Below, one piece after another: positions 1-64,000 of a stretch of 64,000 nt of DNA. The notes below the pieces were generated by a model. That model was given only the letters and a program-made list of their open reading frames with translations, did not search any database and had not been told where the DNA came from. A program made the position numbers and the translations under genes. The stretch comes from Powellomyces hirtus. Taxonomy: Eukaryota > Chytridiomycota > Chytridiomycetes > Spizellomycetales > Powellomycetaceae. Positions within the stretch are counted from its first letter, which is position 1, and every line of letters starts with the position of its first letter. The stretch lies in the NCBI GenBank assembly GCA_025526995.1, contig JAHLKG010000015.1:372001-436000 (forward strand). Direction: 5' to 3'.

Positions 1-739
1 AGAGCGGAGTCGCTTGGGACACCATGGAATACTCTGTAGCGGAGGTACAACGCATTACACGGATTGCGGCAAACTTGGCGATGCTGCACGACCCACCGCT
101 TCCCATCACCTCCATTGACAAGGAGAACGTGCTTGCAACCTCGCGTCTCTGGAGACGTGTTGTTACAGAAACCTTGCAGAACGAGTTTCCCAAAATCAAA
201 CTGTCGCACAACCTCGTGGACTCGGCAGCCATGCTGCTGGTGAAGAACCCGCGCGCTCTCAACGGTGTCGTGCTGACAGAGAACATGTTTGGCGATATTC
301 TCTCCGACGAGGCGAGTGTTATTCCAGGATCCCTGGGACTGCTACCGTCTGCTAGTCTGAGTGGATGGGGCGACAAAAAAGTCGGCGTATACGAACCCAT
401 TCACGGAAGTGCACCCGATATTGCTGGTCAAGGTAAGATATTATTACTCGAAAGCACATCTGTGGCTCTTGTCGTATTGCGGCGCGTGAGTGACTTAGGA
501 TCTGCCTTTTCTTCTTTTCTTTAGGCATCGCGAACCCTGTCGGAACGATCCTCTCTGTTGCGCTACTGTTCCGCTACTCTCTCGGTCTGGATAAGGAAGC
601 TCTGGGGATTGAACGCGCCGTCGAGCATGTCCTCGACACCCAACGCCTGCGCACCAAGGATCTGGGCGGGGAAACCTCTACGACGCAAATGGGTGACGCG
701 GTCGTCAAAGCTCTGGAGGCTGAGCTGGCTAAAATCTAG
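1..739 (+). CDS. LEU2: 3-isopropylmalate dehydrogenase, C-terminal part (leucine biosynthesis)
   Basis: This is the 3' part of the NAD-dependent enzyme that oxidatively decarboxylates 3-isopropylmalate, the third step of leucine synthesis. The frame is open from base 3 to 432. After a 92-nt intron (433-524, GTAAGA...TTTAG) it resumes at 525 and stops at TAG 737-739, with the codon split G|GC. Family hallmarks are visible: [25 protein letters not shown] followed by the [12 protein letters not shown] stretch, [19 protein letters not shown], and a [13 protein letters not shown] end. The N-terminal part, including the substrate-binding arginines, lies outside the window. Nothing looks broken. Homoisocitrate or isocitrate dehydrogenases share the fold, but the SDEAS and [10 protein letters not shown] wording fits LEU2. 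Confidence 0.95.
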
Positions 740-1072
740 GGTCAAGTTCTTTGTGACCACGCGCGCTTTTATCCTACTTCAATTTACTCAACATCATAAA
801 CGTTATAATCACGATATTTTGACCAATCCATGCGAGATTGCCTTATCTGTTTCTCTCCCCACATATGCAACAACACTCGCAGATGGTGTCATCAAGTGCA
901 AGATTATTTCCGTGTTTTTATTGAGTACGAGAGTTCGTGTAGCTTGTGTGTACAAAGGCTCATGTCCGTATAACTGCTTTATGTTCCTTTTTCTCTTTGT
1001 GACAAAACCTTTCTGAAATTCTGCCCGCTTCACCCGAGTCCAGTCAATTGTCGAGCGTCCGCCACCGGAACA
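740..1072. other. Convergent intergenic region LEU2 / minus-strand gene
   Basis: This is AT-richer spacer between two convergent stop codons, and it should hold both 3' UTRs. No coding, RNA or repeat signal was recognised. Confidence 0.5.
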
Positions 1073-1981
1073 TCAATTTTGGAAGATGTTGGAAGATCGG
1101 TGGTATTGCGGGTAGTGTCGCCTTCCTCTGAAGCCCATCTCTTCTGCAGCCATAGCGGCTTCACCATGCTGCTGCAAGATGCTGTGGTGCGGGTCCCGCT
1201 TGACGGCGGAGGACGGGGATGGGGCGTATTCATTATAATGGTGCGCCTTTGACGGGGAATACGGAGCAGTGGTCGTGGTGGAGTCCATAGCTTCGAGAGT
1301 TCTAGCGGGGTGGGAGCTGTTGGCGTTGGTATGGTAGCGGCGCTCATAGTGGTTTGTGGTGGTGGTGCCGGGATGATTGTTATCATCAACGAGATGGAAG
1401 ATATCGCTTGACGAGCGATGCTCACGAAGCGGAGTTCCCGGAGTTCCCGCCGCAACCTCAGAATGGAAGATGGTCGACTGGTTCCTGTCCGGCCTGATTC
1501 TGAGCGAGCCGGTCGAAGACGAGCTGGACACGAGGCCGCGGTCCCGGCCGGCACCCGTCGCATAGCTCGTAGTCGGCGGGGGCAATCCCACGAGATGATC
1601 ATCGGAGCCTCCAGGTGCAGAGCCCGCCATGCCCCTCAGATGAAAGATGTCGGTGGTGCTGTCTCTAGTCCGTGCGGCCTGCAAGCGAGCTGCGTAGTCG
1701 GAGTTTGGGGTGTGCGCGGGGTCGTGAGTTGTGGTCATGGATTTGTAGGACGACGACGCGGGTTCGTGGTAGTTTCCAAACACGATTTGGGACCGTCCCC
1801 CGGCAGTCTGTTGACGACTTCCGGGACCGCTGCTGTTAGCAGAGTTGCGAGTGCCCGAGGGGGGATCGTCTTGGCCCCATGGCTATTGGGAGAAAATGTG
1901 CGACGCGTAGTGAGAACGCGTATACACACGCTGATGCAAAACGCCAGACTATGCGAAGCTGAGACTTACAGTTCTGAGCAT
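1073..1981 (-). CDS. Unrecognised Ser/Thr/His-rich low-complexity protein with repeated IF motifs
   Basis: The proposed model has two exons. Exon 1 is 1981-1970 (M-L-R-T), followed by an 87-nt intron 1969-1883 (GTAAGT...CCAATAG). Exon 2 is 1882-1073, joined in phase 0, giving a protein of about 273 residues with stop TGA 1075-1073. It lacks a signal peptide or membrane helix and looks disordered. A short motif recurs along it: TDIFHL, STIFHS, SDIFHL and, at the very C-terminus, SNIFQN. Near the N-terminus, GGRSQIVFGNY is vaguely like the PGG-S-x-I-F repeats of small microtubule-associated proteins (Jupiter/HN1, SPIRAL1). That likeness is weak and only suggestive. A TATATA stretch lies about 215 bp upstream. 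The start depends on the intron call, because the long frame itself has no upstream ATG. Confidence 0.6.
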
Positions 1982-2195
1982 CTTGTGCAAGGTTTATGCA
2001 CGAGAAAGGAAAGGAAGAGTCTGCTACTGTTGCTTTTTGTGAACGTCGATGGATAGGAATTGTTCAAACGAGATGGAGGACAAGGGGGAATTGCAAGATG
2101 GCCGGCCAGTGTGTGCTGACCAGCTGACGAAACAAACGCGCGCGCGGAAACCAAATCAGCCTCAGCCCAGCCAGTTCCCTTCACGACGGCAAAAC

Positions 2196-2203
2196 ATATA
2201 TAG
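2196..2203 (-). promoter_or_regulatory. Possible TATA element for the minus-strand gene ending at 1073
   Basis: The minus strand reads CTATATATG here, about 215 bp upstream of the proposed ATG at 1981. Its position fits a fungal core promoter with a long leader, but this is weak evidence on its own. Confidence 0.3.
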
Positions 2204-3460
2204 TGTTTACTCACGTTTACTTTCTTGGTTCTCCGACCCGTCATCAGCTACAAAGCATTCTCGCGCACTTGTCTCGCTAACATTCGAAGGGTCCAGTCCT
2301 GCAAGTTGCTGTAACTTGACACAATCTGTTTGGAAACATCCCTGACTATGACTGCTCGTGTAGCGCAAAACTCAGCAGACGCCTTGTTCCCAGCCTGCCC
2401 CTAACATCTGACCGGAAATTTCACAGAGACCTTCGTATGAAGAGACCTCTGCTCTGGTTTTATAGTTCGTACTCGAAAAGAGAATATACTGAGGAGGAGG
2501 AGGCACGGATGGGATCGAGCAAACATCTCATTGATCAAGACACAAAACCTGCCCCATGTCCGGCCATACTCCTACTGCTGGCTGGGTGACCGTGCTTGCT
2601 TCTTGCCCCATTGTCATGCTAGTAAATGCGTGGATGAAAAATATGTTTGATGCCACTGTTGAGGGACCAACCCTACGCGCACCTCGTAGCCCGGCTCTTG
2701 AGGCTCGCAGAAGGACGCACACTAACGGCCAGTTTGGAGAACCGCAGCATTTCGGAAAGAAGAGGAATTAGTGACTGCGGAAACCTCGATCAGGTGCACA
2801 CCAGGTTGCAAGATCGGCCCGCTGACGGGCAAGGCGTTCTCAATCGGGAAGATTTTCTTATGCGCCAAAGTACAGTTGATCGATGCACGCAATATGATAC
2901 ATAGTGTATGATGAGTGCGGAGATCACCTTCATTTACTGCTTTGAAAGGTTTTTGGGGCGTGACTGAGCGAAGGAATCGTCGAATAGGGGCGATGACACA
3001 CATGTTACATCTTATCAGCAATGTTGGACCAAATCAGACGTAGATTGAGCCTCCGCAGTAGCAAGACTGAGACTGGCTACCCGAGATACGATGCCGCTGT
3101 CTCTCTTTTACCTACCATAAGGATATCGGAAGCTGATAGCCATCTGTCAAACAAGATCATTGTACCGTCCCAAGCTTTTCTTTCTGATCTGTGTCGAGAC
3201 CGTTTCGACACCGCAATGGAAAAGCTCCATTCGTTGATTTGTCGAGGGAGACCTCATGAACGCGTCGCGTTGAGGAGAAGCGTCATGGTATCCTACGTCA
3301 TATTTCAAACATTCACTTTGTTAGTAGATCAGATCAATCAGTTGACTGCCTTTTTGCTGAAATAAAACACTTTCCTACAAGAACCCCCGTGTCGCAGAAC
3401 ACACACAAAAACAACCCTCTCCTTGAATAACAAATAAAGCACCACCCTCACCGTAACATT
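2204..3460. other. Intergenic region without a convincing gene
   Basis: Only short, unconserved frames occur here. The longest is 114 codons (3021-3365, plus), has no recognisable domain and no supporting signal, and is treated as unproven. No repeat or RNA gene was recognised. Confidence 0.4.
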
Positions 3461-3787
3461 ATGCTTCGCACCTTGGTCTCCCACCGCTTCCCACGGCATT
3501 TCACCACCACGACCGTACCCCGCATACCGTCTTCTCTCCGCCTCAAGTCCACGAAACCAACACCGATCGACATCAATCCAACACCTGAAGCCGTCGAACG
3601 CAGCATGCGCGAATTCAACGCCCAGCTCAAAGGCAAACTTCCGGTGACTGCCGAACAGCATGGGAAGGACGAGACAGTGAATGAAAGTGCGGCAGGCGAA
3701 CGTGCTGCTATGGGGGACATGGACCCGGAACAGATCAACCCCAAGGGCAATCAGACCCTGAAGGGCGCTTCATTCAAGGCAAAGTAG
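3461..3787 (+). CDS. Small putative mitochondrial protein, function unknown
   Basis: This is a single-exon frame of 108 residues. The first about 30 residues are rich in Arg, Ser and Thr and lack acidic residues (RTLVSHRFPRHFTT, then SLRLKST), a classic mitochondrial presequence. The mature part is hydrophilic, with a predicted helix around PEAVERSMREFNAQLKGK and a disordered acidic C-terminus. No family was recognised. The ATG follows a CA-rich leader (accctcaccgtaacatt), typical of fungal starts. Confidence 0.65.
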   Translation: MLRTLVSHRFPRHFTTTTVPRIPSSLRLKSTKPTPIDINPTPEAVERSMREFNAQLKGKLPVTAEQHGKDETVNESAAGERAAMGDMDPEQINPKGNQTLKGASFKAK

Positions 3788-4886
3788 TGGGATGGAAGGA
3801 ACAACACGTTTTTGGGAGAGAGAAGCCAGATCTGTTTGTATATATAATACATTTATTTGAAAAGGATGGCATTCTATCACTTTTTGCGCAAGCGAGACCG
3901 GCTGTGACATGGCTTCTCTGTGTCCTCACTCAAGCGAACAGGATTTATATACATGTAAAACTGGTCATTGCAAAAGCCTTGTTCTGAAAATGCGAGGTGT
4001 TCGGAGAGACAGTGGTAAGTGCATCATTTGCGCGCATAAAAGAGGGGATGGGGGAGAACAATGAGACATCATTTGTTCATGGTGTCTGACCATTAACGTT
4101 TTGTTAACATGTGCATATTATTGGCTTCTGCCGTACTCGCTTTCGTCAAGTACGGGCTTATGATATAGCCCCACGACTCCGCATTCCTTTGTTGTGTGGA
4201 TGTCCCAGAACGAATGGGGCAGACAGCAAGGAAAGATAGCGAGGTATGGAGGTCTGTCCAGTGTCCCCCCGGCGTTCCTCCACCGAGGCTCGCTATCTTT
4301 CCATTGCTGTCTACCCCACAAGCGCAGGGCGGCCAGAAACGCACTGCACAACTGAGCACGGTAGAAGGCACGAGTCGCTCTGCTCTGTGCCTGTCTCACT
4401 ATCTGGACCCCCGCTTATAACCGTGCCCCCAAGGTATGAGAGGAAGCCAGACCCAGCGACGCTGGCAAGGCCAACAGGGGAAACGGAAGACTGCTGCGCA
4501 GAGTAAGGAGCGGAACAGCCCGACTGCAGTTGCCATGCGATCTGCTTTCCTCCCTAGCATGCGCCCCTCACTTAGCCGCTTGCTTTCTCGTCTTGCCGGT
4601 TGACTGCGCTCCGTGTCGCAGTTTCATACCTTCTTGCAAGGAGTGGGACGAAAAAGCAGCGAATTATCCTCACCATTCGTTTTGACTGCGGAGGAAACCC
4701 TGCTTTTTGTGCCCTTCCTCCGTCTTAATTCATGTTCTCACTCACGTCGAAAATCCACTTTTAACTTGCCCGATCCTGTGTCCGTGTGTCCTATGGTTCG
4801 TTTCTGGTTTCTGTCCCCTTGAGTTTTTTTTATTGTCCTGAACTATTTATGTTATTTCCTCTTGAAGCTCTTCTCTTGTGTCCATG
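3788..4886. other. Long noncoding stretch
   Basis: No gene was recognised. Overlapping short frames at 4093-4506 lie across the inverted repeat at 4215-4318 and are not credible. The right end grades into a fragment of the local repeat unit at about 4887. Confidence 0.5.
4215..4318. repeat. Inverted repeat, arms 29-30 bp, loop about 45 nt
   Basis: The left arm 4215-4243 and right arm 4289-4318 are reverse complements, apart from one substitution near the outer end and one single-base indel. The core is AGACAGCAA/GGAAAGATAGCGAG paired with CTCGCTATCTTTCC/ATTGCTGTCT. The GC-rich loop holds no gene. It could be a foldback element remnant or a hairpin RNA locus. No flanking duplication was identified. 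Confidence 0.7.
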
Positions 4887-5084
4887 GCTCTTGAAAGATA
4901 TTTACACACTCTGTAAGCTATTCCGTCCGCGCAAGAACCTATTTCTGTTTTAGAATGGACAACTTGTACCTGTTGAACAGATATGAAGAAGGGATCCTTT
5001 GTAGTCCCCGGGTTTTGTTGCCCCTTGTATTGTACATTGTACCACTTCTTCCTGCCGTTTTTTTTACGCCCTCTTTACCCCTTT
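4887..5084 (+). repeat. Fragment of the local tandem repeat unit (unit 0, distal end)
   Basis: This segment matches the last about 190 bp of the units ending at 41696, 44753 and about 47803, including ACACTCTGTAAGC, GTAGTCCCCGGGTTTTG and the T-rich CGCCCTCTTTACCCC end. It is followed by an old solo LTR of family A, exactly as in units 1 and 2. It shows that the repeat array extended left of the nested elements. Confidence 0.85.
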
Positions 5085-5314
5085 TGTAATGAGGCGTGGC
5101 TCGCCAGCCTAAGCCTAGACACGCGTCGGGAAGAGCCCCGCGCTAGATGGATGCTAGCGTCAGCATCCCGAACGGTTCTAGACCTTAGGGATGGCCACAG
5201 ATGACCATCACGTGACCGGGACTGCCCTGCGGTCCAGAAGAAAAGTAGGAATACTCCGACAAGGGCGTATTGAGGACTTTGAGATCTTACAGTAGAATTA
5301 GAGATAGGGAATTC
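5085..5314 (+). mobile_element. Old solo LTR of family A, left part (split by element B)
   Basis: The sequence begins TGTAATGAGGCGTGGC like the LTRs of the complete family A elements. It is interrupted after GGGAATTC by element B and resumes at 31234, ending ATTATTACA at 31278; the joined length is 275 bp. The target duplication CCTTT is at 5080-5084 and 31279-31283. The unoccupied site is present once at 47804-47808. It is diverged from the young family A LTRs. Confidence 0.9.
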
Positions 5315-5592
5315 TGTAACGTTAAAGGAAGCTTTGATAGTTGGTAGTAATAAATAGTGTGTATTATAGTGTGTTGTAAGGTAACGAGCGGAGAAGGGTG
5401 ACCAGCGGCTGACAGCTTTATATAATGCGTGTCAGGGTGGCGCAAAGTAATTTATCCGCGAGGCGCTTTATTGCCTATGAGTCAGGAGTCATGTGTATCA
5501 CCGATGAATGGGTGGCCAGCCCGAACAAAGGATCGCGTATAACGTAATCAGAAAGTCACGAAAAAGTATAAGAATATAAGGTTTCCCCGACA
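5315..5592 (-). repeat. Family B 3' LTR
   Basis: On the plus strand it runs from TGTAACGTTAAAGG to TTTCCCCGACA. It pairs with 30951-31228. On the element strand the purine-rich TGAGGGAGG just outside it (5593-5601) is the likely polypurine tract. Confidence 0.95.
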
Positions 5593-5889
5593 CCTCCCTC
5601 AGACCCTGAGGAAGCATCATAGATGAATGTGAAGGGGATGAATAGAAAGGGAGAGCTCATGTTCATTTTAGACAGTTGACGCAGTGCTCAGTTCTTGCGT
5701 TGGCGCGCGATGTTTGTATGTGCGACAGAGGCGTCCCTTGTGTCGAAGTGTTTGTGTGTGTGCATATAGGTCGGTTTTTGCGTCGCCACGCGTGTGATTG
5801 TATTTGTAGGTCGGTTCTTGCGTCGCCGCGCGGGATGTGAGGAGAGACAAGCCGAAATGTTCCATCGTGGTTGAGTAATGATAAGGTTT
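5593..5889 (-). other. Family B 3' untranslated region
   Basis: This is the stretch between the integrase/chromodomain stop and the 3' LTR. It contains short direct repeats of the type GCGTCGCCRCGCG. No gene is supported. Confidence 0.6.
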
Positions 5890-6698
5890 TTATCTTTTTC
5901 TAGTAGTTGGCTGTATCGCCAAAGAGTTTGGATGTGCTGTGCGCCATCGTTCATAGGCAGATGTTTCTCGGAGTTCAGACTCAGGTTCCCATGTAGGGTC
6001 GGCCCATCCTGCCCATTTGACCAAAAGATTTCGCTTGTGGCAGCGCTCATCGAGAATGTCTTCAACAACCCATTCTTGTTCTCCACAAACTTCGACTGGT
6101 TTGGGTGGTTGTTGGACTTTGTGTTGTGGATATTGGTCTATTGCGTGAGGGCGTAGGATATCGACATGGAAGACAGGCCAAATGCCACTAATCTTTGAAG
6201 GCGAGAGGTCGAGTTCGTAAGTGTCAGGATGACCACCTTTGGCAATGACTTTGTAGGGTCCAATCCATATAGTAGAGAATCGAGGGCCTCTTCTTACGTC
6301 AACCTCGAGGTCTATACCCTTGCGATTGAGGTTGACGAGATCTCCAATATTGTAAGCGATAGGAGTTCGGCCTTTGTCATGTTGTCGGGCATATTCATCT
6401 TGTGCTCGACGCAGGTTTTCGCGTACAATTCGCGCTATCTCTTCTTGTCCCTTATGGTATCTTTCTAATTCGGCCTTATCGACTCTGCGTAGATGAAGTT
6501 CTTGTCCTTCTAGGAGTGGATTCCATCCCGGTAAGATGACCGTTCGGCCAAAGTCTACTTCAAATGGTGTCAGGCCTTCGTATTCGCTTCTAGGGGCAGT
6601 GTTGAAGGCGAACTCGACAGGCGGAAGTAGTTTCTTCCAGTTGCTTCTATCGTAGTTGAGATACTGTTTGAAAATTCTCTTCAGTGTTTGGATGGCCC
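5890..6698 (-). pseudogene. Family B integrase C-terminus and chromodomain (5'-truncated by insertion of A)
   Basis: The minus strand is open from 6698 to the stop at 5890-5892, about 269 codons without a methionine, so it is easy to miss. In order it shows the stretch after the catalytic Glu (AIQTLKRIFKQYL), NTAPRSEYEGLTPFEVDFG, the GPY/F module (WIGPYKVIAKGGHPDTYEL), FHVDILRP, and a C-terminal chromodomain (WVVEDILDER, LVKWAGWADPTWEP). It is the missing half of the integrase whose N-terminal half lies at 26586-27340. The reading frame crosses the insertion site intact once A, C and one copy of each duplication are removed. The piece itself carries no stop. Confidence 0.9.
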
Positions 6699-6974
6699 TG
6701 TAATAATACTAGGTCCGTTGCCAGAGTCTAGTCTTCTATTCGGGAATTCCCTATGTCTAATTCTACTGTAAGATCTCTAAGTCTTGAATACCCCCCTTGT
6801 CGGAGTATTCCTACTTTTCTTCTGGACCGCGAGGCGGTCCTGGTCACGTGATGGCCATCCGTGGCCATCCCTGAGGTCTAGTACCCTTCGGGATGCTGAC
6901 GCTAGCATCCATCTCGCGCGGGGCCCTTCCCGACGCGTATCTAGGCTTAGGCTGGCGAGCCACGCCTCATTACA
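6699..6974 (-). repeat. Family A 3' LTR (copy A)
   Basis: On the plus strand it reads TGTAATAATACTAGG to GCCTCATTACA. It is nearly identical to 20114-20389. The adjacent C-rich run (G-rich on the element strand) at 6975-6980 is the polypurine tract. Confidence 0.95.
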
Positions 6975-7389
6975 CCCCCCTTAGATTCGCGACTATCTCT
7001 TAGGCTCAAATCTCTTCAGCAAGGCAAAGCTTGCCTAAGCCAAACGGCTGCGGTTGAACGGATGCTGACGTGGTTGTGGGAAGATGAGGCTGGGGAGGCG
7101 GCCCTGGTGCGGGTTGCGTCGCGGTAGCCTCCGGCGGGTAGTCTCCGCCCTTCGTAGGGCGCGAATTTGTCGAAAAGTGTATTTTCTCGTCGCAGGTGCC
7201 CTAAATGACTCACGACTAGTTTTCTCCATGCAAAATCTGATAAGTAACCTCTGCTGCGCTTCGTAGGGAATGAAACACTGACACCTGAATTGCCGAGCGT
7301 TCCCAGCCAGGACGAGCCTTCAAAAGGCGCTGCCCGCTAAGTTCCCCCTTGCTTCTTTCTTTCTTCTGTAACTGACAACAGAAACAACA
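6975..7389. other. Family A region between the 3' LTR and the antisense gene
   Basis: This is noncoding as far as can be seen. On the plus strand it would be the promoter and leader of the antisense gene, and it ends in a pyrimidine-rich tract (CTTGCTTCTTTCTTTCTTCTG) 15-35 bp before the ATG. It is conserved in A' (39390-39805). Confidence 0.4.
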
Positions 7390-8123
7390 ATGGACGTCGA
7401 CCGCAACAACTCCCCGTCCCCCGACACCACCACCACTACCACCACGGCTAAACGCCGTAACAACCAACAGCTGCAGAAGGCAGCCGCAAAGAAGGTCCAG
7501 CTCGCCGGGGTGAGTGAAGTCTTGACTGTTCCCGTCGGTCGCGGCAATCCCCTTACGCCGTCTCACAGGAGCCGACCGTCCACTACAATTCGACCCCGGA
7601 GGTCGCGGTCGCAACCAGCACCTGCTGGAAATGCGGCCTGCACAAGGGTGGCAAGATGTTCCTCGGGGAATGCCACCACATGATTTGTCGGCCATGTATT
7701 GTGGCCTTGGCCGACGCCACCGTACGTTCCCGCTGGTTATGGGGCTTCCCGGTGTCGTTTGGTACTCATTTCCTCTCTCTCTTCTTCCCTTCTGTAGGAC
7801 ACTGGCCCTCTGGGCCAGTTTGTGTGTGGTGTCGACCGGTGCGGGAGGATGCTGCACTTCGGTGCAATCCCGGTCTGTTGCGTCCATGACGCTTGCCCCT
7901 CCGCCGTGGCGGCCCTCCGTTGGCTCCCCTGCGCCCATGTCAACTGCATGGCACACATTTGCGCGTAAGTCATCTCTTCTCGTCGATTGTACGCTTACCT
8001 TACCGGCTGATCCATTTCTTCCATAGCGAAATGAACATTGCGAATTTCACTCCGCTCCGATGCGGCATGGGGGAGCGCTGCCACGGGGCAAAATGCCTCT
8101 TCTCATTCACCCGTATCAACTAG
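7390..8123 (+). CDS. Antisense, intron-containing Cys/His-rich RING-like protein carried by family A element
   Basis: Four exons, 7390-7509, 7569-7721, 7798-7964 and 8027-8123, join in phase to 178 residues. The three introns (59, 76 and 62 nt) have GTGAGT, GTACGT and GTAAGT donors and pyrimidine-AG acceptors. After a Thr-rich start and a basic helix (KRRNNQQLQKAAAKK) come metal-ligand-like clusters: CWKC, then 11 residues, then CHHMICRPC, which is RING-like. Further clusters are CGVDRC, CCVHDAC, LPCAHVNCMAHIC and RCGMGERCHGAKC. A zinc-binding, perhaps E3-like, protein is plausible, but no exact family was recognised. It is transcribed against gag-pol. Because its introns are only spliceable on the antisense strand, they survive the element's RNA stage. 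An equivalent copy exists in A' with the same splice sites. The stop lies 146 bp from insertion D, so the gene is undamaged. Confidence 0.8.
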
Positions 8124-8269
8124 TTGGTCCCCCCCCTTTTTTTTCCTTTTTTCTTGTACATGATTTCGTCCTGTTGCTCCCTTGGGGCCTGGCCCTCGGG
8201 CCGTAATTAAATTCAGTACCAAAATCTCATTGCTGTACTTGCCTTCTCATTGCTGTGCTCCTTTGAGCC

Positions 8270-8635
8270 TATTGGAATGTTGAGACTTGCGTACTCAACG
8301 TTTAGTCCTTACATTAGATCCTTACTTGGATTCTCCGACTAGAACGCGTGACCACCATACCGGTAACGCTAAGAGCTGATTTGGATCACGTGTGATCACG
8401 TGATTGGAGAAAAAGTAGATTAGAACGCTCGAAGCGAGACATTACCGATAAGACAAAAAGACAAGAAATACATTCACATACATTACATCTCTGTGCAACT
8501 GATAACGCTACACCGACAACTGCATCACAGAAGAGCTCTGTAAACCCCCTTTACGAAGTATACTGGAGGCCACATCGAATTCGGCCAATCCTCTGCATTT
8601 CCGATAAAGTACTGGAAACGCCGATATCGCCAATA
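8270..8635 (+). repeat. Family D 5' LTR
   Basis: It runs from TATTGGAATGTTGAG to GATATCGCCAATA, with a short perfect terminal inverted repeat TATTGG/CCAATA. It contains the palindrome GATCACGTGTGATCACGTGAT. Confidence 0.95.
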
Positions 8636-8649
8636 GGTTATGAGCCCTG
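8636..8649 (+). promoter_or_regulatory. Primer-binding site of copia D (initiator-tRNA anticodon arm type)
   Basis: GGTTATGAGCCCTG directly follows the LTR. Its complement, CAGGGCTCATAACC, equals the anticodon stem-loop region of yeast initiator tRNA-Met. This is the half-tRNA priming arrangement known for Drosophila copia and yeast Ty5. Element C has the same site. Confidence 0.75.
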
Positions 8650-8750
8650 AGACCGGTCGAATTCAAATCATTCTCCCTTTGTAAAACCTGTAAACTACAA
8701 GTCTTCCGTCGAACTTCAAGTGCCAAGAAAGTACCGAGCACACCGTCAAG

Positions 8751-11700
8751 ATGCCTACTGCAAGACCTCCCATTCAAGGAGTGCAGACCCGCCAACAAGC
8801 CCGTCAAGCCACACGAGAAGCCCAACGGGGTCCTGACGCTGAAGAAGACGTTAATATCGATGCCTCGATCTACCATGATTCCCACGATGCAGATGCCGAT
8901 GTGGATGAGATGAATCATGGAGAAATTCATGCAGACTCGGCGATAGTACCGTCCGAAGTACCAACTGACATTGTCATGGAAATTCTGCAGAGGTTCAAGA
9001 TGGAAATCGACAAAAAGCTCGACCATCGGATGGACAGGTTGGAGAGAACTTTATTGACTAGTTCAAACCCTCTCGCTACATCAACTTCCCATCAACAACC
9101 CGAGAAGTACGAAAAGCCTCATATCGGTAGTCATTCTACGGCCGTTTCACCGATGAGAAGCCCAAAAGCGGGCCTTGAGTACCCTTTTCTACATCAACAC
9201 ATTACTCACGGCGAAGTTGAAGCCCCAGTTGCCCCTCACTTTCGTCCGTCTTCCCCAACGGAGAGCACAACAACTACGAGCAGCAGAAAGAGCGATGATC
9301 GAGACGCACAACGAACATCATTCGCATACTTCAAATCTGCGATTGATGCAGTAACTACATTCGACGGGACGGGAAATCTCTCAAAACTCGCCAACTTCAT
9401 TGATCAACTCACTCTAGTCTTTCGCCTAAAACCCGTATCTGAAGAAGAACAGCTCTCATTCATCTTCACGAAGCTCTCTGGCGAAGCAAAACAATGGTAT
9501 CGTAATCACCAGAAAGATGCCAAACAAGGGATGGTGGAGCCCATTACAGACTGGGAATCCTTCAAGCCTCCTTTCCTCTTGCGTTACCAACCAACCGATC
9601 ACGAAGAGACTTTGCTCACTCAACTTGAAAGACTCCGACAAGGAAGTCATTCCATCTTGCAGTACAATACCTCATTCACGAATATCACAAGTCAGATCCC
9701 CTTGAAGGTGCCATTTGAAATCTACAAGTGGTTCTATCTTCACGGAATGAATGAACATCATGCAGAGCTCGTCAGAACTCAAAGTTTCAAGGATCTCCAT
9801 GGTCTCATGGCAGCTGCCAAGCGTCTGGATAATGGAAGTAACAAGAGTAACCAAAACAACAATCGTTTCGCCAAGAAGAGCGAAAACATCGCGCTCGAAG
9901 CCCAACCTTCAAAGAAAGACGGCTCAAGTCACAAAAAGACCGACGCGAAGAAGACCACAGACTCGAAGAAGAGACAGAACTTCCCCTGTTGGTTATGCAA
10001 TTCGAATGAACATACCCCATTCAATTGTCCCCTCAAAGCCAAGGCAGTCGAAGCCTTAAAACCCGCTGCTAATGCCAACATTGCAGAAGCACATAACGCC
10101 ACTACATTGGCATACCTGGATTCGGGCTGCTCACAGCACATGACGAATGACATTTCCATTCTCAAATCCTACGAAGAGCACTCAACGCGTGTCAGATTTG
10201 GAAACAACGCCTTTCTCGATGCCGAAGCAAAAGGGAACGCAATCTTGAAGCTTCCAGATGGAGATGTACCCCTCACAGATGTTCTCTACGTTCCGAAGCT
10301 TGCCAAGACTCTCATCTCGGTCTCCGCACTCACCAAAGATGGAGAGAGAGTCACCTTTGAAGATGAGAGCGCTATCATTCAAGACTGCAATGGCACTACG
10401 AACGACATCACCATACCTCTCGTTCGAGGAATGTATCACATCTCGCCAACTCCGATGGCTTTCGCTACTCAAACTCGCTCAAGGACACACGCGTCCAATG
10501 TACCGACACACGCGTCGAAAAATACATCTACCGAATTGACAAAATGGACAAACGCGTCCAATGTACCGACACATGCGTCCGATACATCGATTCAAGCGCT
10601 CAACCTGTCGACAGACGCTACCGGCATCTTGGTCACGCGTTCTACTTCGATCCAAGCCACGTCGGAGGGGCCGGCCGCCCCAAATGGGGGGCCAGCCGGC
10701 CCCATACTCTCCAGTGAGGGGGCTGGCCGCCCCAATTTGGGGCTGGCCAGCCCCCCACTGGAGAGTGAGAGTTGTGGGTGCTGTGGTGGGGGGCCGGCCA
10801 CCCCAAAGGCATCGGATGATGCCGAGGATGGTGCCCCCTTGGCTTCTTCTGGGGCTGGTCCTGGTCCCTCTTCCCCTGTCAACGAAGGAACCCTCTGGCA
10901 TCACCGATTGGGCCATCCTGGCACTCACATCATGAAGCAACTCAAGCTCCCAATGACCAACGAAGTCTGCAAGGTTGCGAGTTTGGTAAGCACAAGCGCT
11001 CACCATTCAACAGTACGATGACACGGTCCAAGATGCCACTCGATCGCCTACATTTTGACCTAAACGGTCCGCACATACCCGCGGTTGGCGATGAGAAATA
11101 TGCCCTCGTTGTGATCGATGACTATTCACGCTTCACATGGATCTTCTTCTTGAAGACGAAGAGCGAATCTACTGCAAAATTGATTGAATTCATCAATTTT
11201 ATCGAAAAACAGACCAACAAAAGGGTCAGACGACTTCATTCCGATCGAGGGGGGGAGTTTGTCAATCACGATCTGAAAGAATTCATTTCAAAAAAGGGCA
11301 TCCTGCACGAACTCACCGCTGCAGATTCCCCACAGTCCAACAGTGTAGCTGAAAGGTTCAACCTCACCCTGTTCGACACCATTTGTTCATTGGAACACTC
11401 ATACGGCATCCCAAAACAACTCTGGACCGAGTTAGCGGCTACATCAGTCTACTTACGGAATCGCCTACCCCACAAGTCCAATAACAACATTTCGCCGTAC
11501 GAACGGCTCAACGGCAAAGAGCCCTCACTTTCTCACCTTCGTGTGATTTGGGCCGATGCCTTCGTGCATCTCGTCAAGAGAAAACAAGTCTCAAAGTTGG
11601 CACTGCGCGCCACACGTCTCAAACTCATCGGTTACGAATTTGACGGCGCTTACCGCTGTTGGGATGATAACCGTCAAGAAATAGTCATTTCTCGCGATGT

Positions 11701-12394
11701 AACGTTCGACGAAAACTCAGCACTCGAACTTGCAAAAGACTACATTCCGCCCGAAGAACTCTACGAAGTCGAAGAGATTCTCGACTCACGTGATGGCCCG
11801 GAAGGCCCCGAATTCCTCTGCAAATGGCTAGGATTCGAAGACGAAGATAATATATGGGAACCGCTCGAAAATGTCAATCATTTGACAGTCTTCGCTCACT
11901 ACATCAACGAGAAGACGGCGATCGCTCTTTCGGCTGCAAGTACTGAAGAACCCCAAGCCTACAAACAAGCGCTCTCATCAGACGACGCGCCGAAGTGGAC
12001 CGAGGCCATAAATGCCGAATTGAAGTCCCTTCATACCAATGAAACATGGGAAGTCATTAACCCCAAATCCTTACCGCACAATCAACGGCCCATCCGCACC
12101 AAATGGGTATTCAAGATTAAGCGAGACCTGAGTGGTCAACCCCAACAATACAAGGCCCGGCTTGTAGTGAAAGGCTTCGAACAACGCTACGGCATCGACT
12201 ACAACAAAACCTACGCTCCGGTTGCCAAGATAGCTACCCAACGCGTCCTACTCGCTCTCGCCGCCAGTCTAGGCTTGAAATGCCATCAAATGGATGTAGT
12301 AACCGCATTCCTGAATGGGATTGTTACCGAGACCATCCTAATCTATGCTCCTGAAGGCTCTGGCTTTCCGCCTGGGACCATCCTTCTACTCTGA
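8751..12394 (+). pseudogene. Copia D polyprotein, gag to start of RT (frameshifted, ends at nonsense codon)
   Basis: The first frame, 8751-11021, holds Gag and a CCHC knuckle (CWLCNSNEHTPFNC, about residue 411). It continues with protease LDSGCSQHM (about residue 456), a long Thr/Gly-rich spacer, and the HHRLGHPG pre-integrase motif. Around 10974, CAAGGTTGCGAG appears to lack one T, which pushes translation out of frame. The rest of the integrase finger lies in the frame 11018-12394. That frame contains the catalytic core (LHFDLNGP, LHSDRGGEF, SVAERF), a chromodomain (YEVEEILDSR, FLCKWLGFEDEDNIWEPLE), and the RT start (TKWVFKIKRDLSGQ, CHQMDVVTAFLNG). It ends at TGA 12392-12394, where CGA (Arg) is expected before KALYGLKQAP. 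These are two simple lesions in an otherwise well-kept copia polyprotein. Confidence 0.9.
10706..10766 (+). repeat. GC-rich 61-bp near-perfect palindrome inside copia D
   Basis: The left arm ACTCTCCAGTG/AGGGGGCTGGCC/GCCCCAA and its reverse complement on the right differ by two single-base indels. It lies in a GC-rich block (10660-10810) with further GGCCGGCC-type inverted repeats, inside the protease-integrase spacer of the polyprotein. Confidence 0.8.
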
Positions 12395-13579
12395 AAGGCC
12401 CTTTACGGTCTGAAACAAGCCCCGCGCGCATCGTACTCCCTACTTCACAAAGAACTGACTTCTTTGGGATTCAAGCGCCTGGCAAATGACAATGCCGCCT
12501 ACATCAGAACTCTACCTGAAAGTGACTCATCACAGTACATCTCCGTCTACGTCGACGATCTCCTCATTTTCGCAAAGACCGAATCAGAAATCTCGTCAAT
12601 CAAGACATCCCTGCACAACGAGTTCAACATGACAGACCTAGGCGAAGTCAACCACTACCTGGGAATGGGAGTTCAACGCGATTACTCAAGGCACGTCATC
12701 TATCTCGATCAAGAGTCATATGTAAATGACATCCTCAAGCGCTTTGGTATGCAAGATTGCAAGCCCGTCAACACTCCGATGGACCAGACCAAGCTCGAAC
12801 CCTACGAAGTCGAAAATACAAAGACCTCACCTAACCCGCAAGAAGGAGAATATCGCGAAATCGTTGGTTCTCTCATGTACCTGATGATATGCACGCGTCC
12901 TGACATCGCTGTCGCAGTCAGTATGCTTTCTCGCTTCGCAAGCAACCCTTCGCCTCAACATCTGCAAGCTGCAAAGCGCGTTCTTCGCTACCTACGGGGA
13001 ACATCAGATTACAGTCTCTGCATCGGCGGAAATAACGTCACCCTTCACGGCTACAGCGATGCCGATTGGGGAAACAACATCATTGATCGACGGTCAATCA
13101 CTGGCTACCTCTTCTACATTGGAAATGCGGGCCCCGTTACTTGGGCTTCGAAGCGCCAACCCACCGTTGCTCTCTCATCTACCAAAGCTGAATACATGGC
13201 ACTTTCATTTGCCACTCAAGAGACAATCTGGCTTCGCTCACTTCTGCAAGAACTCCAAATCCCCGAATATCTCGATGAAAATGCTCGACCTACAATGATC
13301 TACGAAGACAATCAGTCATGCATCTCGTTGGCAATGAATCCCGTGCATCACGCCCGTACCAAGCACATCGACATTCGACATCACTTCATTCGTGATCACA
13401 TCGACAAGGAGATTCGCCTGGAGTACTTACCCACCGCTGAAATGGTAGCCGACTCACTTACAAAGCCTCTACCGGCCCCGGCATTCAAATACCATCGCGA
13501 AAGCATGTGCATCAAGCACTACGACAACACTATCACGCCAATGACGAAAGCGTCCATGACGGAGCTCCCGAATGAGTAA
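12395..13579 (+). pseudogene. Copia D polyprotein, RT core and RNase H (downstream of nonsense codon)
   Basis: It continues in the same frame as the preceding segment after TGA 12392-12394, first with KALYGLKQAPRASY. It contains the intact RT catalytic box YVDDLLIFAK, then the RPDIAVAV and QAAKRVLRYLRGT stretches. The RNase H part has YSDADWGNN, SSTKAEYMAL, YEDNQSCI and a TKHIDIRHHFIRD end. The stop is TAA at 13577-13579. Only about 40 bp separate it from the 3' LTR, including the polypurine tract AGGGGGTG (13611-13618). Confidence 0.9.
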
Positions 13580-13618
13580 AATCCCATCATCGCGGATCGA
13601 TTGCTCGGACAGGGGGTG

Positions 13619-13984
13619 TATTGGAATGTTGAGACTTGCGTACTCAACGTTTAGTCCTTACATTAGATCCTTACTTGGATTCTCCGACTAGAACGCGTGA
13701 CCACCATACCGGGAACGCTAAGAGCTGAATTGGATCACGTGTGATCACGTGATTGGAGAAAAAGTAGATTAGAACGCTCGAAGCGAGACATTACCGATAA
13801 GACAAAAAGACAAGAAATACATTCACATACATTACATCTCTGTGCAACTGATAACGCTACACCGTCAACTGCATCACAGAAGAGCTCTGTAAACCCCCTT
13901 TACGAAGTATACTGGAGGCCACATCGAATTCGGCCAATCCTCTGCATTTCCGATAAAGTACTGGAAACGCCGATATCTCCAATA
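13619..13984 (+). repeat. Family D 3' LTR
   Basis: This is the 366-bp partner of 8270-8635, ending GATATCTCCAATA. The target duplication GAGCC follows directly. Confidence 0.95.
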
Positions 13985-14092
13985 GAGCCTTGTAGCATTC
14001 CGTATGCGTCCGCTGTGTCCAATGTCACTCGGCTTCCTCCCGGCTATGGTGCTCATGGTAGATACCCTGCATCACACTTCCCCATTGGGAAG

Positions 14093-14905
14093 ACCGCCCA
14101 GCGGTTCCCCGGCCATCGTCCAACGATGCCGGTATCTCACCTAGTGAGGTCTACTGCTTTGCAGTCTTCGGCTCATCGCCCAGCGATCCCGGCATCTTGC
14201 CCAGCGAGATATACTGCCCAGCAGCCTTCGGCCATCGTCCAACGATGCCGGCACCTCACCTCGTGAGGTCTACTGCCTCGCAGTCTTCGGCCATCGTCCA
14301 ACAATGCCGGCATCTCACCTCGTGAGGTCTACTGCCTCGCAGTCTTCTGCTCATCGCCCAGCGATCCCGGCATCTCGCCCAGCGAGGTATGTCGCCCAGC
14401 GACCTTCGGCCCATCGTCAAACGATGCCGGTATCTTGGCCGAAGCCCTTCTCTTCCCCTTCGCGTGGGTATGTACTACGGCCATGGTCCCCGCGGGTCTC
14501 GAGGTACGCTGCCATTCAAATCTGGTGCCGGTCACCTTGCATCGACAGCCGGTCGATGCCCAGCATCACCCTTCTCACCCAGTGAGGTATGCCGCCCAGT
14601 GGCCTTTGGCCCATCGTCAAACGATGCCGGTATCTTGGCCAAAGCCCTTCTCTTCCTCTTCGTGTAGGTATGTACCACGGCCATGGTCCCCGCGGGTCTC
14701 GAGGTACGCCGCCATGCAAATCTGGTGCCGGTCACCTTGCATCGGCAGCCGTCGGCTCATCGCCCAGCGATCCCGGCATCTCACCCAGTGAGGTATGCTG
14801 CCCAGCAGCCTTCGGCCATCGTCCAACGATGCCAGCATCTCGCCCAGCGAGGTATGCTGCCCAGCAGCCTCCGGCCATCGTCCAACAATGCCGGAATCTC
14901 GCACT
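14093..14905. repeat. Array of tiny covarying hairpins in family A (copy A)
   Basis: The array is made of modules with a 5-bp stem, 3-nt loop and 5-bp stem. Examples are ACCGC-CCA-GCGGT (14093-14105), ATCGT-CCA-ACGAT (14115-14127), CTCAC-CTA-GTGAG (14136-14148), ACTGC-TTT-GCAGT (14153-14165), ATCGC-CCA-GCGAT (14175-14187), and later CTCGC-CCA-GCGAG and GTCGC-CCA-GCGAC. Stems change in a complementary way from module to module while CCA loops dominate. Three modules form a repeat of about 60 bp, with GCCGG and TTCGGCC spacers that could themselves pair. About 14428-14755 is a further roughly 200-bp duplication with an inserted non-hairpin segment. The array lies between the pol stop and the antisense gene, and copy A' has the same array (37590-38402). 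Confidence 0.85.
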
Positions 14906-14963
14906 ATAATGTCCTCTACCTCAAGTAGCATCTCTCTTGTTAATTTACAGTACAGCTCGCTAT

Positions 14964-16127
14964 CTAGGTTCTCTTACGTCGCCTGGCTGCTAGCCTTTGG
15001 CCGCGGTCCTCTCCGGGGTGCTCCCGGAGCCATTCTTCCAGTGCGGTCGTCCCCTTCACATGTGCATACGGCTCCCACGTGTTCTGGGTGCTGTCGTAAC
15101 CTGTCCACTTGACTAAGAACTGCTCGGTGTTCCTGTGCCATCTGGCATTTAGGATCTTGTCCACTTGGTAGGTCTCCTGACCGTCTTCGTCCTTCTCGGG
15201 CTCAGGCGGAGCGGTGACCTGTCTGTACGGGGTACCGCCCGGGTCATGGTAACGTCTCAGAATGCTGACATGAAAGACTGGGTGCAACCCGGTGAACCCC
15301 TTGGGTTGTTCGAGCTCGTAGGTGTCAGGATGCGGCCCCTTGCCGCGTACTGTGAGTGGCCCAATCCATTGCTCAGCCAGCTTTTTGTTCCTTGTGGTGA
15401 TGCTGGTAATCGCGATACCCTCACGATGAAGTAAGACCTTGTCACCCTCTCGGTATGCTTCCGTGTGCTTCTTGCGGTCGTAGTACTTTGCCTGCTGGTC
15501 CTGTGCGTCTCGGAGCCGTTGCTGCACGATGCGACTCACGTCGGCGAATTCCTTAACCCGTCTCTCCACGGCGGTTTGTGCCGATTGCCTTATCATCTCT
15601 CCGGGGTTAGGTGCTACCCATTGGTTCGGTACCCGGGGAACGCGGCCTAGGTCAATCTCGAAAGGGGATAGTCCCGTCGACGTCTGCGGCGTTCGGTTGT
15701 AGTTGTACTCGAGTGTGGGGAGTAAACTCTTCCAGTTGGAGCCCGCATAGTCGAGAAAGGGGCCCATGATTCCCTTGATCGTCTTGATGGCGTTCTCCAC
15801 CTTGCCGTCGGTCTGTTGGTGTGGTGCCGACGAGAGTTCTTGCTTGACGTCGAGTGCCCGCATGAGGTACCGCCAGAATTCCGATAGCCACTTGGGGTCC
15901 CGATCGCTCACGATGGTGTGGGGTAACCGCGTGTGGCAAAATGCCTGTTCCAGAAAGAGTTGAGCCGTCTCCTGAGCTGTAGCACGTGTGTTAGTAGGTA
16001 GGAGTATCCCGCGGCATGAAAGGTAGTCGACGATGAGGAGTACGGCGTCTGCCGTCTTGGTCAGTCTCTCGCCGGTGTGGTGCGGAGGGTTCTTCGTCAC
16101 GTCGGGCTCTACCCGAGGTTCCTCCCC
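14964..16127 (-). CDS. Family A integrase core C-terminal part with chromodomain (copy A)
   Basis: This frame is open from 16127 to the stop at 14964 and lies in the -1 frame relative to the upstream pol frame, which ends at 16109. It carries LLIVDYLSCR, the second catalytic Asp (IVSDRDPKWL), the catalytic Glu (QQTDGKVENAIKTIK), and PFEIDLGRVPRVP. It then has the GPY/F-like module (EQWIGPLTVRGKGPHPDTYEL), HPVFHVSILRRY, and a C-terminal chromodomain (YQVDKILNARW, LVKWTGYDSTQNTWEP). The first catalytic Asp is encoded upstream of the frame break, so a functional integrase needs the two frames joined. The break is shared with A'. Confidence 0.85.
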   Translation of the reverse strand, partial: GEEPRVEPDVTKNPPHHTGERLTKTADAVLLIVDYLSCRGILLPTNTRATAQETAQLFLEQAFCHTRLPHTIVSDRDPKWLSEFWRYLMRALDVKQELSSAPHQQTDGKVENAIKTIKGIMGPFLDYAGSNWKSLLPTLEYNYNRTPQTSTGLSPFEIDLGRVPRVPNQWVAPNPGEMIRQSAQTAVERRVKEFADVSRIVQQRLRDAQDQQAKYYDRKKHTEAYREGDKVLLHREGIAITSITTRNKKLAEQWIGPLTVRGKGPHPDTYELEQPKGFTGLHPVFHVSILRRYHDPGGTPYRQVTAPPEPEKDEDGQETYQVDKILNARWHRNTEQFLVKWTGYDSTQNTWEPYAHVKGTTALEEWLREHPGEDRGQRLAARRRKRT

Positions 16128-18880
16128 TTAGAGCCTGACATGGGGAAGAATATATCCATGCCGATTTGTTGCCAACGGGCGTCGGGGATCGGTAAGCTGC
16201 GGAGGAAACCGATCGGCACGGTTCGCTTGTGACGTTGGCAGGTAGGGCAGGTGCGGACATATTGGTACACATCACGCTCCATGTGGGGCCAGTAGTACGA
16301 CTCCAGAAGTTTGGCAAGCGTCCGTTGGCCACCGTTCGCGAGGGAGTCATGATGAATCTGAAGGAGTGGCCCCCGCAAGCTGTCGGGGATGTACCGACGG
16401 TCATGGTACATCAAGAATCGGTGCGGAGGGAAGTCCACTGTCCGGAATCGGGGTGCATGGCTGGATAGGTTCTCCGGGGGACTGTTGATGGTTAGTAAGA
16501 AGTTTTGGCCGAAATCATCCAATGCGAGCGCTTGGGTCCAGTCCGCATTGGTCGGCATGTGCGTCGGGACGGGCTTCTCCGTCTGCACAATGGCGGTGAC
16601 CACGTCAATCTTGGCCTGGCAGGTTGCACACTTGGGGGCGTAAGTCGGGTCGCAACTGAGGAAGTCGGCGATCGAATTCCATGTGCCGGGGAGGTATTCC
16701 ACTGAGAAATCGAACTGTTGGAGGAACTCGACCCAGCCTGCTTGGCGACGTGACAGGTGGGGTTGTTCCTGGAGGTAGATCAGGGATTTGTGATCAACAA
16801 ACGCACGGAATGGGCGGCTGATGAGGTAATGGCGGTTGGCGCATATGGATTTGACTAATCCCAGTAGTTCTTGTTCATGCACGGGGTATCGAGTCGCGGC
16901 GGGTTGCATCTTGCGGGAGTAGTATGTCACCGGACGAAGTTGCGGGAGGTTGGCTAAGCCTGATTTGGTGGTTGGTAGTGGGTGAGGGTAAGGGAAATCC
17001 CCTTTGGCCGGCTGTGCCAGCCATCCGCCGTAGGCGTAGCCCGATGCGTCCGTGAACAAGTAGGTGTCAAGCGCCGGGTCGAAGTACGCTAGGGTGGGTG
17101 CCGAGGAGCATAATTCCTTTAAGCAATTGAACGCTCGATCTTCCTCGTCACCCCACTGCCATGGGCGGTTGCCAGATTGCAGATTCGTTAGGGGTAGAGC
17201 AATCTGTGCATACTTGGGGATGTATTCCTTGACATAGTTGACGAGGCCCATGAAGCTAAGGAGCTCCAGGGAGTTGGTCGGGCGAGGTCGTTCCCAGACC
17301 GCGGTCACCTTGGAGGGGGCCATACTCAGGCCATCCTGGCCGACTCGGTGGCCGCAGAACCCGACTTTGTCAACCGCCCATTGACATTTGCTAGGTTTGA
17401 CGTGGAGGCGATGTTCCGTCAAGGTCTTGAGGACCTCGTCGACGTGCTGAATGTGCGAACTCATGTCGGTGCTGAATATGAGAATATCGTCGAGGTATGA
17501 GATCACGTAGGCGTCGTACTTGTCGCCCAAGAGCTTGTTCGTTAGTCGCTGGAATGTAGCAGGTGCATTAGTTAAGCCGAAAGGTAGAACATTGTATTCG
17601 AAATGTCCAAAACGTGTTCGGAACGCTGTTTTCTCCCTATCTTCCGGTCGGATCACGATGCAGTGGTACGCGTCGCGGATGTCGATCGCGGTGAATACCC
17701 GCATGTTGACAAGTCTGTCGCGCAGCTCCGAGAGGTTCGGAAGTGGCGTGGCATCCTTGTGAGTCATCTTGTTCAGTGCCCGGTAGTCAATGCAGCAGCG
17801 TAGGCCGCCGTCCTTCTTTGGGGCAAATAGGACGGGCGCGCCCCACGGACTGCGAGAGTGTGAGATCCAACCCTTGTCCATTAAACGCTGCATCTGCTGG
17901 CCGAGCTCGTCCAGTTCGTCAGGGCTCAAATGCTGGAGTGGCTGCATCACGGGCTTTGAGCCGGGTTTGAGCCGAATGGTGAAATTGTCCTTGCCTCGGT
18001 CCGGAGGCATGCCTGACTGCTCGGTGAATAGCGTCGTGATGTATTTCTCTAGGGTCAGTCGGAGTGGATGGTCAGCTGCCAGCACCTCTAGCGGGTCTTC
18101 TTGATCTGCCGCCTTGGCTTCAGTGTTGGTGTGGCGTCGTTCCTCCAAGATTGCCCTTTTCTTGGCGTCGACCCTCCGTACAAATTGAGCCTCTGCGACT
18201 GGAATCGCATCTACAATGTGTACCTCGAAAACTCCAGTGATCTCGCCCTTCTTCATCAAGCGTTTCCATTGCTTGGCTGTGTAGATTCCCTCTGCATTGA
18301 GTGCTGGCTTTGCCGGCTGGAATCTGCGGGGCCGTACCTCTCGTGGGGAGAGTAGGCGGGCAGCGCACTCGGACGGTGCTTCCCAGTGGCGGTTGGTCGA
18401 TTTGGCTCGAAGGCTGAGGGTCTGGCCGTCGTGGTAGAATGTCATCGTTGGAAAGCCCTCTTGGTCGAAAAGCCCTCGGACGTCCAGCCCCAATATGAAT
18501 GGCAAGCCCAGTATGGCATCGACCCTGATCGGCGCGACCATGAACGGTACGGTATCCTCCCGGTAGGTGATCTTCTCCTCGGTGAACACCGAGAGGTCCC
18601 CACAGGTCATCTTTGTTGTCCCGTAGTTTCCCGCCCTGTCGCCCCACCGGACCTCCAGCGGAGTTGGAGAGGTGTAGGTCCGGAGGCCGTGTTTGGCGGC
18701 CCAAGTGTCGCTGATGATCAGGGTGTTACATCCGGTGTCAATTAGGATGCGGGCAAAGTGCCCTTGTCCCTTCCCGTGGACCACGAATGTCTTCCTGTGA
18801 ATGCGGGGTCCCGGTCTGTCTGTGGGGATCTTGTCTTGCATCCGGGGTTGGGGTACTGAGACGGTGCAAGCGTTCAGCAC
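16109..18880 (-). CDS. Family A protease, reverse transcriptase, RNase H and integrase N-terminus (copy A)
   Basis: The frame has 923 codons and overlaps the gag end by 7 nt in the -1 frame. In order it has the protease ILIDTGCNTL (Asp about 48), RT from about residue 300 (WGAPVLFAPKKDGGLR, the YLDDILIF catalytic box about 462), RNase H (YLFTDASGYAYGGW, about 605), and the integrase zinc finger and core start (GMDIFFPM). Unlike A', it lacks four codons (HSGV) just after LANGG. That deletion removes the second His of the HHCC finger and probably disables the integrase. The frame ends at TAG 16111-16109, shortly before the second integrase frame. Confidence 0.9.
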   Translation of the reverse strand: MLNACTVSVPQPRMQDKIPTDRPGPRIHRKTFVVHGKGQGHFARILIDTGCNTLIISDTWAAKHGLRTYTSPTPLEVRWGDRAGNYGTTKMTCGDLSVFTEEKITYREDTVPFMVAPIRVDAILGLPFILGLDVRGLFDQEGFPTMTFYHDGQTLSLRAKSTNRHWEAPSECAARLLSPREVRPRRFQPAKPALNAEGIYTAKQWKRLMKKGEITGVFEVHIVDAIPVAEAQFVRRVDAKKRAILEERRHTNTEAKAADQEDPLEVLAADHPLRLTLEKYITTLFTEQSGMPPDRGKDNFTIRLKPGSKPVMQPLQHLSPDELDELGQQMQRLMDKGWISHSRSPWGAPVLFAPKKDGGLRCCIDYRALNKMTHKDATPLPNLSELRDRLVNMRVFTAIDIRDAYHCIVIRPEDREKTAFRTRFGHFEYNVLPFGLTNAPATFQRLTNKLLGDKYDAYVISYLDDILIFSTDMSSHIQHVDEVLKTLTEHRLHVKPSKCQWAVDKVGFCGHRVGQDGLSMAPSKVTAVWERPRPTNSLELLSFMGLVNYVKEYIPKYAQIALPLTNLQSGNRPWQWGDEEDRAFNCLKELCSSAPTLAYFDPALDTYLFTDASGYAYGGWLAQPAKGDFPYPHPLPTTKSGLANLPQLRPVTYYSRKMQPAATRYPVHEQELLGLVKSICANRHYLISRPFRAFVDHKSLIYLQEQPHLSRRQAGWVEFLQQFDFSVEYLPGTWNSIADFLSCDPTYAPKCATCQAKIDVVTAIVQTEKPVPTHMPTNADWTQALALDDFGQNFLLTINSPPENLSSHAPRFRTVDFPPHRFLMYHDRRYIPDSLRGPLLQIHHDSLANGGQRTLAKLLESYYWPHMERDVYQYVRTCPTCQRHKRTVPIGFLRSLPIPDARWQQIGMDIFFPMSGSKGRNLG

Positions 18881-20085
18881 CCGGGGCGAAAGTCCGAGCT
18901 GTTGACTGAGCCCCCGTCGCTGGCCGCCTCGTCTCCGGACCCTTCGGTGATCTCTACAGGGGCGGCAAACGTCCTATGCTCACCGGTTTTACCTTTACTT
19001 GCTGGGCACCCACGGGCGTAATGCCCCTTGCCCCCGCAGTTGAAACATTCGTTGCGCTCACGACGTTCGTCGTAGATGGTGCGCTCACGGCGTGAAATCC
19101 CATGGTAGTTGTCCATACCGCGTGTGGGACGACCTGAGCCATAGGGGGTGTGGCGTCCCCTTTCTCGTGCTTGATAGTTCCCTCGATGTACCTGAGCCGG
19201 CTGGACTGCAGCGTACTGACGTCTTCTCTCGTCGGGGGTTACCCGTGCGACATCATCCGCATAGCCTCGAATCCTGTAGCATAGTAGAGCTTCGTTCTGT
19301 AGCTCGGTGATCGGGATCTTGGCGCCATTATTCCTCATGATTGCGGCATAGCAGTGGTCCCGAATGCGCTGGCCGACATGGTTGGTCGAGAATCCCGTCA
19401 AGAAATAGTCACGTTCTTGCCTTGGGGTAAGCCGCTCCTTGTCGTTGAGCATCGCGATCTGGGCCCGAAGGGTATTGAACTTGGCGATATACTCCGATAT
19501 GCTATTGGTGAAAACCAGCCGCTTCATCTTTGCTTCTACGGTGTTTCGTAAGTTGGCGGGGTAGAAGCGGGTGCGGAGGATCCTCGTGAATTCTTCCAAT
19601 GTCGTGGGCTGGTCGCCGGCATCTCTGAGCATTTGCCACCATTCGTCGGCGGTTTCCTTGAGGTACCCCAAGATGTGGTCGACGTCCCGGTGGTCCGTTC
19701 TGAAGTCGGTTGCCTCAAGGTAGCGCGTGTGGACCTTCAAGAACTCATCGACCTTCGACACCATTTCTTCACTGTTCCCTTTTCCGTCAAAGTGTGTCAG
19801 CTGCTTGCGAAGGTTCTCGCGGCGTTCCTTCTTGGCTTGCATTCGTGCATGGTTTTCTTCCGCCAGGATGATGTCGACGTGCGGTGTTGCAACCGCTGGT
19901 TGGACTGGAGTCGGAATCCTTGAGAGGAGAGCTTCGAAGCGGGCCTCTCCCATTGCGATCTGTTCCTGCAGTAGACGTTGGGTCTCTGCCAATTGTGCAG
20001 CCAACATTGCGACGGGGTTGTCGGTCGGTGTGTCGACTTCGGGTTCTCCTACTGCCATTGGGCTGTTCCTGGTGCTACGTGCCAT
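18874..20085 (-). CDS. Family A Gag (copy A)
   Basis: The protein has 403 residues, starting with ATG 28 bp inside the LTR/PBS boundary. A helical retrotransposon Gag core (FEALLSRIPTPVQP onward, EFTRILRTRFYPANLRNTVEAKMKRL) is followed by a basic Arg/Gly-rich linker and one CCHC knuckle (CFNCGGKGHYARGC, about residue 362). It is nearly identical to A' Gag. It ends at TGA overlapping the pol frame. Confidence 0.9.
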   Translation of the reverse strand: MARSTRNSPMAVGEPEVDTPTDNPVAMLAAQLAETQRLLQEQIAMGEARFEALLSRIPTPVQPAVATPHVDIILAEENHARMQAKKERRENLRKQLTHFDGKGNSEEMVSKVDEFLKVHTRYLEATDFRTDHRDVDHILGYLKETADEWWQMLRDAGDQPTTLEEFTRILRTRFYPANLRNTVEAKMKRLVFTNSISEYIAKFNTLRAQIAMLNDKERLTPRQERDYFLTGFSTNHVGQRIRDHCYAAIMRNNGAKIPITELQNEALLCYRIRGYADDVARVTPDERRRQYAAVQPAQVHRGNYQARERGRHTPYGSGRPTRGMDNYHGISRRERTIYDERRERNECFNCGGKGHYARGCPASKGKTGEHRTFAAPVEITEGSGDEAASDGGSVNSSDFRPGC

Positions 20086-20098
20086 TGTTGTCGTCTAC

Positions 20099-20113
20099 GG
20101 GGTGGTGCTACCA
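20099..20113 (-). promoter_or_regulatory. Family A primer-binding site (copy A)
   Basis: The element strand reads TGGTAGCACCACCCC directly after the 5' LTR. TGGTAGC plus CC matches the 3' end of initiator tRNA-Met as used by Ty1 (TGGTAGCGCC), with one difference. Element B has the same site. Confidence 0.75.
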
Positions 20114-20389
20114 TGTAATAATACTAGGTCCGTTGCCAGAGTCTAGTCTTCTATTCGGGAATTCCCTATGTCTAATTCTACTGTAAGATCTCTAAGTCTT
20201 GAATACCCCCCTCGTCGGAGTATTCCTACTTTTCTTCTGGACCGCGAGGCGGTCCTGGTCACGTGATGGCCATCCGTGGCCATCCCTGAGGTCTAGTACC
20301 CTTCGGGATGCTGACGCTAGCATCCATCTCGCGCGGGGCCCTTCCCGACGCGTATCTAGGCTTAGGCTGGCGAGCCACGCCTCATTACA
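20114..20389 (-). repeat. Family A 5' LTR (copy A)
   Basis: This is the 276-bp partner of 6699-6974. The target duplication GGCCC follows at 20390-20394 and abuts the duplication GTTCA of element C. Confidence 0.95.
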
Positions 20390-20399
20390 GGCCCGTTCA

Positions 20400-20639
20400 T
20401 GTTAGCACGTACAGACTCTGTCATCAAGTCATAACTGCGCCATCGCAGGGCGTATCACGCGATCACGTGAACCCACGTGATCAACTCCGATATAAGTAGT
20501 TTTCCTTCCATACTTAATATATTGGTGGGACTTTTTCTCTTTTTCTCCAATAGAGCGGGATTAAGTTACTTCGTTGTTCTGCTCAGTCAACTACCCTAAA
20601 GCTTCCTCAATTATCTACCCAGATACTCTCAGACCAACA
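20400..20639 (+). repeat. Family C 5' LTR
   Basis: It runs from TGTTAGCACGTACAGACTC to CTCTCAGACCAACA, with canonical TG...CA ends. It contains the palindrome GATCACGTGAACCCACGTGATC. Confidence 0.95.
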
Positions 20640-20653
20640 GGTTATGAGCCCTG
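20640..20653 (+). promoter_or_regulatory. Primer-binding site of copia C, overlapping the start codon
   Basis: GGTTATGAGCCCTG is identical to the copia D site and complementary to the initiator tRNA-Met anticodon arm. The polyprotein ATG (20644) lies inside it, so this element has essentially no leader between the PBS and the ORF. Confidence 0.75.
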
Positions 20654-23600
20654 AAATGGTAGGCAACGAAACGAGCCCCCGGTACACTCGTAGTATGTTA
20701 AGACGCCTAACGGGTTGGCAGACCCCAGGGTCCAATACGCTACAACGAGCCGTAGAATGTGCAGCAAAGAAAAGCGCACGAGTGCCTGGTGAATGGACAT
20801 CACCAGACAATGGAGGGAAATCTGCCGGTAACGATACACTGGCAGAGCCAACGCCTTTAAGTGTTGACGCCAACGAGGGCGACGATGCATTGGAAGGGCG
20901 TACCCAAAACATCGACCGACGCGATGGCAAGGTCGATACCCGTCCCCTATCAAGCAGTACGGATGATCACAGAACGATCAACTACAGTACTCCAGCGGCA
21001 TTCCCAAGTGGGGAATCAGCGAACACCGTGCATGTCCGCCTGCGCGAGGCGGACGTGGATAGGATAGATCGGCTTGAGAATTCTCTAGCCCAACTAACGG
21101 AAATGCTCCAAATGAAATGGCGCATGGATCAGGATGTGAATATCCCGGTCAACCCTCAGGTACGTACGGCGCTACGGCGCGTACGCACACCATCACCCAC
21201 TCGCAACGACGGGTTCGCTGCACCGTGGACAGAGTACAATCAGGAGATTGGAGCTCAACAGGAATACCAACGTTCTCCATTCGAACGCCGCCCTACATCA
21301 CCGACATCAAGCATACACAGCGTGACGACCAAAATCGTCGACAGTCGAGGTGCGAAGGCTTTCGTGGATGGAACGCTGAAAGATATTGGATCTTACAACG
21401 GGGAAGCCAATATGGTCAAACTTCGAACGTTCATCAACAAGATTGAGACGGTTGTGAAGTACGAAATGGTTCCGCCCGAGTTTCTCGTAGATTTTGTGGC
21501 TACGAAACTCACAGGATGGGCATACACTTGGTGGCAGTCGCTCTCACCAAATAAAAGGAACGAAATTATGACGTGGCATGACTTTGAAGACGTTGATTCA
21601 GGAAGAACCAACACCGGTCTTAGGTCCGTCCTTCTGGCGCGGTTCGCGCCACGAAACCTCACTAGGGATTCGCTGCAGAAATTACGGGAATTGCGTCCCA
21701 AAGGCCGCATGGATGAGTACATCACTCAGTTTAACATGCTGGCATTTTCTCTGCCGAAAACACCGGATTACGTCCTTCAGGTTTACTTCATCAATGCGCT
21801 AACACCAGACCTTGCGGCCTTGGTTCAGGCTAATGAAGAAAACATAACTGATTTGAGCAGTTTACAGGCCGCTGCATCCAGGATCGCCGCCAATATGGCT
21901 AAGAAACCTAGCGGGACCTCAACGGATATGCGACCAGGAGCCGCACACACTGACGCCTCTAAGAAACAAAAGGGTGGCAAGAACCACGGGGAGAAGTCAA
22001 CAAACGGCAAGAAGGATAAGGAATCTACTCCGTCAAACAAAGGTCAACAATCACAAAAGTCGGGTTGTTGGGCCTGTGGAGACTCTAAACACCGAACACA
22101 GGAGTGCGAAGTGTTAAAGAAGTTCAAATCCGAGATGGAGAAGAACAAGACGAAGCAGTCGTCTGATGGTGCTGTTAGCACAAATGCTGTGGAAGCATTA
22201 CACGTCTGGGTCTGCCAAGAACAACCGTATGAAGCCCTCATCGACTCTGGCGCTACGGACCACATGACACCTCACAAAGCGACCTTGGATCACTCAACCG
22301 TGTACAGTGATGTCAGAGCTGTTATGCTTGCTGACAAAACATCACTACCCTCTACAGTTCGAGGTATGGTACGAGTAGAAGTTAACGACTATCCGAATCC
22401 GCTCGAATTGGGCGGAGTCCTGCATGTGCCAGGATTACGACAAGATCTCGTATCGGTAGCGAAATGCAACGATCAAGGCGTTGACGTGCTCTTCAAATCG
22501 AATGGAGACGTCATTTTCACGCGAGATGGAAAAGAAATCGCCAAAGGCGTACGCCGCAACAACGCGTATTACCTGCAAGGTACGCTGCTGTCTGAAAGGC
22601 TGTGCTCAGATTCAGAAGCATGCACTGTCGAAGTCTCTCCTACACTCGCTCATGCTCGTCTTGGACACGTCGGTAAACACGTCCTGGAGAAGATGGCATT
22701 GGTTACGGACGGTTGGTCCGTAGTGGGGGATCTAAGTGACTTCAAAGATTGTGAAGCCTGCGTGCTAGGAAAAGCCGCTTGTCTTCCATTCTCCCCTGGT
22801 AATGTTGAAGCCAGGGAGATCTGTGAGCTGATTCATTCAGACCTACAGGGACCTTTTCGTATCCCTGGTTACGAAGGATCACGCTATTCGCTGGAGTTCA
22901 TTGAACACACGTCCAGATACGTGACTGTTTTCCCTATTCCTTCAAAGGATTCAGCAGTCATACTCGACAAGTTTCTCATTTACAAGGCTTGGATTGAGAA
23001 ACAGACTGACCGGCACATCAAGATTCTACGCACGGATCGAGGCACCGAATACTTTGGTGAGGTTCTAGAGTACCTATTGAAGAATGGTATCACTCACCAA
23101 AAGTCCGCGGCCTATTTGAGTCAGCAAAACGGGATTGCCGAACGATGGCATCGCACGGCGCTGGACAGGGTCCGCGCTATCTTCGCGGATACGAAACTAC
23201 CTCGAAGATTCTGGCCTGCTTTACTGGTAGCAGCTGGATACATCTATTCCCTTACGTACAACCGCATCAACAAGAAGACGCCGCATGAAATACTGTTTGG
23301 CCGGCGTCCTGATGTCGCCCATCTTCGGCGTATCGGTTGCGTGGCGTATTCCGTTCTAACCAGCAAAGGACGCGATAAAATGGGGAATCGAGCAAAGAAG
23401 GCTTACTTGGTAGGCTATGCTCAACCCTCAGGTACCAAGGGGTATCTGGTTTGGGATCCTATCACTGACAAGGTCGAAGTGTCACGAGACGTGATCTTCA
23501 AAGAAGACTTGGGACTCGAACCCAAATATCAGCAGGATCCAGCATATCTTGACCTTCTAGATGAGGAGAGTCAGGAGGATGACGTCGAATACACCGTGGA

Positions 23601-26178
23601 GGCGATTATCGACGAGCGCCGCAGTAAGGTGCACACAGAAGAGTACTTGGTTAAGTGGGAGGGATATCAAGAACCTACCTGGGAGTCCCGACTTTCACTA
23701 CTCGATACTACAGCATTGGATGACTGGGAGAATCGAGTAGCCGCGTACGATGTCGGCACACGACGAAATGACCCCATCGCTGCATACGCCGCCCGCGCGC
23801 AGACTCAAGCAACGATCAACGAAGACGCCATGACATGGAAGCAAGCAATGAAAACCCTTCAGAAGGAGGAATTTCTCAAGGCTGCTCGCATTGAGTACCA
23901 ATCCCTGGTCGACAACGGTACATGGGAACTCATCAAGCATCCACGTAACAAGCGCGTGATTGGCACAACATGGGTCTTTCGAACGAAGGTCAATCCCAAT
24001 GGCACCTTTAACAAGTTCAAAGCTAGAGCAGTGGCTCAAGGCTTCTCTCAACAACCTGGTCGCGACTTTGGTGATACATACTCACCTATGCTACCATTCA
24101 CAGCACTACACCTCTTCTTGGCGTATTGTGTTCAGCATGGGCTGGACATCCACAGTATGGACGCTGTCACCGCCTTCCTTAACAGTGATATTGATAAGGA
24201 TATCTATATCGAGCAGTTTGAGGGATTCGAAGATCCGGATCACCCCAAAGGCAATTGGGTCCTGAAGCTACTGAAAGCTCTCTACGGCCTGAAACAATCA
24301 CCTCTTCTTTGGTATGAGACCTTGAAGACTGCACTGTTGAAGCTCGGCTACGAAGTGGTTTCTGTATGCCCGTGTATCTTCTTCAAGTACGCGACAGACG
24401 ACCGTACACCTCCGTTGAACGACAACTTGGTTCTTATTCTCGTCTTCGTCAACGATCTACTTATTGCAGCAAAGGACCCGAAGATTCTGGCGAACAGCAA
24501 GATGGAGCTCCATTCGAGGTTCAAGTTTACAGAACAAGGTCGCGTAACCAGTCACCTTGGTCTCGTCTACAAATATGACTTCGACTCTCCTGTTCGTACC
24601 CTCGAAATCTCAAATGTCAAGTACATCGACGACGCTCTCGAACAATTCGGCATGAGCGACTGCCACCCGGTCTCCACTCCGTACACCGTGTCAGCGCGTA
24701 ACCAACAACCGGAGGATTCGACCCCATTCACAAATCTGAAAATGTATCAGGAAGCAGTGGGGGTCCTCACTTGGGCCTCCATCACATGGCGATGGGATAT
24801 CGCCACTACAGTCGGTTACGTTGCGCGACGCGTGGCCGCACCTACCAACTCCGACTGGAACAATGTTAAGCGCATTTTCCGCTATCTGAAGGGTACCCGC
24901 GATTATGCCCTCAAGTTCACATCCGAACAAAATGATCCGCGTGGCTTACGTGTATTCACAGATGCGGATTATGCAGGAGAACTCACCGACCGGACGTCCA
25001 CTACAGGTATTTTGGCCCTTTACAATGGGTTTCCTGTTCTGTGGAAAAGCAGCAAGCAGAAGTGCACCGCCCAAAGTACGACCAAAGCGGAGTATATAGC
25101 TGCCAGTACCGGCCACAACGAAGCCAAATGGCTACGCCAACTCCTGGCGGAAGTTTTGGGACCTCAACCGGATTACAAATCTCGACCGGTCCCTCTACAT
25201 GTCGATAATCAGAGCGCCGGGGCCTTGATCCAGTCTAAGGCTATCAACCAACACACCAAACACATCAACGTTTGGTACCACGCTATACGCAATTCGTTCG
25301 TGAAGCAAATTATCGAAATCATCGACACCAATACGGACGATCAACTGGCGGACATCTTTACAAAGCCTTTCCCAACTGTCAAACATAAAGACACTGTCCT
25401 GAGGATTACGAATGGGACTCATATATTTGACGAGAGAATACGCAATGAGGGCGCGTCTATGGAAGCACACCAAACCCAAGTGTTACTCGCTGAATGTCAG
25501 GAGCGTTCCTCACAACACTGGCTTACCCTGGCATCTACACCGCAATTGCGGAACCCAAAGCAATGCCCCCCAAGGAGGATGGGCCTGCCCCTCCTCCATC
25601 ATCCTCATCGCTTGAGGGTGAGCGTCGGCTTGAAGAACCCGATGGTCCCTCCAACTCCTCGGCTGCCCCCTCCTCCTCCTCCTCTCCCTCATCATTATAT
25701 GGAGCTTCACGCTCCAGGATGTCCCACATCCTCTTCACCTCCGCTGCAGACTTCTTGTCCGCAGTCCTCTTCTTCGCCTGGGCCGTATCCTTGCCCTTCC
25801 CAACCGCCAGCTTCCGGCTCCGCCAGTCCTCTAGTATGGACCTCAGTCCATCAAGCATCCCGGTCGCCTGTGCGCGACCCAGAAGCTTACCAGACCTCGC
25901 CCGGTCTTTCACCCGGTCTTTCGCCTGCTCAATGTGACGTTCAAGGACCCCTTGACGGTCCTTGCGGTGGAACTGTCGGGCATGCGCCACCGACATTGTT
26001 CGAATCTCCGCTCGGGACAACCCCGCAGCGGGTGCGCCTCCCTGTGGCGCAGAGGGCACCACTGACGACGGCACAGCAGGAGCTGTGGTCGTTGCAGGAG
26101 CGGTTACCGGCGGTCCCGTCTTTCTCGCCGTCTGCTTCGCTTTGCCCGAACCTGACAACTACACCGGCACATAGTTAG
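20644..26178 (+). CDS. Copia C Gag-Pol polyprotein (RT catalytic Asp altered)
   Basis: The frame has 1,844 codons without a stop. Domains in order are a Gag core (about 230-420), a CCHC knuckle (CWACGDSKHRTQEC, about 475), and protease LIDSGATDHMT (about 533). Next come the integrase finger (ARLGHVGKH, CEACVLGK) and core (IHSDLQGPF, LRTDRGTEYF, GIAERWH). A chromodomain follows (YTVEAIIDER, YLVKWEGYQEPTWES, about 980-1035), then RT (MDAVTAFLNSD, KALYGLKQSP) and RNase H (FTDADYAGE, TKAEYIAAS, HVDNQSAG). The usual YVDD box reads FVND (codon AAC at 24451-24453), so the RT is probably dead. After about residue 1620 the frame turns Pro/Ser-rich where it overlaps an antisense ORF, and that tail may be an accident of the opposite strand. 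Confidence 0.9.
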   Translation: MSPEMVGNETSPRYTRSMLRRLTGWQTPGSNTLQRAVECAAKKSARVPGEWTSPDNGGKSAGNDTLAEPTPLSVDANEGDDALEGRTQNIDRRDGKVDTRPLSSSTDDHRTINYSTPAAFPSGESANTVHVRLREADVDRIDRLENSLAQLTEMLQMKWRMDQDVNIPVNPQVRTALRRVRTPSPTRNDGFAAPWTEYNQEIGAQQEYQRSPFERRPTSPTSSIHSVTTKIVDSRGAKAFVDGTLKDIGSYNGEANMVKLRTFINKIETVVKYEMVPPEFLVDFVATKLTGWAYTWWQSLSPNKRNEIMTWHDFEDVDSGRTNTGLRSVLLARFAPRNLTRDSLQKLRELRPKGRMDEYITQFNMLAFSLPKTPDYVLQVYFINALTPDLAALVQANEENITDLSSLQAAASRIAANMAKKPSGTSTDMRPGAAHTDASKKQKGGKNHGEKSTNGKKDKESTPSNKGQQSQKSGCWACGDSKHRTQECEVLKKFKSEMEKNKTKQSSDGAVSTNAVEALHVWVCQEQPYEALIDSGATDHMTPHKATLDHSTVYSDVRAVMLADKTSLPSTVRGMVRVEVNDYPNPLELGGVLHVPGLRQDLVSVAKCNDQGVDVLFKSNGDVIFTRDGKEIAKGVRRNNAYYLQGTLLSERLCSDSEACTVEVSPTLAHARLGHVGKHVLEKMALVTDGWSVVGDLSDFKDCEACVLGKAACLPFSPGNVEAREICELIHSDLQGPFRIPGYEGSRYSLEFIEHTSRYVTVFPIPSKDSAVILDKFLIYKAWIEKQTDRHIKILRTDRGTEYFGEVLEYLLKNGITHQKSAAYLSQQNGIAERWHRTALDRVRAIFADTKLPRRFWPALLVAAGYIYSLTYNRINKKTPHEILFGRRPDVAHLRRIGCVAYSVLTSKGRDKMGNRAKKAYLVGYAQPSGTKGYLVWDPITDKVEVSRDVIFKEDLGLEPKYQQDPAYLDLLDEESQEDDVEYTVEAIIDERRSKVHTEEYLVKWEGYQEPTWESRLSLLDTTALDDWENRVAAYDVGTRRNDPIAAYAARAQTQATINEDAMTWKQAMKTLQKEEFLKAARIEYQSLVDNGTWELIKHPRNKRVIGTTWVFRTKVNPNGTFNKFKARAVAQGFSQQPGRDFGDTYSPMLPFTALHLFLAYCVQHGLDIHSMDAVTAFLNSDIDKDIYIEQFEGFEDPDHPKGNWVLKLLKALYGLKQSPLLWYETLKTALLKLGYEVVSVCPCIFFKYATDDRTPPLNDNLVLILVFVNDLLIAAKDPKILANSKMELHSRFKFTEQGRVTSHLGLVYKYDFDSPVRTLEISNVKYIDDALEQFGMSDCHPVSTPYTVSARNQQPEDSTPFTNLKMYQEAVGVLTWASITWRWDIATTVGYVARRVAAPTNSDWNNVKRIFRYLKGTRDYALKFTSEQNDPRGLRVFTDADYAGELTDRTSTTGILALYNGFPVLWKSSKQKCTAQSTTKAEYIAASTGHNEAKWLRQLLAEVLGPQPDYKSRPVPLHVDNQSAGALIQSKAINQHTKHINVWYHAIRNSFVKQIIEIIDTNTDDQLADIFTKPFPTVKHKDTVLRITNGTHIFDERIRNEGASMEAHQTQVLLAECQERSSQHWLTLASTPQLRNPKQCPPRRMGLPLLHHPHRLRVSVGLKNPMVPPTPRLPPPPPPLPHHYMELHAPGCPTSSSPPLQTSCPQSSSSPGPYPCPSQPPASGSASPLVWTSVHQASRSPVRDPEAYQTSPGLSPGLSPAQCDVQGPLDGPCGGTVGHAPPTLFESPLGTTPQRVRLPVAQRAPLTTAQQELWSLQERLPAVPSFSPSASLCPNLTTTPAHS

Positions 26179-26224
26179 AGCTTACGCCTCATTTGCGCGG
26201 ATCTCATAGACGTACCCTAGCCAT
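25535..26224 (-). CDS. Antisense ORF in copia C, probably spliced; Ala/Lys/Glu-rich protein of unknown function
   Basis: The minus-strand frame 26158-25535 (207 codons) has no ATG at its 5' end. A good intron solves this. Exon 1 is 26224-26216 (M-A-R), the intron is 26215-26159 (57 nt, GTACGT donor, CTCTAACT branch-like site, GTGTAG acceptor), and exon 2 follows in phase 0, giving about 210 residues. The protein has an Ala/Pro/Thr-rich N-terminus and a basic helical middle (ARQFHRKDRQGVLERHIEQ; SILEDWRSRKLAVGKGK). An acidic run of Glu and a Ser-rich C-terminus follow. No family was recognised. It sits between pol and the 3' LTR in antisense orientation, the same place and direction as the gene in family A, although the proteins are unrelated. 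The alternative is an unspliced chance frame opposite the polyprotein tail. Confidence 0.5.
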
Positions 26225-26340
26225 TCCTCGTATTCTTAACAATGTAATAAATGGGGGTGTGCGGGGGGGTGCGCGGGGCTGTGTAGTAAAAGTAGATAGA
26301 GAAACTCTCTCACTGCCAGACTGACAGGTCTGAGTGGGGG
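26225..26340 (+). other. Copia C 3' region with G-rich tract and polypurine tract
   Basis: It contains a G-rich run at 26251-26281 (GGGGGTG/GCGGGGGGG-type) and the TGAGTGGGGG tract directly before the 3' LTR, the likely polypurine tract. Confidence 0.6.
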
Positions 26341-26580
26341 TGTTAGCACGTACAGACTCTGTCATCGAGTCATAACTGCGCCATCGCAGGGCGTATCACG
26401 CGATCACGTGAACCCACGTGATCAACTCCGATATAAGTAGTTTTCCTTCCATACTTAATATATCGGTGGAACTTTTTCTCTTTTTCTCCAATAGAGCGGG
26501 ATTAAGTTACTTTGTTGTTCTGCTCAGTCAACTACCCTAAAGCTTCCTCAATTATCTACCCAGATACTCTCAGACCAACA
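26341..26580 (+). repeat. Family C 3' LTR
   Basis: This is the 240-bp partner of 20400-20639. The target duplication GTTCA follows at 26581-26585, where the element B integrase frame resumes. Confidence 0.95.
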
Positions 26581-26585
26581 GTTCA

Positions 26586-27376
26586 ACTTTTCCGTCAGTT
26601 TGTTGATGTTGAGCTGTGGCGAAGTCATGTTTAACGCCGAGTAATATATTGAAAGCAAGGAAAAGATCTGAAAGTGCTCGAGGTTCGCGGTCCGTAACGA
26701 AGACTTTTGGAGTGCCGACATATTTCCATACTCGATTCAGAAAACCGGCAGCAAGTTCTTTACCACCAATGTTTTTGTCGACAGCTGAAAGAATAGCACG
26801 TCCCGATAGATAATCGATGCAGGCAAGACATGCTTCATCTCCAATGTAGAAGATATCAAATCCAATAGTATGCCATCTTCCCAATGGAACAGGAAGTGGT
26901 CGTAGAAATCCGTAACGGCGATAACCAGGTTTGAATTGTCGGCAGGATTTGCATGTTCCGACATACTTCATGACGTCTTGTCTAACGTTAGGCCAATAAT
27001 AATCGACGAGAATTCGGGCAAGTGTTTTCTTAACGCCGAGATGACCTCCAGTGGCTAAATCATCGTGAAATTGTTGTAAGACTTTTGGGCGTAGGCTTTC
27101 AGGTACGTAAAGACGTCCTTCGTGGCAAGCGATTCCATCTTGAAAAGTATATCGTCGTTCTCTTGCAGTCTTTTCATGATTGGATTTCTGACAAATCTCT
27201 TCAAGATATTCCGAGTAGGGATCAATAGCTAAAGCTTGTTTCCATTCTTCGATAGAATAGGTTGGTGTCGTTTGAAGATCAATTGTTGTTCCGACTATAG
27301 GGGGGATTCCATCCATCATGTTATTGACCTGAGTGTGCATATCGATGTGTCTTTGACATTCGATACAACGTGGAGC
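26586..27376 (-). pseudogene. Family B integrase N-terminal half
   Basis: On the minus strand it has an HHCC finger (FHDDLATGGHLGVKK, GTCKSCRQF), the first catalytic Asp (IGFDIFYIG), the second (VTDREPRAL), and QQTDGKVE just before the insertion point of A and C. The frame leads directly into the segment at 5890-6698. It is separated from RNase H by a TAG at 27379-27377. Confidence 0.9.
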
Positions 27377-28069
27377 CTAAATAGCGCTTTGGGAGAGAAT
27401 GTTTGCAATATGATTCCACCTCCCTGGAATGTACTGAATCGTAAAATCGTATTCTTGTAGAATTTCGACCCATCGAGCTTGTCTTCGGCTAAGGTGAGGT
27501 TGTGTTTGAATAAATTCTAAGCCCTTGTGATCGCTGAAGCATCGGAACGGTCGTCCAACCAAGTATGGTCTATTGGCTACAAGCATCTTGACTAATGCGA
27601 GTAGTTCTTGTTTGTGTGTCGGATACCGAGTCTCAGCACCCTTCATCTTGCGAGAATAAAAAACGACAGGTCGTAGGCAAGGTAGTTGTTTCCATTCGCC
27701 AACGAGACGAGGGAGATTAGTTGGTATGGTCTCATCATCATATGGTTGACCGATCCATCCAGCCATAGCGTAGCCAGACGAATCTGTGTAGACATAGATA
27801 GGTTTACTTTTGTCGATAGTTGCTAAAGCTGGTGCATTGATAAGTGCTTCCTTCAGTTTCTGAAACGCTTGTTCTTGATCGGCTTCCCATTTGAACTTGA
27901 CTTTCACCGATTGGATGTTGGATAATGGGAGAGCAATGTTCGAATAATCTTTGACAAAATCGAGGAAGTAGTTGGCGAGACCAAGGAATGATTGAACTCC
28001 TTTTGTAGATGTGGGTCTAGGCCAGTCCTTGATCACTTGGATCTTCGACGAGGCGATGCGAATTCCATT
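27377..28069 (-). pseudogene. Family B RNase H and RT-connection
   Basis: It carries VQSFLGLANYF, YVYTDSSGYAMAGW, VFYSRKMKGAETRYPTHKQELLA and SDHKGLEFIQTQPHLSRRQARW. It is bounded by in-frame stops TGA 28072-28070 and TAG 27379-27377. It belongs to the same reading frame as its neighbours. Confidence 0.9.
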
Positions 28070-28906
28070 TCAGCCCAAGACGTGTCCACACCATTCAACT
28101 TTGGGCACGGCCCAGACACATTTGGAAGGTTTGACATAGAGTTGATGTTCTTCGAGCTTCTTGAGGACTAGATCGACATGCTTCCGATGTTCCTTCAATG
28201 TCTTTGAGAAAATAAGGATGTCGTCAAGATATGAGTTAACGAAGTCATCGTAGTCTTTGTGGAAAATTTTGTTCATTAACCGTTGGAATGCGGCAGGAGC
28301 ATTGGTTAAGCCGAAAGGCATGACGAGGTATTCGAAATGACCAAATCTTGTACGTATGGCGGTCTTTTCCCGATCTTGTTTTCAGATGAGCAAGCGATGA
28401 TAGGCTTCCTTAATATCAATGAGACTGAAGTATTCGCATCCTTGAATTCGGTCGCGCATTTCACGGATGTTCGGAAGAGGTGTTCGATCTTTCTTTGTGA
28501 CGGAGTTGAGACCTCGATAGTCCCAACAAATATGTAATCCTCCATCTTTCTTCTTGGCGAAAACGACACTAGCTCCCCATGGGCTTGAGGGGTGCTGTAT
28601 CCATCCTTTCTCGAGCATCAGTTGAATTTGCTTTTTCAGTTCGGCTAATTCTTCCTTATTCATGTGGCGGAGAGGTTGCCAGACAGGTTCAGCACCTTCA
28701 ACGAGTTCAATTTGGAAATTATCTTCTCTCCGATCAGGTGGTAAGCCTTGCGGTTCCTTGAATAGAGTATCAACATACTTTTCCAGAGAATCTTTCAAGA
28801 GTTCAGGGTTTCCCTTAAACCGTTCAGGATCCTCCGAAATTTCGTTGAGAGCCAATCGGCATACAGTATTGTCTTCGAATTTATTTCGTCGCCAGGCTTT
28901 GTTGAA
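28070..28906 (-). pseudogene. Family B reverse transcriptase
   Basis: It carries WGASVVFAKKKDGG, FSLIDIKEAYHRLLI, then TGA (28384-28382), TRFGHFEYLVMPFGLTNAPAAF and the intact box YLDDILIFSK. It ends at TGA 28072-28070. All stops are consistent with CGA to TGA changes. Confidence 0.9.
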
Positions 28907-29473
28907 TCACTTAGATGTAACTTCGATCATTTGGATATTGCGATGAGTAGAGGCTTTGGTGAATGCAGATTGTTTCATAGGTGGAGTAGTGTCAAAGTGC
29001 GAGAGACAATTCCGAGGGAGAAAGTCTAATGGTTGCCATTTTCGTGATGTTCGTTCGCATTTGATGGTGACGGAGAGTGATGCGTTTGGTACCTGTGAAT
29101 GATTAGTAAAACAGAAAATAGGTTGTTTTTCATGTAAGTATTGTTCAGCATGAGTAAAGAGGTTCCAGAAAGGTGTTCCAATGATCGCATCGTATATAAG
29201 ATCGCTGACAAGCCATAGGATTCGTCCGACCATAAAAGGCGAACGAGATTCAATGTTCCAAAGTTCTAAAGGTTTGGAGACAACGGTATCTAGGAGAATT
29301 TGAGATTTTTTGTCGGCCAGAGTTATTTGTTGTGGTTCTGTAGGCCTAGTTTCGAATTTATGTTTTTTGGCAAAGGTCTTGTCGAGAAACATTCCCGTCG
29401 CTCTGCTATCGAATAATACTCGCGCAAATTTCTTTCCAATACGGCCATGTGCAATCCATAATCCGGTGGCCAA
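28907..29473 (-). pseudogene. Family B protease region
   Basis: The aspartic protease motif reads FDSRATGMFLD where the family has DSGATG. The codon AGA (29404-29402) replaces a Gly codon and would inactivate the enzyme. The frame ends at TGA 28909-28907, beyond which the RT frame continues in phase. Confidence 0.85.
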
Positions 29474-29755
29474 AGGTTTCCACGCATCTTGAACGGTAGG
29501 TAGATATGGAGGCCGAACAGAGCTACCGATAGGCTCTAACGACCGTTGAGAAAACCCACTTGTTGTTGTTGAGCATTAGCGACATCAACTGCGCTTTGGA
29601 TGGCTGCTTGCACTTGCGTGAAACAATTTGGTTTAACTGATTCTGCGTTGTATTGTCATTCGCCATTCCTTGCGCTTGGTTTTGGTTCTGATTGGATTGG
29701 CCTCGACCGCCTCGACCCAACCATTTCCGCGGCCTCGTTGTCCGGAGCCACCGCG
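29474..29755 (-). pseudogene. Family B gag-protease junction, frame-scrambled
   Basis: Gln/Asn-rich and Arg/Gly-rich coding-like stretches occur in different frames (GRGGRGQSNQNQNQAQG; VQAAIQSAVDVANAQQQQ). This implies at least two frameshifts after the gag stop. Confidence 0.6.
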
Positions 29756-30904
29756 TCAATTACCACGTTGTTGATTTCCGGTATTATACCAGCAGTCAGC
29801 GGACCAATGTCCCATACGATTGCAAATTGGGCAAGGAGTTGTTGGTACTTGACGTTGTTGACCGCGGCCTCTCAATTGGTAACCTTGTCTAGGATAATTG
29901 TACAGTGGTCTGTAGGTAATGAGGTTGCGGCTCACACCAGGTGGATATGGAATGAGGTTCAGATTGTTGAAGTCGTCCGTGAGGTTGTCAGTGTCGTCTA
30001 TTCCAGTTAGTCGAGGATTGGAATAAGGACTATATCGTGATTGTCCGCCTCGACCGCCTCGGCCACGACCGCCTCCATGACCGCGACCGGATCCGCCGCG
30101 CTCACGAGAGGATGTATTGAGAGGATTATTATCAGAAAATCCATGAACAACGAAAGCTTGTCGAGCAGCTTCTATGGCTTGCTGAATGGTAATGGGTGCA
30201 GCAGCTGCAGCGGCGAGGTTTTGGTTGATTTCGAAAGTATTGATCGCATTGTATAAATGGTGATCGATGATAGGGTTCTTAAGGAGATCTGTTTTAAAAA
30301 TACAAATAATATCAGCAGCAGGAATAGTAGCTTGTGTAGGATCAAGACGCAAAGCGGCATCAAGTTCATGACATTCATCTTGGAACTTTGTAACAAATTC
30401 CTCAAGTGAGTTCCCGAGAGCGAGATTGGTCAATCTAAGTTCGATCGCGTTGCGAAGATTGGGAGGGAAGAATTCGGTAATGAGGGCTGTTTGGAAAGCT
30501 GCCCAAGTGGCAGGTGCTCCTGCGGCAGAAGTAGTGTTGTACCATTCAAGAGCAGTACCCTTGAGGTAAGATTGGAGAGTGCCAACGTAGTCGGCCATGG
30601 GCAATGGTACGGCAGGAACTGCGGGAACAGGAGGAGGACCGACAACCGCAGGAATGGCCGGAGTAGCGAGAGCCCAATAAAAGTTACTGTGGGAAGTCAA
30701 AAACTCCTCTATCTTCTTGGCGGACTTGGTGCCATTGTATTCGGAGAGCTTAGCCTTTTGTGCGTCGAGAAGGGTCTTAGCTCGGTTAGGACAAGCGGGA
30801 ACTGCGGCAGCAACGACAGGAGCAGCGGCAATAACACCGGCAGTAACGGCGGTAACGATAGCAGCTTGTACAGTGGGAGTAAGTGCAGGGGGCATGTTGT
30901 TCAA
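29756..30904 (-). CDS. Family B Gag
   Basis: The frame has 382 codons and starts 45 bp inside the PBS/LTR boundary. It has an Ala/Pro-rich N-terminus, a Gag core (YVGTLQSYLKGTALEWYN, ALITEFFPPNLRNAIELRL), an Arg/Gly box (GGSGRGHGGGRGRGGRGG) and a CCHC knuckle (CPICNRMGHWSADC) near the end. It ends at TGA in a context where the RGG-like sequence continues, so the stop may be secondary. Confidence 0.9.
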   Translation of the reverse strand: MNNMPPALTPTVQAAIVTAVTAGVIAAAPVVAAAVPACPNRAKTLLDAQKAKLSEYNGTKSAKKIEEFLTSHSNFYWALATPAIPAVVGPPPVPAVPAVPLPMADYVGTLQSYLKGTALEWYNTTSAAGAPATWAAFQTALITEFFPPNLRNAIELRLTNLALGNSLEEFVTKFQDECHELDAALRLDPTQATIPAADIICIFKTDLLKNPIIDHHLYNAINTFEINQNLAAAAAAPITIQQAIEAARQAFVVHGFSDNNPLNTSSRERGGSGRGHGGGRGRGGRGGQSRYSPYSNPRLTGIDDTDNLTDDFNNLNLIPYPPGVSRNLITYRPLYNYPRQGYQLRGRGQQRQVPTTPCPICNRMGHWSADCWYNTGNQQRGN

Positions 30905-30935
30905 TTGGAGTGATCGTGATTGATGGTGCTAGTGT

Positions 30936-30950
30936 GGGGTGGTGCTACCA
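30936..30950 (-). promoter_or_regulatory. Family B primer-binding site
   Basis: The element strand reads TGGTAGCACCACCCC directly after the 5' LTR, identical to family A. It is an initiator tRNA-Met 3'-end type site. Confidence 0.75.
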
Positions 30951-31228
30951 TGTAACGTCAAAGGAAGCTTTGATAGTTGGTAGTAATAAATAGTGTGTAT
31001 TATAGTGTGTTGTAAGGTAACGAGCGGAGAAGGGCGACCAGCAGCTGACAGCTTTATATAATGCGTGTCAGGGTGGCGCAAAGTAATTTATCCGCGAGGC
31101 GCTTTATTGCCTATGAGTCAGGAGTCATGTGTATCACCGATGAACGGGTGGCCAGCCCGAACAAAGGATCGCGTATAACATAATCAGAAAGTCACAAAAA
31201 AGTATAAGAATATGAGGTTTCCCCGACA
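30951..31228 (-). repeat. Family B 5' LTR
   Basis: This is the 278-bp partner of 5315-5592, with about seven transition differences. The target duplication AATTC follows at 31229-31233. Confidence 0.95.
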
Positions 31229-31233
31229 AATTC

Positions 31234-31278
31234 CCAAATAGAAGACTAGACTCTGGCAACAGACCTAGTATTATTACA
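31234..31278 (+). mobile_element. Old solo LTR of family A, right part
   Basis: It continues 5085-5314 after element B and ends CTAGTATTATTACA. The target duplication CCTTT follows at 31279-31283. Confidence 0.9.
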
Positions 31279-32093
31279 CCTTTGATGGTACTTTGCTTAC
31301 CACTCTTTGTATACCTTGGGATAAATTCGTGTAGAATTTCCTTTAAATTGACGGCTCTTACAAAAAATAATTCTTTTTGTTAAAATGGCTTGATAAGATA
31401 TATATTCACATTTCGACATGCTAAGAGAAAAAGTAAGGTGTACAAGGGGCATACATCTGTTGCTGATTGAACATATTATCTCTGGAAATATCCAAAAGAG
31501 GTAAACCTTCAGAAGGCTACGGCTGAAAGTTGTACCAGATTTTTAAAAATCAATCCCCTTTCCTTTCTTCTTGGAAGGTTTATCAGAAAGTGCGAGAGGG
31601 AAAGATAACCGGCAAGAAAGGTCATGACAATAAAGAACTATCCTTTGTTTGATTTGGCATACTTGTCTTATAATCTCTAGCACGTTTGCAAGGCTCTCCG
31701 CTACCAAATACATCTTGTTCCTATTGATTCAAATGGGCAGCAAGAAAGGACCGATCTTGATGGCAAGGTACAAAGCGTGAAACGAATAAACCTCGTACAC
31801 AGTATCTTCCTCCCCTAAAAAGTGCACCGCCAGCTTTGCAAATACTTCTTGTCTTGAGTCGAATTCCGTGTCATCCTGTTTATGATATGCGATGCACTTT
31901 CCATAAATCTTGTCTTGTCAGCCGCCTTGTGCAGGGTGTCGGCCTTCAGGGACTTGATTTCAAAAGAGGCAACCCCACAATCTCAGGCGCAGATTTCTTT
32001 AGTAAGTTGTGTGTGCAGATCAGAGCGCTTATTGTTATACTCCATTGGGAAATTGTTAATGATAGTTAAACTTTCTTTGTCGAGCAGTCGTAA
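31279..32093 (+). repeat. Local tandem repeat unit 1, left part
   Basis: It is nearly identical to 41972-42785 and 45029-45842. On the minus strand it holds decayed 3' coding sequence of the resident gene (VASFEIKS and the segment that follows). It is interrupted by element A' at CGTAA. Confidence 0.9.
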
Positions 32094-32369
32094 TGTAATG
32101 AGGCGTGGCTCGCCAGCCTAAGCCTAGATACACGTCGGGAAGGGCCCCGCGCGAGATGGATGCTAGCGTCAGCATCCCGAAGGGTACTAGACCTCAGGGA
32201 TGGCCACGGATGGCCATCACGTGACCAGGACCGCCTCGCGGTCCAGAAGAAAAGTAGGAATACTCCGACGAGGGGGGTATTCAGGACTTAGAGATCTTAC
32301 AGTAGAATTAGACATAGGGAATTCCCGAATAGAAGACTAGACTCTGGCAACGGACCTAGTATTATTACA
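32094..32369 (+). repeat. Family A' 5' LTR
   Basis: It runs from TGTAATGAGGCGTGG to CTAGTATTATTACA and is 276 bp long. Confidence 0.95.
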
Positions 32370-32384
32370 TGGTAGCACCACCCC
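32370..32384 (+). promoter_or_regulatory. Family A' primer-binding site
   Basis: TGGTAGCACCACCCC lies directly after the LTR and is an initiator tRNA-Met 3'-end type site. Confidence 0.75.
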
Positions 32385-32397
32385 GTAGACGACAACA

Positions 32398-33609
32398 ATG
32401 GCACGTAGCACCAGGAACAGCCCAATGGCAGTAGGAGAACCCGAAGTCGACACACCGACCGACAACCCCGTCGCAATGTTGGCTGCACAATTGGCAGAGA
32501 CCCAACGTCTACTGCAGGAACAGATCGCAATGGGAGAGGCCCGCTTCGAAGCTCTCCTCTCAAGGATTCCGACTCCAGTCCAACCAGCGGTTGCAACACC
32601 GCACGTCAACATCATCCTGGCAGAAGAACACCATGCACGAATGCAAGCCGAGAAGGAACGCCGCGAGAACCTTCGCAAGCAGCTGACACACTTTGACAGA
32701 AAAGGGAACAGTGAAGAAATGGTGTCGAAGGTCGATGAGTTCTTGAAGGTCCACACGCGCTACCTTGAGGCAACCGACTTCAGGACGGACCACCGGGACG
32801 TCAACCACATCTCGGGGTACCTCAAGGAAACCGCCGACAAATGGTGGCAAATGCTCAGAGATGCCGGCGACCAGCCCACGACATTGGAAGAATTCACGAG
32901 GATCCTCCGCACCCGCTTCTACCCCGCCAACTTACGAAACACCGTAGAAGCAAAGATGAAGCGGCTGGTTTTCACCAATAGCATATCGGAGTATATCGCC
33001 AAGTTCAATACCCTTCGGGCCCAGATCGCGATGCTCAACGACAAGGAGCGGCTTACCCCAAGGCAAGAACGTGACTATTTCTTGACGGGATTCTCGACCA
33101 ACCATGTCGGCCAGCGCATTCGGGACCACTGCTATGCCGCAATCATGAGGAATAATGGCGCCAAGATCCCGATCACCGAGCTACAGAACGAAGCTCTACT
33201 ATGCTACAGGATTCGAGGCTATGCGGATGATGTCGCACGGGTAACCCCCGACGAGAGAAGACGTCAGTACGCTGCAGTCCAGCCGGCTCAGGTACATCGA
33301 GGGAACTATCAAGCACGAGAAAGGGGACGCCACACCCCCTATGGCTCAGGTCGTCCCACACGCGGTATGGACAACTACCATGGGATTTCACGCCGTGAGC
33401 GCACCATCTACGACGAACGTCGTGAGCGCAACGAATGTTTCAACTGCGGGGGCAAGGGGCATTACGCCCGTGGGTGCCCAGCAAGTAAAGGTAAAACCGG
33501 TGAGCATAGGACGTTTGCCGCCCCTGTAGAGATCACCGAAGGGTCCGGAGACGAGGCGGCCAGCGACGGGGGCTCAGTCAACAGCTCGGACTTTCGCCCC
33601 GGGTGCTGA
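32398..33609 (+). CDS. Family A' Gag
   Basis: The protein has 403 residues, with the same layout as copy A and the CCHC knuckle CFNCGGKGHYARGC. The TGA at 33607-33609 overlaps the -1 pol frame. The overlap reads CGC-CCC-GGG-TGC-TGA, and a P-site slip on the C run would enter pol. Confidence 0.9.
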   Translation: MARSTRNSPMAVGEPEVDTPTDNPVAMLAAQLAETQRLLQEQIAMGEARFEALLSRIPTPVQPAVATPHVNIILAEEHHARMQAEKERRENLRKQLTHFDRKGNSEEMVSKVDEFLKVHTRYLEATDFRTDHRDVNHISGYLKETADKWWQMLRDAGDQPTTLEEFTRILRTRFYPANLRNTVEAKMKRLVFTNSISEYIAKFNTLRAQIAMLNDKERLTPRQERDYFLTGFSTNHVGQRIRDHCYAAIMRNNGAKIPITELQNEALLCYRIRGYADDVARVTPDERRRQYAAVQPAQVHRGNYQARERGRHTPYGSGRPTRGMDNYHGISRRERTIYDERRERNECFNCGGKGHYARGCPASKGKTGEHRTFAAPVEITEGSGDEAASDGGSVNSSDFRPGC

Positions 33610-36386
33610 ACGCTTGCACCGTCTCAGTACCCCAACCCCGGATGCAAGACAAGATCCCCACAGACAGACCGGGACCCCGCATTCACAGGAAGACATTCGT
33701 GGTCCACGGGAAGGGACAAGGGCACTTTGCCCGCATCCTAATTGACACCGGATGTAACACCCTGATCATCAGCGACACTTGGGCCGCCAAACACGGCCTC
33801 CGGACCTACACCTCTCCAACTCCGCTGGAGGTCCGGTGGGGCGACAGGGCGGGAAACTACGGGACAACAAAGATGACCTGTGGGGACCTCTCGGTGTTCA
33901 CCGAGGAGAAGATCACCTACCGGGAGGATACCGTACCGTTCATGGTCGCGCCGATCAGGGTCGATGCCATACTGGGCTTGCCATTCATATTGGGGCTGGA
34001 CGTCCGAGGGCTTTTCGACCAAGAGGGCTTTCCAACAATGACATTCTACCACGACGGCCAGACCCTCAGCCTTCGAGCCAAATCGACCAACCGCCACTGG
34101 GAAGCACCGTCCGAGTGCGCTGCCCGCCTACTCTCCCCACGAGAGGTACGGCCCCGCAGATTCCAGCCGGCAAAGCCAGCACTCAATGCAGAGGGAATCT
34201 ACACAGCCAAGCAATGGAAACGCTTGATGAAGAAGGGCGAGATCACTGGAGTTTTCGAGGTACACATTGTAGATGCGATGCCAGTCGCAGAGGCTCAATT
34301 TGTACGGAGGGTCGACGCCAAGAAAAGGGCAATCTTGGAGGAACGACGCCACACCAACACTGAAGCCAAGGCGGCAGATCAAGAAGACCCGCTAGAGGTG
34401 CTGGCAGCTGACCATCCACTCCGACTGACCCTCGAGAAATACATCACGACGCTATTCACCGAGCAGTCAGGCATGCCTCCGGACCGAGGCGAGGACAATT
34501 TCACCATTTGGCTCAAACCCGGCTCGAAGCCCGTGATGCAGCCACTCCGGCATTTGAGCCCTGACGAACTGGACGAGCTCGGCCAGCAGATGCAGCGTTT
34601 AATGGACAAGGGTTGGATCTCACACTCTCACAGTCCGTGGGGCGCGCCCGTCCTATTTGCCCCAAAGAAGGACGGCGGCCTACGCTGCTGCATTGACTAC
34701 CGGGCACTGAACAAGATGACTCACAAGGATGCCACGCCACTTCCGAACCTCTCGGAGCTGCGCGACAGACTTGTCAACATGCGGGTATTCACCGCGATCG
34801 ACATCCGCAACGCGTACCACTGCATCGTGATCCGACCGGAAGATAGGGAGAAAACAGCGTTCCGAACACGTTTTGGACATCTCGAATACAATGTTCTACC
34901 TTTCGGCTTAACTAATGCACCTGCTACATTCCAGCGACTAACCAACAAGCTCTTGGGCGACAAGTACGACGCCTACGTGATCTCATACCTCGACGATATT
35001 CTCATATTCAGCACCGACATGAGTTCGCACATTCAGCACGTCGACGAGGTCCTCAAGACCTTGACGGAACATCGCCTCCACGTCAAACCTAGCAAATGTC
35101 AATGGGCGGTTGACGAAGTCGAGTTCTGCGGCCACCGAGTCGGCAAGGATGGCCTGAGTATCGCCCCCTCCAAGGTGACCGCGGTCCGGGAACGACCTCG
35201 CCCGACCAACTCCCTGGAGCTCCTTAGCTTCATGGGCCTCGTCAACTATGTCAAGGAATACATCCCCGTGTATGCACAGATTGCCCTACCCCTAATGAAT
35301 CTGCAATCCGGCAACCGCCCATGGCAGTGGGGTGACGAGGAAGATCGAACGTTCAATCGTTTAAAGGAATTATGCTCCTCGGCACCCACCCTAGCGTACT
35401 TCGACCCGGCGCTCGACACCTACTTGTTCACGGACGCATCGGGCTACGCCTACGGCGGATGGCTGGCACAGCCGGCCAAAGGGGATTTCCCTTACCCTCA
35501 CCCACTACCAACCACCAAATCAGGCTTAGCCAACCTCCAGCAACTTTGTCCGGTGACATACTACTCCCGCAAGATGCAACCCGCCGCGACTCGATACCCC
35601 GTGCATGAACAAGAACTACTGGGATTAGTCAAATCCATACGCGCCAACCGCCATTACCTCATCAGCCGCCCATTCCATGCGTTTGTTGATCACAAATCCC
35701 TGATCTACCTCCAGGAACAACCCCACCTGTCACGTCGCCAAGCAGGCTGGGTTGAGTTCCTCCAACAGTTCGATTTCTCAGTGGAATACCTCCCCGGCAC
35801 ATGGAATTCGATCGCCGACTTCCTCAGTTGCGACCCGACTTACGCCCCCAAGTGTGCAACCTGCCAGGCCAAGATCGACGTGGTCACCGCCATTGTGCAG
35901 ACGGAGAAGCCCGTCCCAACGCACATGCCTACCAATGCGGACTGGACCCAAGCGCTCGCATCGGATGATTTCGGCCAAAACATCTTACTAACCATCAACA
36001 GTCCCCCGGAGAACCTATCCGGCCATTCACGCCGATTCCGGACAGTGGACTTCCCTCCGCACCGATTCTTGATGTACCATGACCGTCAGTACGTCCCCGA
36101 CAGCTTGCGGGGGCCACTCCTTCAGATTCATCACGACTTCCTCGCAAACGGTGGCCACTCCGGTGTCCAACGGACGCTTGCCAAACTTCTGGAGTCGTAC
36201 TACTGGCCCCACATGGAGCGTGATGTGTACCAATATGTCCGCACCTGCCCTACCTGCCAACGTCACAAGCGAACCGTGCCGATCGGTTTCCTCCGCAGCT
36301 TACCGATCCCCGACGCCCGTTGGCAACAAATCGGCATGGATATATTCTTCCCCATGTCAGGCTCTAAGGGGAGGAACCTCGGGTAG
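33603..36386 (+). CDS. Family A' protease, RT, RNase H and integrase N-terminus
   Basis: The frame has 927 codons. The protease motif IDTGCN has its Asp at about 48. RT contains FTAIDIRNAYH and YLDDILIF (about 462), and RNase H contains YLFTDASGYAYGGW. The integrase HHCC finger is complete (IHHDFLANGGHSG, CPTCQRH, about 840-885), followed by the first catalytic Asp (GMDIFFPM). It ends at TAG 36384-36386 in the same place as copy A. It has no ATG of its own at the 5' end, as expected for a frameshift product. Confidence 0.9.
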   Translation: MLNACTVSVPQPRMQDKIPTDRPGPRIHRKTFVVHGKGQGHFARILIDTGCNTLIISDTWAAKHGLRTYTSPTPLEVRWGDRAGNYGTTKMTCGDLSVFTEEKITYREDTVPFMVAPIRVDAILGLPFILGLDVRGLFDQEGFPTMTFYHDGQTLSLRAKSTNRHWEAPSECAARLLSPREVRPRRFQPAKPALNAEGIYTAKQWKRLMKKGEITGVFEVHIVDAMPVAEAQFVRRVDAKKRAILEERRHTNTEAKAADQEDPLEVLAADHPLRLTLEKYITTLFTEQSGMPPDRGEDNFTIWLKPGSKPVMQPLRHLSPDELDELGQQMQRLMDKGWISHSHSPWGAPVLFAPKKDGGLRCCIDYRALNKMTHKDATPLPNLSELRDRLVNMRVFTAIDIRNAYHCIVIRPEDREKTAFRTRFGHLEYNVLPFGLTNAPATFQRLTNKLLGDKYDAYVISYLDDILIFSTDMSSHIQHVDEVLKTLTEHRLHVKPSKCQWAVDEVEFCGHRVGKDGLSIAPSKVTAVRERPRPTNSLELLSFMGLVNYVKEYIPVYAQIALPLMNLQSGNRPWQWGDEEDRTFNRLKELCSSAPTLAYFDPALDTYLFTDASGYAYGGWLAQPAKGDFPYPHPLPTTKSGLANLQQLCPVTYYSRKMQPAATRYPVHEQELLGLVKSIRANRHYLISRPFHAFVDHKSLIYLQEQPHLSRRQAGWVEFLQQFDFSVEYLPGTWNSIADFLSCDPTYAPKCATCQAKIDVVTAIVQTEKPVPTHMPTNADWTQALASDDFGQNILLTINSPPENLSGHSRRFRTVDFPPHRFLMYHDRQYVPDSLRGPLLQIHHDFLANGGHSGVQRTLAKLLESYYWPHMERDVYQYVRTCPTCQRHKRTVPIGFLRSLPIPDARWQQIGMDIFFPMSGSKGRNLG

Positions 36387-37531
36387 AGCCCGACGTGACG
36401 AAGAACCCTCCGCACCACACCGGCGAGAGACTGACCAAGACGGCAGACGCCGTACTCCTCATCGTTGACTACCTTTCATGCCGCGTGATACTCCTACCTA
36501 CTAACACACGTGCTACAGCTCAGGAGACGGCTCAACTCTTTCTGGAACAGGCATTTCGCCACACGGGGTTACCTTACACCATCGTGAGCGATCGGGACCC
36601 CAAGTGGCTATCGGAATTCTGGCGGTACCTCATGCAGGCACTCGACGTCAAGCAAGAACTCTCGTCGGCACCACACCAACAGACCGACGGCAAGGTGGAG
36701 AACGCCATCAAGACAATCAAGGGAATCATGGGCCCCTTTCTCGACTATGCGGGCTCCAACTGGAAGAGTTTACTCCCCACACTCGAGTACAACTACAACC
36801 GAACGCCGCAGACATCGACGGGACTATCCCCTTTCGAGATTGACCTAGGCCGCGTTCCCCGGGTACCGAACCAATGGGTAGCACCTAACCCCGGAGATAT
36901 GATAAGGCAATCGGCACAAACCGCCGTGGAGAGACGGGTTAAGGAATTCGCCGACGTGAGTCGCATCGTGCAGCAACGGCTCCGAGATGCACAGGACCAG
37001 CAGGCAAAGTACTACGACCGGAAGAAGCACACGGAAGCATACCGAGAGGGTGACAAGGTCTTACTCCATCGTGGGGGTATTGCAATTACCAGCGTCACCA
37101 CAAGGAACAAAAAGCTGGCTGAGCAATGGATTGGGCTACTCACAGTACGCGGCAAGGGGCCGCATCCTGACACCTACGAGCTCGAACAACCCAAGGGGTT
37201 CACCGGGTTGCACCCAGTCTTTCATGTCAGCATTCTGAGACGTTACCATGACCCGGGCGGTACCCCGTACAGACAGGTCACCGCTCCGCCTGAGCCCGAG
37301 AAGGACGAAGACGGTCAGGAGACCTACCAAGTGGACAAGATCCTAAATGCCAGATGGCACAGGAACACCGAGCAGTTCTTAGTCAAGTGGACAGGTTACG
37401 ACAGCACCCAGAACACGTGGGAGCCGTATGCACATGTGAAGGGGACGACCGCACTGGAAGAATGGCTCCGGGAGCACCCCGGAGAGGACCGCGGCCAAAG
37501 GCTAGCAGCCAGGCGACGTAAGAGAACCTAG
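36368..37531 (+). CDS. Family A' integrase core C-terminal part with chromodomain
   Basis: It is open in the -1 frame relative to the preceding segment, with which it overlaps over 36368-36386 (AAG-GGG-AGG). It carries IVSDRDPKWL, QQTDGKVENAIKTIK, the GPY/F-like module, and the chromodomain YQVDKILNARW with LVKWTGYDSTQNTWEP. The stop is at 37529-37531. Confidence 0.85.
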   Translation, partial: GEEPRVEPDVTKNPPHHTGERLTKTADAVLLIVDYLSCRVILLPTNTRATAQETAQLFLEQAFRHTGLPYTIVSDRDPKWLSEFWRYLMQALDVKQELSSAPHQQTDGKVENAIKTIKGIMGPFLDYAGSNWKSLLPTLEYNYNRTPQTSTGLSPFEIDLGRVPRVPNQWVAPNPGDMIRQSAQTAVERRVKEFADVSRIVQQRLRDAQDQQAKYYDRKKHTEAYREGDKVLLHRGGIAITSVTTRNKKLAEQWIGLLTVRGKGPHPDTYELEQPKGFTGLHPVFHVSILRRYHDPGGTPYRQVTAPPEPEKDEDGQETYQVDKILNARWHRNTEQFLVKWTGYDSTQNTWEPYAHVKGTTALEEWLREHPGEDRGQRLAARRRKRT

Positions 37532-37589
37532 ATAGCGAGCTGTACCGTAAATTAACAAGAGAGATGCTACTTGAGGTAGAGGACATTAT

Positions 37590-38402
37590 AGTGCGAGATT
37601 CCGGCATTGTTGGACGATGGCCGGAGGCTGCTGGGCAGCATACCTCGCTGGGCGAGATGCTGGCATCGTTGGACGATGGCCGAAGGCTGCTGGGCAGCAT
37701 ACCTCACTGGGTGAGATGCCGGGATCGCTGGGCGATGAGCCGACGGCTGCCGATGCAAGGTGACCGGCACCAGATTTGCATGGCGGCGTACCTCGAGACC
37801 CGCGGGGACCATGGCCGTGGTACATACCTACACGAAGAGGAAGAGAAGGGCTTTGGCCAAGATACCGGCATCGTTTGACGATGGGCTGAAGGCCGCTGGG
37901 CGGCATACCTCACTGGGTGAGAAGGGTGATGCTGGGCATCGACCGGCTGTCGATGCAAGGTGACCGGCACCAGATTTGCATGGCAGCGTACCTCGAGACC
38001 TGCGGGGACCATGGCCGTAGTACATACCCACGCAAAGGGGAAGAGAAGGACTTCGGCCAAGATACCGGCATCGTTTGATGATGGGCCAAAGGTCGCTGGG
38101 CGACATACCTCGCTGGACGAGATGCCGGGATCGCTGGGTGATGAGCCGAAGACTGCGAGGCAGTAGACCTCACGAGGTGAGATGCCGGCATCGTTGGACG
38201 ATGGCTGAAGACTGCGAGGCAGTAGATCTCACAAGGTGAGATGCTGGCATTGTTGGATGATGGCCGAAGGCTGCTGGGCAGTATATCTTGCTGGGCGAGA
38301 TGCCGGGATCGCTGGGCGATGAGCCGAAGACTGCGAGGCAGTAGACCTCACTAGGTGAGATACCGGCATCGTTGGACGATGGCCGGGGAACCGCTGGGCG
38401 GT
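37590..38402. repeat. Array of tiny covarying hairpins in family A (copy A')
   Basis: It is the reverse-complement counterpart of 14093-14905, with the same net length. Examples are ACCGC-TGG-GCGGT at 38390-38402 and the ATCGT/ACGAT and GTCGC/GCGAC-type stems. Some stems here carry single changes that weaken pairing (for instance CATTG-TTGGATGATG), so conservation is not absolute. Confidence 0.85.
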
Positions 38403-38655
38403 CTTCCCAATGGGGAAGTGTGATGCAGGGCATCTACCATGAGCACCATAGCCGGGAGGAAGCCGAGTGACATTGGACACAGCGGACGCATACGGAATGC
38501 TACAAGGCTCAAAGGAGCACAGCGATGAGAAGGCAAGTACAGCGATGAGATTTTGGTACTGAATTTGATTACAGCCCGAGGGCCAGGCCCCAAGGGAGCA
38601 ACAGGACGAAATTATGTACAAGAAAAAAGGAAAAAAAAGGGGGGGGGGGGACCAA

Positions 38656-39389
38656 CTAGTTGATACGGGTGAATGAGAAGAGGCATTTTGCCCCGTGGCA
38701 GTGCTCCCCCATGCCGCATCGGAGCGGAGTGAAATTTGCAATGTGCATTTCGCTATGGAAGAAATGGATCAGCCGGTAAGGTAAGCGTACAATCGACGAG
38801 AAGAGATGACTTACGCGCGAATGTGTGCCATGCAGTTGACATGGGTGCAGGGGAGCCAACGGAGGGCTGCCACGGCGGAGGGGCAAGCGTCATGGACGCA
38901 ACAGACCAGGATTGCACCGAAGTGCAGCGTCCTCCCGCACCGGTCGACACCACACACAAACTGGCCCAGAGGGCCAGTGTCCTACAGAAGGGAAGAAGAG
39001 AGAGAGGAAATGAGTACCAAACGACACCGGGAAGCCCCATAACCAGCGGGAACGTACTGTGGCGTCGGCCAAGGCCACGATACATGGCCGACAAATCATG
39101 TGGTGGCATTCCCCGAGGAACATCTTGCCACCCTTGTGCAGGCCGCATTTCCAGCAGGTGCTGGTTGCGACCGCGACCTCCGGGGTCGAATTGTAGTGGA
39201 CGGTCGGCTCCTGTGAGACGGCGTAAGGGGATTGCCGCGACCGACGGGAACAGTCAAGACTTCACTCACCCCGGCGAGCTGGACCTTCTTTGCGGCTGCC
39301 TTCTGCAGCTGTTGGTTGTTACGGCGTTTAGCCGTGGTGGTAGTGGTGGTGGTGTCGGGGGACGGGGAGTTGTTGCGGTCGACGTCCAT
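38656..39389 (-). CDS. Antisense, intron-containing Cys/His-rich RING-like protein (copy in A')
   Basis: The exons on the minus strand are 39389-39270, 39210-39058, 38981-38815 and 38752-38656. They mirror those at 7390-8123 base for base in length, with all GT and AG ends kept. The frame is open and encodes 178 residues. The clusters CWKC, CHHMICRPC, CGVDRC and CCVHDAC are preserved. One cysteine differs: the third-exon end reads HIR where copy A has HIC. Maintenance of frame and splice sites in two separately inserted copies suggests an element-encoded gene rather than a chance capture at one site. Whether it is expressed cannot be seen. Confidence 0.75.
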
Positions 39390-39805
39390 TGTTGTTTCTG
39401 TTGTCAGTTACAGAAGAAAGAAAGAAGCGAGGGGGAACTTAGCGGGGCAGCGCCTTTTGAAGGCTCGTCCTGGCTGGGAACGCTCGGCAATTCAGGTGTC
39501 AGTGTTTCATTCCCTACGAAGCGCAGCAGAGGTTACTTATCAGATTTTGCATGGAGAAAACTAGTCGTGAGTCATTTAGGGCCCCTGCGACGAGAAAATA
39601 GACTTTTCGACGAATTCGTGCCCTACGAAGGGCGGAGACTACCCGCCGGAGGCTACCGCGACGCGACCCGCACCAGGGCCGCCTCCCCAGCCTCATCTTC
39701 CCACAACCACGTCAGCATCCGTTCAACCGCAGCCGTTCGGCTTAGGCAAGCTTCGCCTCGCTGAAGAGATTCGAGCCTAAGAGATAGTCCCGAATCTAAA
39801 GGGGG
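39390..39805. other. Family A' region between antisense gene and 3' LTR
   Basis: It corresponds to 6975-7389 and ends with the polypurine tract CTAAAGGGGG (39796-39805). No gene is supported on the sense strand. Confidence 0.5.
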
Positions 39806-40081
39806 TGTAATGAGGCGTGGCTCGCCAGCCTAAGCCTAGATACGCGTCGGGAAGGGCCCCGCGCGAGATGGATGCTAGCGTCAGCATCCCGAAGGGTACC
39901 AGACCTCAAGGAGGGCCACGGATGGCCATCACGTGACCAGGACCGCCTCGCGGTCCAGAAGAAAAGTAGGAATACTCCGACGAGGGGGGTATTCAGGACT
40001 TAGAGATCTTACCGTAGAATTAGACATAGGGAATTCCCGAATAGAAGACTAGACTCTGGCAACGGACCTAGTATTATTACA
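39806..40081 (+). repeat. Family A' 3' LTR
   Basis: This is the 276-bp partner of 32094-32369. The target duplication CGTAA follows. Confidence 0.95.
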
Positions 40082-41696
40082 CGTAACAACAGAAAAATGT
40101 ACTGCCTATTCCATACAGACTCCTGCATGTGGGATGGAGGTTCAAAGTTTAGATGTTTATCGAGTGTTATTAGATAAGCCAACTGTCTAATATCTTGTGC
40201 AGTGTCCTCATCTGTTGTCAGGTTGAAAAATTTACTAGCAAACTTTTGGTCCAACATGTGCTGTACAAATGGCAACAACGACTCCGGTGAGGAGGCAGGC
40301 AGCTGGCGCCTGTGAGATGGCCGTAAAGGCATATACACATTATCATCTTTTTTTGGCTAGTAAAAAGCCATATCCTACATTTAGGCATACACGCTTTATA
40401 AGCGATTTATGTCATTGTGCATAAACAAACCCTGCAGTTTCAAGACTGCAAGGAGATCATCTCCACGTTACTATAGATAGAAACAAACTCCCTTTATAAG
40501 GAGAGGGAAAAGATTCCCCTTTTTTGAAATTCAGAGACAATCTATCACACAATTGATTTTCTCCCTTAAAAATTCATAACTCGACACCTTTTCCTTTTTT
40601 TTTCTTTTCATACTTCTAAATTCAAACTTTCTATCATTGCTCTCGTTTGGTTTGAACTCCTAGTTTAATCTTCCTGCCTAGCGTCTGTTGAAATAAGCCC
40701 AGAAATCCTCCCATTCTATGTCATCACACATGGGTAAATACACTGTTGATTTGATTGAAAAAAAGATTTAACAGTTTCGCACTGTTAGGTATCCTTCGGT
40801 TTCAACTGGAGTGGTTGGTGTAATCTTCTTCAAGAAACTTGACAACCGCTCTCCTTTTTAAAAAAAAAAAACACAAATGTGCCTGTGGCGTGGCAACTCA
40901 CAATTTAATTGCTGCAGATGAAGAAAACACTAATGCTGTTTTATTCTCTTTTTATCTTTGTCTTCCATTGAAAATTTTATTACATATATTGACTTTTATT
41001 TTTATTTTTATTGTTATTATAAAAACAAATGCATAGAAGATTTTTGTCAATTGAACTATTTATTTTACTCTAACAAATACTGTAACTTTAAATTGAAATT
41101 ATCTATATTTTTTTGTTTTGATTTTTTTTTGTTTTTAAAATATCAAATAATTTTATAAATGTGTATTTGTAATTTGAAATTTTAAAATATCAGTGTCTGA
41201 AGTCAAGCACTGGCAAGGTCGGAGCTTAAATTTACTCTTAAGTATCAAAGCTTCGCCTTCAGATGCAAGGCAAACGCTGCAGCTCAAAGCATCTCTTACC
41301 AAGATTGTGCCCCTTTTACACCTTATTGCACTGGAATATTCAACTTTGATGAGGCTTTCCCGAGTAACATGATCAATGCGGAACACCTGGGCTTGGATCC
41401 TTGATGAGGACACAAGTTATACTGTATTGAGCATCGATAAGTTTCCACACGGCATTCGTTGGCAGCAGAGTTGGGATCTTCTGGTGATGGGGGCGTAGAT
41501 ATGGAAAGTTATACTACACACTCTGTAAGCTATTCTGTCTGCGCAATAACCTATTTTTGCTTTAGAATAGACAACTTGTACTTCTTGAACAGATATGACA
41601 AAGGGATTCTTTGTAGTCCCCGGGTTTTGTTGCCCTTTCTATTGTACATTGTACGACTTCTTCCTGCCGTTTTTTTTACGCCCTCTTTACCCCCTT
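40082..41696 (+). repeat. Local tandem repeat unit 1, right part
   Basis: It continues unit 1 after A'. The minus strand of 40082-40338 encodes a degenerate piece of the resident gene (SSPESLLPFVQHMLDQKF, DKHLNFEPPSHMQESVW). The rest is noncoding and very AT-rich (about 40500-41160, with long A and T runs). The solo LTR found in units 2 and 3 is absent here, leaving the empty site CATCTGTTGTCAGG. Confidence 0.9.
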
Positions 41697-41971
41697 TGTA
41701 ATGAGGCGTGGCTTGCCAGCCTAAGCCTAGACACGCGTCGGGAAGAGCCCCGCACCAGATGGATGCTAGCGTCAGCATCCCAAACAGTTCTAGACCTTAG
41801 GGATGGCCACAGATGACCATCACGTGACCAGGACTGCCCTGCGGTCCAGAAGAAAAGTAGGAATATTCCGACAAGGGCGTATTGAGGACTTTGTGATCTT
41901 ACAGTAGAATTAGAGATAGGGAATTCCCAAATAGAAGACTAGACTCTGGCAACAGACCTTGTATTATTACA
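41697..41971 (+). mobile_element. Old solo LTR of family A at end of unit 1
   Basis: It is 275 bp, TGTAATGAGGCGTGGCTTG to GTATTATTACA, flanked by CCCTT and CCTTT (one point change in the left duplication). It is the same insertion as at 5085/31278 and 44754, multiplied by tandem duplication. Confidence 0.9.
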
Positions 41972-42499
41972 CCTTTGATGGTACTTTGCTTACCACTCTT
42001 TGTATACCTTGGGATAAATTCGTGTAGAATTTCCTTTAAATTGACGGCTCTTACAAAAAATAATTCTTTTTGTTAAAATGGCTTGATAAGATATATATTC
42101 ACATTTCGACATGCTAAGAGAAAAAGTAAGGTGTACAAGGGGCATACATCTGTTGCTGATTGAACATATTATCTCTGGAAATATCCAAAAGAGGTAAACC
42201 TTCAGAAGGCTACGGCTGAAAGTTGTACCAGATTTTTAAAAATCAATCCCCTTTCCTTTCTTCTTGGAAGGTTTATCAGAAAGTGCGAGAGGGAAAGATA
42301 ACCGGCAAGAAAGGTCATGACAATAAAGAACTATCCTTTGTATGATTTGGCATACTTGTCTTATAATCTCTAGCGCGTTTGCAAGGCTCTCTGCTACCAA
42401 ATACATCTTGTTCCTATTGATTCAAATGGGCAGCAAGAAAGGACCAATCTTGATGGCAAGGTACAAAGCGTGAAACGAATAAACCTCGTACACAGTATC

Positions 42500-43400
42500 T
42501 TCCTCCCCTAAAAAGTGCACCGCCAGCTTTGCAAATACTTCTTGTCTTGAGTCGAATTCCGTGTCATCCTGTTTATGATATGCGATGCACTTTCCATAAA
42601 TCTTGTCTTGTCAGCCGCCTTGTGCAGGGTGTCGGCCTTCAGGGACTTGATTTCAAAAGAGGCAACCCCACAATCTCAGGCGCAGATTTCTTTAGTAAGT
42701 TGTGTGTGCAGATCAGAGCGCTTATTGTTATACTCCATTGGGAAATTGTTAATGATAGTTAAACTTTCTTTGTCGAGCAGTCGTAACAACAGAAAAATGT
42801 ACTGCCTAGTCCATACAGACTCCTGCATGTGGGATGGAGGTTCAAAGTTTAGATGTTTATCAAGTGTTATTAGATAAGCCAAGTGTCTAATATCTTGTGC
42901 ACTGTCCTCATCTGTTGTCATACGCCCCGCGTCCAAACATACTATTTTCCAAGCCACTGGTTCGATTTCCGAAGGACGCGGATCGAAGTTAGCTAAGGAA
43001 TGGCTGAAACAAGCCTCATCCCACCTCATTATCACATGCATCCTGAAATAAGGATAATGCGTGTCTTTGTACACGGTGAACTCACCGCTGTATCCGCGAT
43101 AAGAAAAGCGGCTTAATACTTGTCGCGATAAGCGGAAATGGGCGCGAAGTATAAATAGTAGAGTACTTCCCGCTCCCTTCTAAAGAAATATATGGTCTTC
43201 TGAACCCACACTTGTGTTCTATTCCTTGTTCTACTCGACCTTAGACACTGAAAACCACACGTATTACATCTGTTGTCAGGTTGAAAAGTTTACTAGCAAA
43301 CTTTTGGTCCAACATGTGCTGTACAAATGGCAACAACGACTCCGGTGAGGAGGCAGGCAGCTGGTGCCTGTGAGATGGCCGTAAAGGCATATACACATTA
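42500..43400 (-). pseudogene. Degenerate copy of the resident gene 3' half (unit 2)
   Basis: Recognisable pieces on the minus strand are SSPESLLPFVQHMLDQKFASK, DKHLNFEPPSHMQESVW, NNKRSDLHTQLTKEICA-stop and VASFEIKS. It has an in-frame TGA, a single-base deletion relative to 48072-50579, and a solo LTR inserted within it. The same piece recurs in unit 3 (about 45557-46457) and, split by A', in unit 1. Confidence 0.7.
42916..43268 (+). mobile_element. Solo LTR of a fifth family (353 bp), unit 2
   Basis: It runs from TGTCATACGCCCCGCG to CACGTATTACA. The target duplication TCTGT is at 42911-42915 and 43269-43273. Unit 1 has the unoccupied site. It contains TATAAATAG, a likely LTR promoter. No internal region of this family occurs in the window. 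Confidence 0.9.
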
Positions 43401-44753
43401 TCATCTTTTTTTGGCTAGTAAAAAGCCATATCTTACATTTAGGCATACACGCTTTATAAGTGATTTATGTCATTGTGCATAAACAAACCCTGCAGTTTCA
43501 AGACTGCAAAGAGATCATCTCCACGTTACTATAGATAGAAACAAACTCCCTTTATAAGGAGAGGGAAAAGATTCCCCTTTTTTGAAATTCAGAAACAATC
43601 TATCACACAATTGATTTTCTCCCTTAAAAATTCAAAACTCGACACCTTTTCCTTTTTTTTTCTTTTCATACTTCTAAATTCAAACTTTCTATCATTGCTC
43701 TCGCTTGGTTTGAACTCTTAGTTTAATCTTCCTGCCTAGCGTCTGTTGAAATAAGCCCAGAAATCCTCCCATTCTATGTCGTCACACATGGGTAAATACA
43801 CTGTTGATTTGATTGAAAAAAAGATTTAACAGTTCCGCACTGTTAAGTATCCTTCGGTTTCAACTGGAGTGGTTGGTGAAATCTTCTTCAAGAAACTTGA
43901 CAACAGCTCTCCTTTTTAAAAAAAAAGACACAAATGTGCCTGTGGCGTGGCAACTCACAATTTAATTGCTGCAGATGAAGAAAACACTGATGCTGTTTTA
44001 TTCTCTTTTTATCTTTGTCTTCCATTGAAAATTTTATTACATATATTGACTTTTATTTTTATTTTTATTGTTATTATAAAAACAAATGCATAGAAGATTT
44101 TTGTCAATTGAACTATTTATTTTACTCTAACAAATACTGTAACTTTAAATTGAAATTATCTATATTTTTTTGTTTTGATTTTTTTTTGTTTTTAAAATAT
44201 CAAATAATTTTATAAATGTGTATTTGTAATTTGAAATTTTAAAATATCAGTGTCTGAAGTCAAGCACTGGCAAGGTCGGAGCTTAAATTTACTCTTAAGT
44301 ATCAAAGCTTCGCCTTCAGATGCAAGGCAAACGCTGCAGCTCAAAGCATCTCTTACCAAGATTGTGCCCCTTTTACACCTTATTGCACTGGAATATTCAA
44401 CTTTGATGAGGCTTTCCCGAGTAACATGATCAATGCGGAACACCTGGGCTTGGATCCTTGATGAGGACACAAGTTATACTGTATTGAGCATCGATAAGTT
44501 TCCACACGGCATTCGTTGGCAGCAGAGTTGGGATCTTCTGGTGATGGGGGCGTAGATATGGAAAGTTATACTACACACTCTGTAAGCTATTCTGTCTGCG
44601 CAATAACCTATTTTTGCTTTAGAATAGACAACTTGTACTTCTTGAACAGATATGACAAAGGGATTCTTTGTAGTCCCCGGGTTTTGTTGCCCTTTCTATT
44701 GTACATTGTACGACTTCTTCCTGCCGTTTTTTTTACGCCCTCTTTACCCCCTT

Positions 44754-45028
44754 TGTAATGAGGCGTGGCTTGCCAGCCTAAGCCTAGACACGCGTCGGGA
44801 AGAGCCCCGCACCAGATGGATGCTAGCGTCAGCATCCCAAACAGTTCTAGACCTTAGGGATGGCCACAGATGACCATCACGTGACCAGGACTGCCCTGCG
44901 GTCCAGAAGAAAAGTAGGAATATTCCGACAAGGGCGTATTGAGGACTTTGTGATCTTACAGTAGAATTAGAGATAGGGAATTCCCAAATAGAAGACTAGA
45001 CTCTGGCAACAGACCTTGTATTATTACA
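44754..45028 (+). mobile_element. Old solo LTR of family A at end of unit 2
   Basis: It is a duplicate of 41697-41971 at a distance of exactly 3,057 bp. Confidence 0.9.
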
Positions 45029-47803
45029 CCTTTGATGGTACTTTGCTTACCACTCTTTGTATACCTTGGGATAAATTCGTGTAGAATTTCCTTTAAATTG
45101 ACGGCTCTTACAAAAAATAATTCTTTTTGTTAAAATGGCTTGATAAGATATATATTCACATTTCGACATGCTAAGAGAAAAAGTAAGGTGTACAAGGGGC
45201 ATACATCTGTTGCTGATTGAACATATTATCTCTGGAAATATCCAAAAGAGGTAAACCTTCAGAAGGCTACGGCTGAAAGTTGTACCAGATTTTTAAAAAT
45301 CAATCCCCTTTCCTTTCTTCTTGGAAGGTTTATCAGAAAGTGCGAGAGGGAAAGATAACCGGCAAGAAAGGTCATGACAATAAAGAACTATCCTTTGTAT
45401 GATTTGGCATACTTGTCTTATAATCTCTAGCGCGTTTGCAAGGCTCTCTGCTACCAAATACATCTTGTTCCTATTGATTCAAATGGGCAGCAAGAAAGGA
45501 CCAATCTTGATGGCAAGGTACAAAGCGTGAAACGAATAAACCTCGTACACAGTATCTTCCTCCCCTAAAAAGTGCACCGCCAGCTTTGCAAATACTTCTT
45601 GTCTTGAGTCGAATTCCGTGTCATCCTGTTTATGATATGCGATGCACTTTCCATAAATCTTGTCTTGTCAGCCGCCTTGTGCAGGGTGTCGGCCTTCAGG
45701 GACTTGATTTCAAAAGAGGCAACCCCACAATCTCAGGCGCAGATTTCTTTAGTAAGTTGTGTGTGCAGATCAGAGCGCTTATTGTTATACTCCATTGGGA
45801 AATTGTTAATGATAGTTAAACTTTCTTTGTCGAGCAGTCGTAACAACAGAAAAATGTACTGCCTAGTCCATACAGACTCCTGCATGTGGGATGGAGGTTC
45901 AAAGTTTAGATGTTTATCAAGTGTTATTAGATAAGCCAAGTGTCTAATATCTTGTGCACTGTCCTCATCTGTTGTCATACGCCCCGCGTCCAAACATACT
46001 ATTTTCCAAGCCACTGGTTCGATTTCCGAAGGACGCGGATCGAAGTTAGCTAAGGAATGGCTGAAACAAGCCTCATCCCACCTCATTATCACATGCATCC
46101 TGAAATAAGGATAATGCGTGTCTTTGTACACGGTGAACTCACCGCTGTATCCGCGATAAGAAAAGCGGCTTAATACTTGTCGCGATAAGCGGAAATGGGC
46201 GCGAAGTATAAATAGTAGAGTACTTCCCGCTCCCTTCTAAAGAAATATATGGTCTTCTGAACCCACACTTGTGTTCTATTCCTTGTTCTACTCGACCTTA
46301 GACACTGAAAACCACACGTATTACATCTGTTGTCAGGTTGAAAAGTTTACTAGCAAACTTTTGGTCCAACATGTGCTGTACAAATGGCAACAACGACTCC
46401 GGTGAGGAGGCAGGCAGCTGGTGCCTGTGAGATGGCCGTAAAGGCATATACACATTATCATCTTTTTTTGGCTAGTAAAAAGCCATATCTTACATTTAGG
46501 CATACACGCTTTATAAGTGATTTATGTCATTGTGCATAAACAAACCCTGCAGTTTCAAGACTGCAAAGAGATCATCTCCACGTTACTATAGATAGAAACA
46601 AACTCCCTTTATAAGGAGAGGGAAAAGATTCCCCTTTTTTGAAATTCAGAAACAATCTATCACACAATTGATTTTCTCCCTTAAAAATTCAAAACTCGAC
46701 ACCTTTTCCTTTTTTTTTCTTTTCATACTTCTAAATTCAAACTTTCTATCATTGCTCTCGCTTGGTTTGAACTCTTAGTTTAATCTTCCTGCCTAGCGTC
46801 TGTTGAAATAAGCCCAGAAATCCTCCCATTCTATGTCGTCACACATGGGTAAATACACTGTTGATTTGATTGAAAAAAAGATTTAACAGTTCCGCACTGT
46901 TAAGTATCCTTCGGTTTCAACTGGAGTGGTTGGTGAAATCTTCTTCAAGAAACTTGACAACAGCTCTCCTTTTTAAAAAAAAAGACACAAATGTGCCTGT
47001 GGCGTGGCAACTCACAATTTAATTGCTGCAGATGAAGAAAACACTGATGCTGTTTTATTCTCTTTTTATCTTTGTCTTCCATTGAAAATTTTATTACATA
47101 TATTGACTTTTATTTTTATTTTTATTGTTATTATAAAAACAAATGCATAGAAGATTTTTGTCAATTGAACTATTTATTTTACTCTAACAAATACTGTAAC
47201 TTTAAATTGAAATTATCTATATATTTTTGTTTTGATTTTTTTTTGTTTTTAAAATATCAAATAATTTTATAAATGTGTATTTGTAATTTGAAATTTTAAA
47301 ATATCAGTGTCTGAAGTCAAGCACTGGCAAGGTCGGAGCTTAAATTTACTCTTAAGTATCAAAGCTTCGCCTTCAGATGCAAGGCAAACGCTGCAGCTCA
47401 AAGCATCTTTTACCAAGATTGTGCCCCTTTTACACCTTATTGCACTGGAATATTCAACTTTGATAAGGCTTTCCCGAGTTACATGATCATGCGGAACACC
47501 TGGGCTTGGATCCTTGATGAGGACACAAGTTATACTGTATTGAGCATCGATAAGTTTCAACACGGCATTCGTTGGCAGCAGAGTTGGAGTCTTCTGGTGA
47601 TAGGAGGGTAGATATGGAAAGTTATACTACACACTCTGTAAGCTATTCTGTCTGCGCAATAACCTATTTTTGCTTTAGAATAGACAACTTGTACTTCTTG
47701 AACAGATATGACAAAGGGATTCTTTGTAGTCCCCGGGTTTTGTTGCCCCTTGTATTGTACATTGTACCATTTCTTCCTGCCTTTTTTTTACGCCCTCTTT
47801 ACC
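45029..47803 (+). repeat. Local tandem repeat unit 3
   Basis: It is nearly identical to unit 2 up to about 47220. After that it carries scattered differences and lacks the terminal solo LTR, showing the ancestral CTTTACCCCTTTGATGG instead. This is the pattern expected from unequal exchange between older copies. Confidence 0.95.
45973..46325 (+). mobile_element. Solo LTR of a fifth family (353 bp), unit 3
   Basis: It is a copy of 42916-43268 with the same TCTGT duplication, displaced by 3,057 bp. It arose by duplication of the unit, not by a second insertion. Confidence 0.9.
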
Positions 47804-49229
47804 CCTTTGATGGTACTTTGCTTACCACTCTTTGTATTCCTTGGCATAAATTCGTATAGAGTTTCCTTTAAATTGACGGCTCTTACAAAGAATGATTCTT
47901 CTTGTTACTAGTGGCTTGATAATATATATATCACATTTTGTCATCCCAAGAGCAAAAGTAAGGTGTACAAGCATAAATCTGCAGATGATTGAACATATTG
48001 TCTCTGGGAATGTCTAAAAGAGGTAAACCTTCAGAAGGCTACGGCTGAAAGTTGTACCAGAGTTTTAGGAATCAAATAGAAAGTGCAAGAAGGAAAGCTA
48101 ACTGGCGAGAAAGGTCATGATGATGGAGAACTATTCTTTGTTTGATTTGGCGTACTCGTCCCATAATCTCTTCCACATTCGCAAGGCTCTCCGCTACCGA
48201 GTACATCTTGTTCCTATTGATCCAGATGGGCATTGAGAAGGGACCGATCTCGACAGCAAGGTACAAAGTGGGAAACAAATAAACCTTGTACACAGTACCC
48301 TCCTCCCCTGGAAGGTGCACCGCCAGCTTTGCAGATACTTTTTGTCTCGAGTCAAATTCCGCGTCATCCTGTTTATGATATGCAATGCATCTTTCAATAA
48401 CTCTTGCCTTGTCAGCCGCCTTGTCTGGGGCGCCAGTCCATGGAGACTTAATTTCAAAAGAGGCAACCTCACGTTCTCAGGGCAGATTTCTTTGGTAAGG
48501 TGTATGTGCAGATCAGGGCATTTATTGTCATACTCCGTCAAAGAATCGTTAATTATCCACACGGACTCCCGCATGTGGGACAGAGGTTTAAGGTTTAGAT
48601 GTTTATCGAGTGCCACTAGACAAGCCGACCGTTTAACGTCTCGTGCACTGTTCTCATTTGTTATCGGGTAAAAAGATTTACTAGCAAGCTTCCAGTCCAA
48701 CATGTGGTGTACATATGGCAAAAATGACTTTGGTGAAGAGACAGCCAGCTGGCGCCCGTTGAAATAAGCTCGAAAGATCCTCCTATTCAGCGTCGTCAAA
48801 CAAGGTGCAATACGCCGCCAGTTTGAGGAAGGATTAAACAGTTTCGCACCGCCAGGTAACCTTCGGTTTCAATTGAAGTGGTTGGTGTGATCTTCTTCAA
48901 AAGTTCCCGTTGAAGCTTTCTTAATCTGGCCACGAGATCGACGCCGTTAATAACTAGAGAGCTGTCAACTTCAGCAGCAATTGCTTCCTTAGTTTACTCC
49001 TTGTTGCGGCCACCGCCGCCTGTGCAGCTATCGCTTTCTTGATTTCTGCAGTTACTCCTTTTCCAAGTGAAGGTGTGGAGGGGCTTCCTTCCAGTACCAC
49101 TTTCTCCTCATTGCTATTTTCCAAGTTCCGACGGAGAGCATAAGGTGTCTGCAAGTTGGGAAGATACCATTTCTTTTCCCCAGGCGGTGAAGGTGTACAC
49201 CACGCCTCTGTGGACCCCTTTCTCGTGGG

Positions 49230-49440
49230 TGTATTGCTGGCATCGGTGGCAAAAGATATATTTTCCGCAGGCTGGAAAGGGTGTACAGCAGGCCTGCATA
49301 GAAGGTGTGTTGCTGGCATCTGTGGCAAAAGATGTATTTTTCCCAGGCTGAAGTGATGTACGGCAGGCCTGCGTAGAAGGTGTGTTGCTGGCATCTGTGG
49401 CAGAAGATGTATCATCATGCTCTGTTTTGCGCCGTTTGCT
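49230..49440 (-). repeat. 78-bp (26-codon) tandem repeat within exon 3 of the resident gene
   Basis: About two and a half copies of ATDASNTPSTQACCTP/QPGKN-type sequence repeat every 78 bp. An indel between copies puts them in different frames. Confidence 0.75.
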
Positions 49441-49647
49441 TGGGGATTGAGTTCAAGCTGCGTTTTTTTGAACTCTGGTCGCAATTTATCGAACACCGCG
49501 ATTTGACGAAATCCCAGTAAACTCGTTCTATCCTTGCTTTCTTCGAGCTCCCGCATGGCCTACGGGAAATTGAGATATGAATTAATATAATGCTCCAGCA
49601 TAAGGATGCACGATCATCTCCTTTTCGCCATTCAGACAACTTGTACG

Positions 49648-50196
49648 GAGCAGATCGGATAGAAGGCTACCAAACGGCCGCGCAACCTCACGATCGGACA
49701 AGTGCGCAAGCCGTTTCCAGTATAACACCTTGCCAGGGGAGCAGAATGACGACGAAGCGCGAAACTGCAATCCCAGTCGCTGTGAGAGCGACTCCTTGAC
49801 TCCTCCACTCTTCAACAGACACATTGGACAGAGCAGATCGGATAGAAGGCTACCAAACGGCCGCGCAACCTCACGATCGGACAAGTGCGCAAGCCATTTC
49901 CAGTATAACACCTTGCCAGGGGAGCAGAATGACGACGAAGCGCGAAACTGCAATCCCAGTCGCTGTGAGAGCGACTCCTTGACTCCTCCACTCTTCAACA
50001 GACACATTGGACAGAGCAGATCGGATAGAAGGCTATCAAACGACCGCCGACCTCACGATCGGACAAGTGCGCACACCGTTTCCGGTATAACACCTTGCCA
50101 GGGGAGCAGGATGACGACGAAGCGCGAACTGCAATCCCAGTCGCTGTGAGAGCGACTCCTCGACTCCTCGAGTCTTCAATCGACGACTCTCCAACA
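49648..50196. repeat. 183-bp tandem repeat, three copies, inside a predicted intron
   Basis: Copies start at 49648, 49831 and 50014 (GAGCAGATCGGATAGAAGG). The period is divisible by three, so frames stay open on both strands (61 codons per unit), but the array lies between exons 2 and 3. The flanks 49561-49642 and 50253-50336 are also about 82-bp duplicates that include the splice acceptor. Confidence 0.85.
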
Positions 50197-50663
50197 GACA
50201 CATATCCCTAACAACACAGGCTCACCTTTGCTTCCTCGTACTCGTACTTTGCCTACGGGAAATTGAAATATGGATCAATACAGTGCTCCAGCGTAGGGAT
50301 GCACAATCATCTCCTTTCCGCCATTCAGACAACGTCACAGCTTTCGTTTCCGTGTCCCCATCCAGATTGGACGGAGCGGATCGGACTCACAGTGCCAACT
50401 TTTCTGAGAAACTTGAGATCTCTATTTCTCTGGCGTCTCTCCTTCTTTGCTGCCGATTCCGGAGTGGCAGTCAGCGCACGTCGCCGTTCTTGCAAGAAGG
50501 ACTGGAAGGTATCCCATGAAGCCCGGGGATTTTCGGACAGGAAGTCGTTGACCCCCTTCACGACAGCAGAGGGCGCCATGAATGAGAGCGGAAGGGTTAA
50601 GAAGTAAGATGTGAGAAATGGTTGATGAGAAATAGTTAGACGCGTGGATGACTGACGAGGGTG

Positions 50664-50680
50664 GAACCTTTATAGATAGA
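50664..50680 (-). promoter_or_regulatory. TATA box for the gene starting at 50579
   Basis: The minus strand reads CTATCTATAAAGGTTCC, about 90 bp upstream of the ATG. This fits the usual fungal spacing. Confidence 0.5.
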
Positions 50681-50869
50681 AATCGTGGCGCAGCCCAACG
50701 CGGATTGCGGATTTGCCAGGGAAGGGGAAGCGAGCATTCATTCTACGGTATTATCATTCCCTCGTTTCTTTCCACCTCATTTGCCTTTACTATTCGTAAA
50801 TATTACGTTCTTGTGTTCTAGCTACGTTCAAACCCTTCTCTCACCCACCTCGGCTGCTCAGTGCCCTCC

Positions 50870-52851
50870 ATGGTCGACTACGAGCAGTTTCTATCCCAGC
50901 TGCGGACCAAAGAGGCTGCACCTCTAATGACTCACTTCAAAGGGTACCTCGAATATGGAAAAGGATGATCCGTTGTTCTGCAGCTGCTCATAACGTTGGC
51001 ATTTTTAGGTTTCTGGTCCGCTTCAACTCTGAAAAGCGGCCCATAATGCAACACCGAAAGTTAGTGGCGAGCTTCCTTCATTACATATATTCCGAGTCAC
51101 TGCAGGTGGGTGGTCTTACTTGTCTTTCTGGAAACAGCCAGGGTCGCTTTGACTGACCCTGGGAATGCAACAATAAGAATGAGGTCTTTGCGAGCTCGAC
51201 GAGTGACGACGAATTGGAGAACATTCGGGAAGGATGGGAGAAGGTAAGGTTCGCACAGATGCCGCTTGTCGGCTCTTGACTGACAGGTTTGCCTCTTCTT
51301 TCTGCACAGCTTGTGATGATGAACATCTATGAGCGAGTGTTTGGCGCTGCAGAGACGGACGATATAAAGATGGGAGCTCACCTTCAGCGTAAGATCGAAA
51401 GCTTTCAATGGGTGCAGGTAGGCAGGAACACGCAGCACAACAGACCAAGCGGATATGAAATCTGAGCATTCTCTTCTGCCTTCAAGGAACATCATTTGGA
51501 TCTTCCGTTTTCGTTCCATCATACTCTGGAGGTTGCGCAAGCAGAGCTCCTTCGTGTAAACGGATTCCGGGCTCCGCGCGACAAGTTGATCATTCTGCAA
51601 AATACATCGCAGATAGTCGTTGATCTTATTGGAAAAGCATCAGCTTCGTCAGCGGGGACAGATCATCTACTGCCTGTGCTGATTTTGACCATCCTCCGCG
51701 CAAATCCACCAAACCTGATCGCAAACATCAAGTACATCATGCGATTCCGAAATCAAGCTGAACTGGAAAAGGGCAACAACCAGTTCTGCGTGACCAACAT
51801 GATGAGCGCTGTCAGTTTCATCTACAACATGTCCCCCAAAAGCCTGACTCTGAACGAGGAAGAAGGTGCCCGTTACGTTTCCGGAGGTGGTGCCAGCGGC
51901 AGCGGCAGTTCCAAGGACCCGCGATCGGGCGATGCTGGTTCCTCTTCTTCGACCGGGAACAAGACAGAACCCGTTGCACCGCAGGTATCCCAACTCGCAT
52001 CCAAGGTATACACATCCACGTCGGGGTGGTTCAACACGCTGATCAAGGAAGCAAAAATCTTTGGAGAACAGGCGGCCGGGAAAGTAGACGGCTTCGTCAA
52101 CCAGGTTGTAGGTGACAGCGACGAAGACGAGCAGATGCAGCGTATGGATTCGAACAATGCCAACAAAAACAACGCTGGATCCAACCCATACCCCGGAGCT
52201 ATCCGCACTGGACAGAATAACCTCGCCCCTGGACAGCAGCCGGCACCATGGATGATGCAGCCTTCTCCATCTATATCCCCGTTGTCACCCACCGACCCTC
52301 TCTCCGCGCACACTGGCGGTATCCCCCCACCACCACCTCCCCGTGCTGGGCCGGGAAGACATCAGGGAGGGGTGTATCCCAACAACACCCACAGCCAGAT
52401 GTCACCCACCGAACAAGAAGATTATGAACTTCAACTTGCCATGGCCCTGAGTCTTTCCACCATCGAGGCGGACAAACAGCGCCGGGAAAATGAAGAGCTG
52501 CAACATGCTGAAGGACCGCTGGTTGCGTTGGCCGATGACACGGCACCGGAAATCAGCAGAGGCGAAAGTGAAAAACTGCCGGCTCAATCATCCGCCAACT
52601 CGACCCTAAAACCGCAACCCTACAAAACGGACAACGTAATGGAAGCGCCGCCTGTGGTAGTCACTGACGCGGATGAGGATCGCCCCCTTGATGCTCTAAC
52701 CACCAAGGACCCTGTCGTGGATGCTCCTCCGCTGGACACGGCCGAAGATGTGCCCCTTGTCAAGTCGCAGCCCAAAAACACACCACTTGAAGACAAGCCC
52801 GTTCTCCCGAATGTCCCGCAACCCGCTGGCTCTGACCAGAGCCTTATCTGA
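50870..52851 (+). CDS. VPS9: VPS9-domain Rab5-type guanine nucleotide exchange factor with UIM
   Basis: Five exons, 50870-50943, 51009-51105, 51178-51243, 51310-51417 and 51487-52851, join in phase to about 569 residues. The 65-72-nt introns carry good GT/AG ends and CTGAC/CTAAC-like branch sites. The N-terminal helical region (FLVRFNSEKRPIMQHRKLV) leads into the catalytic VPS9 domain (about 130-260). Key stretches there are DKLIILQN, DHLLPVLILTILRANPP, LIANIKYIMRFRN and MMSAVSFIYNM. A Pro/Ser-rich linker follows, then a ubiquitin-interacting motif (EDYELQLAMALSLS, about 430) and a long disordered tail. The UIM fits recognition of ubiquitinated cargo during endosomal and vacuolar sorting; yeast Vps9 uses a CUE domain instead. 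It is divergent with the gene at 50579. The gene looks intact. Confidence 0.9.
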
Positions 52852-53178
52852 GGTCTCTGGTGTCTCTCTCAAAATTGTCCACATAACCCACCCCCCTCCC
52901 CATCCATGTAAATCCATGTAAATCCATGTAAATGAGAAAAATATGAAATATTGTGCATAGTAATCACAGTTCGATCAGGAAGGGGGAAGGTGGATGTTTG
53001 TGTTTTTGAATTATTTCTTGGCATGTAACAAGCAATTGCCATCGAGGAGGCGTGTGACCCGCGTCCATCCTTCCTTCATATTGAACATTGCGAATAGCTG
53101 TTCCAGAACGTAGCCGAACAACAATCCAATCCAAGTTCTAATAGCGTTGGTGTCATTTTCCACCGAGTGATATTATCG
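52852..53178. other. Convergent intergenic spacer
   Basis: It holds the 3' ends of VPS9 and of the minus-strand ORF. At 52904-52933 the motif CCATGTAAAT is repeated three times. Nothing else was recognised. Confidence 0.6.
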
Positions 53179-54045
53179 TTACGGTACGTCTTCCGAAGCA
53201 GTCCACAAAAAGAGTTTGAGGTCACTCCGGTCGTGATACTGCACTTCTATCAGCTCAATCTGATGTGGAAAGGCGGGCGCACCCTCTGGAGATAAGTCGA
53301 GGATGTCCATCGGTGCATAGAACGAGCAGCCCATGCGCTTTATTCCCACGTCATCGTTCAGGTAGGCAGGCACTGCACCCGGGATGGCTTCACATGTTCT
53401 GATAAAGTCTGAATGAGAGTCACACGAACCCACGGGGTTAGCCGATACACTGTAAAATCGTTTTCCGGAAGATATCGGGATGTCTAAAATCGCAGCCTTG
53501 ATTGCGCGCAATAACACCAAGTGCGCATCCGAAGTTTCGGCGTCTGTCCCTTTCTCGTCGAAAGAGCCCGGATCCCCATTTGTCAGAGGCGGTGATGGCG
53601 GCTGTGTCGAGTGATCCTTCTCCAGCCACGCTTCGATATCTCGTCTTTGATCTTTAAACTCGACTTCATCGTCCCAATCTCTATATCGCAGGTCCTCATC
53701 CTTGTTTAACCAGTCCTCAATATCCAAGGGGAAGATGTCGCGGGCATGGTGTTGTAGTGTCGCCCATCCCGGTAAACGCTGCCACCCGTCCACCCAGCGC
53801 GCAACCACTTTCTGTTCCAGCACGGTCAGCGGGACATCCATCCAGCATACTTGCAGACACCGGTCCCAGCTATCTGCGACGTCCGCGCAGAACTCTTCGG
53901 TCAAATGAGAGATGAGAACGTCTGCGTATACTATAATGGCGTCGGTGATGCCCTTCAGAATCTGCGCGGCATTCGTTGCCCGGCCTGCAAATAAGAAAAT
54001 CAAATCGAGCTCAGCTGGGTTTTTGCCTGTCGCAAGGTCGCTATG
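53179..54045 (-). CDS. Uncharacterised acidic protein, N-terminus unresolved
   Basis: An open frame of about 289 codons has stop TAA/TGA-side at 53179 and no in-frame ATG at its 5' end. An upstream exon is likely, and CTTGCATAG just before GACCTTGCG is a possible acceptor. Visible features are AELDLIFLFAGRATNAAQ, LTEEFCADVADSWDRCLQVCWMD and a Trp/Asp-rich middle (DIEDWLNKDEDLRYRDWDD). An acidic Pro/Ser linker and a C-terminus, PHQIELIEVQYHDRSDLKLFLW, follow. No domain was recognised and no signal peptide is visible. The length and sustained composition argue for a real gene. Confidence 0.6.
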   Translation of the reverse strand, partial: HSDLATGKNPAELDLIFLFAGRATNAAQILKGITDAIIVYADVLISHLTEEFCADVADSWDRCLQVCWMDVPLTVLEQKVVARWVDGWQRLPGWATLQHHARDIFPLDIEDWLNKDEDLRYRDWDDEVEFKDQRRDIEAWLEKDHSTQPPSPPLTNGDPGSFDEKGTDAETSDAHLVLLRAIKAAILDIPISSGKRFYSVSANPVGSCDSHSDFIRTCEAIPGAVPAYLNDDVGIKRMGCSFYAPMDILDLSPEGAPAFPHQIELIEVQYHDRSDLKLFLWTASEDVP

Positions 54046-54048
54046 CAA

Positions 54049-54740
54049 GCGTCTTCATACCATGTTGCAGTTGAGTAGCCGCCTTTCTGCACCACCTATT
54101 TTATGTCATTGCAACGAATGTGAACGCTATTCAAACTCTCGCTCCACTTCAAGCTTCAAGCGGAACCAGACATGCCTGTTTCAGCCAAGATCGGAGCGTG
54201 ACAAGCACACATGTACCCACTTTTCCATTGTGGTGAGCAGAGTCCTCGATGCAGTTCGACTGCCTGTGTGCTGCAGGCTTGCAAGTGCTGGTAGCTGCAA
54301 TTTCGGCAACGGCGCCTTGACCCCTTTTCGTTTCATTGGAGAGTTGGTTGTGCTGTGGTGATTGTTCAGGGCACAGTGTGCAGTTGGTCACACCGGTTTC
54401 TTTCAAACGTTGAATCGATTCGCTGCAGAGAGGTGACTGGAGGGAATTGGTGCATTCGGCAAAGCGTCCTGCGAGAATCTCAAGACACCATAACCACTTG
54501 CGCCGCGAAGTGAAGATTACCAGGAGAAAACGCTTCCTCAAGGCGCTGTCAAAAAGTGTACCCTAAAAACACGCTGGTAAACACGCTTTGTCACGTCACT
54601 TCTCAGATCCTCACCCTTCCAAGAGCGCTTGTAAACAAGAAGCAGCTGAGCGACACGGAAGCAAAGTATGGTCCGCCGAACACAGCTTTTGAGAGTGCAC
54701 CCATGCCCGTGGTCAGGCTATCGCAGAGCCCGTTCCTTCC
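54049..54740. other. Intergenic region upstream of two divergent genes
   Basis: No credible gene was found. It should contain the unresolved 5' exon of the minus-strand ORF and the promoter of the SH3 gene. Confidence 0.4.
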
Positions 54741-55964
54741 ATGGAATCAGGATCGACACAGAATGCGCGTGTGTCCCCAGATGTGCTTCAGGACGCACCA
54801 ACTAGGGGGAGCTGCACAGTTTCTCAAGTGACCGAGCGAAACCAAAATGGCCTCTCTGCAACTACTGCACCCCTTGCTCAGGCTAGTCCTGCTGCGGAAG
54901 TGGTTGTAACTCCGCCGCCTGTTGAGGATGCTCAACTACAGTTTTGGCCCCATCAGCCACCAGGTGAAACACGACTTCCCACGCAGCTTCTCAGCGTACC
55001 GGATGTCAAACAACCCGGCCGAACAGCATCCCCTTCTCCGCTCAAGATCACTCAACCATTCGCCGTTCCGTCTCTTCCCATACTTTCCGGGAACAACCCC
55101 AATTCAGTGGCATCGATTGGAGTTCTCCCGCCTCTGCCTTCCCCGACGTTTTCCGAATTATTCTATCTAGAAGGGGATGTGCCACGAACACCGATGCCCC
55201 AGATCTGTTTCACTCCAGCCGAAAGTCAAACGAATACTTTTTGGGCTTTTTGGGGGTCTGAGGATCCGCTGCAAGCTCACATTCAGGAACAACCTTCAAG
55301 CCACGCATTATCGAGGGACGACGGGGACAATGACTCTGCAGCAGAGCGTGCTGTGATTGCGCATGAACCTGGTTTACCCGATGAGATTGCGGTGTCTCGT
55401 GGTGATCGAATGCAAGTCATTCAGCAATACAAAGATGGTAGGTTTGGCTGCGCTTGATTAGTTTCTCGCAAAGTGGCTAACTCATCCACGTGTTCTGATT
55501 TAGGATGGATACTCGGTCAAAATCTTACCACACACCAGAATGGTGTATTTCCAGGAGCATGCCTGAGACACCTGTCACCAGCAGGGTTTTCACCACCGTT
55601 CCTATCCAGTTCAACCCGCCAAGACTCGACCTCGGCCATGTCATTCAAAACAAGTGCCAGCAAATGGCTGTACGCGCCCGAGGAGATCAAACGGTCGCCG
55701 GAACGAAACTTGCACGGACCGCTTGCTGCAGATGATTCATCACATAGTCGAGAGGAAGGCTACGCGATTGTCGAGGAAGTCGCCATCTCGCCGCGGATGA
55801 TGAGAAGACATATCCTCTGGGAAAGAGGGAAGAAGGCTTTCCAGGTGTTTGTACTGATGAGCGTTGCAATTGCCCTGGTGTTGGGGTTGGGCCTGGGTTT
55901 GGGGAAAGTGCGGGCACCTCCCGGAGAAGCTGCAACCGCTGATGAGGGCGGGCGACAAAGGTAG
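54741..55964 (+). CDS. SH3-domain protein with C-terminal transmembrane helix
   Basis: Exon 1 is 54741-55437, the intron is 55438-55503 (66 nt), and exon 2 is 55504-55964, giving about 385 residues. The first about 200 residues are Pro/Ser/Thr-rich and disordered. The SH3 domain spans the intron: VIAHEPGLPDEIAVSRGDRMQV, then QQYKDG|WILGQNLTTHQNGVFPGACL, with the DGW and FP signature residues. A Ser-rich stretch follows, then a hydrophobic helix (AFQVFVLMSVAIALVLGLGL) near the C-terminus after a basic RRHILWERGKK. This suggests a tail-anchored or type II-like membrane adaptor. SH3 proteins with membrane helices occur in fungal polarity and osmosensing, but no exact orthologue is claimed. The start could lie further upstream. 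Confidence 0.75.
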
Positions 55965-56327
55965 TTGATAATAATAGGCATATATCCACATTCATGCAGG
56001 CTTTTGTTTTGTGGTTTCTCATTTCTTTGGCGAGCCCTCACACGCGAGTGTGACACTGGATAGTTGGTGGTGGATGATTGTAGTAGCAAGGTGTGGCGGT
56101 GACTTTGACGGACGCGTTTCGCGACGCTGCGGCCTGTCCACTTCGCGCAAAACTTGCTCGTCCACAAATAAACACTCCGCGTAAGTCTCCGCTTTCTGGC
56201 GACCCATCGTTGACGGCAGGAAATGAGTATATAAAAAGACGGCTCCGCTCCGCTTACCCTCAGTGTGCGAGCACCCATACCATATTCCTCTTCCTCTCCC
56301 TCGGTTTTGAAAGAAAGAGAACCAACA
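55965..56327. other. Intergenic and promoter region of the GNAT gene
   Basis: This is the 3' UTR of the SH3 gene and the promoter of the next gene. It includes a TATA box at 56228-56236. No other gene was recognised. Confidence 0.6.
56228..56236 (+). promoter_or_regulatory. TATA box of the GNAT gene
   Basis: TATATAAAA lies 92-100 bp upstream of the ATG at 56328, with a CT-rich stretch between them. It is a strong canonical fungal core promoter. Confidence 0.7.
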
Positions 56328-57323
56328 ATGCCGGGCACCACCCAATCACCCATCGCACTCTGCACGCCTGAGACCTACGATGCCTTCCTTGCATTCTCCG
56401 CAAAGCATAACTCGGCACCCGAGCAACACTGCTTGCTTACCGACGTGACGCCCGAGGGCGTCAAGGCCGATCTGGAAGTCTTTGGAACCGACCCATTCAC
56501 GCACTGGTGGGGATACACCGACCCCGCCACCGGCGAGCTGGCTGCTCTCGCGGGACTCGATGTCGATTTTGAACACAACAGCGCGTTCGTTCAGGGTCCG
56601 TGGGGTGTGGACGCCAAGGCACTGGCCATTGTTCTGCGTGAGGCCATTGCCGCCGCACCAGCTGAGATCGAGGTGTTCAAGACATGGCACAACGTCAGCG
56701 CCTCCACCGTCACAGTCGTCCTGAACGAATACGGGTTCAAGTTGGACAAGTACGGAACTTGTCTCGAGATGAGGAAGCCATCCGAGACGCTCACATTGGC
56801 CTCGCTCTCCATCAAGCCCGCGCACCCCACCACCACTGTCTCCATCATTCCCCTCGACGACAATGTCAACCGCGACCTGGCCGGCAAGCTCCACACCGAG
56901 ACCTTCGAGACTGCGGCATTCCACCTCGACGAGTTCCCCACCCTCGACGGGACCACCGGCTGGCTGTTTGGTGCGTTTGACACGGCGGGCGAATCTCCCG
57001 TCCTGTGCGGCTACGCTATTGTCCGTCGCAACAACACCCCAGAGAGCGCTTACCTGGACTACGTGGGCATTGCTCCCGAGTTCCGTGCCAAGGGACGAGG
57101 AACCGTTCTGTTGAACGCCATCAAGAAGTGGTTCATTGAGGAAGACTCCAAAACGCGCCTCGACCTGACCGTCAATGGAGACAACATCCATGCCAAGAAG
57201 CTGTACGTTAACGTCGGTTTCGAAGTCACGGAGGAAGGTGTTGCGTACAAGTTCCTGCGGGGCGAGGCCGCCAAGAAGGCGGAGGAGGAGACTGCGAGAA
57301 AGGTCGCTGAGAAGTCAGCATAG
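56328..57323 (+). CDS. GNAT-family N-acetyltransferase, two-domain type
   Basis: This is a single-exon gene of 331 residues with the start context ACCAACAATGCC. The C-terminal half is a GNAT fold. It has SAYLDYVGIAPEFRAKGRG, the acetyl-CoA pyrophosphate-binding motif A (R-x-K-G-x-G, about residue 265), then LDLTVNGDNIHAKKLYVNVGFEV (motif B). The N-terminal half looks like a degenerate second GNAT module (GELAALAGLDVDFEHNS, STVTVVLNEYGFK). No signal peptide or membrane helix is present, so it is probably cytosolic. The substrate cannot be told from sequence. Codon use is strongly C-ending and, with the TATA box, suggests good expression. Confidence 0.85.
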   Translation: MPGTTQSPIALCTPETYDAFLAFSAKHNSAPEQHCLLTDVTPEGVKADLEVFGTDPFTHWWGYTDPATGELAALAGLDVDFEHNSAFVQGPWGVDAKALAIVLREAIAAAPAEIEVFKTWHNVSASTVTVVLNEYGFKLDKYGTCLEMRKPSETLTLASLSIKPAHPTTTVSIIPLDDNVNRDLAGKLHTETFETAAFHLDEFPTLDGTTGWLFGAFDTAGESPVLCGYAIVRRNNTPESAYLDYVGIAPEFRAKGRGTVLLNAIKKWFIEEDSKTRLDLTVNGDNIHAKKLYVNVGFEVTEEGVAYKFLRGEAAKKAEEETARKVAEKSA

Positions 57324-57804
57324 AAGGAGCCCGCCGCCTGGGTTATGTCGTCTCCAGATAGATGCAATTAGATAGACAACAGAGTGTGAAAACTTCTAGT
57401 TATTTTTCCACACTAGATATGCAAACCAATGTAAATATGACGGTGTTTATGTTCTAAATTCTGGAAAAATAAAAAAAATGCCGTACCAAATATATACTCA
57501 AGTTTTGAAAATAACTTGATCAAAATGTCTACAAAATGGAGAAAATCAATTGGAAATGACTCGAAAATAGTGAAGTGTTAAAATAAGCACTGTATTCTTT
57601 GTCACTATTTTAGGGATAAAATACAACAATGGAATGCATTAAAATGAATGTTGTGTTCTGCTGGTTGATACTGTGAAAGTGTATGTTGTTAAGTACATGC
57701 AAATCAGAACCTTGTTAACAGCCATAAGTACAACGGGAATTTTTCAGTTGTCTCAAACACTATTGTGGAATGGATGTGCAATATGGCTTGTGAGAGATGT
57801 ATGT
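57324..57804. other. AT-rich convergent spacer
   Basis: It holds the 3' UTRs of two convergent genes. It is very AT-rich with many short A/T runs, and no gene or repeat was recognised. Confidence 0.6.
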
Positions 57805-60800
57805 TCAGTTGGGCGGGGTAATGGCGTTGAGCCACGGTTTCATGGCATCGATCCACTTGTCAAGAAGTCGCGGCGTCACATCGCATGCCACAGGATCTTT
57901 CCACATTGTCTCTCTAGGCAATGCATCAGGTACACCACCGAGATTCTCCGATGTCGGCGCTGGCGGTCGGTCCGGCAACGGCGGCTGGTTCTGCGAATCG
58001 TTCGGCGGTTGATCCTGCAGCTGGTCCTGCCCAACAGTCCATGTCGGGATGTACGGATCCGGCACAATCTCGTCGTCGTCTTCGTTGAGGAAGAGGGCGC
58101 GAATCTGTGCTTCCATGTCTTGCGGCCCCGTCAACGAATCTCCGAAACCATCATCCGCATTGACATCAAGGGAGTCATCGGCGTCATTGCCGCCTGATGT
58201 TGTATCTTGCAGCCCGATGGACTCGAAACTAGCGATGCTACCCGTGGTTCGGTGCATCGATTTGGGCACCTTCAGACTGTTGCCGCCATCCTCGGTCGAA
58301 AGATCCTGCTTGGATTCCCATACGTCCTGCATTCGCAGAGTGTGCAATTGGGCAGGATCGTCGAGCTCATCCTCCAATGGGCTCTTGCGCGCGAAACCTC
58401 GGACACGGTCTAGAATGCGTTCCCAGCGCTTCAATTCCCGTTGGCGTTTCCTGCTCTTCAGCTTCTCAATGTCCGACTGAAGTCCTCCGATGTCGATGTC
58501 AGCGGCCTCTCGGTTGACCAGCGAGACCAGATCGATTTCGGGTCCTACTCCGTGGAAGAACTGGGCTACGTCGTCGACCCAGTTGGCAATGTCGGCGAGC
58601 GCCTCCACTTTTGCAGGATTCGTCGAGATTGTTGTGTGAACGTGTTTGAAGATTCGCTGCTCGTGCCTGGCGAGCAGCACGAGGAAGGGCTGTAGTGGCG
58701 CAGTCTTTGATGAAGTATCTTGCCCCGTTTTGTCATTGACTACAACGGATGATGCGTGAGCTCTGATAGTATCGTTGTTTGTAGTCATCTGGAACGAATG
58801 AATTCGGGATCTTACTCTTGCTTTGCTCTACGTCGACGACTTTGATAAGATCACTGATAAACTTGGCCGCATCTCTTATGAAACTGCCCGGATCGGTAGC
58901 CTGTCGGAACGCAGTACTGTTATTAGCTGATCAATCCACGATTCTGATCGGACCGCGCCACATGCCTTGTAAGCCTCTGCGAGGGGTTTGTAGCTCACTG
59001 ATAAGACTGTTCTCGCGAGATCCACAACCACGTCCTGAGCATAGTAGTCAGTACGCAGTTGACAAGCCTCCAAAAGCCTGTGTGGAGCGGTACCTCAGCT
59101 GCCAGCTGCTTCAACTGGTGCATCCGTCTATGTTGCCAAAGCAGCTCCAGAAGCTTGTCAGCAGCAAGTCGGTCGGGGTGGTCTGTCGGCAAGTCTGCTC
59201 CTAGCACTTCAGTTGCGAGATTCCGTGCTCCTTCTGCGAAAACCCGTTGATGGACGTTGAGGAGAGCACGGAAAACAATGTCCGCCGTCGAGTGTATGCA
59301 CCTATACCTGGAGTGTACCCACCCGAAGGGTTGTGCACGATGGCATTCGCGCGATCCAGTTTTTCCATGTCATTTCCCAGGAGGTGATGCACGTAGTCAA
59401 TCTCCTTGGTCGTCGCGCGTATCTCGTCGTCTATGGTGCTTGCGAGTATGCTGCACGTCAACGCAAGATGAGTACCTTGACCTGGACATAGAGAATCTTT
59501 TCACAATCGCAACTCACCTTTGCAGCAGACATTTGCTTCCGAAGGGTTTCGCAAGTAGTAAGCCGGCGATCGCTTTAACAACCATAATGGCATTGGTGCC
59601 CTTGAGCAAAGCCGCCCAGCTGCGGTATGGGGCCCTCGAGTGAAAGTGTTTTAAGCGGCGCTGGTGTTCCGCGGCACGGTCGTCCGTGATAAAGGTGCGA
59701 TAGAGAGTCGCTGCCATGCTGCGCAAAATCGTTAGTCCAACACGTTGTACTTGGACACAGTCGCACACTATAGCCATACCAGATCTTCCACCAGTCAATC
59801 GCCATCTGATAATGAACGGGTAACTCGGCTACCTCTTCAGCCTCTCCAAGCACCCGAAGTATCTGTCCCATTCCACCAGGCGCCAAAAGCTCGTCTCGGA
59901 AGGTGTCCATGGCGGCGTTGATCTCCCGCGCCCGTTTCTCGCTTCCGTCGTCCGATTCCGACATCGACACATGGTCAAGAGGCTCGGACTGATTCAGGAA
60001 ATCCCGAAGAGTGGCGCTCGGGGTATAGGATAGATTTTGAAGATAGGTTGCGAGCGAAATTCTGGCACTAGATGTCACAGTAAAGCTGGTGCTATCAATG
60101 ACCAATGGCAGCGCAGGGACGCTCAGGTTCTTCCGACGAATGAGTTCTTTGTGCAATGACTTGAAGGCAGCATAGTCGCGCTCAGCGGTTCTAACACGAC
60201 CATTGAGCGAGGAAGTGATAACATACTGCACACTTTCCGTCGATTTAAAAAATCCCTTGGTTTTGACCACTTTTGCATCGACGATCACAATGTCCCTCAA
60301 TTTGAACATTGGAGCCTCGGATGCACCTAAGGATACGCTTCCCCCGCCATTCTGTGCACCAGCAGATGTCTTATTGCTTTCGGTCGTCGTTCTCACTGCC
60401 TTTCCCAACATGGCAGCAAGGACGTCTAACAGCTTGTTTGCCAACAGATCTCGCTTTGCCAAATGCAAGCTGGTGCCTCCCGAGTCAACGTGCTGGAACA
60501 AGCCCAGAAACGTCCCAAAGATCCTCCAAGCGGCTTCTGGACCATTGTCAGCATCCTTGAGCGGAGGGAATGGTAGGAGGATGCGGGTGAACAGCGGTGA
60601 CAGTATCGGGAATTGAGACGACTGCGAAGAGTTAGAGGTGGGCAGAAGAGCGGCTACCGAATTCGGGGATAGTAGCAGAAGAGATATCTCTTTCCGTAGC
60701 TGTCTGGAAATGAGGTCCTTCTTCAGGACTACAAAAGAAAGTAGATTAAAGAAACATATAGAATGAATAGACCCGTCAGTGGACGTTTGGCATTCGACGT

Positions 60801-60863
60801 GGGCAGCTCTTGACTGGACCTACCATGTACGTCCTCGGTGGACGGGTTCCACGCGACTGACAT
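57805..60863 (-). CDS. PX/PXB-domain lipid-binding protein, YPR097W-like
   Basis: The minus-strand model has exons 60863-60824, 60728-59780, 59718-59518, 59450-59323, 59233-59094, about 59034-58955, about 58900-58834 and 58788-57805. The first five are phase-checked. The last two junctions (58955-58790) are uncertain by a few codons. The protein has about 865 residues. The PXB-type helical N-terminus (SVAWNPSTEDVHVLKKDLISRQ) is followed by the PX domain (about 200-300: YVITSSLNGRVRTAERDYAAFKSLHKEL, ISLATYLQNLS, LRDFLNQS). A helical PX-associated C-terminal region follows (SWAALLKGTNAIMVVKAI; LQSDIEKLKSRKRQ), then a disordered acidic tail. PX domains bind phosphoinositides. The family in yeast affects membrane lipid or ergosterol traffic. 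The gene shares a divergent 288-bp promoter region with SWI5. Confidence 0.8.
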
Positions 60864-61074
60864 TTACGCAGTAAATTGAGTGGTCTATGATTTGTAGGAG
60901 GATATATGTATGTGTATATGGTGAGTTTCAGCCAGCGGCCTTGAAATGTGCTGCGTATGTACAGGTATTGTAAAAAGAGAAGTTCAATGTTCAACCTTCA
61001 CTTGGCACGAGAAAGTGGGGACGTCACTTTGTGGAACAAAACGCCCGCGTCATAGAACAATCCGCTTAATGAAG

Positions 61075-61158
61075 ATGCAAGCCTCAACCTCCGCTCAACC
61101 CTTCTCCACGTCCAAGGCAATTTCTTGCCATCCCCAGTTCTCTTATCCGCAATGTTAA
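61075..61158 (+). other. Upstream ORF in the SWI5 leader
   Basis: ATG 61075 opens a 27-codon frame that ends four bases beyond the proposed SWI5 ATG (61152) in another frame. If the transcript starts upstream of it, the uORF would overlap and may repress SWI5 initiation. Confidence 0.4.
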
Positions 61159-62054
61159 CGAGTCCAGATCCCGCCTCTAAACTCATATCACGTCTAGAGG
61201 CTGCTGGACGGCCGCTTTCCTCTTCAGAGCTCCTGCTTGAGTCTCCCGACGACGAGCAAGTACTCGCGCCGTTGCTGAGCCAAAGGCGCATGTAGGTTTC
61301 CCAGGCAGCTGGAAATCAGAGGTTGTACAGACAGCTATGATAATGATCTGACTGATTGAGCACTCCCTTGTTTTGTGCTCAGAATGCGAAAAGACGTGCC
61401 GGGAGTTGCGGGCCTCGTTGTATACTGGCTTCCTGAGTAAGTTATCAATGCCGGACTCCCGCAGGACTTCCCTCACGTTTTTGACTTCACTTTTGTGATT
61501 GTGTTCTCAAAAGCCATACTAAGGAGCCGCCACCAGATACGGCAAGGGTGAGCCAATACATTGGAATGAAGATATGATATCCCTTGGGCGAATCTGTCCT
61601 CAACGGTTCCACCCTCAGGTTGCTTTACAAAGTGACATCTCCCGCCTCCGTGCAAAGTTGGCAGACCTGGAGTCCGAAGCTCGGGTGCTGGAGGGATCCC
61701 TGAGGTAAGAATCGGATCTCGGTGTTTCCATGCATTGGTTCCAGGGAGCATAACACCAACAGTACTTGACATCCTTCTGCTAGTCCTGGCACAAATGTGG
61801 ATGCGGAGGCTAGTGCGCACATCAAGCGACTGCATGATTACAATGAGATAAAGGACATAGGGTAAGTATGGCTTGCATGTAAAAACGCATACAGGGAGAT
61901 CTCAGCCAGGTGCAGGGATCATGTCAATGCAACCACACAATTGCTGACAGGAACACCCAACACCAGACAGCTTCTGTTCGGCAGACTGGCAGAGCGAGAA
62001 GGGACAACCACACGTTCAATGTATGAGAGATTTGATTTGGGCGTCGATGATTAG
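61152..62054 (+). CDS. SWI5: Swi5/Sae3-type recombination mediator
   Basis: Six short exons, 61152-61291, 61383-61436, 61514-61547, 61619-61704, 61784-61861 and 61967-62054, join in phase to 159 residues. The family signature is in the C-terminal third. A coiled coil (LQSDISRLRAKLADLESEARV) is followed by HIKRLHDYNEIKDIGQLLFGRLAEREG, then MYERFDLGVDD at the end, matching the Swi5 YNEIKD...G..LAE..G pattern. With Sfr1/Mei5-type partners, Swi5 stabilises Rad51/Dmc1 filaments in homologous recombination. The N-terminal exons (LISRLEAAGRPLSSSELLL) are poorly conserved in the family and less certain. The 105-nt last intron was chosen so that the conserved GQ-L-G segment is kept. The gene is divergent from the PX/PXB gene. 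Confidence 0.85.
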
Positions 62055-62172
62055 CATGCAATTTGGGAGACGCAAGAGAGAATGGTACCAGGCCGCATAG
62101 GCTACAATACGGAGAATGAGATGTGGGGAGGACAAGTCTAGCCGTAGTTGGTACTATCGAAACCAGTCCTCT

Positions 62173-64000
62173 TTACCCCGTGCCCAGCGCCCGTGAGGGT
62201 GTGTAAGCTCGGGCGAAATCCACTACGACTTCTAAACCTATTCCGGAATACACTTCCCTCAACTCAACGTCCAATTCTGGCAATTCTTCTCGGTGGGCTG
62301 TGCGTATTCCAGCCGTGAAGCGGGACGGTGACACATCTCCGTCAATTTCGCAAAAGGCCAGAATTCGATCTTGCAGGGTCTCCAAACGGGTGCGAATGGC
62401 GCCATACCGGAGCTCCACCACTTCCATTCCGAACGGTTTGTACGTCGACAGCCATATTCGGTCTCGGTGGTATCGCCAGAGAGTGTCCACCGATTGGCGC
62501 AGATTCTGCACCGTTCCGCGTGCGAGTTCAAAGAGCTGGCGATTCGGGTCATCGGATTTGTAGGCCGCAACGAGGCGGTCCCTGAGCCCACATTTTATTG
62601 TCAAGGTCTCAGCAATCAAAGCTGGGAAAGTGAGCCGTCCATTGAGCGGGTATAAGCTAACAGTCTCTTCGGACGTCGCGGCGCGTAGATAGGTTGCGAT
62701 CTGAATGCAGCCAAGTCAGTGCCTGTGCTGTGGGGGAAAAATCCATGCCAGCCCGCATCGAGCGCTCGCACCTGCTCGTAATGTGCTTCCAGATTCATGT
62801 CTTGATATTGTGGAGAGAGAAAGCCGTAGAATGGATCATTCCACAAAATCCATTTGGACACGTTGGGCTATCAAAATACGAATCCAATTTAGATGCCAAA
62901 CATCACTTGACGCATGCTTTTGGTTGATCCACATACCGGGAAGCGCGTTTTATCCATGGACTCAAGTGGGACATCAATTTTAGATGCGTAAATCTGCAAT
63001 AGTACCAGAGGCTTTAGCAACACACTTCGTCAACATGAGAATGTTTGGCAAAACTATACCCAGTCATCAAGATTGCCCCCGCAGATACCAGCGAAATTAT
63101 TCCGCAGTAAATTCCAGTCCACATCGGGCTCTGAAGTATAGCAGTGCTCGGCGTAATAAACGAAGCCTGGCAGCGCCGACATGATGTCGCATTCGTTGCC
63201 ATCGTCACCCCTATACCCGACATCCATGGTGAGCACAACTCATCAGTTGCACCTAGCCATCAGGCAACGTAGCCATGTCACTTACCAGGTAGTGACAAAG
63301 ACGTTCTTCACTTTGCCTCGTTTACACGCTTTCAGACATGCATCAGACGCAGCGATGGTGAATGGGAGGGCACTGAAGAAACGATTCCATGACCTAGACG
63401 ATCGTGTAAGTTGCCGAGAGCACTATAGCTACATGTTCGGCAAACCCATCCTACCATATGCCGCCGGCGACCTGGTGGTGACACAAAGCGTCAAAGACAG
63501 TCCAACCTGTGAAGTGAAAGGCACAGCTCTGATGCGCTTACCCATGGCTCAAAACCAAGGTCTCTATGTTGTTGTATTTTCCGCGAATATGCATCCACGT
63601 TGGTATGGTAGTAGTCCCAATAAACCAGATTGAGATCTTCAGGCATATTGTGCTTCATTTCTTGTGGGAGGTCGGAGGTTTCATAGTAACTCTGTAAAGA
63701 CGAGTTTTTGGCAGCTAAGCACCATTATAAGTTGAGGCATTCCACAGCATGTGTTCATGCGTAAATTGACATACCTAATGTAAACAACACTGGTCCAGGG
63801 CAAGACAACAATCGTTAGCCAACAAAGAGCAAAGAAAGTACACAAAACGGCGGGATCTACGTACTATCTGACCACACCATCGGCTGCAGGCCACGGTCCT
63901 TGCAGATCTTCTCGACTCTCTGCAGATGGGCTAAGAAAACCTCGCTGCTATCTTTGTCGCCAAAGATTTGCCGGTATCTTCCCTCGCCAACACCGTGCGC
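62173..64000 (-). CDS. GH20 beta-N-acetylhexosaminidase, C-terminal part
   Basis: The window holds nine exons on the minus strand, all phase-consistent (426 residues): 64000-63865, 63789-63775, 63714-63542, 63471-63455, 63393-63286, 63210-63060, 62993-62937, 62867-62772 and 62700-62173. Two are micro-exons of 15 and 17 nt. Landmarks in order are VGEGRYRQIFGD, VEKICKDRGLQPMVWSD-MLFTL, NLVYWDYYHTN and HRDLGFEPW-VAGGIW-SWNRFFSALPFTIA. These are followed by WGDDGNECDIMSALPGFVYYAEHCY, WNDPFYGFLSPQ, and an all-helical C-terminal domain with YKPFGMEVVELRYGAIRTRL. This matches the GH20 family of bacterial Hex1 and HEXD type. These enzymes remove terminal N-acetylhexosamines from chitin fragments or glycans. 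The catalytic Asp-Glu pair should lie just beyond the window edge. Confidence 0.85.

Follow-up and report, generated by a model that had tools for sequence, protein, structure and literature searches.

What keeps the two arms of a hairpin complementary when the letters of its stem change from one repeat to the next? The question is raised by a tract of mini-hairpins in the 64-kb stretch of Powellomyces hirtus DNA analysed here (the window). The first-pass annotation of this tract reasoned that paired changes within one array imply either selection on folding or a copying mechanism that templates inverted arms. We have examined the array, the element that carries it and its other copies in the genome, and we propose that the hairpins probably act as RNA handles for the element.

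Hairpin array

The array of mini-hairpins described in the annotation is genuine and far above chance: there are 23 perfect hairpins (5-bp arm, 3-nt loop, 5-bp arm) in positions 14093-14905, whereas 300 dinucleotide shuffles had 0.84 on average and 4 at most. All the stems named were found in this interval, the loop on the + strand is mostly CCA, and the period, given as ∼60 bp, was measured as 59/60 bp, with a larger 200-bp duplication on top of it. The array starts at ∼14061, two further hairpins, one with a mismatch, lying just beyond the end given for it (14093). A second array, near 37600-38430, has 21 perfect hairpins; the 12 top hairpin counts in the window (sliding windows of 813 bases) all overlap or adjoin one or the other array (Table 1).

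On the sense strand of the element the third loop base is G in 1562 of the 1583 modules with at most one mismatch. At the level of slots (the successive module places of the array) loop position 3 is invariant, position 2 varies in modules of types A, B and C, and position 1 varies in B and C.

Long open antisense frames cross the array, and the public gene model P0002 appears to extend into it. We rejected an interpretation of the array as antisense coding sequence: neighbouring A modules are spaced by a mixture of 59 and 60 bases, so no reading frame is kept through the array. The Rfam search gave no match at gathering score in the window.

As to other repeats and structures, each of the two inserts of the second array (37737-37860 and 37940-38065) can, by sequence and predicted fold, form a larger stem-loop of its own, and one base pair of these stem-loops is U.G in one and U-A in the other. 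Tandem repeats unrelated to the array, with units of 183 bp and 75 bp, are situated at 49633-50179 and 49228-49412.

Table 1. Features of the two array-bearing copies in the window
Feature	Position	Strand	Basis or remark
Hairpin array, interrupted copy	14061-14905	- (sense strand of the element is -)	Three hairpins (A, C, B) per 59/60-bp unit; two structured inserts
Hairpin array, second copy	37606-38434	+	29 module slots
Integrase C-terminal/SH3/chromodomain frame	14964-16100	-	PF24626, PF00385
Pol frame (protease, RT, RNase H, integrase zinc-binding part)	16109-18880	-	Domain matches
Gag with CCHC zinc knuckle	18874-20085	-	PF03732, PF00098
5′ LTR, interrupted copy	20114-20389	-	99.3% to 6696-6974
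3′ LTR, interrupted copy	6699-6974	-	LTR comparison
Copia-type element between array and antisense gene	8270-13985	+	LTRs ∼8270-8636 and ∼13619-13985
Second copy, LTR to LTR, without Copia insertion	32094-40081	+	
Antisense Cys-rich gene, exons 1-3, interrupted copy	7390-7959	+	Matches P0001 (DFJ77DRAFT_512327)
Antisense spliced Cys/His-rich (weakly RING-like) gene, second copy	38656-39389	-	Exon pieces and gene model
Exons of the second-copy antisense gene	∼39389-39270, 39210-39058, 38981-38814, last ending ∼38656	-	

Host element and its setting

The array-bearing element is a Ty3/gypsy chromovirus: it has gag, the PR-RT-RNaseH-IN order, a chromodomain at the C-terminus of the integrase and LTRs, the protease match being just below its cut-off. 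The LTRs are 276 bp long, identity within the two LTR pairs is 98.2% and 99.3%, and the 5′ LTR is separated from the gag start codon by 28 bases. In both window copies pol is split into two frames (14964-18880 and 33603-37531); in several other genome copies it is a single open frame of 1340 aa.

The copy with the first array (- strand, 20389 to 6699) is interrupted by a Copia-type element. Its two halves overlap by 6 bases when placed on the second copy. The motif GAGCC flanks the Copia insert at both ends and is single in the second copy, on the other strand, as a target duplication produced by the insertion would give. Copia-type elements of the window (8751-12394 and 20644-26178) contain frames with chromodomain and Ty3-type capsid matches.

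The order in the second copy is LTR, gag, pol, array, antisense gene, LTR, with the pol stop at 37531, the array next and the antisense stop at ∼38656. The annotation had placed the array exactly between two convergent transcription units. For the coding regions of the second copy this is correct; in the interrupted copy, from which the claim was made, the Copia element separates the array from the antisense gene. Besides, a full-length sense RNA, LTR to LTR, would cross the array, which is thus not outside the sense unit.

Genome copies and specificity to the family

A search with flank patterns in one genome gave 83 right and 81 left matches, from which 72 pairs were taken; at least 72 copies of the element in the genome carry the array. 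Unpaired matches remained on the left (9 of 81) and on the right (11 of 83), and 10 of the latter 11 were read later, outside the counts. The flank-to-flank distance ranges from 200 to 1042 bases and clusters at steps of ∼59-60 bases, so whole units have been gained and lost.

Among eight stretches downstream of related gypsy families, seven were usable (L113-L118 and L120), L119 being set aside as it overlaps a known array. In ∼3.5 kb downstream of each of the seven there was no array and no antisense exon at E-value 0.01; hairpins numbered 2 to 5 per ∼3.5 kb, near the chance rate. Judged from these ∼3.5 kb stretches, the array and the antisense gene look like one accessory block of this chromovirus family. 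Subfamilies of the element are ∼70% identical in DNA of the antisense-gene region, yet their arrays are closely similar (at least 90% in long matches, with 40 of 103 candidates scored).

Pairing of stems between slots

To read the modules, we aligned every copy to a unit. The analysis of distinct modules covered 556 units with 169 distinct 13-mers; two frequent imperfect ‘alleles’ (CACGG and ACCGC/GCGGC), which look like misaligned end units, were left in these counts. Of 845 pair positions, 672 were Watson-Crick; 1000 shuffles of the 3′ letters averaged 427 and never exceeded 466. With partners slid by -1 to -3 only 167-245 of 845 positions were Watson-Crick, and shifts of +1 to +3 gave 67/676, 142/507 and 125/338.

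The commonest allele is perfectly paired in all 29 slots (29/29), which have 10 types of stem. When 3′ arms were shuffled among slots, a mean of 4.0 and a maximum of 12 were perfect (20,000 shuffles); shuffles within classes reached at most 21. Classes A, B and C comprise 27 of the 29 slots, the two GATGC slots being left unclassed. Within the classes 10 stem positions are variable, and they make five complete pairs with none odd: 5/9 in A, 4/10 in B, and 1/13, 2/12 and 3/11 in C.

Two of the five variable pairs, B position 4 and C position 3, have CpG on both arms (CTCGC/CTCAC and GCCGC/GCTGC). The two strands of a palindrome have identical sequence context, and both arms are therefore equally open to CpG deamination. 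The other three, A position 5 and C positions 1 and 2, are non-CpG. Jointly they score 28 of 28, a value reached in none of 50,000 shuffles (shuffle maximum 26); taken singly, C position 2 is weak, 11% of shuffles equalling it, against 0.8% for A position 5 and likewise 0.8% for C position 1. The independent paired events between slots are small in number.

Thus, the paired changes on which the annotation built its argument are genuine between slots, and three pairs, as well as a younger allele found in 11 copies (see below), are non-CpG. Its restriction of the causes to folding selection or arm copying does not hold, as two of the five pairs are CpG on both arms and mutation can mimic compensation. 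The three non-CpG pairs and the 11-copy allele do point to pairing.

Recent changes within slots and on the copy tree

The copy tree was built from 69 of the 72 copies, after one divergent copy (L047) and two short ones (L065 and L067) were dropped. One outlier stood alone at the root, and the changes on the root branch were excluded: 1 non-CpG break, 19 non-CpG and 4 CpG repairs, and 21 changes in loops or spacers. Stem changes at the tips are mostly one-sided: 94 non-CpG breaks compare with 16 changed sites in paired changes, and 169 CpG breaks with 6. The present copies decay mainly by CpG mutation.

On deep branches (five copies or more) there were 2 non-CpG stem breaks versus 15 loop or spacer changes, and at the tips 94 versus 274, a difference that is not significant (p=0.26). 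Small internal branches had 20 non-CpG stem breaks and 63 loop or spacer changes; neither the comparison of all internal branches with tips (p=0.52) nor that of CpG changes on deep branches with those on tips (p=1.0) was significant. A deep-branch signal that looked strong was rejected, 16 of its deep stem changes being situated on one root branch that cut off two of 70 copies. Given the non-significant tree test, we do not claim ongoing selection on the stems. The annotation had staked its argument on an excess of compensatory over single-sided changes; compensation dominates between slots, whereas one-sided changes dominate at the tips of the tree.

Within slots, paired deviations at all sites numbered 96, with 33.0 expected by independence. 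At the hot TCG site they were at chance (22 versus 20.7); outside it we counted 74 versus 12.3 in 29 slots, or 22 versus 2.4 without six slots of mixed ancestry, which were chosen for exclusion after the alleles had been inspected. Many of the non-TCG paired deviations resemble, by eye, swaps to the allele of another slot, so slot exchange and compensation are not separable within slots. Slot 37627 has the younger paired allele GCTGT/ACAGC, a non-CpG one, in 11 of the 69 copies; on the tree these make up one branch of 9 and two single copies, and the slot has no one-sided form. At slot 38390 a C-to-T change occurs in one-sided (3) and paired (2) forms, among other rare forms. One-sided alleles are common to groups of copies and can therefore persist uncorrected.

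Folding of the array

The RNA of the second-copy array folds better than 20 shuffles per strand (z = -4.6 sense, -4.8 antisense). With a span limit of 60, local hairpin probability exceeded 0.5 for 14 of 29 modules on the sense strand and 18 of 29 on the antisense strand of this one copy; the numbers without the span limit were 11 and 18 of 29. RNAalifold, given 100 of the 326 distinct gap-free units, produced a sense-strand energy of -8.3 kcal/mol, compared with a mean of -2.5 and a minimum of -8.9 for column shuffles, at least one of 100 shuffles being as good. Hairpin C emerged on the sense strand; on the antisense strand four of the five pairs of B emerged, together with part of C. There was no covariation bonus for these 100 units, nor any three-arm closure on either strand, and the cloverleaf-like shape that the annotation had the spacers closing finds no support in this fold. 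The bias of wobble pairs toward the sense strand was marginal (39 versus 23, p=0.056). According to these models the pairing potential of the array is clear; the exact fold and the strand are not.

Antisense Cys-rich gene

Downstream of the array, segments of exon size lie on the strand opposite to pol. They are linked into one gene in the public model P0001 (178 aa), whose third exon matches the interrupted copy. Exons 1 to 3 were present in 12 of 12 downstream stretches tested (the two window copies and ten chosen genome loci). Between subfamilies exons 2 and 3 have ∼42-59% identity, with most Cys and His retained. Five of six comparisons gave dN/dS values of 0.31-0.40; the remaining one, between sequences of little divergence, gave 0.62. 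Coding constraint on the antisense gene is shown by these sequence comparisons.

The Pfam scan of the protein gave a RING-type match only, and this was sub-threshold; a sequence search for relatives with solved structure returned none (a single match, E-value 0.37). In a protein search the 123-aa frame holding exon 2 retrieved two proteins, both from Powellomyces hirtus. Scanned against Pfam, neither six antisense frames nor P0001 showed PF04195 (TRP28).

Possible function of the hairpins

We suggest that the array constitutes a structured region, accessory and specific to the family, in the pol-to-3′LTR part of a chytrid chromovirus, where each mini-hairpin would serve as a 5-bp clamp around a three-base loop ending, on the sense strand, in G. 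Selection in the replicating lineage would have held the stems paired, since it is as RNA that the hairpins would function. Pairing kept while the letters change favours folding over sequence-specific DNA binding, and a loop G that hardly varies, next to less constrained bases, speaks for a binding contact. The explanation that we tentatively prefer, though its chances remain short of even, is an old structured RNA platform in which the loop G is fixed and which probably binds protein.

The hairpins would act most likely in genomic RNA, as a multivalent platform for protein, and the most likely partner would be the zinc knuckle of the element's own Gag, with a role in packaging or in targeting to assembly sites. 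Exposed guanosines are favoured by zinc knuckles. For Ty3, an excerpt of PMC4974528 describes the zinc finger as critical to packaging, and the localization and packaging of the RNA as dependent on sequences of the UTR or POL. We find it unlikely, as a more specific proposal, that the hairpins bind a zinc protein encoded by the element, be it Gag or the antisense Cys-rich protein, in a packaging or Rev/RRE-like system forming one accessory block. The loop recognized by proteins of the Smaug/Vts1 type is CNGG; such a partner was set aside, because the loops GAG, TAG, AAG and TTG of the array are incompatible with it.

Alternatives to selection on a structured RNA

Maintenance of the stems could instead be mutational, if a polymerase switched template between the arms (quasi-palindrome correction), perhaps in reverse transcription, with no selection for RNA function. 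We regard this as possible, though on the unlikely side. The process is a published source of compensatory changes in RNA genes, giving paired changes in the stems of RNA hairpins (excerpt of PMC8794818), and it would account for the allele GCTGT/ACAGC lacking a one-sided form in its slot and for the excess of paired deviations outside the hot CpG site. However, paired changes at the hot site match independence, one-sided alleles persist in groups of copies, and reverse-complement forms of the five main loops occur in 0 of 1583 modules. This absence of a loop-inversion footprint sets the chytrid array apart from the template-switch hairpins and speaks against the templated copying of inverted arms offered in the annotation. 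Furthermore, the arms have mostly not grown outward: in distinct units the bases directly flanking the 5-bp arms make a Watson-Crick pair in 71% of A, 5% of C and 13% of B modules (579 of 1761 aligned pieces, those with no more than six gaps, entered this count of flanking pairs).

A different extension of the RNA platform would have the antisense Cys-rich protein bind the array RNA, as a self-encoded pair for export or regulation comparable with Rev and its response element. The array and the antisense gene co-occur in this element, both are missing in seven of seven usable stretches of related families, and the antisense coding sequence is constrained. Still, co-occurrence may merely reflect one acquired block, and the sub-threshold RING-like match was obtained with no RNA-binding domain reported; we consider such a pair improbable.

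Strand-symmetric, context-dependent deamination of CpG could turn palindromes into palindromes with neither folding nor copying needed. Two of the five variable pairs and the predominance of CpG transitions among stem breaks at the tips (169 CpG, 94 other) fit this mechanism. So do copies L103 and L104 (C32), 98.9% identical and poor in CpG (observed/expected 0.47, compared with a median of 0.90 in other long arrays), each of which has changes on both arms in four TCG-bearing hairpins; in the comparison of L044 with L103, CpG decay was commonest in the TCG context (19 of 37 sites). As a full explanation it is quite improbable, since it cannot produce the three non-CpG pairs, whose joint score exceeds every shuffle, or the 11-copy allele, and it leaves the origin of the hairpins unexplained. 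Equally doubtful is a two-sided buffer between the convergent sense pol and antisense gene, in which hairpins would end or slow transcription or 3′ processing: the position of the array between the two stops in the second copy and the folding of both strands agree with it, but full-length sense RNA must traverse the array to reach the 3′ LTR, and termination would not call for a fixed G in the loop.

Relation to known elements

In architecture the element most closely resembles the plant Retand elements (Tat lineage of Ty3/gypsy), as far as these are described in the excerpt of PMC11963269: both have a long pol-3′LTR region and antisense ORFs, and tandem-repeat arrays, family-specific and of varying length, occur in about half of Retand elements. 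The chytrid element thus has the layout of long pol-3′LTR region, antisense ORF and tandem repeats. Retand, in contrast, is a plant non-chromovirus whose antisense product has the TRP28 domain, whereas the chytrid element has a chromodomain and an antisense Cys-rich protein without PF04195. The terms ‘hairpin’ and ‘secondary structure’ are absent from the main text of that report.

Hypervariable tandem-repeat 3′UTRs of the Ogre/Tat elements likewise place repeats downstream of pol (excerpt of PMC7004042, citing Macas 2009), and ‘hairpin’ and ‘palindrom’ do not appear in its main text; the chytrid array differs in that the order of its slots and the pairing of its stems persist from copy to copy. 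Mitochondrial repetitive or double hairpin elements are also small repeated hairpins; as the excerpt of PMC2800124 describes them, they are organellar and mostly dispersed in intergenic regions, while the chytrid array is nuclear and tandem and lies within one retroelement. Among the literature matches listed, which included open-licence papers only and so make this a weak absence, none described an array of covarying hairpins for an LTR element.

The packaging sequences of LTR retrotransposons lack a precise definition, even in Ty1 and Ty3 (excerpt of PMC4974528), and the tandem repeats behind pol are described as being of unknown origin and function (excerpt of PMC11963269). Our observations bring a caution, that CpG decay of palindromes can imitate compensatory evolution. 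At the same time, the chytrid repeat keeps base pairing, and with it the function of such a repeat becomes testable.
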